Positions 1-64,000 of a stretch of DNA of 64,000 nucleotides are shown here, one piece after another (positions within the stretch are counted from its first letter, which is position 1; every line of letters begins with the position of its first letter). The stretch lies in NCBI RefSeq assembly GCF_029784135.1, contig NC_073744.1, forward strand, positions 76,239,935 to 76,303,934. The letters run 5' to 3'. The notes under the pieces were generated by a model. The model had not been told where the DNA came from and made no database searches. It worked only from the letters and a program-made list of their open reading frames with translations. The translations under genes were made by a program, and so were the position numbers. Source of the DNA: Toxorhynchites rutilus septentrionalis. Its lineage: Eukaryota; Arthropoda; Insecta; Diptera; Culicidae.

Positions 1-692
1 TACAAATAACGTTCCGGACAACGTGGCGACGAAGGAGAAAATACTATTTTTATTTATAATATATTTCTGTAGTGATAGATTTATTTGACTTAGGCTTATA
101 TTTTTGTTAGATCTTCGCCTTCTTTTGCACAATTGAGTCAAAAGAAGAAAAGGGTAATAATGGCTTTAATGGTATTTTTGTGTGTATTAGTTCCGGATTC
201 TAGCATGTTATTTCATCTAATCCGTTAAAGGATACAATTTCATACAGGAAACGGTTTTTTTTTCAGGGCTTCCATTTGATGTATCAAAATAGAAAAAAAT
301 TGCAGATTTTGAACAATGAGAAAATTTAATCCAAATGCGTCCGTGCCCCTAGGCTCAGACCCATCAACTTTTTTCCTGTTTCGGGCTCTGTTTGCCTTAA
401 ACTGGTTCTAATTAAAAAATTACGCTACATAGAACAATTATGTTGCTTCCATTTAAAAGATGAGAAAATTTTATACTCGATACAGTTGTAAAACTTCCAA
501 ATTAGTGGATTTAAGTATTTTAGAAGTGAAAAACTTCAAACTTAGTGGTTTTCAAGCTTTAATTTTTTCATACAGTACTTAATAAATTGAAACATTCCAA
601 TATCGCTTGAAATAAATCATATTTGAAATATAAAAAAAATATTTTTTTACTGTATGTAGGGGTCTTCGTAGCTACATTGGTTGCGCGTTCAC
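1..692. other. AT-rich DNA, no gene recognised
   Basis: No open frame, RNA gene or repeat end that I recognise. It ends at the TTA target repeat of the Harbinger element that follows. Confidence 0.5.
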
Positions 693-695
693 TTA

Positions 696-2872
696 TAGCG
701 AATTCGTTTTTAAAACTGAGTCAGTGCCAAACTGAAGGCCCATTTATACGTTGCTAGTAGCTGACTTGAGAATTAGTAGCTACTGACCCGGTGAACTCGC
801 TTGACAATTGGTTGACTCGCCTTGTCCGTTCACACAGTGTGAGATGCTGACGCGAAACTAGATACTGCAGCATTGGCTTACCAGGGATGCCAGATGATTT
901 TTGAAATGTCCATCAAATAGTCAGAAACAGCAATCAGGTCCGAATTTGACAGATGATTGATCTGAATTCGACTTCTCTATAGGCAGTATTCGTCTCAGGT
1001 TTTCAGATGAATATATTTTATTTAGTTGCACAATTTTATAATAAAAATACTTTGTGCTGAATTTCTTCGAACTGAAGGTACTATCCGAAAAAGCAGAAAG
1101 GCGAAATGATTTGGGCCAGGAATTGAATGCAAGGAAAAGGAGCAATAAAAAAAATATGGAAGGAACTCTTTGATGATGATCCTCTGGAGTACAGAGCAGT
1201 GTTGAGAAAAACACCTGAATTAGAGGAAACACTGTTGGATTCCATTGGTCCAAAAATACAACGCCAAGATACACTCATGAGGGATGCTATACCTGCAAGA
1301 GTGAAATTAAAAAACGACATTGATGTGCCTTGCTTCTGGAATATCGTTCAGATTGTTGTCGATATTTTTTAGAATCTCGAAAGCATTCATAGCTAAGATA
1401 ATTCCGGAAGTATGTGATGCTATAAATGACAACCTAAAAGATTTTTTTTAAATTTTATTTAGTTTGCCTTGCCAGCAGCTTCGTGTACCAATTTTTGAAA
1501 TAAAAATGATGGTAGATTTGCAGGTGGAATAAATACGCGTCAAAATTGAAATAATGAATGAAAATGTACTTTTTAAAATCGGATGTGTATTATGTTTTTA
1601 GAACAATACTTTCTTTGCAAGTTGTGAGTAAATTTTGAATTAAAATTATGCCTGATAATGATTCTATATTAGAGATTCTCAAGAAAGCTATCTCAAAAAG
1701 AAAGCGTGCCCAGCCAGCGTGCATATCAAAATAACAACGATTTCGTTTAGAAACTATGAGGGTTTTATTTGTTTTTCCAATAATTTTCAAGTCTATAAAT
1801 ATCTTCGCATATTTTCAAATACCTTAAAAATAGAGACATGTCTTTACATTTGGCATCCCTGATTCGGAGGCTAAATTCTGTTTTTGACGTTTTGAGAGTT
1901 GCGAGTGCGAGTGAATTCAAAAAACTTTGAAGTAGCTCGCACGCCGGATTACACATGACACTAACTGGCATGATGTGTTCACACGGTGTGAGTAGCTGCA
2001 CTGCAGTAACTGACTAGACCTACTCGTATGCTTACTCGCACCGTCTGAACCCGGCTTGACTCTGTAATAAAAAAACGTTTTCAGTTTCACGAATGCGGTG
2101 GTTTGTTGGTGTGCGTTATATAGTCTGATTTGTTTATATTTACGACGGCAAATGTACAGTGTCGACGTCTGGTGGTGATATTAGTGCTTGGGAGGTAAAT
2201 TGTTCTCCATCAGATCAGAAGGGCCAAGTGCAGTGTAAACATATAAAAGTTTGAATGAAAATTTTTACTTAATATTGTTTGATTACCTAACACATGTAGT
2301 TCTGACACTCACTTAACCATTTGTCGATGCATTTCCTGTTTGTTCCACAAATAATTACTATTATAATATAAAACCATCATTAGACACAGTTTTCGTTCAA
2401 TATTCTGCGATATCGGAAAAAAACTTTTATTTAATCACATAAAATAAATATTCGATACGTTAAAGTACATTTTCATTCATAATTTTGATTTTGAAATTTA
2501 TTCCACCTGAATATCCATCATTATTTTCACCTCCCAATGAAAGCATACGTAGCTTAATGCCGTCTACTCTACTCTTCAAAATCAGAATCCGAATTGGATT
2601 ACGATTCCAATAATACAAAAGCAAAAGCAGCAGGTTTTCCATTTTCATAGTCTTTATTTTTAGATTTTCCAAAACAATATTCGGAACTTGACAGTTCAGT
2701 ATAGTTGTATTGGTGGACCCGAGTGCCAACCCGTGAAACATCTCAGTGCGAAACTAACAGCTTTCGGGGCGAACTAGTGCGACACTGAGTGCGAAACTGA
2801 GTGAATAAAAAAACGTTTTGACAGCAGTTAGTGCGGCACTGGGGTTGAAACTGAACAAAAACGAATTCGCTA
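696..2872 (+). mobile_element. PIF/Harbinger DNA transposon, decayed, with TIRs and TSD
   Basis: The left end reads TAGCGAATTCGTTTTT at 696 and the right end is its exact reverse complement, ending at 2872. Both sides carry the 3-bp direct repeat TTA (693-695 and 2873-2875), the typical Harbinger target duplication. The 2.2 kb body contains a Harbinger-like transposase fragment and many stops. Subterminal stretches near 720-850 and 1950-2060 hold GTTCACAC motifs and may be a further inserted MITE. It cannot be autonomous. Confidence 0.85.
1127..1450 (+). pseudogene. Harbinger transposase N-terminal fragment
   Basis: The first frame (1127-1372) contains FDDDPLEYRAVLRKTPE and then a PKIQRQDTLMRDAIPARVKL segment, a pattern known from the N-terminal part of PIF/Harbinger nucleases. 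After a frameshift the frame at about 1370-1450 reads on with SKAFIAKIIPEVCDAI, the next conserved block (usual form SKSTISKIIPEVCDAI). The catalytic DDE region is missing. It lies inside the TIR-bounded element and is inactive. Confidence 0.75.
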
Positions 2873-2875
2873 TTA

Positions 2876-4288
2876 GTGTGCGATCGATCATGAGGGCCCT
2901 TAGGGTCCTCAATTGATCATCTTTGTGTTGTTACAGAATAACTACGTCCACGCAACAATCATCGGCGATGGAGATCGATCCACGGTCGAATGAAAACGGA
3001 AACTGTGTAATGTGCTATTTATAGATACGACAAAACATGTTACATGTTCACGATTAAAATCCGACTCTGTTACACCTAAAATGCTAATGAGCCTAAATAA
3101 AAAATAAACAAATGGGATAAAAAAAACTGTATATAATCGAGTCCGACCTGTACATAGTTTTTCACGTGGAATCCCATTTAGATTCCATTTTTGGTGTTAC
3201 TTTTCTTAAATGGTCACTATTTCACAAAGTATTAAAGTTTCGAAAATTTTGGTGAGTTCAGTTCTTTGTTTATAAGAGGCTCTAAACTTTTCAGTTCATG
3301 CGCCTCTAATTTTGGTGAAATAACCACGGTACCATTGTACGTCAAAAATCGTTAAATTGGAAAGACTTTGTGATAAAAATATACAAAAAAAATATTGTAG
3401 GAGGTGTTTTGAGATATAAAAATTTTCAATATTAAATTCAATTTGTAAGCAAGCATTTTTCCCAAATGGTTCATTTGGTTTTTAACAACTTTGTCAAAAA
3501 TCATATTTTAATCGTACATCTGGATTTTGAATTACGATTCATTGTATGAAAGATCAATAATTTTGAATACGCCATTTAAAAAAAAATCAGTCATAACATA
3601 ATTTGATAATGACAATTGTGATTTTGAGCGACTTCCAACATGTGTACCAAGTTTCAGATCGCTGATGAAGTTCGATTCCTCGAAGTTACATTGATTTTCT
3701 GAATCGCAAGTAGAATATTCGAACAAAACGAGCAAAAAAAGCCTTTTAGTTAACTGAGATAACTAGCATATTGTTAGCCTCTTCTTTAGAATCGGTCGAG
3801 GGTCAATGTTCGCATTTCCTAGACTACATATGTTTCATACGGAACCTATTTTTCAAATTAATTTCGGTAACATTTGACAAACTAGCCCCCTAGTATTAAT
3901 AGAATCAAGTCCCTCTCGAACGCGACGAACAACAAACAAAATTTGAATTGTTCTTCCAAATGTAATTATTAGGGATATATTTATAATGATATGTATGATT
4001 TTCTTTCGGTTTTGGAATAACTTAAATTTAATCTACGACTTACCAGAATATATAGCAATAAGGCTCACGTTAGAAGAATTTTATACCCATTTCAAACATG
4101 ATTTTGCCTACACAATTATCTCAATGATTCATGCTAATTTATATTAATAAGTGATTACAATTAATACACATGGGAACACGATATAATTAAGTATAACATA
4201 TGTGTTCAGTTCAGTTCTTACAGTCATCAATTTTCGGATATCCTCAAAATGTTTGGATAGTAAACTACACGCAAAGCCAAGTACTTAC
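2876..4288. other. Non-coding stretch between Harbinger relic and orphan exon
   Basis: Apart from the dispersed repeat at 3028-3130 I see no feature. The short minus-strand frame near 3532-3735 has no recognisable similarity and no splice context. Confidence 0.4.
3028..3130 (+). repeat. Dispersed repeat, inverted copy at 24668-24770
   Basis: The segment running from ACAAAACATGTTACATGT through a block resembling CTAATGAGCCTAAATAAA to an A-rich end recurs in reverse complement at 24668-24770. Its class is unknown. Confidence 0.55.
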
Positions 4289-4472
4289 CCGACCGCTTCC
4301 TGCATCCACGATCGTTTCCTGAAGGAGAAACATAAGCCGACAAAGACGAGAAGCTTTCCGCTCTTTGGAATGTCTCTCGTATTGATGCCAGCGAGGGAGA
4401 CTTGCTAATTGGTGTTCCGATTATCGAATCCTCTTCACTGGTGCTGCGTATGAACAATTTATCACCACTCAT
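4289..4472 (-). CDS. First coding exon of an unrecognised protein gene
   Basis: ATG at 4472-4470 in a good context (ACGAAAATGAG). It opens a 61-codon frame rich in serine (MSGDKLFIRSTSEEDS..., then SLASIRETFQRAESFSSLSA). The frame ends at a consensus donor, CGG|GTAAGT, with GT at 4288-4287, leaving one base of the next codon (phase 1). The hydrophilic, Ser/Glu-rich start looks like a cytoplasmic N-terminal tail of a larger protein, but I do not recognise the family. Later exons would lie to the left; I found none in 1-4288, so the gene probably runs out of the window or has a long intron here. Confidence 0.6.
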
Positions 4473-5690
4473 TTTCGTTGTTTAATCTGAACGAATATCA
4501 AAAACACCCATACACAACATACAGAATAGTATTGCACTGATGGAGATCCAGCCACCCACTACTATTCACTCAGTATCCACTAGAACATCAAAACGCCACA
4601 CTTTTTTTACTATATTCAATGCCACGACACAGTTGTTAAACACCGATATTGAAACTTCCACGGCGAAACCCAAAATCAACCGAATATGCCGATATTCTCC
4701 GCTCAAGAACCACCGTCCGAATATTTTGTTCCTGTGCGAATCACAACAAACACACAATTGCCACTTGTCAGATTTTCAGATCACGGATAAAAAGGGTAAC
4801 ATTTCGTCAACACTCCATACACTGAGGATTTATCTTAGTAAGTTTGACCACAAACTGCTGAATTGTCGGTACATTGGTCTGTGTTATTAATATCTTTGGT
4901 ATTGAGATGGGTCATGCGGAGTCGACGAATTGGGGAATAGATAAAAGTCGCATGGGACTAGATCTGGCGAGTACGGGGCATGTTCGAGCACTGGAATGCC
5001 CTTATCGGCTTCACCGACAGCGCGTTATGGGCAGGTGCGTTGTTGTTCGTGTTTTTCGTCACACATGATTTCTGACGCGCACTACAAACCACGTTCCATT
5101 CAAACCACTGCTGCCTGCAAACTACTATAGTGACAAAAATGTGTTTTCGTACTTTTATAGCAGACACTTCAAGCTATCGAACGCACTATTCGTTTTCCCC
5201 CCACCCCTCTAGGGCGCCAGGCGCGCAGTCTCGTTATTTAATAGCCATACCTCCTATCTGTCAATGTTTCTCCGATCGAAGAAACGAATGTTTTCGTGAC
5301 TCGGACTCAGTTTATTTATGGTTTTATCCGAAACAGAATTTTAGTTGACACGGTCCGTTAACCCCAAAAAACGAAAAAAATATTGTTTTATGGTGGCAGG
5401 GTAGAATTTTCAATTTTCAAAGTCAGGAAGAATGAAAGCAAAAATCAGGAAGAAATCAGCGGTGACATCGCGCATTTCGAAAAGAGTGATTTCGTTTCGA
5501 CCACTTTAGTTTAGCTTTGTTTACGAACCCAAAAATTTTACATTTCTCTACGAAACAAATTTTGCTCTAAATCTAGTACACTGAAAGTATTAACTTGAAA
5601 AAGATACATAATACTAAATCCAATTCGATTTGAGTTTGAATTTTCTCGAAACGAGTTACTCGTTTCGAAATGCGCAATGCCACCCCAGGA
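4473..5690. other. Upstream flank of the 4289-4472 exon
   Basis: This should hold the 5-prime UTR and promoter of the minus-strand gene. I cannot place a transcription start. Open frames here have no family similarity. Confidence 0.4.
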
Positions 5691-5696
5691 TATCTT

Positions 5697-5735
5697 ACAT
5701 TGGGTTGTCCGAAAAGTTCATGTCGATTTTTGGGA
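5697..5735 (+). repeat. Mariner-like terminal sequence
   Basis: TTGGGTTGTCCGAAAAGTTC followed by ATGTCGATTTTT resembles the terminal inverted repeat of many mariner elements. No partner repeat or transposase is next to it; the foldback MITE starts about 20 bp downstream. Confidence 0.4.
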
Positions 5736-5748
5736 AAACGAAAGCATA

Positions 5749-5966
5749 AAGTGTGATTCACATATGTACAACATCCACGTCACGTTCACGTTCAATTATT
5801 CTTCTATGCAATTTTTATGGAAGCATTCACATACACCATTAACGGCAAGTCGAAGTTTCCGTTGCCGGTGTATGTGAATGTTTTCAGAAGAATTGCATGG
5901 GAGAATAATTAACGTAACGTGACGTGGCATGAACGTAACGTGGATGTTGTATGTGAATCGTACTTA
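5749..5966. mobile_element. Foldback (palindromic) MITE
   Basis: The left arm, GTGATTCACATATGTACAAC onward, reads through ACGTCACGTTCACG, a TCTATGCAATT block and CATTCACATACACC. The right arm from about 5858 is the reverse complement of the whole series and ends in GTATGTGAATCGTAC near 5962. Both arms are about 100 bp with a short centre. A related partial copy sits at 15707-15790. No coding capacity. Confidence 0.75.
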
Positions 5967-7440
5967 ATTCGGGATATTTTTGGGAAAACTTTCATTCTGA
6001 AAAAGTAAGTACAAAGTACAAAAATCAGGGAAAATCAATATCATTTTTGAAAAATCAGGCAAAATTGAGGATATCAGGAAATATGCCAAAAAGTCTGGGA
6101 AATCCTGAAAATATGAAAATATGGGCATCTCTGGTTGGTTGCAATACAGTGTTTCTCTAGAAGTTTTAACGTGTTTAAATATTGTTCCACCGCAATCAGG
6201 AATAACATTTTATGGAGTGATTTTTATAGCTGTTTCGATGATGTTGTATGACATTAGTGTCGAAAAAATAACGATGCCGTCACCAATACAAACAAAACCA
6301 TTGCGGTAAATTGAAAAATGAACATTTAACTTTCAGAGCACTAGCTCGAGTTTTCCGACGTTTTTCGCTATACATTGCGGCGGCAGATGAAAATTTAATA
6401 TCTTGTGAGTAATCGATTAGAGTTTGATTGATATTACTTGATGGGGAGTGTGCGAAAACGATCATTTTTTTCACACTGTTTCGCAAAATTATTGATTTTT
6501 ATGAGAGGATGAGGGAAGGCGACGAAAGAAATGAGCGCCATTGTGTCAGCCATTTGAGGCTTCCTTCCACCTTCACCTTAAGGGTTCGTTCACACTAAAG
6601 CCGAGGACATAGTGAATGCGATGCGATGCGTGCGTGGGTGCGGGATTGTTTGCGGGAAACTCTTTTGTTTATGACTGTGGAAATCAAATGCAAACCGTCC
6701 GGACCTGACATAGTAAACGCGATGCGAACGCGATTCCAATGCGGCGCAACTTTGTGTGGAGTGTTTTGCCGCGAGAGAACGCAAGTGGTTGTTGCCAGAC
6801 GATTTTCATAAATATCTTCACAATCGAACTCGTCGAACGAAAACAAAGTTGAGTTGTTAAATTATTATTTTCGTTTTGTTTCGCTGAATTATATAACTTT
6901 ATGCATATAATGAAAACGTTACGTTAAGGCCATGTTCTCACTACAGCGGGGCGTCAGCGTGGCTTGAGCGGAACGTGTGACGCTAAAGATTAATCGTGTG
7001 TGTTCTTACCGATGTGTTCACACCATCTTTTGGCGTGTTGCTGGCGTGCAAACGAAAACACTCCACGCCGGCGATATTTGTACTTCTCCATTTCTCTCTT
7101 GCATATGTTTGTATGTAGTAGTGACATAATTTATAACTGCGTGCATGTGCGATGAGGGTTGCCAAATGTCGTTACATTTGGTTACAGGCCTTCATTTTGA
7201 TTTTATTTTATTTCCATTTTATTCACTGTGAAAATATTTAATTTTGTGAAATTATATCAAAATAAAGAACTAAGAAAGAAGCTGTATCATGAATGCTAAC
7301 GCGAACTATATGCAAGAATGTGGCAACTTCCATTGTGGGAAAATCCGAGCGGCGAGTAGAATTGAGAAAACATACACATTTCCCCTGTTGGGTGTGAACC
7401 ACTGCGTCCATTATTTTGAACTATTGTGGTATACCCCTTT
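5967..7440. other. Non-coding region with Harbinger-MITE-like ends
   Basis: Two motifs, TTAAGGGTTCGTTCACACTA near 6578-6597 and TTAAGGCCATGTTCTCACTA near 6925-6944, have the TTA plus GG...GTTCNCACTA form of Harbinger-derived MITE ends. I could not pair them with clear right ends. The GC-rich frames at 6590-6846 are probably MITE interior. Confidence 0.35.
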
Positions 7441-7700
7441 TTGACGTAGGACTACGTCTAACCTTTCAATGGGCCCCTATACCATTTCAATATTTCGGTG
7501 TGACAAAGTGTTCAGTTTTTGAACGCTAATACCTCCTCAATTAATGAATGAACTTTGGTTCCAAATATACACGTTTATAGGAAATATCCTCAGCAATTGT
7601 TTATATGCTACACATTACGGTTTTCCAGCTCATATACAGTTCAAATTGATGAAAAATTGGAAGAAAGAATTCCCTACTTTCCCATTCATTTTGTCTGCGC
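7441..7700 (+). repeat. GACGTAG-palindrome element, variant E, partial
   Basis: Starts with TTGACGTAGGACTACGTC at 7441-7458, followed by TAACCTTTCAATGGG. The downstream part (GAACGCTAATACCTCCTCAA, then ATGCTACACATT) is similar in layout to the elements at 14511 and 49281. No clear right end. Confidence 0.55.
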
Positions 7701-7837
7701 TTCCGCAGCAAACAGCTATTCATTACAAGCAACCACGGGTACGGGCGAAACGTATAGACAAGGTGAAGGAGGGAGACAAAAAAGAGATTATAAATAAATA
7801 TAGGCGGTCGTTACAACCTTAACTATATGGCTATATG

Positions 7838-8175
7838 AAGTGAGCGATGGTGGGGCTTGGCCACATTCTATCATCGGACGCCAAGCAGGAAAGACGCTAT
7901 CTTGAGATTGATTATCAGCATAAGAGATATGGATGCTGCCGTTGCCATGTTTTCTGATGTCATGACCCGTATCATCGTTGATTGCGTTCCTGTGCGGAGG
8001 ACTGCACGGAGACCAATCTGGGGCAATAGACGACTGGGAGAACTCAAAAGATTGCGATCCTCTGCTCTCCGGCGTTTCTGTAGGTTGCGCTGTCCGTTTG
8101 CTAAGCAAGAGCTGAACCGAACGAGCAACGAATACCGTTTGTACAATCGCTTCCTGTATAAACAGTATACGAGGC
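7838..8175 (+). pseudogene. Non-LTR retrotransposon ORF2, upstream half (split by LTR element)
   Basis: An open frame carries a linker between endonuclease and reverse transcriptase (RTARRPIWGNRRLGELKRLR, then ...RLYNRFLYKQYTR). A stop at 7836 and the absence of endonuclease motifs upstream suggest 5-prime truncation near here. The frame is cut at 8175 by the LTR element and continues at 12053: codon CGT is rebuilt from C(8175) plus GT(12053-12054). Confidence 0.8.
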
Positions 8176-8504
8176 TGTGGGATATAAAGCAGGCATGAGA
8201 AAATATACATCTATATGCTATGTTTTAATTATCGATTAATTTAATTTGCACTAAAATCAACCCAGTTCTGGTGCACTTTACATAACAGTGTCGGAATACG
8301 CAAATGAATATGGCATCACTTCAAGAGAATGAGAGGCCAGAGAGAGAATTGAAAGGTAGATATTGGGATTCTCCAATTAAGATGTTGGATAATGCATTGT
8401 ATCGAGTTCATTCTGTGTACGATTTCTGGAGCGAGAGGTGTCTCCCGAGCTAAAAGAAAAATACACCAAGATGGCCTCTAAGTATTGCGAACCTGGTCAC
8501 GACA
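8176..8504 (+). repeat. Left LTR
   Basis: 329 bp, TGTGGGATATAAAGC ... GGTCACGACA. It has a TATAAAG string close to its start. The same sequence is found at 11719-12047. Confidence 0.9.
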
Positions 8505-10599
8505 ATGGCGTGGTCGACGCTCCTCCGAAGTAAGTATAGGAAGGAAATGGAATTAAATAGTGAAAATGTGACACGGTTATGATTGCGGTGCAGTTTTTTT
8601 ACAAGCATGAGATAAACAAGTTTGTGTTTAATCAAAAAATACAGGTTGGAAAAAAAATGGCAAGCCAAGATCGTAGTCGGCAAAAAAATTGAGGTAAGCC
8701 GAAAGAGAGCAGTTTCACCAGCATAGCATAGAAGGCAAAAAAAACAAGATAAGCCTAACAGGAAGAGAAAATGGCAAAAAAAAATGGGAAAGCCTTTTGA
8801 GAAACTGCATTTGCTATGGTACACCGCAATCACAAAATGGCCGTTAACAGCGAATGAAAATATGTATGAACCCGAAGAATTGATGTGTAAGGTACAAAGA
8901 AAAAAAAATATAAATCCGACGCGGCGAAACAGCACCACCTGCCATCCTGTTGAACTATGTTTTTTAATCGAAACGTTCTGTATCAATTGCGGCGTCAAGG
9001 GTCGTTTACTGAGAGTGTGTCCAGTCAACTGTCTGATTCCTGGAAGCGATTAAGTGAATCGTCAAAAGTAGCGGTAGTCAACACCAAACCAAATGCAATA
9101 TCTACAAGGAGAACACTGAGATACCTGTCATGTCATGGAACTGAGTCCGAATCTCTCACTTGAATTAAGTTTTCTTGCACTCGGTATTTTAAAATTCAAC
9201 AATTAAGCGGATATGTTTGAGGGAATTACTTCGCGGATATGTTTGACAATTTCATTATTCTTTGCCATTCGGCCCATCCAGGTGAACTTCAATAGGTTTG
9301 CAACTTGTGCAGCTCGAACACTGAAATTTTTGCGATATGTACGCAAGGTGATAACGGTGTCGTGAATGCTAGTGTTGCAGGAATGAACCATGATTTCGAT
9401 TGATTCGAGTGCCAGGATTGATCAATTTCAGTGCAAAGTCAACACAGTCAGCGGATTTGTATTTGATCGGTTGATTGCGAATGTTCAGTACAGTGAAGGA
9501 TAATGGAATGTTCAGCAGGGAATTGGTATTCTTGTACGTGTCGGATGATCGGCAGGTATTTTTAGAGAAGTTCTATGTGATTGTGTCTCGTCATTTTTAT
9601 GAGCATTTCCGTCACAGTGCCAGGTCGGCCAACGACTAGATGAACTAACAGCAGTAGGAGTTGTCGAGCGCAACAAGGAGCCGATGGACATCTCCTACTG
9701 TTCGTCAACGCTCGTTGATCCGAAGCATTCCAACGACTTCCGTTTAAGTATACGAATCGGTCCAAATTGTTTGAAGGGGAAACACGAAGGAGTGAGAAAG
9801 CATTCAGAGGTCAGAGGTCATGAAGGGTCGCGACGTTTGACAGACTTCATGACCGTGTTCGGCATGTTTCGTTACGTTAATCTGCCTTTAGACTATGCAG
9901 TTCTCTGGATGTTTTTCAAGAGGTGTTGAATCGAAGTATTTTGGTGGGATACGAGGGAGTGTGCAACTGTAGGGACAATGCACTGATTTTTGGGAGAACA
10001 GAGAAAGAACATGGTCAGAGTCTTGAAATAGTTCAAATCAGACTGAGAGATCGGAAGGGCTGACAAACTATGAATGCGCTTTGAGGAGCCAAAAGGGCAA
10101 GTTTCTCAGATTCGAATGAAGCACTGCTTGTTAGAGGATTGAACGGGAGAGTCTAAGTGTTATCAAAATATTCAGGCTTCCGATCTGTGCCGACAAAAGT
10201 TTCTAGGAATAATAACTTTTGTTGACAAATTTTTCATCCACCGAGCGACGAAAACGGAACATCTAAGGAGATTGACCAGTGCTGCGGAGTTCCATTGGAT
10301 CGATGTTAAGGGAGCCGAGTTTGAGTTCACGTCAACGTTGAAGTACTTTAGTAATATTGACAAGACAGAACATTTTGTCGATGCATTTCCAGTTGGTTCG
10401 GGGCTTTGTTGGTGCAATACGATACGAGTCAAATAAAGACAAGAATAGAGATACACGATTAATAGCTGATATTTCTTAAAAAGGAGCTACTCTTTTCTAG
10501 ACAAATAATTCTCCAAAATGGGATACCTTAATGGATGCAAGATTTTACAGAGTCAAAGTAAAGTTGTGAAAACATATTTATGGTTTTATATGCGACTAG
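8505..10599. other. LTR-element interior without coding capacity
   Basis: Starts with ATGGCGTGGTCGACGC and a donor-like GAAGTAAGTA at 8517-8526. The short frames on both strands show no retroviral motif (no CCHC, DSG or YVDD). The interval 8640-8810 has repeated RCAAGCC/RTAAGCC motifs. Confidence 0.55.
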
Positions 10600-11275
10600 C
10601 TAACCCGGCAAACTTCGTCCCGCCCATTTACTTGATTAATTCTCGAGTAATGCAGAAATTTGTGTTTTATTTGTATGGCAGCCACCCCTAAGAGAGGGGG
10701 GAGGGGTATCTAACCACCATAAAAACATTCATTGCACTCTAAAGTTTCCATATGCCTAATTTGGTTTAATTTGCTTGATTAATTCTCGGGTAATGCAAAA
10801 ATTTGTGTTTCATTTGTACGGCAGCCCCCTCTAAGAGAGGGGGAAGGAGTATCTTAACACCATAGAAACATTTATTGCATCCTAAAACCTCCACATGCCA
10901 AATTTGGTTTCATTTGCTTGATTAATTCTCGAGTAATGCAGAAATTTGTGTTTCATTTGTATGGCAGCCCCCCCTTTGAGTGGTGGAAGGACTGTCTAAC
11001 CATCATAGAAACATTTATTGCATCTTAAAACCTCCACATGCCAAATTTGGTTTCGTTTGCTTGGTTAATTTTCGAGTAATGCAGAAATTTGTGTTTCATT
11101 TGTATGGCAGCCCCCCCTTAGAGAGGGGGGAGGGGTCTCAAAATATCACGAAAACCTTCCCCGGCCCCAAAAACCCCTACATACCAATTTTCAGGTCGAT
11201 CGGTTCAGTAGTTTCCGAGTCTATAAGAATCAGACAGACAGACAGACATCACTCCATTTTTATATATATAGATAT
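10600..11275 (+). repeat. Tandem-repeat element with 143-bp units and (CAGA)n tail
   Basis: Begins CTAACCCGGCAAACTTCGTC, then four units of 143 bp. The key string AATTCTCGAGTAATGCAG or a variant starts at 10638, 10781, 10924 and 11067. Each unit has a C-rich and a G-rich run around TTAGAGAG. It ends with GTAGTTTCCGAGTC, CAGACAGACAGACA and a TATATATAGAT tail. A second copy is at 46616-47305 and a bare left end at 53363-53396. Class unknown. Here it sits inside the LTR element. Confidence 0.75.
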
Positions 11276-11693
11276 TCGCTTATTGGGAGATGCTTACCAC
11301 AAATGCTTTAGCTGGAAGTCCGCTAGGTCACACAAATTTTCAGTTGAAGGTCGCCAATGCGATGATTTGTATGATTTGTGATTTGTACCGAATGGAAACA
11401 TGTTTTTAGTGCGACAAAAGAAGCGCACTTAGCGAATACAATTCAGTGGTTACACATTTCTCGTTCAGTGCAATTATGGAAAAGGGAGCTAATAAAATGT
11501 ACTTGAGATGCGGAGTTTCTGATGAGCGTTGATGTAGCGAGGAGCAATAAATCGCTTGATCCTAGAATAAAAAAATTAATCAAAAGGAAAATCTGTAAGA
11601 TGTTTGATGTGCGAAAAAGTCCTCATTTACTTGTTGAAGTAATCATCAATGATTGATTTTTTTAGTGTTCAATGATAACTTGTTGAACGTTGA

Positions 11694-11715
11694 TGGGGAG
11701 AGTAGAGAAGGGAAG
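11694..11715 (+). other. Polypurine tract of the LTR element
   Basis: GGGGAGAGTAGAGAAGGGAAG, purine except for one T, lies 3 bp before the right LTR. This is the expected place for the plus-strand primer. Confidence 0.65.
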
Positions 11716-11718
11716 TAT

Positions 11719-12047
11719 TGTGGGATATAAAGCAGGCATGAGAAAATATACATCTATATGCTATGTTTTAATTATCGATTAATTTAATTTGCACTAAAAT
11801 CAACCCAGTTCTGGTGCACTTTACATAACAGTGTCGGAATACGCAAATGAATATGGCATCACTTCAAGAGAATGAGAGGCCAGAGAGAGAATTGAAAGGT
11901 AGATATTGGGATTCTCCAATTAAGATGTTGGATAATGCATTGTATCGAGTTCATTCTGTGTACGATTTCTGGAGCGAGAGGTGTCTCCCGAGCTAAAAGA
12001 AAAATACACCAAGATGGCCTCTAAGTATTGCGAACCTGGTCACGACA
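11719..12047 (+). repeat. Right LTR
   Basis: 329 bp, no visible difference from the left LTR. It is followed directly by the GAGGC target duplicate and the resumed LINE reading frame. Confidence 0.9.
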
Positions 12048-12052
12048 GAGGC

Positions 12053-13818
12053 GTATGCAGAAAAATCTCCGTAGAAACCCGAAACTTTTCTGGTCCTTTG
12101 TCAACTCCAAGAGAATGGAAAAAGGCTTGCCCGTGAACATGTTTCTGGTGAACCACTCGGTTAACACTGCACTCGAGAAATGCAATCTTTTCGCTACTCA
12201 CTTCAAGCGAGCATTCAATTACCGTTCGTCCTCCGAAATGCAAGTTGCTGCCGCCGTTAGAGACACTCAAACCAACGTATTGAATCTTGACATCTTCCGA
12301 GTCACCAGCGATGTTGTGGAGGCTGCGATCCGCAAATTGAAGTATTCTTTGACTCCCGGTCCGGACGGTATCCCTTCTTGTGTACTCAAAAAATGTGCGT
12401 CAAGTCTTGCCTACCCTTTATCGGTTCTATTCGACACCTCTCTACAGCAGAGTATGTTTCCTTCGCTATGGAAGCAGTCAGTGATGTTTCCAGTACACAA
12501 GAAAGGAGACAAACGTAACATAGAAAACTACCGAGGAATCACATCACTTTGCGCCTGTTCAAAAGTTTTCGAAATCATTGTCAATGATGCTGTGTTTTCC
12601 TGTTGCAAGAACTATCTGTCAATGGATCAGCACGGTTTTTTCCCAAAAAGGTCTGTCGCAACCAATTTGGTCGACTTTGTTTCCATTTGTCTGCGCAATA
12701 TGGAGCAAGGTACACAGGTGGACGCAGTGTATACGGACCTCAAGGCTGCTTTCGATCGCGTCGATCACAAAATCCTTCTAGCAAGGCTGAACAAACTCGG
12801 GATTTCATCAAGACTAACGACATGGTTGAACTCGTATCTGAAAGATAGACAGATGTGTGTCAAAATCGGACCTGCACAATCTGCGACATTCTCTAATCCT
12901 TCGGGAGTGCCTCATGGAAGCAACCTAGGTCCATTGTTGTTCTCACTATACATCAACGAAGTATCCTTGATACTTCCAACTGGGTGCCGCTTATTCTATG
13001 CTGATGATGTGAAAATTTATATGGCAATCAGGAACGCACTAGATTGCCATAGGCTTCAGGATCTGGTCAACCGCTTTGAAGAATGGTGCTTGAGGAATAT
13101 GATGTCGCTCAGTATCTCGAAATGCACCACTATTTCGTTTCACCGGAAGCTCAAGCCAATAGTGTTTAACTACTCCATTTCTGGTCAAGTTCTGTCGCGA
13201 GTGAGCCACATCCGTGACCTTGGAGTGACCCTTGATAATGCGCTCAGTTTCCGACTGCACTTCAACGAAATTATTGCTAAAGCCAACCGGCAGTTGGGAT
13301 TCGTTCATAAAATTACAAGTGAATTTCGTGATCCACACTGTCTTCGATCTCTATACTGCTCGCTAGTTCGATCTACACTGGAGTTTAGTGCAGTTGTCTG
13401 GTGCCCGTTTCAAACTAACTGGATTTGTAGGATTGAGTCTATTCAGCGGAAATTTGTGCGACATGCTCTCCGGAATCTTCCGTGGCGGGATCCACTAAAC
13501 TTGCATCCGTACGAGGCTCGTTGCCAACTCTTGGGACTGGAGACGCTGGAAAGGAGACGTTTCAACGCTCAGGCTATGTTTGTCGCCAAACTTTTGACCG
13601 GAGAAATCGACTGCCCTGCACTGTTGGAGCAAATTAATATGTATGCGCCTGAACGTATTCTTCGTACCAGAAACTTTTTGTATCTTGAGGGACGCAGTGT
13701 GAACTATGCGTTGCACAATCCTGTTCGTTTTATGTCAGTCCGTTTCAATGATGTGTTCGACTTATTTGACTTTAATATCTCTTCGGACACCTTTTACAGA
13801 CGACTCACTCGTAGATGA
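12053..13818 (+). pseudogene. Non-LTR retrotransposon ORF2, reverse transcriptase half
   Basis: A 589-codon open frame (the apparent ATG at 12028 lies in the LTR). Motifs in order: LTPGPDGIPSCVLKK, PVHKKGDKRNIENYRGI, DLKAAFDRVDHKILL, GVPHGSNLGPLLFSLYIN and the catalytic FYADDVKIY near codon 330. The rest is the usual C-terminal region, with no RNase H domain. This fits the Jockey/CR1 group. The RT half is intact, but the ORF is disrupted by the LTR insert and the endonuclease is missing, so it is dead. The 3-prime UTR runs to about 13950. Confidence 0.85.
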
Positions 13819-14500
13819 AATCTTTGTATTGTTTTATTTTGTTGGACCATTGTATTTTGATTTAGTAGTGTCGTTTAGTTTTAAGAAAATCATTAAGACC
13901 AAGTGTGAGTCAGATGGTTTAAAGAAAAGAAATAAAGAAATAAAGATATCGCTGCATTTGCCGGGGATGTATGCGGTGCGATACCGCAAGAGTGAGAGGC
14001 AGGAGTTTCAATGAGATGTGGAGCAGGAGAGCCTATCGAAGTGTGTTAAAAGTGGCGGAAGCGTCGCGCCGGGTGAATGAGTTGATAGAATGCTAGAGTT
14101 TTTAAACGGTTTTATTTAGCTGTGACATATTTGTATGTTTGTATGCAACATGTTTGTCTATGACGCTGTACCACATTAATTGAAATTTGACCCCTTTCCT
14201 GTTGACCTTTATCTCTGCAGTCATTATAAAACTGGGTATTTCATGATATTGAAAATCCAAAATGGCCGCCACCACAAAATAGTGGATTACATATTTTTTC
14301 AGAACCCCATCAATATGGGTATCAAATGAAGGACTTGACTAGTGGAATACAGTTATTCATAAGGAATGCAAAGCCCAATTATGTCACGATACCAGATGGT
14401 AAATACCTATTACGATATGCTTGCCATCAAGTATGTGTTCGTTGCCGGCTGAACAATAACCCTTATGACATTTGCACCGCACGACACTTGCACGACAAAT
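13819..14500. other. LINE 3-prime region and unassigned DNA
   Basis: The 3-prime UTR ends near AAATAAAGAAATAAAGATA (13931-13949), which could be the LINE tail. I could not define a target duplication. Beyond it nothing is recognised. Confidence 0.4.
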
Positions 14501-14504
14501 TTTG

Positions 14505-14770
14505 ATTTTTCACGTAGAACTACGTCTTTCATTAAGGGTGCCAAATCAGAAAACAGGTCACTTTTTTATGAAATAAAGTTAACGTTAATAACTATTTTTG
14601 CCGTGAACGGATTTTGGCGATTTACATACTAAACGAACCGGAAATTCCGTAAAATTTGTTCAATATGCTATACATTAGAATCCCCTGGTTTGTAAATGGT
14701 TAAAATCCATGAAAACTTTAAGCGTTTCCATTTTCCCATACATTTGTTCTGTCCATTTGTGTGCTTTTCC
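14505..14770 (+). repeat. GACGTAG-palindrome element, variant D, partial
   Basis: CACGTAGAACTACGTC at 14511-14526 followed by TTTCATTAAGGGTGCCAAAT. The next 230 bp recur in reverse complement at 49060-49296. Confidence 0.6.
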
Positions 14771-15103
14771 GAACAGAGATGTCAACAACGAGCAACTTAT
14801 CGACGACCAACGAAGGGGAAATCGTAGGATTTAAACTTGTACAAAGGAAAAGTACAAGAATGAAGGGGAATACTCGCCTAGAGTATAAACAGTGGATCTC
14901 GCTGAGGCAAACTTTCATTCGGCATCGGACTGTTAAGCAATCCAGTTCACTTTGCTTTCGCTGCGCTTCGATCTAAGATTGGACCCCACCAGTGGTAATC
15001 CAACTTGGATATCGTCGTTTGGTTTTTCTGTTCGTTTTTTGCGTTATTCGTATCGTGTGTTTTTCTTCCCGCGTTATAAATTGGACGCTTCGCGTAGTGT
15101 GTG

Positions 15104-15440
15104 ATGAGCAAGAAGACGAGGAAGACAGGCTCGAGCCCTGCAAAAAACAAACGCATTGTCAGGGGTAATAAAATTTCGAGGCAAGCGTCATCTAAAGATG
15201 CACGCGATGTTGGTGCAGTGAAAAGTGCTCGCGCTGAACCGAGCCTTCGCGAGTGTGACACTGCATCGCACAACAGCGAAATAAGCGATTTCGGCGCGTC
15301 GGTCGAAAATATAAACGTCGTTACCCAGGCAGCAACCAAAATCAAGCTCCCCACGCTGGTGGTGAAGGCGGTCGCTCTTGCCAAACTCATCAGCGTATTC
15401 GCATTGATGGGTGTTACAGCAGAGTACAAGATGTTTGGCA
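15104..15440 (+). pseudogene. I-type LINE ORF1 N-terminal fragment
   Basis: ATG at 15104 opens a basic, Ser/Lys-rich frame followed by KIKLPTLVVKAVALAKLISV and GVTAEYKMF, a pattern known at the start of ORF1 in mosquito I-type LINEs. After about residue 112 the family pattern stops; the frame runs on to 15562 without it. The zinc-knuckle part is missing. The 200 bp before the ATG may be the element 5-prime UTR. The 3-prime side looks deleted rather than 5-prime truncated, which is unusual for a LINE. Confidence 0.55.
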
Positions 15441-15639
15441 TAATTCAGTCTTTTTCCAACATTACCACCCGTCTTTTTTATACTTCACTTCAAGTACACA
15501 TTTTGTTCGATCAATTGTTTATTTATTTTGCTTTCTCCACTGTTTGCATTTTAAGTAAATAAATTTCGCGTATAATATATATTAACATATATCGCAATTA
15601 CGATTTTCCGTAATATCCTTTTTTGTTAGATTCACCTTT

Positions 15640-15800
15640 TCCAGATTGGGTGAAAAAAAAAACGCTTGGCACCCCTGTGTGCGTGACTGAGGAAAAGTCG
15701 GATTAAGTGCGATTCACATACAACGTCACGTTACGTCAATTAATCTATCATGCAATTCTTATGAAACATTCACAAACACCGGCAACGTAACGACCCGTCG
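15640..15800 (+). repeat. Partial copy of the foldback MITE family
   Basis: GTGCGATTCACATACAACGT, ATGCAATTCTTATG and CATTCACAAACACCGG match the left arm of the element at 5749-5966. The right arm is missing. Confidence 0.55.
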
Positions 15801-15904
15801 GCAACCGTTCAACGAAAACGACCGGCAGGATTTGTAGAAAAGAATAATTGACGGAGAGGGACGGTTCCTTGGGTTTTTGTCTGGGCTTTGTGTCTGGGCT
15901 TTTG

Positions 15905-15931
15905 TTTTGATTTGATTTGATTTGATTTGAA
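15905..15931 (+). repeat. Pentanucleotide microsatellite (TTGAT)n
   Basis: Five consecutive TTTGA/TTGAT units. Confidence 0.8.
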
Positions 15932-16139
15932 CCGCCCAAAACTTAGCTGACAATAAGAGCCAATCGTGCCATACATCTGTCTTCTAGTCAACATCATCTG
16001 TAATTGATGTCAACATCAGGTACAGTGATCCTATGCGCAATCGTTTACAGTTCATCCCCTCAGTAGCTGCCACTAGTTCCGTCTCTGTCAGCATTTGAAC
16101 ATAAATAAATCGTAGAAGAAGCAATCCAAATGTTGACAT

Positions 16140-16321
16140 TAAAAAAAAAATTAATGTTAGGTGACATTTGGTGAGATAAAAAATCGATATATACTGAAAA
16201 ACAAATTTACAAAAAAAAAGATCGAAAGCAAAAAAATCGATTTTCTCGATTTCCTCGAGTACAAAAAAAAAGATCGAATCTTCTCGATCTTCTAAGAATC
16301 GATCCGAGATCGCCCAATCCT
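16140..16321 (-). repeat. GATCGATCTT-rich repeat (family F), partial
   Basis: Repeated AAAAAGATCGAA/ATCGATTTTCTCGA strings end with GAGATCGCCCAATCCT at 16306-16321. This is the same terminal sequence as at 62951-62966, and its reverse complement resembles 59690-59705. Confidence 0.55.
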
Positions 16322-16340
16322 AATGTGAATCGCACATTAG

Positions 16341-17156
16341 GCGGCGGAACAGGAAAAGTATTTTCCAACCAGATTTTTTGGTGGAGGCTCGTGCATGGCT
16401 TGGGTGGGATTCTGTGTAACTGGAAAGTTCAAGATAGCTTTCACATCATTCAAGGATGACATACATGTTCTGGAATTCCCTCTCCTACCGTTTTTGCGTG
16501 GATATCGTCACAAAAAAATCACATATCATACCATATTCATATCAGCAATGTAACTAAGCAATGGATTAAAGATCAAAAACTTAATTTTTTGTACTAGTCG
16601 GCTCGCCCTCCAGATTTTAATCCTGTTGAAAATCTTTAGGGGATCCTTGTACGCAGAATCTACACTGAGGGAAAACGGTACACCACGATTGATGAGCTCA
16701 AGGTCGCAATTTCGGAAACATGGAAAAAATATCGAGAAAATTGTTCAGCAGCATTTGGTAAATAGTATTCCAACACGAATTTTCCTGGTCATTAACCGAA
16801 AGGTTGCCAATTATTGACAAGTAAGTCAGCCGATCGTTTTGAATTTTTCATTATACCACGATTGAAGAGCTCAAGGTCGCAATTTCGGAAACATGGAAAC
16901 AATATCGAGAAAATTGTTCAGCAGCATTTGGTAAATAGTATTCCAACACGAATTTTCCTGGTCATCAGACGAAAGGTTGCCAATTATAGACAAGTAAATC
17001 ATCCGATCGTTTTGAATTTTTCATTGATAATACTTATGATTTTTTAAATGGTCTTATAGAAACTGGACAGCTGAAATTGTCATATTTAAGCACAATAATT
17101 AAACTCTTTTGAACGAAATTGACGTTAAATATACTTTATTTTAAGCATTCAACAAT
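16341..17156 (+). pseudogene. Tc1-type transposase relic with duplicated C-terminus
   Basis: Several frames show Tc1 signatures: a GGGSCMAWVGFCVTGK stretch, LEFPLLPFLRGYRHKK, and PPDFNPVENL (the DD34E second-D region is PDLNPIENLWG). The C-terminal YTTIDELKVAISETWKK part is present twice: 16681-16853 is repeated at 16854-17027 with a 173-bp offset. Stops and frameshifts make it inactive. The LINE at 17167 inserted just downstream; a possible end of the Tc1 copy lies at about 17940-17980. Confidence 0.7.
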
Positions 17157-17166
17157 GTATGAATGT

Positions 17167-17886
17167 TCACGACACGACACGACATCGAGCATATTGTCTG
17201 GTCGTGTATCCGGTTCCATGCTGCTCGCTCTCAGCTCTCTAGAGCACTGAGAGCAAAAGGCAGACAATTGGATATCCCCGTCCGGGATATCTTAGGTAGC
17301 CGTGATCCTGATCTTCTGCTTCATCTATACCTGTTCCTCAGAAACGCCGATGTCAACGTTTAATGATGTTTCCTTCGTTGTGTCCCTGTTTCATATCCCT
17401 CCTATCCGATATATAAACTTTTACTTAGTCGCGACAATACATACACACACTCTTTACAGATACACGGGCCAAAGGTTGTGCAGTCCACTGATCATTCAAC
17501 AAGAGCCAAAGGTTGTACCGCTCATGACAACTCTACACGAACTGATGATTGCGCCGGCTAGTGACCATTCTATCCTGGATTCCTCGAGTCGAGAAGACGC
17601 ACCACGCTAGATATGGGGTACAGACTAGGGGGCGTTGCTGATTAATGGTCAGCTGCATCCCAAAAGGAAGTATCCCGTGTCGGGCACAGGTACAGAGCAT
17701 TGGATACAGCAACATCACAATTACGAAAACACTTGTAATACTAACCTCGAGCCAACCGCGAGTAATCGGTTACATATTACTAACATAGTTATAAGGCAAA
17801 CATTGTCGAAATATTGAACTCCCGGCCCCGTCCGGTTGACGCCATATGAGCCTTAATAAAAATATATATTTTGGATAAAAAAAAAA
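17167..17886 (+). mobile_element. 5-prime truncated I-type LINE with 10-bp TSD
   Basis: Flanked by GTATGAATGT at 17157-17166 and 17887-17896, with a poly-A tail before the right copy. From about 17179 it matches the 3-prime end of the LINE at 40376-43432, with few differences: C-terminal codons (IEHIVWSCIRFHAARSQLSR...), stop at 17360, and the whole 3-prime UTR to TATATATTTTGGA. A short filler (TCACGACACGA) sits at the 5-prime junction. Confidence 0.85.
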
Positions 17887-18266
17887 GTATGAATGTATCT
17901 TGTTGAAATTCAAACTCTTTGTGTTGCAACGAAATAGATTCAGGGTGGTTTTATAGAAGTTGGACAGAGTGTAGTATGCGGTGAACTCCAATTAATCGCT
18001 TCGCATCGCACCGCACCGCGTTTACTGGGGATTATTCTGAGAGTCAAGTCGGTATAAGTGACATTTTTCCCTTCGGAGTTTTATGACAATTCTCACCCAA
18101 TTCTAAGAGTCGAGTGACTCGGAAGTACAATGAGAAATGAAAAGAGTTCATTGCACCTGGCATTTTTTAAATTACCCCGATTCTCAGAATACAAACACGT
18201 GCGCAAATTGACTGTCACGTCGTGAAGCGACTTTCGGAATAGACCCCACTATGTTCTCGGTCTAAG

Positions 18267-18686
18267 GCTAGGCGCAAATTGGGAAGCGTATAGCGCTCGT
18301 AAGCGAACGCGAGACTACCAACACGACTCATAAGTGCCACAGACGTAGCATGGTGGAGCGCATATTGAGTCGTAGTTTGGTGTAAATAACGTGCCACTCG
18401 TCTACAATATCTGATTCACACAGAGTTGCGCGGTATATTTATTTACTAATTCAACCACCTGACTGGTTTATGATTGTTCACCAACACAACCACCACAACT
18501 GACACGACCAGCACGAGAAACTGTGGTTCAGCCACAGCGTCACGCGAATCGTGTCTCACGAGCGCTCTACCACCTCGCGTCATCTGGACAATTTGCGCCG
18601 TTCTATCTATTTTCATTAGCCACAAAAACAGGTGCTAGATCGCGTCTAGATGCTCGCGCTATACGCGTCTCAATTTGCGCCTTGCC
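18267..18686. mobile_element. Harbinger-type MITE with TAA target repeat
   Basis: The left end GGCTAGGCGCAAATTG and right end CAATTTGCGCCTTGCC are near-perfect inverted repeats, continuing inward with CGTATAGCGC. TAA lies on both sides (18264-18266 and 18687-18689). 420 bp, no coding capacity. Confidence 0.75.
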
Positions 18687-18689
18687 TAA

Positions 18690-19620
18690 GACACAAAACT
18701 GCAACTCGCTGATGGATTATGTGTAGGCCGGTAACTTGATATACTTGAAAAGAAGTTCAAGCGAAGCTAGAGCTTGAGCTTGATCTTGGGTAGACTGTAC
18801 AATTCGTAGTTGCTCTCCGTGATTGACCTGAACCAACCAAATTGTACAAAGAACACACAGAATGACGCTTGGGACTAGCAAATCATTCTCGTTGTGCAAT
18901 TTTCGGCGATTCGAGCTTTAAATGGTCAATAACGGCGCCGGCCACGTCCTTACAGTCAACAGGGGAAGGAAAGGAATTTTAGTATGATATTCGCCGCCCG
19001 AAGGCTAGCGTGGTTCCCTAGCGTTTATCATGGAAGGGATAGTTGCTAGTGGGAATGGTTAAGAAAAATCAGGATTCACTGCGATAAGTGATGTGATTCT
19101 AAAAACGTGAACTCTGAACTATTCGGGGAAATCAGATTTAAAGAAAATATACATTCTTATCGGATCGGTCAGCATTTCGTTTTTCATCATGCGTAGTACA
19201 TAGATATTTTTCCTGATCGAGAAGGTCATAAAAAACTCATATGAAAACTCTCGACCTGTATATTTTTATTCAATCGCGGAAACCAAGGTTATTTTGGCAA
19301 CCTGAGAAGGTCGCTGAAAAACCCTTTTAGTATTCCTCTAATCGGCGATATATTCTTAACTTGAGAATTTATTTGATATATTCTAATCGTCGACTTTTTT
19401 TTAAACTCGCTAGAATTAACTATGTATTTCGAAGTTTGTCACTTGTATTATCTTTCAAAATATTATTCATTCGCGACGACTGAGGCTATTTTCTAAGAAG
19501 GTCTCCGAGACACTGCTTCAACATTACTCAAATCAACGATATATTTTTCAACCTGGTCACCTAAGAAATTCCTTTAAAATCAATTAAACCGACGATATGT
19601 TTTGATATTTTCATTACTCC
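18690..19620. other. Unassigned non-coding DNA with weak internal repetition
   Basis: From 19190 to 19600 motifs such as GAAGGTC and CGAYGATATRTTYT recur at irregular spacing, suggesting a very old tandem array. No gene seen. Confidence 0.35.
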
Positions 19621-19621
19621 T

Positions 19622-19905
19622 ATTATACGAGGGTCGTTCAAAAAATAAGTTTCAGTGCCTCAGAAATCGCGGAAAAATATAGTTAGGACAAAAAACATGG
19701 TGATTTTCGTAATCTATGTATTATTTTCTATTTTAACATAACCGCCGTGACGTTCAGGCATTTTTCATAGCGTGGCACGAATTTTTCTATTCCGAGCGCG
19801 AAGTGCGTAGCGTCCAACTTTGTCCAACAAGTACGATGTAACTGCGTCACGAATTTCTTCAGTGTTATCGAATCGTTGACCGCCGAACGCCTGTTTCATC
19901 ACCGT
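19622..19905 (-). pseudogene. Mariner C-terminal fragment with terminal repeat (inverted half)
   Basis: The plus strand begins at the terminal repeat TACGAGGGTCGTTCAAAAAA. The minus strand reads FGGQRFDNTEEIRDAVTSYL followed by a short C-terminus, the part that follows the SPDLAPSDYHLF block in mariner transposases. It is joined head-on to a plus-strand upstream fragment at about 19906. Confidence 0.65.
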
Positions 19906-20096
19906 ACTATTGTGAAGTTTTGGACCGATTAAGAACCGAGATTAAGAAAAAAGGCCAGGTTTATTGACGAAAGGAGTGTTCCTCATCCACGATAATGCGC
20001 GGCCCCATTCTGCTCGCGTAACTCAAGAGCAAATGAAAAAAATCAAATGGACTGTGTTCGAGTATCCTCCGTACTCCCCAGACGAATTGATGTAAT
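19906..20096 (+). pseudogene. Mariner catalytic-core fragment
   Basis: The plus frame reads LTKGVFLIHDNARPHSARVT and WTVFEYPPYSPDE, the second catalytic D (HDNARPH) and the YSPD block. It is cut right after YSPD by a MITE, and its natural continuation is found inverted at 19622-19905. Confidence 0.7.
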
Positions 20097-20097
20097 A

Positions 20098-20325
20098 ACA
20101 TTCCCCTTTATTCCGCGCGGCGAATGAGGTGAGATGGCTCAAGTCACTGCATTCTCGTAGGCGAATGGCGTGACTATAGTTTATCACTAGGTGAGATTTG
20201 AAGTCGTGTCCTCATATGTTATCGACTCGGGTATCAAAAAGATGTTGAAAAGTAAGGTAGCTTCCACAATGGAACGAGAAACTTTGCTATCTAACGTCAC
20301 TCGCCGCGTGGAATAAGGGGGATTT
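20098..20325. mobile_element. MITE with ~25-bp inverted ends
   Basis: Left end TTCCCCTTTATTCCGCGCGG (from 20101) pairs with right end CGCCGCGTGGAATAAGGGGG (ending near 20321). It lies 40-80 bp beyond the HSDL2 polyadenylation signal. A related right end appears at 35575-35612. Confidence 0.65.
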
Positions 20326-20359
20326 ACTCAATAAAACATGACATTTATGGAAAATTATA

Positions 20360-20365
20360 TTTATT
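20360..20365 (-). terminator. HSDL2 polyadenylation signal
   Basis: AATAAA on the minus strand, 41 bp after the stop codon. Confidence 0.7.
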
Positions 20366-20405
20366 TTCAATATTTTGCCCGTCACAAAACAGAAAAACAA
20401 AAAAT

Positions 20406-22225
20406 TCACAACTTAGATTTTAGACCACCCATTAATTTCTCAAGCTTCATCGCTTTTTGCAAATCGCCCGAAATCTTCAACTTCCCTGTCATAAATGCAC
20501 TAGCCGGCTTCAGTTTTCCGCTGAACATATCGAAGAAGTGTTTGGAGTCCATGGTGAGCGTGGCATCCACACTGACTGGCGATTTACCTTTTCCGACCTT
20601 CCCGGTTCCGTTTTTGAGGTCCGCAAACCACAACCCTGCTTCGTCCCCTTTCACATTGAACTCGTAGATTGCTCCTGTTTTCTTAACAATTTCTTCACTC
20701 AACAATGATTCGATTTTCTGGAACAGGCCCTCAATTTTCCCCACAGCAGCAGTCGATTGCTTGAGCGACGCAGCATGGCTTCCTTCGGCTGCGAATTCGA
20801 CTAACTTTTCTGGACCGACGTCCAGGAAGAAGTCCGGCATAAGCTTGTCAGCATTTTCGGGAACACAAGCGTACTGATTCATGTCGACAATACCTTCCGC
20901 TTTCAAAACCTCATCATCGATAAGAAAATTGCCTGTGCAATTTTTCGGTTCCCTACAGAGCACTGCATACGCAGCATCGCTCATAATCTCTGGCTTGCGC
21001 GAAAACTGATCGCTTTCTTTACCGGTGAGCATTTCCATAGCCGCTGTGTAAATAGCTGTTCTTGGCCACAGGGCATTCACCGCAATGTTATCGTTTTTGA
21101 ACTCACGAGACATGCCCAGGACACACATCGACATACCATACTTAGCCATTGTGTAGGCCACGTGATTGCCAAACCAGACGGGATTCAGATTAAGCGGAGG
21201 AGAAATATTGAGTATATGAGCGTGGTTGCTTTTCTTCAGATATGGAATGCACTCCTTGGAGCTGTAATTGAAATTTGTCTCATTTGCTTAATGAGTTAAG
21301 TACAATAGGTTGCTTGTGAATACCCACACCAGGAAGGTACCGCGCGTGTTGATGTTGTGCATCAAATCATAACGTTTCATGTCGGTTTGTTCGGTTGGAG
21401 TGAGCGATATAGCGCTGGCGTTATTTACAAGAATATCAATACCACCGAATTTATCCACCGCGCTCCTGACTGCCGCTCGGACAGCATTCTCATCGCGGAC
21501 ATCTACCACACACGGCAATGCTTTGCCACCGGCAGCTTCGACTGAAAGAATATCATAATATTGTCTTGTATTTAAAATCATAAAATTCAAAACGCAAAAC
21601 AAAGATACATCACCAAGTTCTGCAAATTGATTAATGGCTCAATTTCGTTGTAAATTTACTAGATTGTTCATCAAACATTAAAATTGAAACTACTTACTTT
21701 CAGCTGCAGCAGTGTATATTGTTCCCGGCAGTTTCGGATGCGGTTCGGCAGTTTTAGCTGCAACAACTATATTTGCCCCATCCTGTGCCGCTTTGAGCGC
21801 AATTGCTTTTCCGATCCCTCTTGAAGCGCCGGTGATGAAAATAGTGCGTCCAGCCAATTTCCTAAAACGATTGCCAAATGGTAGGTATCCATTATAATTC
21901 GAGAATTTCCTTTGTATTTCGTGACATGAATGAAACGAAGAGGCAAACCCCAAAGACAAACAATTATGTTTACTTTTCAAAGCATATTTTGTATATGACG
22001 TGTCACATATTCAAGCTGTTGGATAATAAACCAAAACGAAACGAGAGGATCAGAAGTTTGAAATATATTCAAATCGACGGTGCCTCCCACTGATTATTAA
22101 ACAGAAAGCACTTTTATCTATGATATATTACATGATAACATTTTCAATGTAAAAGAAGGTTCCGAAGGAGTAATAATACATTCCATCCCATGTTCGATAA
22201 GAAATACAAACCCTGTATTAATCAT
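20406..22225 (-). CDS. HSDL2: Hydroxysteroid dehydrogenase-like protein 2 (HSDL2), complete, four exons
   Basis: Exons: 22212-22225, 21698-21861, 21328-21541, 20406-21261. Total 1248 nt, 415 residues, close to the usual ~420. Phases match at every junction, and the introns (350, 156 and 66 bp) obey GT-AG. The N-terminus MINTGKLAGRTIFITGASRG holds the SDR cofactor motif TGxxxGIG near residue 17. NNAS, the NISPP serine block and the catalytic YTMAK follow. The C-terminal ~110 residues form an SCP2 sterol-carrier domain (GLWFADLKNG, FFDMFSGKLKPASAFMTGKL). The last residues SKL are a PTS1 signal. Family knowledge: an NAD(P)-dependent SDR fused to a lipid-binding domain, placed in peroxisomes and/or mitochondria, linked to lipid metabolism; its substrate is unsettled. 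The C-terminal exon alone carries both the active site and SCP2. Confidence 0.93.
22212..22225 (-). CDS. HSDL2: HSDL2 exon 1 (14-nt coding microexon)
   Basis: ATG ATT AAT ACA GG encodes MINT plus two bases of Gly; exon 2 supplies the third G (21861). The peptide MINTG/KLAGR is what the family has at this place. The donor is GTTTGT, weaker than consensus. The alternative ATG at 21980 would give an unrelated leader and ignore a good acceptor at 21862-21863. Confidence 0.8.
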
Positions 22226-22779
22226 GTTGTGTATGCTCTGTAACTTGGTTCAAACTAATGAAACTAACTCGACCACATAAAAAATTGACATCAAATCAAA
22301 TAAATAAACTTAAAAATTGCACGATACACCACATATGATGACTTCTAGCTTTCTTCTGGCGCAGTACCGCACACCTTCCGATCAAAATAATGAAGTTATG
22401 AGAAAGTCTCATCGAAGTACGGTACAAAGTTCAGTATGATTTTGCTTATTTCGCTCACACACACGAGAGTCGCGATAAACCGGCTGTAATACACAGTGGC
22501 ACACATAGGGGTATGATAGCACGTAACTTATATTTGAATTGGTAATCGAAAAAAATTATGTCGTCACTAATACTTATGAGTATGCAGTTTATATGGAAAA
22601 ACAAGGAAATGTTCAAAACACTCACAAGTTCATGCTATTTTGAGCCAAATAATCATGAAATTGCAGAACTGTTCTAAGTTTGATTTTGGATAAAAGCAAA
22701 GTGTGTGATGACTAATTTGCACTGTATAGAGCAGGGATGGCCAAACGATAGTCCACGGTCTGTCGGTCGCCCGCGTAGG
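22226..22779. other. HSDL2 upstream region
   Basis: 5-prime UTR and promoter are expected here. I see no clear TATA or initiator, and no other gene. Confidence 0.4.
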
Positions 22780-23475
22780 TATCACTTGAAAAACACTTCA
22801 TTCGAAATATAAAATGTCCAATATTTATATGATTGTTACTTATTGATAAAAAAAATCGTTTCAATAGCTGAAAAACTGCTTCGAAAACACTATCGAAATC
22901 ACTATAAATATAGCAATCACCTGAAATATCGTTTCAGTCGCGATTGGACTGAATTTGAGGCATGATGTCGAAGCGAACCTCTCTCAGTTTCTATTCTGCT
23001 GTCGCATGGAATGATCATTAAAAATGGTTTGCTTCAGATTACGCCAGAGTAGAAGAATATTCGCACACATTTGCGCATTCGATTAAATGTTCCGTGATGC
23101 AATCTATAAGCACCAGTTTATATTCTGCTTTCGCATGGAATGGTCATGAACAATCTCGTGTATCATTCTCATGAAAACAAAATGAATCATGTATCAAATA
23201 TCTTCAGTTGCTTTTACAAAGCCTCTCAAACCCATCGGTTCTTTTCAGGACCACCAAGAAAAGAAATAGTTGAATTTTATGTTAATAACAATTCCATACT
23301 TATACTCGTCCACCCACACACTAACAAGAAAAACTCAGCAATCCTTCAAAATATTCATTCATTCATTCATTGATAATTGAATCAGGTGCAATCTCAAATA
23401 AATTATTACTGAGCCAGCGGTAGTCCTACGTCTACCTTGCGGTTATATCACAGATATAAACCATTTCTTGTATTT
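22780..23475 (+). mobile_element. GACGTAG-palindrome element, variant B copy 1, with histone 3-prime stem-loop
   Basis: The left end is truncated. The right end has GTAGTCCTACGTC (23420-23432), then GGTTATATC-ACA-GATATAAACC. Inside are TATAAATA at 22903, an initiator TCAGT with A at 22936, and a near-canonical histone mRNA stem-loop GGTTCTTTTCAGGACC at 23237-23252 followed by ACCAAGAAAAGAAA, which looks like a histone downstream element. No intact histone frame is left between promoter and stem-loop. Confidence 0.65.
23237..23252 (+). promoter_or_regulatory. Histone mRNA 3-prime stem-loop (relic)
   Basis: GGTTCTTTTCAGGACC fits the replication-dependent histone consensus GGYYCTTYTCAGRRCC: six stem pairs (one T-G wobble) and a TTTC loop, flanked by ACC and a purine-rich stretch. 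Confidence 0.75.
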
Positions 23476-23479
23476 GAAG

Positions 23480-24060
23480 AAAACTTCGTCTTTGAAGACT
23501 GCTGCGAATACGAGTTTTGATGAAGTATTGTTATTTCTATTTTAAAACTATGATAAATAATGTGAATTAATTGTGCACATTTCTTTCAAGAAATATAGTC
23601 ATTAGTAGAAAAAACAACAGTGATGAATGAAAATTATTATGCAATTCTAGTTGAACAGAATTCTGCTCGTTAACTCTATTTTGCTGTTATCGATACAGTC
23701 GGGTGAAAACCGTCGGCATAATGTTCCAAGTTGTTTGGCTTGCCTGTTGCATTCCTGATGTACCTGATTTACAAAGTACGAAAATTTGCTCGGTATGACA
23801 GTTGTAGGGATCAAATCGACCATTCGATTCAATTTATATAATAGGGACCATTACTTCCGACAAATAGTTCTTATACCTTAATGTTCTTATAATTGAGAAA
23901 TATAATAATCATCTTGGGTGTATTTTTATGGAAAGCTTTGTATATTCATAAATGACAATTTCATTTCAAAAATCAACGATGTTGATTGATGAGACTGTAC
24001 AGAAAATAGAGTATTACTTATTAATTATTTAATAACCGATAATTATTTTTATTTTATAGA
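23480..24060. other. Unassigned AT-rich DNA
   Basis: No gene or repeat recognised between two variant B elements. Confidence 0.35.
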
Positions 24061-24065
24061 ATTAT

Positions 24066-24668
24066 TTCGACGCAGGACTACGTATTTCATTTCTATACTG
24101 TGGTGTAAATTCAAATTTTTGAAAACGAAAGCGTTACGCCTAAGATCCTAACTCCTAATGAAATAGTATAATAAACACTTCATTCGAGATATAAAATGTC
24201 TACGCGTTATATACTTGTTACTTTTTGATTCAAAAACTTGTCTCCATAGTCTTAAAATTGCTTTCAAAACAGGCTATTGAAATCACCAATCGGTATATAA
24301 GCGAACGTCACTCGGAAATCCACTCAGTTATAATTGAACAGCGAGCAGCGGAGCATGTTGTCACTGTTGTGGCGAAGCTAACTTCGTTCATCATGATGAA
24401 TGGTGTCACCAAGTGCCTGTTTGTGCACCTTATGCCAGAAGGGAATCCATCGGGAGGAGAGTGTTGCCACTGAAAAGGCAATCAAGAGAATACCAGCATC
24501 GAAAATTGGTTCCGTTTGATGCTTCGGAGCAGCCGCCACACACACTCATACTTCCCCAAATATTCATTCATTCAGAATGGATTCAGGTTCAACTCCAAAC
24601 AAATGATCACGAAATCAGATAGTCCTACGTCAACCTTGTGCTATACAACAAATATAACCCACTTCCTG
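24066..24668 (+). mobile_element. GACGTAG-palindrome element, variant B copy 2, with H3-like remains
   Basis: Left end CGACGCAGGACTACGTA at 24068-24084; right end ATAGTCCTACGTCAACC at 24619-24635, then a degenerate hairpin and CCCACTTCCTG before a T-run. Inside are TATATAA at 24294 and TCAGT with A at 24326. Near 24430-24475 lies ATGCCAGAAGGGAATCCATC then GGAGAGTGTTGCC, resembling the 3-prime end of histone H3 (ATGCCNAARGAYATCCA ... GGAGARCGTGCC) with the middle deleted. The H3 assignment is tentative. Confidence 0.55.
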
Positions 24669-24770
24669 TTTTTTATCCCATTTGTTTATTTATTTAGGTT
24701 CATTAGCATTTTTAGCTGTAACAGAGCCGGATTTTAATCGTGTACATGTTACATGTTTTGTCGTTATTTT
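24668..24770 (-). repeat. Dispersed repeat, inverted copy of 3028-3130
   Basis: Contains TTTATTTAGGTTCATTAGCA and ACATGTTACATGTTTTGTCG in the reverse order of the copy at 3028. Confidence 0.55.
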
Positions 24771-24841
24771 GTTTTGAGGAGGCTGAATTGAATTGAAATT
24801 GAATTGCCACTGAATGAAGTCGAAGAAATTTTTTTTTTATT

Positions 24842-25140
24842 TTTTGACGTAGGATTACGTATTTCGGGAGCATATTGGGGTACAAATTGAAAATCGAAAA
24901 TCGAGCACATCGTGAAAATTGTCCAATTTTAAACGCTTATTAATCGGTCATTTCATAATGGATTGATGAAACTTTTGCGTTAATCGATTTCGGCACTCTA
25001 TAACATTTTTTTATATTGAAAAAAATTATGTAAGTCATGAAACTAACTATCGAACAATTGAAAAAACTCAACCCCATTCCCTAACAGGTTCCCTAACAGA
25101 GTCATCAAACCCAAGCTACCTGGGGGAAATCGGCGACGTG
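24842..25140 (+). repeat. GACGTAG-palindrome element, variant A, left part
   Basis: TTGACGTAGGATTACGTA at 24844 then TTTCGGGAGCATATTGGGGT. Matches the left 270 bp of the elements at 26563 and 59929, and breaks off after the first tandem unit. Confidence 0.7.
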
Positions 25141-25680
25141 TGGCCCGTGTCAAAACAAAAAATTTTTTTAAGTAGGTACAATGCAATTTTAAGAACCGAC
25201 TCGAACTCGTTCCTAATCGATTCGACCAATTCAGCAGTTGCTGGCACTGTGTAAAGAGACTTTGAGAGTGCCGATAGGGCATCCATACTTCTCTCTTTTC
25301 TTCTCTTCTTGATCTTTTTCATTAAAATCTATATGGTGAAACTAATGCACATAAATTGTGAGCGATCTATTTATTTTCATTTTTAATAAAGGATAATTTA
25401 TTCCGTCAGGATAATATCACAGGCTTAGTATTGTAATATAAAAAATGGTCGACATTGTTTTCTTAGATGCAGACCTTGATCCAGTTTTTGTTCATCATAC
25501 AAAAACCACTTCGTTCCTATCTCTTCAGAACTTCCAAGGTTTTTCAAAATTGGAAGACGAACAACAAATTCTTTTGAAGATGCATGGCTCGTATCTTTGA
25601 AGAAGGGTTACTAGCAGCGAAGCTCTTTATTGCGCTCTATTAAAATGTGGTAATTTGTGGAATACTCTTCTATGGGTTGG
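25141..25680. other. Unassigned non-coding DNA
   Basis: Nothing recognised except short decayed frames. Confidence 0.35.
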
Positions 25681-25689
25681 ACCGGAAAG

Positions 25690-26062
25690 TTCGTGCCGCC
25701 ATTGAAGTCAATCTAATCGAGGAATCCATTAAGAATAATATTCGGTACACGACATATCAATTAACAGATTCACTACAAATATCCAAAAAACCACCATCCT
25801 TGAGCATCTGGTGCAGCTAGGAAATTTCTACGGCGTATGGGTTCCACATTATTCGACCGAAATAAACTCAATTAATCACATCTTTATCTGCGACTCGTTC
25901 TATAAACGTTAAAAAACGCCGTTTTGTAAAAAATCGTAATGGGCGATGAAAAGTCTTATAATTTACAACAATTTTGAATGGAAAATTCTTGGGATAATCG
26001 ACATAAACCGTTATCTAACCCCGAGGTCAGCCCTAACCCGCAAAAGGTCATCTTATGTCAGA
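25690..26062 (+). pseudogene. Mariner transposase relic, middle part
   Basis: Broken plus frames read TTILEHLVQLGNF, VWVPHYSTEINSINHIFICD and, near 25938, a decayed MGDEKW block followed by ...NSWDNRHKPLS and PQKVILC. This order (helix-turn-helix end, VPH linker, first catalytic D) is that of mariner. The match stops at about 26062. Stops throughout. Confidence 0.65.
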
Positions 26063-26169
26063 AACAGCACATCCCTGTCAAACTCCAAAATTTCTTGTCA
26101 GATTGTCGAGGGGACATGAGGTATGACGTTCATGTTATGAGCTTCTTACAAACAATCAGTCGATAAATT

Positions 26170-26560
26170 CCAACCATGTGGTCGAAACTATATAATATAT
26201 ATATAATACATTCACTGTAGCATTTGTGAACATTCGACAAGCGTAAGCTTTAAGAAAGTGTGATTAGGTGTTGAATTAATTTGCGACTTTTCTCAACTTG
26301 GGATGCTGGTAAAACGTGAGCTTCGCACAAACGAGAGTAGAGCAATTAACTGCAGACCATTTCGTAAATTCATAACGAAATGACTGAACGATTTCGAGAT
26401 GCTGAATGTATATGCATTATCAGGAACAGTTATAACATTATTTTTTCATGCACAGAAGTTAACTGTAGACAACATAAATGGAAATCGGAAGAAGCTGAAG
26501 TGTGATACAAATAACGTACCGGGTAACATTGAAGAAAGAAAAGAATAGTGAATAGATCGA
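26170..26560. other. Unassigned AT-rich DNA
   Basis: No gene seen. The segment near 26504-26525 (GATACAAATAACGTACCGGG) recalls the window start (1-20), so it may be part of a dispersed repeat. Confidence 0.35.
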
Positions 26561-26562
26561 TA

Positions 26563-27345
26563 TTGACGTAGGATTACGTCTTTCGGGAATACATTGGGGT
26601 ACAAATTGAAAATCGAAAATCGAGTACATCGTGAAAATTGTCTAATTTCAAACGCTTATTGCTCAGTAATTCCATGATGGATTGATGAAATTTTTGAGTC
26701 AATCGATTCCGGCACTCCATAATATTTTTTCATATTGAAGAAAATAATATATGTCATGAAACTAACTATCGAGCAATTGAAAAATCTCAACCCCTATTCT
26801 AACAGAAATACCCACTTCTGATTGGTCGAAATTGACGACACATACGGCGGGTCACTAAGAGAGACATCAAAACCAAGCTCCCCGGGGAAATCGGCATAGC
26901 AAATACATAAAAGTAGGGGGAGCTTTCGTTCGTTCCTATCGGAATGTGTTCCTAGACAGATACATCAAAACCAAGCTGCTTTGGAGAAATCGACATTGCA
27001 AATACATGTAAGTAGGGGGAACCTTTTGTTCCTACCGAAGTGTGTTCCCTAACAGAGGCATCAAAACCAAGCTTCCTGGGGGAAATCGGCATTGCAAATA
27101 CATGAAAGTAGGGAGGACTTTTATTCCCACCGAAATGTGTTCCCTAACAGAGACATCAAAACCAAGCTGCCTAGGGGAAATCGGCATTTCAAAAAAGAGA
27201 AGGGAGATCTTTTATTCCTACCGAAATGTGTTCTCTGTAATGTAATTCTTCAAACATATCCAAAATCAAGAGCAAGCCTAACGGAATCCTACGTTAACTA
27301 TGCGGTCGTGTCTCGGACACAACCCTCCTGTGACTTTTATGGCAT
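26563..27345 (+). mobile_element. GACGTAG-palindrome element, full-length variant A/C with 96-bp tandem units
   Basis: Left end TTGACGTAGGATTACGTC (26563-26580). From 26852 to 27235 four tandem units of about 96 bp (CATCAAAACCAAGCTGCC starts near 26865, 26963, 27059 and 27154). Right end: GGAATCCTACGTTAACTATGC, hairpin GGTCGTGTC-TCG-GACACAACC (about 27305), then CTCCTGTGAC and TTTT. The same two ends bound the element at 59929-61462. Confidence 0.75.
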
Positions 27346-27660
27346 TGTTCACAAATTGCATAACGCCAGAAAATATGGATTTTGGACCTCCCTCCTCCTT
27401 AACGTATCGCAAGCTATACCCCTGAAACATAACAAGTAGAACAAACTCGCCCCTTGATTATTCCACGATGATGTTGTTCGAATCTAGAATCTCGTCTTGT
27501 TCGAAGATATTCAAAATCAACATACAACAAATATCGTAACGTAATCCTACGTCAACTATGTGGTCATGGTTAGGATACAACCCTACAACTTTCTTGGTTT
27601 TCCAAAAAAAAAGACGGGTGGGTAATGTCGGGGACATAAACGGAGTGACGTAGGACTATA
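27346..27660 (+). repeat. Further variant C end and palindrome fragment
   Basis: A second right end, GTAATCCTACGTCAACTATG plus a degenerate hairpin, lies at 27540-27590. A left-type TGACGTAGGACTATAC lies at 27649. Confidence 0.5.
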
Positions 27661-27787
27661 CAAAGGGGACAGCTTTTGTTAAAAATATATTTTAAATATA
27701 TTGTATTATTTTCTTCTCCTACGTGAATACCTACCTATCTACCTGAAAAATGGATTAGTTTACTGTTTACTCTTTATGAATATGTTG

Positions 27788-28355
27788 ATGGTTCTGAAAA
27801 CAACCTTTGGTGTTGTGTTTTTGTTATCACTCGATATTCCCATCTTGTTCGGTTAAACCTTCCTGTTTAGCGATTGCATTTGCCACTCGCCACAGCTTTC
27901 ACAGTTGGAAAATTTCTTCCCATCCAGCTTGTGATATGTTGTTCAGTAAATTACTTTTAATGCGACGTGCCGGAGAAACACTTTGCCACTCACTGAAACT
28001 AATTGTTGCCTTGATGAGCGCCGAACCGAAGCTGCTCTGTTCTTGATGCGGGTTTCTGATTGTCGTGAGCAGCTTTGCAAGCCAACTCGAGCACTCCGAC
28101 GGCCGAAGCTCTATAATCGCTGTTAGGTATACTGGTGCTCTGGGACCAATCCGTTCGGCCTACTTACCCTTGCGGAGCAATCAGTGAATGCGACCAACAG
28201 GGAACTGGAGACCTGCACGGTTCGAGTGAGACTTTGCCTTTCCCTTAACTTGTCCTCCTTTGTTACGTCCACGATGCCGATGCCGTACAACCACCCGGGT
28301 TTACGGTTTGAAAGAAAATAAGATATTTTTTTGGGGTCCGCGTGTTTTATACTCA
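27788..28355 (-). pseudogene. Histone H2A pseudogene unit, copy 1
   Basis: On the minus strand from 28270 the frame reads [29 protein letters not shown], stop, LLRKG, stop, AERIG, PRAPVYLTAIIE and then frameshifts. This is the H2A N-terminal tail and histone fold start. The ATG is lost. TATAAAA (plus TTTATAC, 28347-28353) lies about 75 bp upstream of the lost start. A histone-type stem-loop with one mismatch, GGTTGTTTTCAGAACC, is at 27790-27805. At least two stops and a frameshift: non-functional. Confidence 0.85.
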
Positions 28356-28513
28356 AGCGGTACACACTCACAGGATAGAGACAAATCGGCAGACTCAGCC
28401 AGAGGGGCGAATCCAACGAGACGAACGAATGAGCGTTAAAAGGGAGCGATGGCAAAAAAATACATTCATTACGATTTGTTCGCTCGTTGGATTCACATGC
28501 AGGCTAAAAAGGG

Positions 28514-28529
28514 TACTTTTCAGGATCAC
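28514..28529 (+). promoter_or_regulatory. Possible histone stem-loop on the plus strand
   Basis: GGTACTTTTCAGGATC resembles a decayed histone 3-prime stem-loop, opposite in direction to the H2A pseudogene. A divergent H2B partner, now almost deleted, is one explanation. Weak. Confidence 0.3.
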
Positions 28530-28552
28530 AAAATTATTTTCAATCTAAAGAG

Positions 28553-28700
28553 TTTATTGTTTTGTTATCACTCGATATCCCCATCTTGTTCGGCTAAACC
28601 TTTCTGTTTAGCGATTGCATTTGCCACTCGCCACAGCTTTCACAGTTGGAAAATTTCTTCCCATCCAGCTTGTGACATATTTTACAGTAAATTACATTCA
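28553..28700 (-). repeat. Duplicate of the 3-prime part of H2A copy 1
   Basis: Nearly the same as 27822-27972 (TTTGTTATCACTCGATATYC ... CCAGCTTGTGAYAT), covering the region after the H2A coding part. Confidence 0.7.
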
Positions 28701-29099
28701 ATGGCACGTCGCATTACCACCACTCAGTATCGGATTGGAGGTAATTTTAACCTGTAATTGAACATTTGCGACGACAGTGGTACAGTGTCGATTTTCAATG
28801 TGGGGTCATAATTTGGACCCCGAACTCTATGTTTACAAAAATGTCCAACTAAATATGTCGCATTACAGGTCCGTCCAATTAGCTAAATGTCGAGATAAGT
28901 GTGAATTACTGTACTTTCAATCTAGAAGCAATTTAAGAATTGGTAAAAATCAATAAGCTCAGAACAACTGCCAAATTCACATACTCATCATATCCTGGCA
29001 AACAAATTATGAAAAAATCAATTTGTGTTTTATTATTAATTTGGGTATTGTTTTAGAAAGCATTGAACTGTATTTCCTAAACTCTTTTTTGGGAGGTTT
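28700..29099. other. Unassigned DNA between histone relics
   Basis: No feature recognised. Confidence 0.35.
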
Positions 29100-29102
29100 A
29101 AT

Positions 29103-29645
29103 GGCCCTGAAAAGCGCCTTGTTTTATGGAATGGTTCCAATTTAGAAAACTTAGTACTCGTGGTTTTGAAAAAAACCATTTCGAACGCCCTTGATGCCAC
29201 CTTGTTCTGGATTTGCCATCAAAGCAGTTTGTATAAAGAACAAATTTTTTTCTTCTGCTACCTGAAGCCGTTTTGCGATTGCGTTTGCCACTCGCCACTC
29301 GCTGCAACTGCCTGTTGTCTTGATGTCCACCGAACCGAATGTGTTCTGTTCCGAATGCGGGTTTTCTTATCGTCGCGAGCAGCTTTGCCAGCTAACTCGA
29401 TCACTTCGGCGGCCGAAACTATATAACGCCGGCTAGGTGGACTGCTGCACTGGTACTAACGTGCTCGGCCTAGCTACCCTTGCGGGGAACTCCAGATCAA
29501 CACGGTTCGAGCGGGATTTTGCCTTTCCCTTCATTTTCCTCCTTTACCATTTCCAGACATGGCTGCTTGGGTTGGTTTGTTGATGTGTTCTGATGCGAAA
29601 CGATGTGGTGTACGGTTTGAATGAGAATGATCGTTACGGCAGCGG
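29103..29645 (-). pseudogene. Histone H2A pseudogene unit, copy 2, with stem-loop
   Basis: ATG at 29560-29558 starts MSGNGKGGK; a one-base loss then shifts the frame, after which VKGKAKSRSNR follows. A deletion removes the VGRIHRLL region; RKG and AEVIELAGKAARDDKKTRI can still be read in shifted frames. The stem-loop GGCGCTTTTCAGGGCC (one mispair) is at 29103-29118 on the minus strand. A TATA-like CTTAAAAATCCCCGC lies about 95 bp upstream of the ATG. Its upstream DNA leads without a break into a variant A end at 30078. Confidence 0.88.
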
Positions 29646-29799
29646 AGCGGGGATTTTTAAGCTGACTGGCTGGCTCGAGAATTACGCATGTGTGAGACTG
29701 CGACCAATGTTTCGTTCATTTTTTTCTTTTTCCTTTCCAATCGTGCTTCATTCTATTTCGCTGCTGCTCTGGTTGCCCGTTTTGGTCGGTACGATTTGA

Positions 29800-30078
29800 G
29801 GAGCACAAAATGGACCAATCAAAAATGGGCACATAGTGCATTTGGACAATGCTTGATATTTCACAATTATTCAATTATTTATCTCAAGAAAAATGAAATT
29901 TTATTCGTTATGATAGATGCGTAGATATATTTCCTATCAATTGATGCAAAAACCTTTGCGATCTATTGAGAAATGCTCGAGTTATAAGCGTTCCAAATCT
30001 TGCTTTTTTTCCTACTTGTTCAGTGCCTAGATTTCCATATCACCCCCTATATCTTCCGGTTAGACGTAGTCCTACGTC
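29800..30078 (+). repeat. GACGTAG-palindrome element, variant A right end joined to H2A promoter side
   Basis: From GGACCAATCAAAAATGGGCA through GATAGATGCGTAGATATATT and a CGAGTTATAAGCGTTC-type block to GACGTAGTCCTACGTC at 30063-30078. The same series ends the elements at 52636, 62863 and (part) 48830-49065. The CCAAT sequence may have served the histone promoter. Confidence 0.7.
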
Positions 30079-30089
30079 AAAAAAACAAA

Positions 30090-30465
30090 TAAGAAGAAAA
30101 ATTCGAAAAAAAGATAGGAATGTCCACGTGGACAAAAAAGGGAAGGGGTATAATGACTTTATTTTTGCTACGCACGAAAGACAACATAAACAAACTGCAG
30201 CACGCCAAGCGACTGCCATAGTAATCATGTGGACAAACCAACATCAGCGCATCGGACAAACCATGATCAGAATTGAGTTCATCGAGATGCATTAATTTAT
30301 GGTGATTTATGGTGGGTGCAAATGGTGAGCAAGCATAGGGCCGTTCAAATACCACGTGGACAACTTTAGGGGGGTAGGGGTTACCAAAATGTCCACGCTT
30401 GTCCACGGTGAGAGGGAAGGGGGTTTTGATAATGTCCACGTGGACACGTAAAATATTTTTTAAAG
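30090..30465 (+). repeat. CCACGTGG repeat, copy 1
   Basis: GTCCACGTGGAC occurs at about 30122-30133 and near 30435, with G-rich runs (AGGGGGGTAGGGG) and GTCCACGCTTGTCCACGG between. A fragment at 30160-30290 recurs inverted at 47450-47540. Confidence 0.6.
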
Positions 30466-31154
30466 TAAAACATTCAAGTTAATATTCAAAATTGGATGAG
30501 GGCACTTCTAAAACTCCACCCGCCTTGCACACCAGATATTGCATATTCAGATTTTAAACTGTTTAAAGATTAAAGATTCTTGTAAGAACTTCTACTTACT
30601 GCTTAGCATAAATTCTAAGAGGATGGAATTCTCAAGTTGCATGAAGGATGCTGAAATATTCAGGAAAAAACGGTGCATCTATGATCGAAAAGATGTATAT
30701 CTATAAAAATATGCTTCTGGTTTTTTCCATAGAATCGGCACGAATTTTCCAGGACAATATTTAGTATGATTTAACAATTAAGGGTTGTAGGTCAACGGAA
30801 TCATCGATCACGATGATACTGCAGATGTTTTGTTTTTACTAGGTTCATTATAGCCATCCGGCACTACCGAACCTGTAAAAGCGAAAGTCATGGATGTTTA
30901 GACGAGAAAATTCTGTTTTCAAACAAAAGGCTTGATTTAATTTTCTGATTTTTTGAAAAGTCAAACAGCTTTAATAAAAATACTCGAGAATAAGTTCACA
31001 ATCGATATTTTAAAATGGATATGGAGATAACGTAAATAGAATTTGGATGAAAATAATTTCAAGACAAATCGGCAAATAAAAATATGGACAAGAAAATAGA
31101 AACAAACTTGAAATGAAATTTAAGCGAAAAAAATGGGATTTCTTGATTTTTTCC
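30466..31154. other. Unassigned AT-rich DNA
   Basis: No feature recognised. Confidence 0.35.
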
Positions 31155-31290
31155 TCGAAACCGGAGGAATGTCCACGTGGATAACAAGGGGAGGGGTATA
31201 AGGAATGTCCACGCTTGCCTTCGGAGGGGAAGGGGGTGTCTAAAATCATGCTTTTTCTGTCCACGTGGTATGTGGACAGCCCCCATGATG
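31155..31290 (+). repeat. CCACGTGG repeat, copy 2
   Basis: GGAATGTCCACGTGGATAAC, GTCCACGCTTGCCTTCGGAG and GTCCACGTGGTATGTGGAC follow the same order as copy 1. Confidence 0.65.
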
Positions 31291-31382
31291 TTTAAAATAT
31301 TTATAAGTGTTATAAAATCCAGAAAATGCCTGAACACGTACCAAATAATCATCTGGTGGTTGATTAAAAGTTAGCTCCAATG

Positions 31383-31570
31383 AGGGGCGCATTGACACCA
31401 ATAGAAGGTGAACTTTATAAACCTTTGAAACATGTGAATCCGTAAAAATATCCTGTAAAACTATTGTAAATCATGAAGACATTTTTAGTTATGTGTTTGG
31501 AAACAACTGATTTGACACAAGTGCGCTGAATTAGAGCAATGAAAAAATTGGACAAATCTAGATCAAATTT
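31383..31570 (+). repeat. tRNA-flanking repeat, inverted copy at 45190-45360
   Basis: GACTTTATAAACCTTT-type block, TAAAAATATCCTRTAAAACT and TGATTTGACACAAGTGCGCT recur in reverse complement just downstream of the second tRNA-Trp gene. Confidence 0.7.
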
Positions 31571-31689
31571 GGACAAACCAACATCGTTTACCCTATACCA
31601 TTTCAATGTATTTTTTCAGAAATTTTTGTTTACAGCGTGGGATCTTTCTTCATTCATTGATATAATGCTTTGGACAACACTGATAGCAA

Positions 31690-31761
31690 GACTCCGTGGC
31701 GCAACGGTAGCGCGTCTGACTCCAGATCAGAAGGTTGCGTGTTCAAATCACGTCGGGGTCA
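31690..31761 (+). tRNA. tRNA-Trp (CCA)
   Basis: 72 nt, folds as a full cloverleaf. The acceptor GACTCCG pairs with CGGGGTC; anticodon loop CTCCAGA with CCA at 31722-31724; T-loop TTCAAAT. Discriminator A. A T9 terminator follows within 20 bp. Same sequence as 45050-45121. Confidence 0.95.
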
Positions 31762-32359
31762 AAGTGAAATGTTTTTTTTTAAAACTTTGTATTATTTTTT
31801 TTGTGTTTTCTATTCAAATGTCTTCATAAAATTCTAACAAAAGTTCATTACACATTTTTCACAAACTTCGATTGCATCTCATATTTTCACCCTAGTTATT
31901 TTTTACAGGGACGAACAATTGAAATCTCGGTTTTAAAAATAAGAAAAAAAAATTGAAGTATTCTGTGTTTTGTTAGTTTTACACTAGAAAACAGTTTCAT
32001 AGTTACATTACTTGTTTCACTTTAATAACCGCTGCTATCGGTTACGACAAAGTTTTGATGGATTTACAAAAGATGATTGAGCAGTGATTGAACAATAAAT
32101 CTCATCGGGTTTTGTAACTATATCACGTTTAAACATCCTCTTTTATGCCTGCAAATCAGTATTTATTATTTCGCTGAAGTGTAAACAATATTATCTTCTA
32201 TGTGATCTAGCAATGTTAATCTCTGTGCCAGAAAAAGACAATTTACTGAATGTCTTGTTTTGTAGTTTCAGTTTGAAGAAAAGTGCAGATAGTTGATATG
32301 GTTTGCTGTTGATTGATTGCCGAAAACATGTTATAGTAAATGGAACATTTGAATAATTA
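31762..32359. other. Unassigned AT-rich DNA
   Basis: Only the pol III terminator run next to the tRNA is seen. Confidence 0.35.
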
Positions 32360-32580
32360 CAGTGACTCAAAGTGGAATTCGTACACTACCATACAGATCT
32401 CTTATCACTATTTTGAAAACAAGCTTTCAGAACATTCTATTTAGACAATGCTACATAGATCATTTGAAAGCTCAAATCTTCAGCTTTTGGAATATTTTAC
32501 TAACATATTTTTCTCTTGATATGTGTAGCTGTAGTGGACAAAAATATAGGGAAGAAATATTTGTTTTTGTGAAAGTTCCG
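32360..32580 (+). repeat. CAGTGACTCA MITE, partial copy
   Basis: CAGTGACTCAAAGTGGAATT, CTTCAGCTTTTGGAAT and GATATGTGTAGCTGTAGTGG match the element at 57016-57343 in order. Confidence 0.6.
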
Positions 32581-32991
32581 CTTGAAAATTTGAGTAGACC
32601 ATATTAATTGGCACTCTATTACCCAAACATGGGTGCCGAGCCGATGAAAGAAAGCCGTGAATTGGACGCATAAACAAGAAAATTGCGTTCCGTATGAACT
32701 CAAGCCAAGCCGAACGCCGTTTTTCCAGGTGCGAAAAAGACTATTATGGGTATTAGTGGTGCCATATTTCAGTGACGCCACCCGTCTGTCTGATTTGAAA
32801 AAGTATATTTTTCACTGATGTTCTGTCATTTCATGATTACCAGTCGATTAAAAATCTTTCTCTGTTGTTGTTCTGTTATAATATATTTGTTATCCGGTGC
32901 TGAACTTAGTCAATTTATGCTTCAACTAACGAAACTTGTTATGCGAATGTTGATCAAACGGTCGGTTTGTTATGGAAGATGCAATCGAAAC

Positions 32992-33879
32992 TAGAGATGG
33001 GCAAAACGGTTCCTTTCAGTGAGCGGTTCAGAGCCGTGTGCTCTATGATAATAGCCGTATCATTTGAGCGGCTCGACGGTTCTTCTCAAGAACTGGTCTA
33101 TTCGGATATGTAAAGAATGGAAGACGTATAAAATAAGGTTTAAAAAAAAATCAGTGCAGAGAATAGTGAAAATATTTCTTTACTGGAGGTTTTCTTTTAT
33201 ATATTTCCATCACAATAATCTTCTTAATTTTCTTAAATTTATAAACATTATCTTTTCAATGTTATCTGATGAAAGTCTACTACATCATTAACTGCAAACT
33301 TGTCCTGCTTTCGGAAAAACAACCAATGCATCAAATTCCTCCCATACAGATGACCGCGCTTCATCATCAACGATTTGTGGTAGTTTTGTAGGCGTATATT
33401 TTATGGATGCCATTTTAGCGTCCTTGTCAACGAGTGGTGTGCATAGTTGTACTTTTATAACGGCCGTCATCTTGGATTTTCATTTTACATAAATAACTGT
33501 GTCCTACTAGTTAAGTTTTTCCATTAGGTACCCATATTGATGGGGTTTTGAAAAAATATATATTTGCCATTTTGGAGTGGCGGCCATTTTCGCATTTTTC
33601 ATAAATAGTCAGAACGAGCGTGCGATCCACGGTTCCTTACCAATAAGCCGGCTCTTAAAAGAAACCCGGTTCTTTTATGAACCGCAGTTCTTTTTTTTTG
33701 TTCCTACGGTTTTTACGGTTCTTACGGTTCTTTTATCAGCCGTTGCTCCTTTTTGAACCGTGGATCTTTTAGGACCCGTCATTTGAGAGCCGCGGCTCAT
33801 TAAAAAAAAACCGTGGATCGTACGCTTTTTCTGACGAACCGGCTCAAATGGGCGGCTCGTGAGCGCTCGCCCATCTTTA
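32992..33879. mobile_element. hAT element, decayed, with 8-bp TSD
   Basis: Ends TAGAGATGGGC and GCCCATCTTTA are inverted repeats (one mismatch). The flanking 8-mers ATCGAAAC (32984-32991) and ATTGAAAC (33880-33887) are hAT-type target repeats with one change. Internal sequence is full of GGTTC/GAACC motifs, which could be subterminal binding sites. A minus-strand frame (33288-33470, PQIVDDEARSSVWEEFDALV) resembles part of a hAT transposase. Confidence 0.75.
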
Positions 33880-33887
33880 ATTGAAAC

Positions 33888-34400
33888 CAAACTAAACTAC
33901 GCAACGGTCCATGTGAAAAATGAAACTATTCATAACAGGGTAGAGTCTAGCAGAGCATGATGAAATTTGTTTCATCAAACTTTGCACGACGATTTTATTT
34001 CATCGACCTTGCACGACGAATGACTTGAAATGACTCGAATTACAGTATTCCGGAGGAGAATGGCACGACTAAGACTTGTTATTAGATGAAATTTGCAGTC
34101 ATGCCCTCTTCTGTTGTTGACTGGTTTCTACCGTTCCGAATCATATTTCGGACACTTAATAATAACTTAAAATGCTTAATGCCCTGATGATATAACTGAA
34201 GGGATACTGTTACGCCCCACGGGCTCAGCGCACCTTTACATCCAAATGCATCTAGGAACCTCATTCATACTCTGACCTGGTTTAAGTTTAATGGAAAAAA
34301 TAAGGGAAATAAGAATTCGTAGCAACCATTGTTTAAAGGAAATGATGTATAGTAGGCATTGTGGAAAAAATTATAAAGGGTTGTATCCAGGACACGACCG
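33888..34400. other. Unassigned DNA with short inverted match to 35465-35545
   Basis: A segment containing ATCATATTTCGGACACTTAA (34140-34159) and the following GCATTAAGCATTTYAAGTTA (inverted) recurs at about 35480-35540. Class unknown. Confidence 0.4.
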
Positions 34401-34430
34401 CATATTTTAGACGTAGAACTACGCAATTAC
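34380..34430 (-). repeat. Variant C hairpin/palindrome end
   Basis: GGTTGTATC-CAG-GACACGACC followed by GCATATTTTAGACGTAGAAC: the hairpin-spacer-palindrome order of the terminal structure. Confidence 0.6.
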
Positions 34431-34724
34431 ATTATGGAATCCACTTGTTTACCACTCCGAATGTTATTTTAGAATGCATCGAAATTTTTATAATAGATTA
34501 TGTTCTTCTCTGCAAATAAATTTGATGAATTTTTACGTTTGATATGATGCTTAGGACTACCAAATATGTGAACGGAAGAATTGTCAAACGATCATTGTGT
34601 TTTACATTTTCCTCTGAAATTGTTGCACATCTCATGTTTATGTAGTACTCGAATCGCGAAAGTTCATTCATCTCTAGTATCTGAAATGACGAATTCCCAG
34701 GCTTCTCAGTTCAATAGTACGTTT

Positions 34725-34960
34725 TAGGGAAACATATTCTGGTCTGCACAACGACAAGCGAGTACAAAACTACTCAACACCAAAAAATACCCCCGACTTG
34801 CATGCATTTGCAAAGCGGATTTCCCCAAGCACATTAATTTTGAAGTCCGTGTTAGGGAAACACAGCTCGTGGGAACAAAAATGCCCCCGATTTGCATGTA
34901 TATTTGCATATATAATCGCAATTTCACTTTCAACGTTAATTTTCGAATCCAATACATAAT
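34725..34960 (-). repeat. Variant A tandem-unit fragment
   Basis: Two decayed units with GGATTTCCCCAAGCACATTA and GAAGTCCGTGTTAGGGAA, in reverse orientation to 26852-27235. Confidence 0.55.
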
Positions 34961-35671
34961 CGAATCACAAAAAATCTATTTTTGTATTAATGTTTGACAT
35001 TAATACATTAATGAAAAACTTGTTTTCTTGAGATTCGATTATATGTAGGATTTGAAAATAATTGTTGAACAAAATTGTCGACTATATATAATCCAGTCCG
35101 CCCTGTAATTTAGATTTCGATATTAGTACCGATTAGTCCATTCCTACTTCTACGTTATCTATTTCCAAGAAAAAGGGTAAGCAATAATATTAGGATTACG
35201 AATTACTTACTTTAAAAAAGATCTAGAATTGTACTTAAAATAAATAGGCTAGATAAATTGAATACACTTGAGAAGGCTTCCTGATAAAACAGGCAACAGG
35301 ACTCACTAAGCGTAAGCTATTATACTAGAAATATCTATGATTCCAAAATCCAATTTTCATTAAAGGAAATTTTAATCTACCTAGCAAACACAGTGATGAT
35401 TTATTTTTTTGGAAATCGAACTCCTGTTGGCGAAGCCAACAGTTACTCTAAAGAAGCAATTGTGATATTAATTTTATAGTCATATCATCGTGGCATTAAG
35501 CATTTCAAGTTATTATTACAGAGTGTCCGAAATATGAAGTGGTAAAATATATGCTGAAAAGCAAAGATTGTTATTTAACGTCTCTTGCGGTGCGGAATAA
35601 GAGGAATTGTTATTTTGAAATTTCTCTTATCTCACCCTTCAAATGAATTTAAAAAAATACAAAAAGGTTAC

Positions 35672-35744
35672 TGCCCCGAGTGAGGATCGAACTCACGACC
35701 TTAAGATTATGAGACTTACGCGCTACCGACTGCGCTATCGAGGC
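35672..35744 (-). tRNA. tRNA-Met elongator (CAT)
   Basis: 73 nt on the minus strand. Acceptor GCCTCGA pairs with TCGGGGC; anticodon loop CTCATAA; variable loop AGGTC; T-loop TTCGATC; discriminator A. A T-run follows on the minus strand. Same sequence as 50857-50929. Confidence 0.95.
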
Positions 35745-38620
35745 TTATAGTTTTATGTTTTTCAAAGACATATCTAAGTGATTGCTTCTTAACACTGATA
35801 TTTAGAAGTAAATTTGCCACCGGGTTTTCTTCGTGCTAATGTTTAAAAAAATAATCATTTTTTGGATTGTTTTAGTGGTAAAGGGTCATAAATAAATAAA
35901 TAAATCTAGTGGTCTCGAAGACCACACTAATGCAATATAACATAATCATGTGATCGAAAAAATAAATAATACATATCTTATAAAAATATTTTTCTCATGA
36001 CATCTATCTGTCAATATTGAAAACTGCATCATCAATGTGGGGGTAGATTTCGATGCTACTATTCAACGATTAGTACTGTCGTTAGGGTTGCCAAAACCAC
36101 GGAATAATCTGGTTTCCCTAGATTTATCAGATTTTTTGAAACCAAGAATCTGTAGCTAGAGAATTTTTTTTTTAAATTTTCACATGTATTTTATGATTTT
36201 TTTTAATATAACGTTTCATTGTTAGCTATGAATCGATGTTAACATTTTTCGTACCGCGTATGTTTTCATCAAATTGTTTGAATGAGTGTCATTTTATTGA
36301 CATAGTCTTCGTCTTATTATGAGTCTTCTAAAAGCCTTATTCGAATCGGTTATCGTCGAAATAAATAAAGCTGTTTGTTCTTTTTTCTTACAAAAGTACT
36401 GTGAATATACTTTGTACGTTCTGATTCCGAGCTGCAGAATTGACAAACTTACGTTAGAATTGCAACCAGATAGCGCAGCGAGTAAAATGATGATGGTTTT
36501 TTTTTGTATGAAATTGGTTTGATTTGTTTTGAAAAGTCAGAAATTTTCTGCAAATTTTTCGGATTCAAGTGCTCTTTCTACGCTGAAAAAGGTTAGAAAA
36601 TCATCATTTTACATTGTTCCATTCATAACATATGACGAATGCTTCGGTACAAGTGTTCTAATTTACATTTTTTCACTAGGCAAATGATGAGTGGCATTTT
36701 TTGCGCTTCAAATATTGCAGATCCATCTCGTATCGGCCATCTCGGAATCCCCTGCATAATCAATGATATCAACCTTGATATGATATCGATTGCATCGTCA
36801 TTATTCACAGTTTGAGCTTCTGAAAAATGTCCGGGAATTAGTACTCATAATTCTCTATCACACAAACATTTCGAAGATTATCTATGGCTTTGGTCCAATC
36901 GAGTATGGAGAACATTGTAAATAAACAAAACTATAATTTTCATACCATTTACTGAGGACGATTAATGACTAATAGAAATTAATAAAATGATTAATAGAAA
37001 TCAATAAAAATAATTACGAACGAATCGCACTTTCAAGTGTGCAGAATAAACAAACATCATCACTTTTGTAATTCTGAGCTCTTATGTAGGTGTGGCATGA
37101 GCTGATTCAGCTTTGCGTAAATTCGTCAATATCGATCAACGTAATTTGTCTTATTTTGAATTAAGGCAGTATTCTAGTCTATAATAGAAGAAAACAAAAA
37201 AAATCTTTTCAAGAAAAACTTGAACTGTACACTTAATTTTTCCACGTCTGAATTTGAGATTTTTGGTTTATTTTTTAAACATGACATATAAATGTGATAA
37301 TTTTTTTTTATCGTTACATGAGAGTAAAAAGAATCGATTTCACGATGAATATAAGTCGCTTTTATTTATTTACATTTTAACTCTGAAAAAAATAAAAAAT
37401 AACTAACTAACACGGGGTGTATACTCAATTTTGCGATTGACTGTATGTACGTAGAATATATACAAAAAAAAATTAACATAAAAGCCTCAGAGAGGAGAGT
37501 CAATTTTTTTTTGTTCTCAAGGTGCCGTACACTGTTTGTCCGGAGGTCAAATATTTGACACTTTTTGACAGTTTGGTTTGAAATTTGTACAAACACTATT
37601 TTGTTTGCCACTTTTCAACTATCAAGAGTGGCAAACAATGTCAAACATCGAACATAGAATAAGTCAACTGAAATATTTAAGGTAACCTAACCATGTACCG
37701 ACAGGTTCAAAGAAGAAACCGAAAAAATATTTTAGGCATCCAATAATTGAATATTTGCTTGTCGTGTTTTGTGTCAAATATATTTGATCAGTTCACGTTG
37801 ATCAAATTTTATCTATCAAAAAGAGTCATATTTGGCTTCGGTCAAACAGTGTATGAGCAAATTTATTCTTCATATGGTTATAATGAAAATTCAAACCAGA
37901 TAATTTCAATCAAGTTAGCAGCCTCGCTTGTCATTCGATTTGTTGTCATTCATTTTCGGGAAAAGTGTTCAAACTTGACGTGAAGTTTGTTTGCGGGATC
38001 ATTTTTGCTTCTTAATCCGCGATTTGGTTTTTCGTGTTTTGATCGGACAGGTTCGATTAGTGTTTGTCATTTGTGATCGGGTGCAATTTCATTTGATTTG
38101 GTACAGCCAAGACGAGGTATCAGGTGAGGCGATATAGCAGGAGTAAAAAATAAATCACCCCAGTTCCCAGTTGATTTATTGCTGCAATCTCAGTGGACCG
38201 ATTTTTCCAATGTGAGTAATCATTGAATACATTGGAAAATGTTGAAGAACGAATGCAGTGTCTGAATGTTTAATAGACCACGATTCATATGACAATAAGA
38301 ATTATCCTACCAGTCTCTCGACGTCTATGCCGTTATATTTCTGCCCATCGCTGATGGACCATTCATATGCAAATTTCAAATTTGACATGCAGGTCGCTCA
38401 TCAATGCAGTAGTATCGATGAAGGGCCAATCGAATTGACCGATCGTGAAGGTGAATCAATCTGTCTCGTCCACAAAACTCAAAGAGTCAAGAAACGATCA
38501 ATCAGTAACAAGTATTAACCTTTCCTTTACCGACCCTCTAGACGGTGTTTAAAAATTATGAACATTTTTAAAACGCCGACTAGGGCAATAATAAAAAAAA
38601 TCAATATTAAAAAACAGGAA
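35745..38620. other. 2.9 kb AT-rich DNA without recognised gene
   Basis: Several short frames (36319-36522, 37366-37611, 38258-38518) have neither family motifs nor splice context. No repeat end recognised. Confidence 0.4.
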
Positions 38621-39400
38621 GTGGGTTATATCTATGGTATAACCGCAAGGGTGACGTAGGACTATCGTTGATTTAGAGATCATTTGTATGAAGTTGAATC
38701 TGAATTCATTCTGAATGAATGAATATTTGGAGAACTTCGAAAACGAGAGCGTTACGTTGGAGGCACAAGGTTTTATGCATCCAATATTGGATACGGAAAT
38801 ATCCTACTGATGGGGAAGAATAATCTTCAGAAGCTATCCTGTTGATTGCGATTGATTGAAAAATCACAAAACCTAATGTATTTGGTCACAGTGTTACATG
38901 GATAGAAAACATTAAAATAAACTCTTTCATATGAATGTAATTTTAAATTCCCAGAGGAACTGGCAGATTATTTTCAGTAACGATTAGATATTTCCACATT
39001 TTCCTCGATACTGGAAAATGGCTCTTGGTGACACCGTTCATCCGCGCTTTCATGATAAATGAAGAGCTTCACCACAACAGCGACAACATGCTCCAATCGC
39101 TGTTAAATTAGAACTGAGTGGATTTCCGAGCGGCGCTCGCTTATATACCTATTGGTGATTTCAATAGCCTATTTTGAAAGCAAATTTAAGACTATTGAAA
39201 CAAGTTTTTGGATCAGAAAGTAACAAGTATAGAACGCGTAGGCATTTTATCTTTCGAATGAAGTGTTTATCATACCATTTCGTTCAGTTGTTTAGGAGCT
39301 ATTAACACTCAAAATCTCGGTCTCCGGCGTAACGCTTTCGTTTTCGAAATTTTGATTTTACACCCCGGTATAGAAATGAAAGACGTAGTCCTACGTCAAA
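38616..39400 (-). mobile_element. GACGTAG-palindrome element, variant B copy 3, both ends present
   Basis: Starts after an A-run with CAGGAAGT, hairpin GGTTATATC-TAT-GGTATAACC (38624-38644), GCAAGGG, TGACGTAGGACTA. Ends with GACGTAGTCCTACGTCAA at 39382-39399. On the minus strand it has TATATAA (first T 39147) and TCAGT (A at 39115), as in copy 2. A central block unlike the other copies (about 38790-38990) may be inserted DNA. Confidence 0.7.
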
Positions 39401-39884
39401 AATCAATGTTCTGCATAACGTACTTAAGAATTTTTCATCAGATAAGCGTTGAAGTGGAACGGACTTGCAATTAAGTGGAAGAGAAGGAAGCGTTGTCATG
39501 GAAAGCCAAGTTTCGTGCTTTGCAAATGCAAATGCAAATGCATAAAGGGGAACCTAGTGACAAGAGAGCTTTAATTTGATTGTTAGAAACATTCAAGTTT
39601 ATTATGTACTTATTGGATAAAATTAAGAATAACATTTTAAAAACTTCTAACTTTTTGGTTTTTCACATCTAAAGTGGTACTTAAATCCTCTAATTTGGTA
39701 GTATTAAATGTATTAAATTATTATTATATTTCAAAGTACTCGAGTCCGCCGTGTATTGTAAATTGATAACCTTTTTCTAGTCGCTAAGTAGTTTACCCTC
39801 CTTTAATGAGTGTCCGCAAGTGCATATGTGAAACCCGGAGGAGTCGTTGCTGACAAGCTAAGGTACCCACTATAGATCCATCCG
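39401..39884. other. Unassigned DNA
   Basis: No gene seen. Contains CGAGTCCGCCGTGTATTG, similar to short motifs near 3140 and 35090. Confidence 0.35.
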
Positions 39885-39887
39885 TAA

Positions 39888-40217
39888 GGGTGGGTTTAGA
39901 CTAGTGATATATTCATGTGAAGAAATATGATGAGATTTATAGAAATCGCATCAACCGTTTACACTAGCGTGAACTTCTATAATGAATATATTCATATTTT
40001 CGGTGAATTTATTCACCTAAAGTAGAACTGCATCCAACTTTAGTGATTTCTCACCAGTGAGAAATTCACAAGCGTTTACATAATTTACACAAGCTGAATT
40101 TGTTCAAGTTATATATACCTCGAATAAGTGTATCATATTTATTCTCACCCATTTACACCTATTTTCACGTGAATAAATCCATCTATAGCTATAGATCTCC
40201 CTAATGTAAACCCGCCA
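39888..40217. mobile_element. Harbinger-type MITE, 330 bp
   Basis: Left end GGGTGGGTTTAGACTAG and right end CTAATGTAAACCCGCCA are imperfect inverted repeats, each next to TAA (39885-39887 and 40218-40220). Confidence 0.65.
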
Positions 40218-40375
40218 TAATCCACGATACGAGGCAGAATCGCTCCAGAAGTGAAACTATCTAAGGAGATCAGAGCGGGTGAGGCCAGATTAAGTACATT
40301 GACCCTTAATCACAAATATTCACTAACATTCAGAGTTGGCATCAGTTATGTTTTTAATTTGTATTTAAATTTCCG

Positions 40376-40602
40376 TGGTCATGCTACCAACCAGGGGTCC
40401 TCAGCACGTCCCGGAACAACAACAAACACGTCTGTTCCATTTTCGCGGTCGAAGCAACAGCCACTACCTGGCCTGCTTGCGCTTTCAGACCTTGTGGATA
40501 ACATTTTAAATGCTTTAAATATAAATGATCCTCTTAAAAGCATAGTATTATGTTTGCTTCCGGTTGTGAGAACATTTTTGAAAGAAAAATGTGGCTTTTA
40601 GC
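40376..40602 (+). pseudogene. I-type LINE ORF1, C-terminal end
   Basis: A Ser/Thr-rich frame ends with PLPGLLALSDLVDNILNALN and VVRTFLKEKCGF, stop at 40599-40601. It runs directly into ORF2, the ORF1-ORF2 order of an I-type LINE. The zinc-knuckle part is absent, so the 5-prime end is truncated. Confidence 0.5.
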
Positions 40603-40620
40603 CAGCGTTCATTTCCCTCG

Positions 40621-41251
40621 ATGCCTAATTCAGCGCAAGAGGTCAAGGATTTGACCACTGTCATACAGTGGAATTGCAGAAGCATCATCCCTAAACTAGA
40701 CCAATTTAAATTTTTAGTTCACAGTTCTAACTGTGATGTATTTTCTCTCTGTGAAACATGGCTTTGTTCAGCCGACGAGCTGAATTTCCACGATTTCAAC
40801 ATTATTCGCCTAGATCGTAACGACTCTTTTGGTGGCGTACTATTGGGGATCAAAAAACGTCACTCCTTCTATAGAGTCACTATCCCATCGATTACAGGCA
40901 TTGAAGTTGTCGCTTGCCAGATACAAATCAATGGTAAAGAACTCTGCATTGCTTCGATATATATTCCTCCCAGGACTACGGTAGGCCGCCATCAGTTCTT
41001 TGATATTATCGAGGCATTGCCGGAGCCGCGGTTAATCTTAGGTGACTTCAACTCCCATGGAACAGCATGGGGGTCACTCTACGATGACAACCGTGCCACG
41101 TTGATTTATGATCTGTGCGACAACTTCAACATGACAGTTTTAAATACTGGGGAAGCAACTAGGATAGCCAATCCTCCTGCACGGGCAAGCATGCTAGACA
41201 TATCTCTCTGCTCTTCTTCATTATCCCTAGATTGCACATGGAAGGTCCGTC
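40621..41251 (+). pseudogene. I-type LINE ORF2, AP endonuclease domain
   Basis: From ATG 40621: VIQWNCRSI, FSLCETWL, SIYIPPR, LILGDFNSHGTAWG and MLDISLCSS are the ordered motifs of the LINE apurinic endonuclease. The frame is then joined to RT C-terminal sequence by a deletion near 41250. Confidence 0.85.
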
Positions 41252-42918
41252 GCTCTGCAAAAGTCGTTGCAAGATACCATGAACAATCTGTTCACGTGGG
41301 CCCTCAAGCTGGGTATCGAATTCTCTACGGAGAAAACTGAAATGGTCGTTTTTTCTAGGAAGCACGAACCCGCCCAATTCCAGCTTCACCTATCCGGCAA
41401 AACGATCCAACACTCTATGTTTTTCAAATACCTGGGTGTATATTTTAATTCTAAATGTACCTGGGGGAGACACATTGCGTATTTGAAACAGAAATGCCAG
41501 CAAAGAATCAATTTTCTCCAAACAATAACCGGAACATGGTGGGGTGCCCATCCAGGAGACCTCATTCAGTTGTACAAAACAACGATATTGTCAGTGTTAG
41601 AATATGGCAGTTTTTGCTTCCGATCAGCTGCCAGGATATTCTCAAGCTGGAGAGAATACAATATCGTTGCTTGCGTATAGCAATGGGGTGTTTGCATTCG
41701 ACACATACGATGAGTCTCGAAGTTTTGGCAGGAGTACCCCCGCTTACTCTTCGGTTCACAGAATTATCCTACAGATTTCTCATCCGTTGCAAGATCATGA
41801 ATCCATTGGTGATTGATAACTTCGAAAATCTACTACAACTGACTCCTCAGTCAAGTTTTATGTCTTTATACCATGAGTACCTTACCCACGACGTGCACCC
41901 TTCACCAGGCATCTCCAACCAAGTTTGCTTCCCATACTTTTGCAATTCCTCTGTCATTTTTGATCTGTCCATGCGACAAAAAATCCATGGAATACCAGAT
42001 CACCTACGCTCCAATGTTATTCCGTCGATATTTTCGGAAAAATATGGGAAAGTTGGATCTGATAAAATGTTCTTTACTGACGGTTCATACATAAACGGGT
42101 CCACTGGCTTCGGCATCTTCAATGAAAATTCCAGTGCCTCTTTCAAACTCAAAGATCCTTGTTCCGTGTATGTCGCAGAAATGGGTGCGATATACTATGC
42201 TCTAGGGATCATTGAAACACTGCCCATCGACCATTATTTTATTTTTTCAGACAGTCTCAGCTCAATAGAGGCAATCCGCTAAATGAAAGTTGATAAACGC
42301 TCATCTTATTTCCTAACAAGAATAAGACATCTATTGAGTGTTTTGGTCGAAAAATTATTCAAGATTACCTTAGCATGGGTTCCCTTTCATTGCTCGATTC
42401 CGGGGAATGAGAAAGCGGACTCGCTAGCTAAGGTGGGCGCTTCAGAAGGCACACTTTTTGAAAGGCAAATTGCCTATAATGAATTTTTTCACATTCCTCG
42501 TCAGGACACACTCGTTAGTTGGCAGCGCATGTGGAGTGAAGATGAGTTCGGTCGTTGGTTACACACGATTATCCCTAAGGTTTCGACGAGTGCTTGGTTT
42601 AAGGGATTGAATGTAGGTCGTGATTTCATTCGCGTGATATCTCGGCTCATGTCCAATCACTACAACCTAAACGCGCATCTCTATCGCATTAGGCTCGCAG
42701 CAAACAATCTTTGTGATTGTGGCGATGGCTACCCCGACATCGAGCATGTTGTCTGGTCGTGTATCCGGTTCCATGCTGCTCGCTCTCAGCTCTCTAGAGC
42801 ACTGAGAGCACAAGGCAGACAATCGGATATCCCCGTCCGGGATATCTTAGGTAGCCGTGATCCTGATCTTCTGCTTCATCTATACCTGTTCCTCAGAAAC
42901 GCCGATGTCAACGTTTAA
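41252..42918 (+). pseudogene. I-type LINE ORF2, RT remnant and RNase H domain
   Basis: Starts in the RT thumb (SLQDTMNNLFTWALKLG, KYLGVYF), so the catalytic palm with YADD is deleted. A frameshift near 41650 follows. The RNase H motifs are FFTDGSY (42070), VAEMGAIYYAL (42172) and FSDSLSSIEAI. A stop (TAA, 42280) interrupts the RNase H; the end of the domain (AWVPFHCSIPGNEKADSLAK) follows in the next frame, then a C-terminal region with DCGDGYPDIEHVVWSC. RNase H points to the I/LOA group, not Jockey. Confidence 0.85.
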
Positions 42919-43432
42919 TGATGTTTCCTTCGTTGTGTCCCTGTTTCATATCCCTCCTATCCGATCTATAAACTTTTACTTAGACGCGGCAATACATACA
43001 CACACTCTTTACAGACACACGGGCCAAAGGTTGTGCAGTCCACTAATGATTCAACAAGAGCCAAAGGTTGTACCGCTCATGACAACTCTACACGAGCTGA
43101 TGATTGCGCCGGCTAGTGACCATTCTATCCTGGATTCCTCGAGTCGAGAAGACGCACCACGCTAGATATGTGGTACAGACTAGGGGGGCGTTGCTGATTA
43201 ATGGTCAGCTGCATTCCAATAGGAAGTATCCCGTGTCGGGTACACGTACAGAGCATTGGAGACAGCAACATCCCAATTACGAGAACACTTGTAATACTAA
43301 CCTCGAGCCGACCGCGAGTAATCGGTTACATATTACTAACATAGATAATAAGAAAAACTGTCAAAATATTGAACTCCGGCCCAGTCAGGCTAACGCCATA
43401 TGAGCCTTGATAAAAATATATATTTTGGAAAA
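42919..43432 (+). repeat. LINE 3-prime UTR
   Basis: From after the stop to TATATATTTTGGAAAAAAAA. Nearly the same as 17361-17880, so the two insertions come from one subfamily. No target duplication identified here. Confidence 0.75.
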
Positions 43433-43819
43433 AAAATCAGATGCAAAATAATGTTTTGTCTCATAATTTACGCTTGGTGTGCGATAAAACTCAATAGAAT
43501 TACGTAATTGTGGAAATAAGATGAACCTAACGGAAACAAGGGAAATAAAACCAATTCACACAGCAAGCGCAACACCGAAAGGCCATATGGTTTAGATTCA
43601 ATCCACACGATTTCCTTCCGTGATCTAGGCTAGTCGATGTAATAACATTTTACAGGGAAGCTTTCGGATGTGATGAAATTAAAGTTGTTATTTTTTTCAA
43701 TTGAGCATTTTTTGAAGATTTGTGTCAATAATTCTACAGATAAAAGGAAACTATTTACATACTTGGAGACTCATTGAACGGTTAGAATATCACGAGTGTT
43801 TTTTTGCGAGACGTACTTA

Positions 43820-43825
43820 TTTATT
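43820..43825 (-). terminator. Hand polyadenylation signal
   Basis: AATAAA on the minus strand, 37 bp after the Hand stop codon. Confidence 0.65.
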
Positions 43826-43861
43826 TGATTAAAGCGATCGATACTGTTGTATCTGTCCGCT

Positions 43862-43951
43862 TCACTTAAGGTTTGTTTTAGTTTCCAAAGCCCAAACGTG
43901 CTGTGGCCATCCTGTCCTTCCTTTGATTTTCTTACCCTCGTTCGCAAGATT
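43862..43951 (-). CDS. Hand: Hand exon 5
   Basis: Acceptor TTTTCAG ends at 43952; 29 codons and TGA (43864-43862). Contains [13 protein letters not shown]. Separated from exon 4 by a 7.6 kb intron. Confidence 0.9.
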   Translation of the reverse strand, partial: NLANEGKKIKGRTGWPQHVWALETKTNLK

Positions 43952-46900
43952 CTGAAAACGAAAAGAAATAAATCAGTATATTGCTATTGGTCAAAGGTGA
44001 AATGAACCATCTAGTATTAAATGTTTAGATAGCGGAAGTGAAGGAATATTATGTTTGATGCGGGAAATCCGTTGCGATTGTACATTATTTTCCATAACAC
44101 TGAGCGATATCTTTATTTTCCTAAAGCCACTTGAGATAACAGTTTCAGTTGACTTTTCCAATCCTTTTTTTTTCATTATCTGGCTTTCGCAAGTTTCCCT
44201 TCTCAAGCTGGGAGATGCATGTAAATCCAATTTGTAGCGTATATATGCGGCAGCCTTTTTCCGCCCATAGGAAAACACAACAGTGGAATGCATTTATTTC
44301 GCTGCACACAAAGAATCCTCTAAGTATATTCCCCGGGCTTCTCAAGTTTGCCGCTCAATTAAAATATGTCAAACGATTAAGTGAACGCTGAGCAATTTGT
44401 ATTATGAATGGCTAAGTGGTTTTGTACGTTCTCAGACGTAAATTATGCGCTCCGAGATGCGAGTTCAAGTGGTTTCCTTGCGTGTGTGCTTGGGAAAACA
44501 TGTCAAGTGAATCCGCGGATCAATCGAGGCGCCGACTTTCGCGTCATTTCCGGATGCTGTTGGAATGAGTTGCTGGACTAAATTTGTATTTTGTACATAT
44601 GGTCAGGTAAATTTAGAAATAATTCTTCTGACAGCAAGTGGATCGCGCTTCCCCTGTCATATATTATGATGATTATCATGTTCTGTGGTATGCCAAATCT
44701 TTTAATGATCTGGAATATGTTTTTTTAGAAGAATTTTCTTGAGAGCACCTTGACTTGATAAATATGATTGTCAACAAGCCATGTTGTTAACTTGACACAT
44801 TCGTGGCTAATGAGTTCCACGATTAATTGTATGAGCCGATGCGTAAAGTATCTGCATAAGAAATTCCAAATATTTCTCAGCGGGCGTCAAGAGATAGCAA
44901 TACGGAAAGAAACAAGATAGATTTGATGTTCGCATGCGCGTTTGCCGTTAATCATCGAAGGGCGTGGAAATGGGCGTCGACATTTTTCGCTATTTATCAT
45001 GTATTGCACGGATGTTTTATGTACATTATTTGAAATAACATCTTAGCAAGACTCCGTGGCGCAACGGTAGCGCGTCTGACTCCAGATCAGAAGGTTGCGT
45101 GTTCAAATCACGTCGGGGTCAAAATTGTTGGGAAATATTTTATTTTTTTGATCGAGTTTATGTGCGGTATTTAGTGTTGGTTATCATGGTTTGTCTATTT
45201 TTTTTGAATGCTCTAGCTCAGCGCACTTGTGTCAAATCAGGTACTCAAATGTTTCCAAGCAAAAAAAAAGTCTTTTTCATGATTTACAGTAGTTTTATAG
45301 GATATTTTTATGGATTCACAAATTTTAAAGGTTTATAAAGTCCACCTTCTATGCGCTCACCATTTGAGCCAAATTGTCAAATACAGCTGGGAATCGATGT
45401 AATGTAAATTTATCTTTCTTTTCTTTCGTTTTTGAATTAGAAACTGGCTGCTGATTTGAGTAATGACACCCTCCATCAAAGTGAGCGTGAACACACATCT
45501 CCTTACATCCCATTCTTTTCCTAATGAAAATGTGTCACCCTTCTAAACTCGAGTCGACCGCGAGTAATCGGTTTCCTATTTTATTAACCATAGAATTAAG
45601 GAAACATGTTAATGTATGCTAGTAGAAATATAGTTAGGAATTTGTCTCCTTTAAACTTACTAACTGAGCCTGTAAGAATAAACGGATTAATAAAAAAACC
45701 CCTCCATCAAATGGATAGTGTCGGTTTAGATTTCATAAAGTGTCTGAATTGTAGTGTTCATTCGACAATACAATGTGAGGATCAAATAGGAATATCCAGA
45801 ATTTGTTGAGAAGGAAAACATTTTTCTTGAACCGTTGAATGTGCAAACAGATTCGCAGATCCAACTCATGTACTTCTGAGCCACACAAGCGTGATTGTAA
45901 AAAGGTTGTCGGAAATGTAGTGTTCATTATGATGCTGTGGAACCAATTTAGCCGAGAACTTGAATATTGGATCAAGTGCATGGTCCCTTCTACCAGAAGT
46001 TTATTATTTCACATTTCGGTGTTATCAGTTCTTCTGGAGCAATGTGCTACGCGAAGCAGATCTTGCGCAGGATAATTTTCAAAAGGAAAGGATAACATTG
46101 TGACCAGACTCAATTCACTGGTGATTTTTTAATTAATGTTTACTTAGATAAACAAGCCAGGCGAAAGACCTTCCGGACTTGGGCTATAGCAATGGAGGAG
46201 GAAAATAGGGCGGGAATGTTGGAGTGTCTTGATCGTTTTATCGGAAATTACAGGTGCGGTAAAATCCCAAGAAATAGCCGAGATTATAGAAGAAATTCAT
46301 TTCCGCTACAAGTTATCAGCATCTAACAGCGAACTGAAACGTCAATTACCAAACTGGCAAATATGGCGAATTTTAGAACTGCGAAGTATTGTTACATATA
46401 TCAAGATGCCGTAGACATTTGAAGGTCGTTGAAATTACCCTAAACGATGCCAAAACTCGACTGCATTGGTATGGTACAGTTCATCGTGAAGCGAAATTTC
46501 TAAAAAACGCTCCCAAAATTTATCTTCTTACGCTCCCAAAATTTATCTTACTATGAGCAAGTTCATGGGCCCAATCGCAGAACTATTCATTGATTGATCT
46601 TCTATTCGTCTCCATACCAAATTTGGTTTCATTTGCTTGATTAGTTCTCGAGTTATGCAGAAATTTGTGTTTCATTTGTATGGCAGCCCCCCCTTAGAGA
46701 GGGGGGTGGAGAGCCTAACTACCATAGAAATATTCATTGCACCCTAAAACCTCAACATGACTAATTTGGTTCCATTTGAGTGAATAATTCTCGAGTAATG
46801 CAGAAATTTGTGTTTCATTTGTTTGGCAGCCCCTCCTTAGAGAGGAGGTGGAGAGTCTAACCATCATAGAAACATTTATTGCACCCTAAAACCTCCATAT

Positions 46901-49900
46901 GCTTAATTTGGTTCCATTTGCTTGACTAGTTCTCGAGTTATGCAGACATGTGCGTTTCATTTGTATAGCAGCCCCCCCTTAGAGAGGGGGGTGGAGTGTC
47001 TAAGCACCATAGAAACATTTACTGCACCCTAAAACCTCAATATGCCTAATTTGGTTTCATTTGCTTGAATAACTCTCGAGTAATGTAGAAATTTGTGTTT
47101 CATTTGTATGGCAGCCACCCCCCCCCCCCACTTAGAGAGGTGGGAAGGGGTCTCAAACTATCACGAAAACCTTCCCTGGGCCCAAAAACCCCTACATACC
47201 AATTTTCATGTTGATCGTTCAGTAGTTTCCGAGTCCATAAGAATCTGACAGACAGACAGACAGACAGACAGACAGAAATCCATTTATATAAATATAGATA
47301 AATAAGTAATAAATAAGTTTTTTAGTCTAGTAAATTTGATGTTTTATTAGAAAACATAGACAAAGTCTTGATAAAAAGGTTTCATTGGAGGGATGACATC
47401 TAAGATACTCGCCCTGGGTATCGCCCGGTCACGCTACGTCACTGTATATGAATCACGTGATTAATGCATCTCGATGACCTTAATTCTGATCATGGTTTGT
47501 CCGATGCTCTGATGTTGTTCTGTGCACATGGTTACAATGGCGCGTAGCAGAAATAATGTTGAGTGCTGATCATCTTTAAAATGCCCAAGAAAAGACGATA
47601 TGCTGAATAAATGCAACACATTTTTTGTTTTTTGTTTTCCTTATTTTGTTGTATTCGTCTCTTCTCGTAGATCAATATAGTGGAGAGAAACACCGGAAAA
47701 TTTTTGGAAAACTCTGAAGGAAGGTCGGAAAATTCGGAAAATTGAATTCCCACATGTTCGAAAATTACATCACAATAAGCGTTGTTAGTCCATTCGATGT
47801 TTGCGGTATCGAAATTGATCTTTGTTCGTAAGTGCCGTTTGGAACCATTTGCAGAAGATTGGATTTCAAAAAAGCTGGATGTATGGGTGCCACAAGAGTT
47901 GACGCAAAAAAATCTTTTAGACCGAATCAACGCCTGCGATGCACTGCTGAAACGGAACGAACTCGACCCATTTTTGAAGAAGATGGTGACTGGTGATGAA
48001 AAGTGGATCACGTACGACAACCGAAAGCGAAAAAAGTCGTGGTCGAAGCGCGGTGAGCCGGCCCAAATCATCGCCAAGCCCGGATTGACGGCCAGGAAGG
48101 TTTTGCTGTGTGTTTGGTGGGATTGGAAGGGAATCATCTACTATGAGCTGCTCAACTATGGCCAGACCCTCAACTCGGTTCTCTACTGTGAGCAGCTTGA
48201 CCGGTTGAAGCAGGCGATTGACCAGAAGCGGCCAGATATGATCAATAGGAATGGTGTTGTTTTCCACCAGGACAACGCTCGGCCTCACACATCTTTGATG
48301 ACCCGCTAGAAGCTACGGAGGCTCTGATGGGATGTCCTATTGCACCCACCGTATAGTCCGGACCTCCAAGTGATTATCATCTCTTCCGGTCCATGCATAA
48401 CGCTCTTGGTGATACTAAGTTGGCCTCAAAAGAGGCTTGCGAAAACTGGCTGTCTGAGTTTTTTGCAAATAAGGAGGGGGGAGTTTTATAAAGGGGGATA
48501 ATGAAGTTGCCTTCTAAATGGCAACAAGTTTGCGAACAAAACGGCGCATATTTGACTTAAATTGGATAATTTTAAGTCTGTTAAATAAAGCGGCAAATTT
48601 CGATCAGAAATATGACATTTCTTTTTCCCCAATACTATATTTGCGAAGCGGATTCCCCCAAGCACATGGATTTTGAAGTCCGTGATAGAGAGTGGGGAAA
48701 ATATCCCCAACTTGCATGTTTTGACAAAGTGGAAACAAGACTCGCTGGGAACAAAAATACCCCGGACTTGCATGTAGATTTGTAGAGCGGATTTCCACAG
48801 GTACATCGATTTTTATGTCTGTGTTCGGGAAACCGTAAATCGGCCCAATTAAAACTTGGCAGTTCGGGCGTTTAAATAACGCTTGACATTTTACACTTAT
48901 TCAATTGTTCATTTCGTGAAAAATAATATTTTATTAATTGTGATAGACGCGTAGAAATATTTCTTATCAATTGATGCAAACATCTTTCCGATCTGTTAAG
49001 AAATGTTCGAGTTATAAGCATTCGAAATACGGGTAGGGTTAGCACACAAATCGGCAAAACAAATGTATGGAAAAAAGGAAGTTCTTCCAGTTTTCGTGAA
49101 TTTAAACCGTTTAGAGATCAGCGAATTGTAATGTATAGCATATCAAACAAATCTTAGAGAATTTCCGATTCGATTGGTATGCAAATCATGAGAATTCGTT
49201 CACAGTGAAAATAGTTATTTACGTTAACTTTATTTCATAAAAACGTACCCTGTTTTTCTGATTTGGCCCCCTCCCTGAAAGACGTAGTTCTACGTCAAAA
49301 AATCGTATAAAAAATCAAAATTTCACCAGAAGTTTTTTAAAAAAAATACAATATGTATTAAAAAAAAATCAATTTTATGCGGTGGATAGGATACACATAC
49401 AAATGTTTCCCTAAGAAAATAACTTAAAAACTAATGATTCCGCACGTGATCACCGTTCGTTTTCCTTTTGTTTTCCTGCTGTACGTTGTGACATATTGTT
49501 TTTTTTTGTTTGCGCATGGCTGTGCATATTGGAACTTGTTGAACTTGATGTAGAAATCATGTCATTCACAACGTATTGCATTTGATGGAAGGATGGAAAG
49601 GGATTGTCCGAGAAAAAATAGATTCAAAATTGCTCTTCTCTTACTAACTGTTGCGAACTAACTATAATTTACGCCTTAAAAACAATCTCATCGTAATGGT
49701 CCTGGATCGTGAAAGCGTGGAACGTGGACATCAATTATTGACACTCCTATACTCGCGCAAAAAATCGTAATTTGTGTGCTCTGGACTGTGTGCGGCTCTG
49801 TGATATCGCTATTGTGTATTTTCAGACGTTATTGGTATTTATTCAAAGAAGAAGATATGATTGAGTGAAAAAACTCCAGAAAATATTTGTTCTTTGGCTT

Positions 49901-52900
49901 TGACAGTTTCAATAGTCATTAAATTCAGCCACCTCATTGATGTATAGGAAGGGTAAAAATTAAAACACGCGTTATATATTATTTTAATTTTATTCGCTTA
50001 AATAAGCGGCTTATTCACTTGCGCAGATCATAAAACCAACCCTTCGCTCCCTTCAATAAGCTCCTACTTAAACATTAAAACAAAAAATAAACATAGCATG
50101 AGACGGGTAATTGTTTACCACCGTACCGTTTTGTCTCCAGTTCCGAACACTTCATTTTCAAATGTAAATTTACTAAACTTTAATGTTATGCATAATTGAA
50201 AACCCTGACATTCTTTGGGGTATAGGCTTCACTTTAACATCATTTACGAGTATTGACACAGCCTATAATTTATAATACTAAGCATTTGCAAAAAGTGACT
50301 GTAAAAAACAGTGATAAAATGTTTATGTAGCAAATTCCGTAAAAAACAAGCATCGTCGTTTTACGGTTTTTGTATTTGTACCAAATTTGTTTTTCTGTTC
50401 TCATGTTAACCGCTAGAAATGGTAAGAATCTACTGTAAATCAACAAACAAATGATCTTTTATGCAGAAATCTTCATTATATTGGTATTGAAATAGTGTTC
50501 GGAATTTGAGACAAAAGTCCAAAAATCGTGAAATCAAATTAATTTCGCAAAACAGTATCATTTTGAGTAATGAGACACTGTTCAATGGCCAACAAAGCTT
50601 AGGTGTTCGTAGTTTGAGACAAAACGATGCTTATTTAGTGCGATGAAATACATATCAAAGATAATAAGAAATTAAATGGACGATAACTTCATCAAAAATT
50701 AATATCTATATTGAACTTTTTCATATACCGCACAGAAAAGGAATTCATACAAAAAAGCAGTGTACAGAAACATGTCTCCCTGTACAGAAAAAAAGAACTC
50801 AATGCTGAAAAATGGCCGCTAACCACATAGAAGCACCATGGAATAAAAAAATTTACTGCCCCGAGTGAGGATCGAACTCACGACCTTAAGATTATGAGAC
50901 TTACGCGCTACCGACTGCGCTATCGAGGCGGATATATGGAAGGGAGGAATGACTTGGTATCTAAATTTTCCCCTGTCAACAATTACCTCTTTTTCCCAAC
51001 CGGATAGTAAAACGAAGAACTGAGAGGGTGAATTACAAAAAGGGCCGTCCTCTGCCCTGCTCACATCCCGTTAATTGACACTTGATGTTTTGTGGCAATT
51101 TTAATGATGCAATTGGGAAATCCTTTTAGCTTATTGGCCCAACATTATGGTGAGGGTGCAAATTTTCCCACCGATGCGTTCGATGGTGTCATACTTGTGC
51201 CAATGTTTGGGAACTATCGCGGTAATGTGACAAGTGCGCATAATTCAATTACGAAACATTAGCACAATTCAATGGAAGTAATAAACTCTGTTCAAGATAT
51301 AAATATAAATACCGTCGATAGGAGATCTAATGCACAACGTTGCTCTGAAAACCAGAACATCCCATTCGAATAGCGGCATGCGCTGTTCGACACCAGAAAC
51401 CAGATACAAAAACAATGAAGATAATGATTCAATTATGAATATTGTGGTTGAGAGGGGGCGTTGATAGACCGCGTAGCAACAGAACAAGTCTATTCCCGTA
51501 ATCAAATGTGAATGGGTGGTTTTGTATCCGTGAATAGAACTTACTTGCATCATATTTTTCTGAGCTCTCCGTTCGGCGTTGATTTTCCGGGACGAAGGGA
51601 CAAGTTCCGCTCGGAAATCACATGACGGATCTTGGTTGCCGTTTACTACCGCTAGGAGATGGGCAATGTAGGAGATTGCTAGCCGTAATGTTTTGATCTG
51701 GAATCAAGTGGTTTTATCAGTGCCATAGAGAGACAGCATCAAAAATATCTATTTTTAAAACGTACTTTGGATAGCTTTGTGTCATTTGGTACATTAGGAA
51801 TTCGGTCCCTCAGTGAAGTGTATGCCGAGTTGATGCTCTGTGTTCGTCTCCGTTCTTTTTTGTTTGCCGTGTTGCGTCGTTTTACCACTCGCACCACTGG
51901 CATGCCGGTGCCTGTAACGATAGCCCCGTTTGCGGTCAAAGATGACACTGCTCCAATGGCTGTAGTCGTGGTGGAAGCTGCTCCGTAGTATCCTTCGTCG
52001 CATATGTAACCTGGCAAAGTTTATAATCGAATTAAATGCAAAGGTTTTATTTGTGTTTGATGTCTTATGTTTTTCAAATAAGGTATGTTCCACACGACTG
52101 ATCTGCATATTGAAAACGTAGTGGATCATATAATCTTTACCACTGCTATGATTGATTGATCCTAAAAATAACATAAAATGAGTGATATAACCGCAAGATT
52201 GACATGGGATTACCACCGTTGGCTTAGTAATCATTTGTATTGATTAATTTATCGAATGAAATAATTTTCGATTTCAATCGAATTCAACATATTTGCTGCG
52301 TAAGTAAATATTTTGAACAAACGCCATGTAATGTAAGGCATCTTGGTTTTCATGGTTGTGTTAGGGAACACATGTTGGTGGGAACAAAAGTTCCACCAAC
52401 TTACATGTATTTGCAATACCAATTTCCACAGGCACCTTGGTTTTGATGGCTGTGTTGGGGAACCGTAAATCGGGCCAATCAAAACCGGGCAATTGTGATA
52501 GATGTGTAGAAATATTTCCTATTAATTGATGCAAACATCTTTCCTATCTATTGAGAAATGTTCGAGTTATAAACATTCGAAATCTTTCATTTATTCCTGA
52601 ATGTGAATGTATTCCGGTTAGACGTAGTTCCACGTCTAATATGTTTTCGATAGATGTTTCATATTCATATGTACTAACTTCATTTGATAATTAGGTGTGA
52701 ACAGCTATATATGTCATATCAGCTTACGAAAGATAGCGTGAATAATAATAAATCGCTTCGGATCGCTTCGGGGAGAATTGGGAAGCCGCTGCGAAGACAA
52801 AAAGACTGACCAACTCTTCTTCCGACACGTCGCAAGCAAGCTGAGCGTAACATGTGCGTCGAGCTAAAAAAAAATAGTCTGACTGTCGTGTTATGAAAAA

Positions 52901-55900
52901 AGTAGTGACTCGCGACAATAAACAAAACTAACTTTACATGACATGGAACTACATGGAATAAATGCCATGGAGCGGTATGTCGCCAATGACGTGGGACAAG
53001 AACCCTCCCCAACGTGCAAGAGCTCGGCCCAATATAGAAATATTGGGCCATTGACAAGCAGAACCCGAAAAGGACCCCAAAAAACTGAAAGTGAGAAGCA
53101 GCTTGGTGTTTTGCGGCAAACAAAAGTGGAATGTTTTTTGTGGAGTTATGTGTAGTCTCTTGTCTACGCCGATAAGCCGCAGACGGTTGGCGCCTTGAAA
53201 AGCAACATTTTCCACGTTTGGGGACGTGCACAAATTACGTAATGCATGAACTGTGGAGGGGGAGGATGTGAGCGGGGTTGAGGTTGCGTTACTTGATGTG
53301 ACATGGAGGAAGGGGGGGTAGCTGTAATCGTTACGTAACGAAATTCCATTTTTATTACTAAACTAGCTGACCCGGCAAACTTCGTCCCGCCCAAAATTAT
53401 TTTTTGGATACGAATTCTTTCGAACATTCACGTTTTCTCACCGAGCAAACGTTTGTGGATTCAGTCACAGGACTCTCCATCAGTCAATCTTTACGATTTC
53501 CATTTGGTTCTTTACAATTTCCATTTACTATAAATTTCCTATTACAGGGCAACTTCGATATAACGTACCTTTCGCTTTCAAAATTGTACGTTGTATCGAA
53601 TTGTACATAATATCGAAGCATAATAAAGAACTCAGAAACATAGCTCATATTACTTTATTGTGATGCTGTTTGATAGTGTTGGGTTAGGGTCACCAACTCT
53701 GCTTGGGCACCACGTTTTTGGTGTGTGAGCTTTAAGCTGCAAATAATCATTTTATTTAGCATAGCCATAACATTATTTAGTTCCCCTAAACTTTCAAATT
53801 TAGCGTAAGAAACTTCTGGAAGTGGTATGGCTTAAATTACCCTTTTAACTACGCTGATTACAATGCTAGTTTCTAGAATGCAGCTAAGTTAGTTACACAA
53901 TTCTCGTATTATTCAATTGGTACTTACAATAACTAGTTTTATATTTAGATTTTACAATTTCACGGTAGAATTAGATTTAGATTTAGGAACTCAAGAAAAT
54001 ATATATATAATTAGAATAAGAATACATTTGTACAGCCAAACTCAATAAGCCTTCTGATGGTTCTTAATAATTCTTTTGTTCCATCTATTTATGTTCCAGG
54101 AGCGTTACATGGCATTCTTCTGTCGCCATGTCACTCGTTGACAGCTGACGCCACGTCGTAGCGTGATGCGTGTTGAGGGGTCTCGTCGTAACAGATAGAG
54201 TTAGTAAATAATGATGACAAATTTCAACTAGAAGGTGAAGTCAACCTTTTTCATGATGTTCCGCTTCATACTGTTGATTGAAGGTTGAAATAGAAAAAAT
54301 GACCGCTTATTTTTAAAAAAAAACTTTTTTCCTGTAACAGTGCCCTTTTTCCAATGGGCATTCTTGTTTGTAGCTGTATGGACTATTCATATAATTTTCG
54401 TTCAGAATTTTGGAAAAATATGTTTTTGCGAAGAATCAATTTCAATTTTTAAAATATATTTTCAGCGTGCATTTTCTATGAAAGATTAAATTATTTCCTA
54501 ATTTTAATAATTTCCTAACTATAATTTTGTCGATAGAAACTTTTTAAGCTAATATTTTTCGAAAAACGATAAGAATAACTAAAAACTTCAAAAAAGTTCC
54601 AACTCAAACACTATAAGAACTACATAATTTTGGTCCGACAATGAAGTAAAGGCTTTCATTAAAACATAGCAAACTCTTTTATAAAAATCATGAAACAAAA
54701 TTATTTTGATAATTGAATTTTCAAAAACACATTATTTTTAAATTCTTAACGAGAATTATATCAATATTCCATACCACTGCCAACAAGTCTCCATACATTA
54801 GAAGAAGGATACTATTACTTTTTGTATTTTTTATGATAATTTAAAAATAACGTTTTTGAGAAAAAATAATTTTAATCTTTAAAATATTTTTTCAGTGTAA
54901 TTTTATTTATGTATATTTTACATGTAAATTTACACAATTTCCTACAATTTTTTCTTTGACCAAAATTTTGTAAGTATTATAGTTTTTGAGTTAAAAGTCT
55001 TTTAAAAAACTAACAAAACAAACTAAATGTCAAACCGATATAGTGGTTCTCATATTTTCGTCAAAAGTGGTCATTTTGTTCTTTATTGTAAAACGATAGA
55101 CAAGTATTTTTTATTTTTTCATTAGGGTGGCCATTTCCATTTTAGGGTGGTCTAAGAAACCGACTTTTTGTTCTTTTTTCGAAAAATGCCTTTTTTCAAA
55201 AATTCCTAACTATGGACCACTGAACCGATTTAGATGATCGACATATCAAATTGAAGGCAATGAGCTGAAATGAGCTTTTATTAAAAAATATTAAACTTTC
55301 AAAGAAAAATTGATTTCATTTTCGTAATTTTTGATTGTAGTCGTTTTTTGTTTTCGTGGTTTTGGACTATAGGGCGATATATTTTTTTCTGAAAAGCTGA
55401 GGATTTTTTACATATCATATCTAGATATCAGAGATGCTATTTTTTCGTTTTTGAGATATGATTTTTCAAAGTCAACCGATGGTCCGAAAAATCATTTTTG
55501 CTCTTTCATCCAAAAATGACTCTTTGCAAAAAATTTCCAAACATTTGAACTACTGAACCGATTTAGATGATCGACATATTAAATTAAAGTCAATAAGCTA
55601 ACCTTCTTTGAAAAATTATCACACTTGCAGGAAAATTGGAATCTAGTCAAATAGGACTAGTCTAGTCACACAGGAATATTGAACGAAGACTTAAAACATG
55701 TTAAATTTGAAAAATAATAACTCAAAAACGAAAAAAATAATACATCTCTAATTTTCGGATATATAATGTAAAAAAACTCAGCTTTCCAGAAAAAAAAACA
55801 TAAAAAAATATTGCGCCCTCTATCTTCAACCGAGAAAACTATGAAAAACTGACTCAATCAATAATTACAAGAACGAAAATCCATATTCTTCACGAAGTAA

Positions 55901-58900
55901 TATTTTTTCAAAGAAAACTCATAAGCTTCAATTTCATATGCCCATCATCAATCGGTCTAGTAGTTCAAAAGTTATGAATTTTTGTGGTGGAAAAAATGGG
56001 GAATCATTGAACCATCGGCTAACTTTGAAAACTCATAACTCAAAAACTAAAAAAAACATCTCTGGTATCGAGATGTTTTATGTGAAAAATCCTCAGCTAT
56101 CAAGAAAAAATAGAAAAATTTAGCGCCCTCTAGTCCAAAGCCATCAAAACAATAAAAAAAACGACTACAATCAATAATTACGAAAATGAAATCCATTTTT
56201 TACAAAGTAATATTTTTGAATGAAAGGCTAGCTCATTGCCTTTAATTTGATATTCTAAACTAAACGATTATCTAAACAGGTTCAGTGGTTTAAAAGTTAT
56301 GAATTTAAAAAAAAAGGAATATTAGGAATAAAAACGAAAAAGTTGATTTTTTGGACCACCCTAAAATGGAAATGGTCACCCTAATGAAAAAATAAAAAAA
56401 ATATACGGGTCTAATGTTTTGCGATAAAGAACAACTTTATCACTTTTGACGAAAATCTGAGAACCACTCTATCGGTTTGACATGGAATGGCTGATATATG
56501 ACAGTGAATAGCCCGAAATCAATTCAATGCGGAAAGCCGAGATTGTAAAAATAAATTATTTGTTTTCGTTCGACTCATTTCATTCATCACATTCAAATGA
56601 GAAAGAATCGCTTTCATTTGACAATGAACCCTTTCGAATCTCAGTTGACGAGGTTTATTAAATTCAAACGTTCGAGCAATGCTTCCTTTGGTGGCGAATG
56701 GTATGCTTTATCATTTTCGTCTATTTCTTTCGATTGAGATTGAATTTTCACCGCGCTGATTCAGAACACTAATTTTTTTTTCTTTCATCAACAACTAAAA
56801 AACACGAATTACACAAATTACAACACTTATTTAATTACTTATTAAACACTTATTAAAATTATTATAACACATTCAAAAAAGTAAGTAAACCGCATTTAGT
56901 ATACCACACCTTATCGCGGATATACGACCGAGGAAGCCATATCCCAGAGATCGTATTCAAATAAAAATGGTAAGGAGTTATCTTCCGAGTTATTTATCCA
57001 GTTTGTCATTTATCTACAGTGACTCAAGCTCGTAATCGTACCCCACCATGCAGATATTTTTCCACTACTTTTGAAAGTCGAAAATAAGCATTCGAAACAA
57101 TCTATTAAGATAATGATAAAAACATCATTTTAAAGCTTAAACCTTCAGCTTTTGGAATGTTTTACGAACATATTGTTATCTTGGTATGTGTAGATGTAGT
57201 GGACAAAAATGTCAAGAGAAGGTTTAAGCTTTAAAATGTTGTATATATCATTATCTTAATAGAATTTTTCGAATGCTTATTTTCGACCTTCGAAAGTAGT
57301 GGAAAAAGATCTGCATGGTGGGTTACGATTAGTGACTCAAACTATGTGCCTAACAAAAAAATAGGTTAGTTTATCACTTTTTCAAAAAGTGCCAAAAGCA
57401 GTTTTTTGTAATGTTTTGCAGTACTTCTGCAAATATTGCAGTAAGTTGTAATGTTTCCAAGCAAATTTATAGGCTAATGTATACCACAATTCATGTGACA
57501 CTTGATTAACGCGTTGAGTGCCACGCGGTTTTATAGCGATTTTATATCGTCAGGCCACGCGAGAATATACGATGCGAAGTACAGCGAGTACAGCAATGCG
57601 AAGCGCAATACTGGAAAATTTGAATTCATTCGATGGAAATTTTTGAACATATTAGGACAATTGTTTTTGAAAATTCCTTCGAAAAAAAATTAAATTAATT
57701 TCTACATTTATCATCATATTTTATACTGTCAGTCACCGGTGACTGACGTGGCCTGAACGGAAAGCACGGTGTCAGGTACCGATGACTGATGTGGCAGTCA
57801 ACATGTTAATTAACGCAGCTTGAGCTTATAAACAAATATTCTGAAGACATCAAAACGATTGTTCATACATTTTTCGAGTTATTAATTTATTGCACCAAAT
57901 TTTACTACCTGGTCCACAGTGCAATGTTGGTATTTACCGCAAATTATAGCTGAACTTGACATATCTGATGGCGATCTTAGGTGATCGTGTAGAACAAAAA
58001 AGAATGAATATTGATATAGTAACAGTAATTTACAAACGAGTAAGATAATCTACAGGATCATCACATGATTAAAACAACCAAACTAAAAAAGTTTCCCATA
58101 CTCACTGGTTTTCTCATAACCGACGGGGCAATACACCGGCTGGCCGTGGTGATGGTGATGATACTGGTTCGCAAACGGAGACGATCCCTCCGGACCGGAC
58201 TGCGAGGATAGTACATTCTGTGTAGGTGAATATTCGCCCCGGTTTTCCAGCGACTCGCTGGAGCTGCACGGCGATCCCCAGTAGCCTTCCTCATCCAGGG
58301 GTAACACGTGAGTAGTGCCTGCGGGATCACAAAAGAAGAAAGAAAAATAAATCTTCGGGAAAAGGCCATAATTTGTACTTTCTTCCTCGGAAGCGTGCTA
58401 TGTATCGTATCATAATGATTTGTTTATGAACTGACTGCACTGTGTGTAATACACACCAAAAAAACAACTCCGTAGCCGGAGGGCGGATGGAGCAATGAAC
58501 AAACTTTTTTGTCTGTTTACGCCATGATGTTTAGCTAAACAAACCGGGGCGAGAGGTGAAGCACTTGACAGGAACACATTGGAAATGAACAAGGACTGTC
58601 TTCTGCGGGGAAGAATTTAAGGATGCTGATTTTGCGCACGTTGCACTCGTTATTACGCATGGGAATTGATATTCCCATTTGTCGTGTTTACATATTAAAC
58701 GATGTGTCACTTCCGCATTGAATCCTTTCTAGACGATCGCAGTTGTTTATTGAGAACGAAACGATGCTGAACTGTGCGATGTTTGGATGAGTGATAATAA
58801 TTTAGTACTATTGTAGGCAGGAAATGAGAAAAAGTGTTGAAAGTACATTAAACAAAAGTGCACCCTGTAGGGAATTCGTTCATTGTTCTACTTACATCGT

Positions 58901-58920
58901 TTGGATAATACTATGATCAT
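43862..58920 (-). CDS. Hand: Hand bHLH transcription factor, complete, five coding exons
   Basis: Exons: 58896-58920, 58106-58318, 51766-52010, 51545-51697, 43862-43951; 726 nt, 241 residues. Phases agree at all four junctions (1, 1, 0, 0). The N-terminal part is Ser/Gly-rich with a His run (YHHHHHG). The basic region and helix 1 ([20 protein letters not shown], then [10 protein letters not shown]) are in exon 3; helix 2 ([15 protein letters not shown]) is in exon 4, followed by the insect Hand tail [12 protein letters not shown]. Exon 5 holds [14 protein letters not shown], the conserved C-terminal block of insect Hand. Family knowledge: class B bHLH that dimerises with E proteins, acting in heart, blood-cell and visceral-muscle development. 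Introns of 577, 6095, 68 and 7593 bp. The first exon is the least certain. Confidence 0.93.
45050..45121 (+). tRNA. tRNA-Trp (CCA), second copy, inside Hand intron 4
   Basis: Identical to 31690-31761 over the mature 72 nt; anticodon CCA at 45082-45084. Upstream both have TAGCAAG. It is antisense to Hand. A T7 run lies about 25 bp downstream. Confidence 0.95.
45190..45360 (-). repeat. tRNA-flanking repeat (inverted copy of 31383-31570)
   Basis: AGCGCACTTGTGTCAAATCA, AGTTTTATAGGATATTTTTA and AAAGGTTTATAAAGTCCACC are reverse complements of blocks found upstream of the first tRNA-Trp. Confidence 0.7.
45361..46615. other. Hand intron 4, unassigned part
   Basis: No gene or clear repeat. The frame at 46229-46414 has no family similarity I can name. 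Confidence 0.35.
46616..47305 (+). repeat. 143-bp tandem-repeat element, copy 2
   Basis: Units start (NNNTCTCGAG) at 46642, 46786, 46928 and 47071, spacing 142-144 bp. Ends with CCGAGTCCATAAGAATCTGA, a CAGA microsatellite (47249-47276) and ATAAATATAGAT. The left-end sequence CCCGGCAAACTTCGTC is missing. Confidence 0.8.
47306..47780. other. Hand intron 4, with inverted copy of 30160-30290
   Basis: TTAATGCATCTCGATGACCT and TGATCATGGTTTGTCCGATG (47461-47512) match the 30 kb repeat in reverse complement. Confidence 0.5.
47783..48570 (+). pseudogene. Mariner transposase relic, C-terminal two thirds
   Basis: Open from about 47830: [27 protein letters not shown] (first D), [30 protein letters not shown] (second D). 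TAG at 48307; then in shifted frames [15 protein letters not shown]-like remains, [18 protein letters not shown] and [20 protein letters not shown]. This is a D,D34D mariner order. The N-terminal helix-turn-helix is missing and the end is shifted, so it is dead. Confidence 0.85.
48620..49065 (-). repeat. Variant A tandem units and subterminal part
   Basis: Units with GCGGATTCCCCCAAGCACAT and GATTTCCACAGGTACATC, then AAATCGGCCCAATTAAAACT and the GATAGACGCGTAGAAATATT block of the right end. Confidence 0.6.
49066..49296 (-). repeat. Variant D end with palindrome
   Basis: Reverse complement of 14511-14760, ending in GACGTAGTTCTACGTC at 49281-49296. Confidence 0.65.
49300..50856. other. Hand intron 4, unassigned part
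   Basis: AT-rich; no gene, repeat end or RNA recognised. Confidence 0.35.
50857..50929 (-). tRNA. tRNA-Met elongator (CAT), second copy, inside Hand intron 4
   Basis: Identical to 35672-35744 over 73 nt. Same strand as Hand, so it could be transcribed both by pol III and inside the Hand pre-mRNA. A T-run (TTTTTTATT on minus) follows. Confidence 0.95.
50930..51544. other. Hand intron 4, part next to exon 4
   Basis: No gene or repeat end recognised. Consensus donor GTAAGT at its exon 4 border. Confidence 0.4.
51545..51697 (-). CDS. Hand: Hand exon 4 (bHLH helix 2 and tail)
   Basis: Acceptor TTCCAG ends at 51698; starts [15 protein letters not shown]; ends ...QKNMMQ at donor CAA|GTAAGT (51544). 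51 codons, phase 0 at both ends; a 68-bp intron separates it from exon 3. Confidence 0.93.
51766..52010 (-). CDS. Hand: Hand exon 3 (bHLH basic region and helix 1)
   Basis: Acceptor TTTGCCAG ends at 52011. Starts YICDEGYYG after completing a Ser codon (A|GT). Ends TKLSK at donor AAA|GTACG. The basic region [13 protein letters not shown] is intact. Confidence 0.95.
52180..52640 (+). mobile_element. Variant A element inside Hand intron 2
   Basis: Left side GATATAACCGCAAGATTGAC (half hairpin and decayed palindrome), two tandem-unit remnants (GTTAGGGAACACATGTTGGT), then GGGCCAATCAAAACCGGGCA and the right end GACGTAGTTCCACGTC at 52621-52636. 460 bp. Confidence 0.65.
52641..53221. other. Hand intron 2, unassigned part
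   Basis: A 170-codon minus frame (52719-53231) has no splice sites or family motifs that fit Hand; I treat it as chance. Confidence 0.4.
53222..53345. repeat. ACGTAA dispersed repeat with G-rich interior
   Basis: GTGCACAAATTACGTAATGC ... GTTACGTAACG, with GGAGGGGGAGG and GGAAGGGGGGG runs between. The layout resembles the CCACGTGG repeats (inverted ends, purine-rich middle). Confidence 0.5.
53363..53396 (+). repeat. Left end of the 143-bp tandem-repeat element, copy 3
   Basis: CTAGCTGACCCGGCAAACTT then CGTCCCGCCC matches the start of the element at 10600; the tandem units are missing. Confidence 0.7.
53397..55020. other. Hand intron 2, AT-rich with weak ~425-bp duplication
   Basis: AAAATATWTTTTCAGYGT recurs at about 54462 and 54887 with similar surroundings. 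A GGCAACTTCGATATAACGTA segment at 53551 with AATATCGAAGCATAATAAAG near 53610 may be a repeat fragment. No gene. Confidence 0.35.
55028..56482. repeat. Large imperfect foldback (1.45 kb) in Hand intron 2
   Basis: The left arm opens with GTCAAACCGATATAGTGGTT and the right arm closes with its imperfect complement AACCACTCTATCGGTTTGAC. Inner pairs include TTAGGGTGGCCATTTCCATT near 55123 with AATGGAAATGGTCACCCTAA near 56365, and ACTGAACCGATTTAGATGAT repeated at 55221 and 55553. The arms are ~650-700 bp with mismatches. No coding capacity. Confidence 0.75.
56483..57015. other. Hand intron 2, unassigned part
   Basis: Nothing recognised. Confidence 0.35.
57016..57343. mobile_element. Palindromic CAGTGACTCA MITE
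   Basis: The left arm (CCCACCATGCAGATATTTTT ... AAGCTTAAACCTT) and right arm (AAGGTTTAAGCTTTAAAATG ... GATCTGCATGGTGGGTTACG) are inverted over ~125 bp around a 70-bp centre. A related half copy is at 32360-32580. The outermost bases of the right end are rearranged. Confidence 0.7.
57344..58105. other. Hand intron 2, part next to exon 2
   Basis: Contains a short direct repeat around GTCACCGGTGACTGACGTGG (57733) and CGATGACTGATGTGGCAG (57780). No gene. Confidence 0.35.
58106..58318 (-). CDS. Hand: Hand exon 2
   Basis: Acceptor CCCGCAG ends at 58319; frame [17 protein letters not shown], then Ser/Gly-rich and [19 protein letters not shown]. Donor ACCA|GTGAGT, phase 1. Confidence 0.88.
58896..58920 (-). 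CDS. Hand: Hand exon 1 (putative)
   Basis: ATG at 58920 (context ACAATG) gives MIIVLSKR and one base, then a strong donor AT|GTAAGT (58895). The phase fits exon 2, and the total then divides by three. The short peptide has no family support, so another upstream exon is possible. Confidence 0.5.
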
Positions 58921-59574
58921 TGTAATTTGCGTACAGTTTCAATGAAAACCATACATTTCGCCACGAAAGCCTTGACCCCGAAATACGCTGCGATTCAACT
59001 CGTCAGTTCTACTTCCACAGCAAGGTAATCGCGTGAGTGAACCATGTCAACTAACACATCTGACAGCCAGCACACTCCGCTTTCTTCATTATCCGGAAAA
59101 AACGTAAATTGTAATAAAAAACGTTCCGTCAAGATGTTCATGTAAACAGACTAGACCATTTTATTACACCTTTCGGGTCTAAAAATAACATACATCGCGG
59201 CGTTCAAAATTACGAAGTTGCGTGATACACCCTCATTTGGTTACATGTGTTTACTATGCAACGATTTCATGTATATACTATCAAAGCATATTTTAAGAGT
59301 TTTACTACTGGTTAAGATAAACAAAATCTCGGTTGCAATAGTGGAGGGTGACGTGCACTTGATATGATATGTTGGAGGATGTTTGTTTATTTTTGAACTG
59401 GCCGAACTCAATCGTGTTCAATTGCAGTTCTTGATTTACGTGCTTACGCTTTATAATGTCAAAAATTGCTTTTTGCTTGAAATCCATGCATCAATGTCCT
59501 TCAAATGTCAAGTAACGTTAGTGCACCTTTTTTATATAATATTGTACATAAAAATGACATTTTCTTATAACCTA
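58921..59574. other. Hand upstream region
   Basis: Expected 5-prime UTR and promoter of Hand. No TATA box or other gene recognised. Confidence 0.35.
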
Positions 59575-59645
59575 GCATCGGTGGTTCAGTGGTAGAATGC
59601 TCGCCTGCCACGCGGGCGGCCCGGGTTCGATTCCCGGCCGATGCA
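59575..59645 (+). tRNA. tRNA-Gly (GCC)
   Basis: 71 nt. Acceptor GCATCGG pairs with CCGATGC; A box TGGTTCAGTGG; anticodon GCC at 59607-59609; B box GGTTCGATTCC. Discriminator A; T7 run follows directly. Confidence 0.96.
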
Positions 59646-59928
59646 ATTGATTTTTTTCTTTAATTTTTTTATGATTTTATCTATTAACCAGGATTAGGCG
59701 ATCTTGGATCGATTTTCAGAGGATCGATCTTTTCCATTTCGATTTCTGATTTTTTGGATCGATTCTTTGTATCCGAAAAAGTCGAAAAGATCGATCTTTT
59801 TCTTGCGATCTTAGAGTTTTTTTTCAATGTACATCGATTTCAATCTCACCACCTGACAAATTTTATGAACATAATCTTTCATAATCTTTCATCGATCTTT
59901 TTCTTGCGATCTTTTCGATCTTAGAGTT

Positions 59929-61462
59929 TTGACGTAGGATTACGTCTTTCGGGAACATATTGGGGTACAAATTGAAAATCGAGCGCACCGTGAAAATTGT
60001 CCAATTTCAAATGCTTATTGCTCAGTCATTTAATGATGGATTAATGAGATTTTTGCGTCAATCAATTTCGGCACTCCATAACAATTTTTTACATTAAATA
60101 AAATAGTATATGTCATGAAACTAACTATCGAACAATTGAAAAATCTCAACCCTTATCTTAACGGAAATACCTACTTCTGATTGGTCGAAATCTACGACAC
60201 ATGCGGCGAGTCCCTAACAGAGACATCAAAACCAAGCTGCCTGGGGGAAATCGGAATTGCAAACGCATGAAAGTAGGGGGAGCTTTTGATCCCATCGAAA
60301 TGTGTTCCCTTACAGAGACATTAAAACCAAGCTGCCTGGGGGAAATCGATATTGCAGATACATGAAAGTAGGGGGAACTTTTTTCCCACTGACATGTATT
60401 CCCTAACAGAGATTTCAAGTCCAAGGTGTCTGAGGGTAATCAGCATGTAAATACCCTCGTGGCCGATAGTTTAACTAACGACGCGCACAAATGGATAGTG
60501 CTCATTGTAACTAGTGTGGGCATCGCTGATTGCATACGTGCTGGCGAATAAGTTGGGAGCGATGAACGAGTGTTTTTTTTTGTTATTTTCGTTCCAATAA
60601 GAATATTTCGATGGGTTGATTGATGAATGATGTTTCAATGAACTGAATAGAACTTATGCTTGATAGAATTAAATAAAATTTGAATTTGTAATTTTTATGT
60701 TGGTTGCTTCGCGAAATTTCATATCAATGACCGATCATGTATTGTAAAATTTTTAGCACAACTGTAAGAGTAAAATTGTATATGGTAACTATTGTGTTAA
60801 AATGACTTGAAATATGAAACGATTTTTTTTTCTCCCAAGGAAAGTTCATGCGACGAGCAAAATTGGAAAAATGAAGGAATATTCGAAAAAGTGATTTCAC
60901 ATATGCTCTACATATCGTATTGGGTGCTGTTAGCCTAATTGAAATTTGCATTGAGGCAAGTAGCATCGTGTTCCGTTGGGTTTAAAGCGAAAAGGAAATG
61001 GGTTGTATAAACACTCAGAAAATTAAAAAAAAAATAAATGAAATTACCTTTTCCATTTCAAATATATTTTCTCTATACTAAAGTAACTCTTCATTTCTGG
61101 TGAGAAAACTTGTGTTCGATAATGATAATTATCTTATATTACATTGATGAGCTTTTTTTTTCTTAATTCCATCTATACATAACATAGGAGCCATCTCGTC
61201 CAGGACCACAGAGGGCGGCTTTAGTACGTGATACGCACCATCTAATGACTAATCACCATCTTTTTAGCATTATCACTCGGTTATGGACACTGGTGGAGTG
61301 AACAAACAATACCTAACAACCAGATAAAACGGACCCAAATCATTATCGAAGAGTTTAACAATGTAATTCTTCAAACATATCAAAAATCAGCATGCAGCAG
61401 ATAGCCTAACGGAATCCTACGTCAACTATGCGGTCGTGTCTTGGACACAACCCTCCTGTGAC
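59929..61462 (+). mobile_element. GACGTAG-palindrome element with both ends defined by an unfilled site
   Basis: Left end TTGACGTAGGATTACGTC; three ~95-bp units from 60205; right end GAATCCTACGTCAACTATGC, hairpin GGTCGTGTC-TTG-GACACAACC (61432-61452), CCTCCTGTGAC. The host F sequence TTAGAG-T8-CAATGT is uninterrupted at 59811-59830; at the insertion it is split within its T-run (59930 / 61463). About 900 bp of unrelated DNA (60440-61340) lies inside. Confidence 0.75.
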
Positions 61463-61796
61463 TTTTTTTTTCAATGTACATCGATTTCAATCTCACCACC
61501 TGACAAATTTTATGAACATAATATCAACATTTGGATAGCTTTCGAGGATTTCAAATTTGTGATAGTGAATAGGATTGAGCTATCTAAGATCGATATTTAG
61601 AAGATCGGTCTTTTTCTTTCCAATTTACGATTTTTCGGATTGATTCTTCCTACTCCAAATTAAATTGCGAAAATCGATCTTTTCTTTGCTATTTTTCCAA
61701 TCTTTTTGACCGTAGAAAATTTTTTGGAAATTTGTTTTTTTGTGAACATTGATTCTCACCAAAATCCACAAATTTCATAAACTTCATAAATTCGTT

Positions 61797-62863
61797 TGTA
61801 TTGATTAAATTCTTGATTGAATGAAACAGTTTCCAAATTCAATTGAGTTCAATATATTTGCTCTGTGAGTGAAAAAAATGAACAAATGCCGTGTAAAGTC
61901 AATTCATTTATTGTGATTGATTGTTCTTCGTTACAAGTAAATTTAATTACGGACCTTTTACGTTTGGTATGATGACTAGAACAAAATATATGTACGGAAG
62001 AATTATCAAACGTTTGATGAACCAGCCTAAGGCTGAAAATCTTTCCAATAAAGACAACAAAAAAATTATCAAACGATTATTTTATTTTACATTTTCCTCT
62101 GAAGTTTACATCCCAAAAGTGTACATACTTCTCGAATCTCGAATTTGCTTGAAACTGGGAAGTTCATTCGCTTCTAGTGTCTGCACGATTTTCCCAGGTT
62201 CCTAAGTTTAGAAGATCATGTTAGGACAGACATATTCCACTCTGCACAAAGGCAAGAGAGGACAAAAGGCACCTAGAACAAAATATATGTACGGACAAAA
62301 GGCACCTTGGTTTAGAAATCTCTATTAGGGAACACATTTCGGTGGGAACAAAAGCTCCCCCTACTTTCGTGTGTTCTTCTTCTTCTTTTTGGCTTTAAGA
62401 GGGTTTAAAATTTACAGTTCACTCGCCTCCAAGCCCTTTCGTGTGTTTGCAATGCCGATTTCGCTTGGTTTTAAAGTCTGTGTTAGGGAACATTTTTCGA
62501 TGAGAACAAAAGTCCCCCTACTTTCATGTATTTACAATGCCGATTTCCCCAAGGCTGCTTGGTTTTGATGGCTGTGTTAGGGAAAACGTAAATCTAGCCA
62601 ATCAAAACGATGCAGTTAGGGCGTTTAGATAACGCCTAATATTTTACAGTTATTCAATTGTTTTCTAATGAAAAACAACATTTTGTTAGTTGCGATAGAT
62701 GCGTAGAAATATTCCCTCTCAAGTGATGCAAACATCTCTCCTATCCAGTACGAAATGTTCCAGCTATAAGCATTCGAAATCTTTCATTTTTTCCTGCATG
62801 TTCTGTGTTGTTTAGGTTTTCATTTTACCCTCCATATGTTCCGGTTAGACGTAGTCCCACGTC
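61797..62863 (+). mobile_element. Variant A element, right part with tandem units
   Basis: GAATTCAACATATTTGCTSY-type block (61840-61870), unit fragments with TTAGGGAACACATTTCGGTG (62327) and CCGATTTCCCCAAGGC (62541), CTAGCCAATCAAAACGATGC, and right end GACGTAGTCCCACGTC at 62848-62863. Confidence 0.6.
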
Positions 62864-63152
62864 AAAAGTAAATATTCACATTGGCATTCGATTTTTCAAA
62901 GATCCCTGCGCCGTTTAGAAAATTGATCCATCAAGATCGATCTTTTTCTAAAGATCGCCCAATCCTACTATTAACACGTTGAGCCCCGAACTGTTTTTGC
63001 TACGCCTTTCATTCAATCTGCATCAAAAGCATTTCAACAATATCAGTGTCGGTTCCCGCTCCCATAGATATTTATAAATGGAAAATAGTCAGATATTCGT
63101 CTAAAAAGTCAGTCACATATCGTAAAACATCCGAAAACACAACGTTTTTATT

Positions 63153-63925
63153 ATAGGGTAAAGTAGGTAAAGACGGACACTGCTGGTAAGATGGACACTT
63201 TTAATATTTCATTAACAAAAATTTTTTGAAATATTTTAGTTATGCAAATACTTTCAATAAAGTGTATCAATACTTTCGAGACACACTGTTGATTTCCAGC
63301 GAGTGAACTGTCAAGAAGCTTGTAAACAAAACAAAAATTATCTTCGCGGGTGCACCATTCGATGTAATTTTTACTCCGTAGAAAATAGCGAAAAGTTCGT
63401 GATTTTTTGTGTTCCTCCAACGGGTAAGTGTTTATTTAGTTCATCATTTACTATCCTGTGATAAATCAGAGGTTTTTCAACGCTTATAGGAAGAGCTACG
63501 GTCATTCAGAACAAAAGCTGCCAGTTCGGGCAAGACGGACACATTAAGGTAAGGAAAGACGGACACTAGTATTTTCCTAGGGTATTTAACAAAACTTTTT
63601 GGTTTTACTATAAAGAGGCCTACAAATTACAAGCGCAAGAGTAACCGGCAGTCATGGACCGCTCAGCAGTTGGAACAAGCCATTAAGGCTGTAAAAAGTG
63701 GATCGCCGGTGAAGACAACAGCAAGAAGTTACGCAATTCCAAGATCCACACTGATTCGCCACCTCACAAGTCCAACTGTATCAACTCGGCTAGGACCTCT
63801 TGATTCCTTATTCAATCCTGAACAAGAAGAGGAGCTGGTACAACATCTGTTGGATTTGGAAAAGAGGTTCTATGGAATAACGATGACTAATGTTCGAAAG
63901 CTTGCTTTTGATCTGGCCGAAAAAA
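63153..63925 (+). mobile_element. Pogo-type element, 5-prime part
   Basis: Opens with GGGTAAAGTAGGTAAAGACG and has GACGGACAC / GATGGACAC repeated at about 63174, 63190, 63533 and 63561, likely terminal or subterminal binding sites. It carries the DNA-binding part of a pogo-type transposase and is broken by an inserted GACGTAG element. Confidence 0.6.
63613..63925 (+). pseudogene. Pogo/Tigger-type transposase N-terminus, truncated
   Basis: Frame KRPTNYKRKSNRQSWTAQQL, EQAIKAVKSGSPVKTTARSY and IPRSTLIRHL is the pipsqueak-type helix-turn-helix; NPEQEEELVQHLLDLEKRF and TNVRKLAFDLAEK begin the second, CENP-B-like part. The expected start codon reads ATA (63610) rather than ATG. The frame leaves the family at about 63925 and ends at a TAG at 63961-63963 inside the insert. 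The catalytic domain is absent. Confidence 0.75.
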
Positions 63926-64000
63926 AGTCACAGGAGGGTTGTGTCCAAGACACGACCGCATAGTTGACGTAGGATTCCGTTAGGCTATCTGCTGCATGCT
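63926..64000 (-). mobile_element. GACGTAG-palindrome element, variant C end, cut by window edge
   Basis: After an A-run comes GTCACAGGAG, hairpin GGTTGTGTC-CAA-GACACGACC (63937-63957), GCATAGT, TGACGTAGGATTCCG. Reverse complement of 61390-61462. Confidence 0.8.

What the first reader, a model, noticed from the sequence alone, without database searches (positions are those of the whole stretch)
22780..30078. Palindrome-ended elements carrying decayed histone genes
Seen: elements with GACGTAG ends contain a histone 3-prime stem-loop (23237-23252), H3-like 3-prime sequence (24430-24475), TATA-Inr promoters, and two H2A pseudogenes (27788-28355, 29103-29645). The upstream DNA of the second H2A copy runs without a break into a variant A right end (29800-30078). 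Inference: a mobile family has captured replication-dependent histone genes with promoter and 3-prime signal, or derives from a histone cluster. Gene capture is known for Helitrons; capture of histone units with these ends is not something I know as described.
Basis: partly seen in the sequence, partly recalled or inferred. Interest (0 to 1): 0.88.

Follow-up and report, generated by a model that had tools for sequence, protein, structure and literature searches.

The report
Mosquito rolling-circle transposon carrying histone pseudogenes
A 2.5 kb mobile element in a mosquito genome seems to have picked up a histone H2A gene, promoter region and end signal included, which has since duplicated and decayed; the same kind of capture was described in Culex mosquitoes in 2014.

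Summary
The window, probably from a culicine mosquito, holds a family of short elements built like Helentrons and their non-autonomous derivatives (HINEs): a palindromic left end behind a T run, GACGTAGGAYTACGTC; a right end CCTACGTC plus about 40 nt, usually with a hairpin, running into T's; in some a 95-96 nt tandem repeat core. I list 11 left and 9 right ends. One element, 27604-30085 on the minus strand, has both ends and encloses both H2A pseudogenes (E 3.9e-22 and 2.9e-4) and their histone 3' stem-loops. Where relatives pass from the left module to a repeat core, it passes to the histone unit. An orphan histone stem-loop (23232-23277) lies in a neighbour that has only a right end. The 'H3-like' stretch at 24430-24475 is not above chance. 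Thomas et al. 2014 (PMC4067079) already reported H4 and H1/H5 fragments in a Culex Helentron of the same anatomy, so H2A here is a new example of a known thing. The host genome search did not complete, so amplification after capture is untested.

The parts
27604..30085 (-). Element H: non-autonomous Helentron (HINE)-like element enclosing two H2A pseudogenes; T runs at both edges
   Evidence: Left end at 30078(-) and right end at 27647(-) in proper order and orientation
29808..30085 (-). Left (5') module: T run, palindromic subTIR GACGTAGGACTACGTC, about 264 nt of module
   Evidence: 77% over 267 nt to the left module at 62863(-), 86% over 106 nt to 52636(-); 80% over 192 nt to 48837-49028, which lies at another distance from its end 49296(-)
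27604..27661 (-). Right (3') end: CCTACGTC subTIR, imperfect weak hairpin, T run of 9
   Evidence: the only block shared with another right end is 15 nt (E 0.010, with 38653), so it is identified by its layout
29267..29645 (-). H2A pseudogene copy B with 5' UTR; ATG and N-terminus MSGNGKGGK readable
29079..29182 (-). Two histone 3' stem-loop-like matches downstream of copy B
   Evidence: Rfam RF00032, 24.5 bits (29137-29182) and 22.8 bits (29079-29123), both below the gathering score
28045..28355 (-). H2A pseudogene copy A (residues 3-78) with TATAAAA-type upstream sequence
   Evidence: TATA box read by eye
27766..27810 (-). Histone 3' stem-loop of copy A
   Evidence: Rfam RF00032 29.8 bits, below the gathering score, E 0.00017 in the whole window
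28560..28709 (-). Second copy (93%) of the 3' part of the copy A unit, 27819-27968
22787..23475 (+). E1: right end at 23432, histone stem-loop at 23232-23277, no left end found, no histone coding sequence above chance
24069..24675 (+). E2: small element of the family with both ends; TATA/Inr-like motifs; no histone similarity above chance apart from one H2B score judged accidental
38608..39401 (-). E3: relative of E2 (80% over 387 nt) with both ends
26563..27338 (+). Relative with both ends and a 96-nt tandem repeat core (26855-27233); a second right end of the same kind follows at 27553
59927..61466 (+). Relative with both ends and a 95-nt tandem repeat core (60211-60441)

Best explanation
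The elements are non-autonomous Helentrons (HINEs, relatives of DINE-1) in a culicine mosquito. They would be copied by a rolling-circle Rep/helicase encoded elsewhere, which starts at the palindromic left end and stops at the right subTIR plus hairpin (inferred from the family; no Rep was found here). One lineage acquired a replication-dependent H2A unit (promoter region, 5' UTR, at least the N-terminal 78 codons, 3' stem-loop) in its variable core. Both H2A copies share non-H2A sequence after codon 78, so a captured unit, already truncated or rearranged, was probably duplicated inside the element, and both copies then decayed (inferred).
For: Left ends: 11 listed; pairwise identity 0.26-0.37 in the 35 nt upstream of the T run and 0.73-1.0 over the T run and palindrome. 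Right ends: 9 listed; two (61423, 63966) are identical over 81 nt and part company in the T run. Five adjacent, properly oriented left-right pairs within 2.5 kb against 1.4-1.6 expected, P about 0.004; chance that a block like the H2A pair is enclosed by such a pair 0.0013. Element H's left module follows that of 62863(-) for 264 nt and then enters the H2A unit, while 24846, 26565, 52636, 59931 and 62863 pass into the 95-nt repeat at nt 172-288. H2A. Stem-loops. Anatomy and precedent: PMC4067079, sections 3, 8 and 12.
Against: Only one element with H2A is seen, so movement after capture is not shown. The right end at 27647 shares only a 15-nt block with another right end and its hairpin is weak (-2.7 kcal/mol). 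Of the five relatives with a repeat core only 62863 and 52636 share H's own left module in register; 24846, 26565 and 59931 have a different module beyond the first 35 nt or so. Ten of the 20 ends are not in an adjacent proper pair. No Rep/helicase partner and no empty site were found. Parent H2A loci could not be compared. The pairing test used ends that I had picked and oriented by eye.
Confidence: 0.75

Rival explanations
1. Remains of an old histone locus into which several HINEs inserted; the element ends lie beside the H2A pseudogenes by chance.
For: Only one locus is visible; two tandem H2A copies and an orphan stem-loop in E1 lie within 7 kb; both H2A copies keep upstream and 3' signals, as genomic duplicates would.
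Against: Ends flank the pair in proper order and orientation with T runs (chance about 0.001). In four pieces of element H outside the H2A coding parts, five histones were tried (20 tests): the nearest to a signal were H3 in the tail of copy B (34; 1 of 60 shuffles as high) and H2B in the right flank (28; 10 of 60). Across 22001-31000 and 38501-39500 the H2B, H3 and H4 scores stay within the range of 10 shuffles each.
Confidence: 0.17
2. The family is a cut-and-paste MITE with GACGTAG terminal inverted repeats rather than a rolling-circle element.
For: Short inverted repeats near both ends and small size.
Against: The ends are asymmetric: the right end has about 40 further nt after the inverted repeat, with the hairpin predicted in 6 of 9; T runs at both edges; tandem repeat cores. 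These are the features described for HINEs.
Confidence: 0.06

Closest known systems
Helentron-Cq-32A / HINE-Cq-32A of Culex quinquefasciatus (Thomas et al. 2014, PMC4067079; sections 3, 8 and 12 read)
   Same: Palindromic subTIRs, 3' stem-loop, T-run ends, tandem repeats in some copies, decayed histone gene fragments carried inside
   Different: There H4 and H1/H5 fragments in eight copies; here an H2A unit with 3' stem-loops, in two copies in the one element seen. Their subTIR letters are in a supplement that I could not read, so family identity is untested
DINE-1 / INE-1 of Drosophila (same paper, section 3)
   Same: Left subTIR with an inverted repeat, central repeats, right subTIR followed by a stem-loop, TT preference
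   Different: No sequence comparison made; no histone cargo mentioned for DINE-1 in the sections I read
Helitron2 (as described in the same paper, section 3)
   Same: Asymmetric terminal inverted repeats and palindromes at both ends
   Different: Defined by a Rep/helicase without endonuclease; no coding partner here to decide between Helitron2 and Helentron

Membership tests
Helentron/HINE | Palindromic subTIR, or subTIR plus inverted repeat, at the 5' end | tested here: met
   11 left ends, GACGTAGGAYTACGTC and variants
Helentron/HINE | 3' subTIR complementary to the 5' subTIR, followed by a stem-loop near the 3' end | tested here: met
   9 right ends; folding 45 nt after the subTIR gives the expected hairpin in 6 of 9 (27295, 61423, 63966, 34410, 38653, and weakly 27647) and another fold in 3 (23432, 24631, 27553)
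Helentron/HINE | String of T's (2 to 5 in Culex) at the boundaries | tested here: met
   Uninterrupted run of 2-7 T's directly before the palindrome in 9 of 11 left ends (not 24069, 52636); run of 4-9 T's at the 3' edge in 7 of 9 right ends (not 23432, 27553); counted by eye
Helentron/HINE | Insertion within TT (empty sites) | not tested
   I looked for no empty site; the host genome search did not complete
Helentron/HINE | Autonomous partner encoding Rep/helicase/endonuclease | tested here: inconclusive
   10 of the 35 listed ORFs were scanned with Pfam and none is a Rep/helicase; the partner may lie elsewhere in the genome, which could not be searched
Helentron/HINE | Tandem repeats in the core of some copies | tested here: met
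   26855-27233 (period 96, 4.0 copies) and 60211-60441 (period 95, 2.4 copies); element H itself has none
Canonical Helitron | 5' TC and 3' CTRR ends (insertion between A and T not tested) | tested here: not met
   The shared ends are T-run plus GACGTAG on the left and a T run on the right; definition from PMC4067079 section 3
Replication-dependent histone gene, functional | Intact H2A coding sequence with 3' stem-loop | tested here: not met
   Both present but broken: 2 stops and 2 frameshifts in A, 2 stops and 5 frameshifts in B

The most novel reading that the evidence does not exclude
Mosquito Helentrons repeatedly take up replication-dependent histone genes (H4 and H1 in Culex; here H2A and a separate orphan histone 3' end in E1), because histone clusters are highly active and partly single-stranded in S phase, when rolling-circle copying would occur; captured S-phase promoters might even help elements to be expressed.
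Probability: 0.15. Interest if true: 0.6.

Novelty: new member of a known kind. Interest (0 to 1): 0.33.

Why it matters
It adds a case, with a different histone and with the 3' processing signal still visible, to the only published report of histone capture by Helentrons that my searches showed. A second case in mosquitoes makes it reasonable to ask whether histone clusters are a preferred source.

Tried and rejected
Host genome search for TTGACGTAGG: the request did not complete in any of twelve tries. Viral contigs: one contig with the 18-nt left end (L001), no similarity to the window by blastn, taken as chance; a right-end pattern gave 0. H2A, H2B, H3, H4 and H1 fragments: scans of 7 pieces with 5 proteins each, 35 tests against 60 shuffles. 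The highest against its null was H2B in E2 (42; 0 of 60 as high, shuffle maximum 40); with 35 tests, no support in the sister element E3 (30; 30 of 60) and shuffle maxima up to 47 over the whole region, I count it as chance. H3 in the tail of copy B (34; 1 of 60) likewise. Pfam on the H2A copies gave a weak Histone match (E 0.025, behind RIX1 at 0.014, both below cut-off) for one of six frames; an earlier Pfam call used a frame without the H2A start and gave nothing. A PDB search with part of copy B's tail, one frame, gave nothing. Papers searched for the end sequence: only unrelated papers with the 10-mer (listing). Other paper searches, seen as listings with abstract beginnings only; one search found no paper. 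Retroposition of a histone mRNA I rejected without a test of its own: the copies keep upstream promoter-like DNA, which a retrocopy would lack.

Full report
What was claimed and what is there. The palindrome is real: 29 matches with up to 3 mismatches in the window against 1.28 expected, largest of 100 shuffles 5. The H2A parts are real. A translation with X at stops matches PDB H2A chains (6dzt_C best; Drosophila by recall) at E 3.9e-22 for 27779-28360(-) and 2.9e-4 for one frame of 29090-29698(-). A frameshift-tolerant scan of 22001-31000 gives 249 and 152, against a largest score of 46 in 10 dinucleotide shuffles. Copy A covers residues 3-78 with 2 stops and 2 frameshifts. Copy B covers 1-106 with 2 stops and 5 frameshifts; its alignment is poor after residue 78.

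Histone 3' signals. Rfam Histone3 has four matches with E up to 0.5 in the 64 kb, all in this region: 27766-27810(-), 23232-23277(+), 29137-29182(-) and 29079-29123(-), with E 0.00017, 0.0018, 0.016 and 0.075. All four are below the gathering score of 34 bits. A stem-loop pattern (my consensus, recalled) with up to 2 mismatches has 5 matches against 0.12 expected. Four are these, and a fifth with 2 mismatches at 28512(+) has no Rfam match.

Element anatomy. Lining up 11 left ends on GACGTAG shows pairwise identity of 0.26-0.37 up to six bases before the palindrome and 0.73-1.0 from the T run through the palindrome. Nine right ends share CCTACGT(C/T), then about 40 nt with the expected hairpin in 6 of 9, then T's in 7 of 9. 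Two right ends, 61423 and 63966, are identical over 81 nt and differ within and beyond the T run. Two relatives carry 95-96 nt tandem repeats in the core. These are features that Thomas et al. 2014 give for Helentrons/HINEs: palindromic subTIRs, 3' stem-loop, strings of T's at the boundaries, tandem repeats in some copies (sections 3 and 8).

The H2A element. The end at 30078 is a left end of a minus-strand element, and a right end of the same orientation lies at 27604-27661. Both H2A copies and their stem-loops lie between them. Of the 20 ends, five adjacent pairs within 2.5 kb are in proper order against 1.4-1.6 expected (P about 0.004); ten ends are unpaired. The chance that a block as long as the H2A pair is so enclosed is 0.0013. 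I chose and oriented the ends by eye before the test, so these numbers are a guide. Element H's left module follows that of 62863(-) for 264 nt (77%), then changes to histone upstream DNA. Five other left modules (24846, 26565, 52636, 59931, 62863) change at nt 172-288 to the 95-nt repeat; of these, 62863 and 52636 have H's own module in register, the other three a different one. The insert thus sits where relatives have their variable core.

Duplication inside the element. After codon 78 the two copies share a stretch that does not read as H2A (alignment), and part of copy B's tail gave no PDB match in the one frame tried. The simplest history, an inference, is one captured unit, already truncated or rearranged, then tandem duplication. 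Copies A and B are 72% identical over 278 nt. A 150-nt piece of copy A's 3' part is present again at 28560-28709 at 93%, so by its similarity a later event.

What fails. The H3-like stretch scores 34, where shuffles of that element average 29.0 (sd 3.8) and 9 of 60 reach it. E1 has no recognisable left end. No histone coding sequence stands out in E1 (lowest 6 of 60 shuffles as high, H4), and E2 and E3, which share its flanks, have no Histone3 match. E2 has an H2B score of 42 that none of 60 shuffles reached; I take it as chance among 35 tests. The TATA and Inr motifs of E1-E3 were read by eye and not tested.

Host. The HSDL2-like ORF at 20406-21287(-) is closest, among named proteins of the 120 listed, to Malaya, Topomyia, Sabethes and Wyeomyia (87-89%), then Anopheles (79-86%, one partial hit 69%); unnamed entries reach 90%. 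Entries are clusters at 90%, so other mosquitoes may be hidden in them. A culicine mosquito is inferred; the species is unknown.

Known or new. Section 12 of Thomas et al. [quoted passage not shown] My other paper searches (listings with abstract beginnings only; no paper) showed no H2A case; the library holds openly licensed papers only. The present element is therefore a new member of a known kind. Whether it belongs to the Culex family by sequence is untested, because the subTIR table is in a supplement I could not read.

Limits. The host genome search did not complete, so copy number, mobility after capture, empty sites, parent genes and an autonomous partner remain untested. Mechanism (rolling-circle copying with uptake of host DNA) is taken from the family, not shown here.

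Noticed in passing
window 12025-13818 (+) and 40582-42918 (+): Non-LTR retrotransposon-like remains: reverse transcriptase (PF00078) in the first; endonuclease (PF14529) and a weak RNase H match (PF00075, below cut-off) in the second.
   Followed up: no
window 47779-48309 (+): Transposase fragment (PF01359, E 4.5e-27), mariner type by recall.
   Followed up: no
window 10625-11133 and 46620-47122: Two arrays of a 143-nt tandem repeat (3.6 and 3.5 copies), 84% alike over 673 nt, about 36 kb apart.
   Followed up: no
window 35672-35744 (-), 50857-50929 (-), 31690-31761 (+), 45050-45121 (+), 59575-59645 (+): Five tRNA matches to Rfam; two pairs with equal scores (67.9 and 67.6 bits), the members of each pair about 13-15 kb apart.
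   Followed up: no
window 30119-30446: Another palindrome, AATGTCCACGTGGACA, occurs twice exactly and once at 81% just outside the left end of element H.
   Followed up: no
window 20406-21638 (-): HSDL2-like gene: SCP2 and short-chain dehydrogenase domains in 20406-21287; the ORF 21288-21638 looks like a further part by eye.
   Followed up: partly
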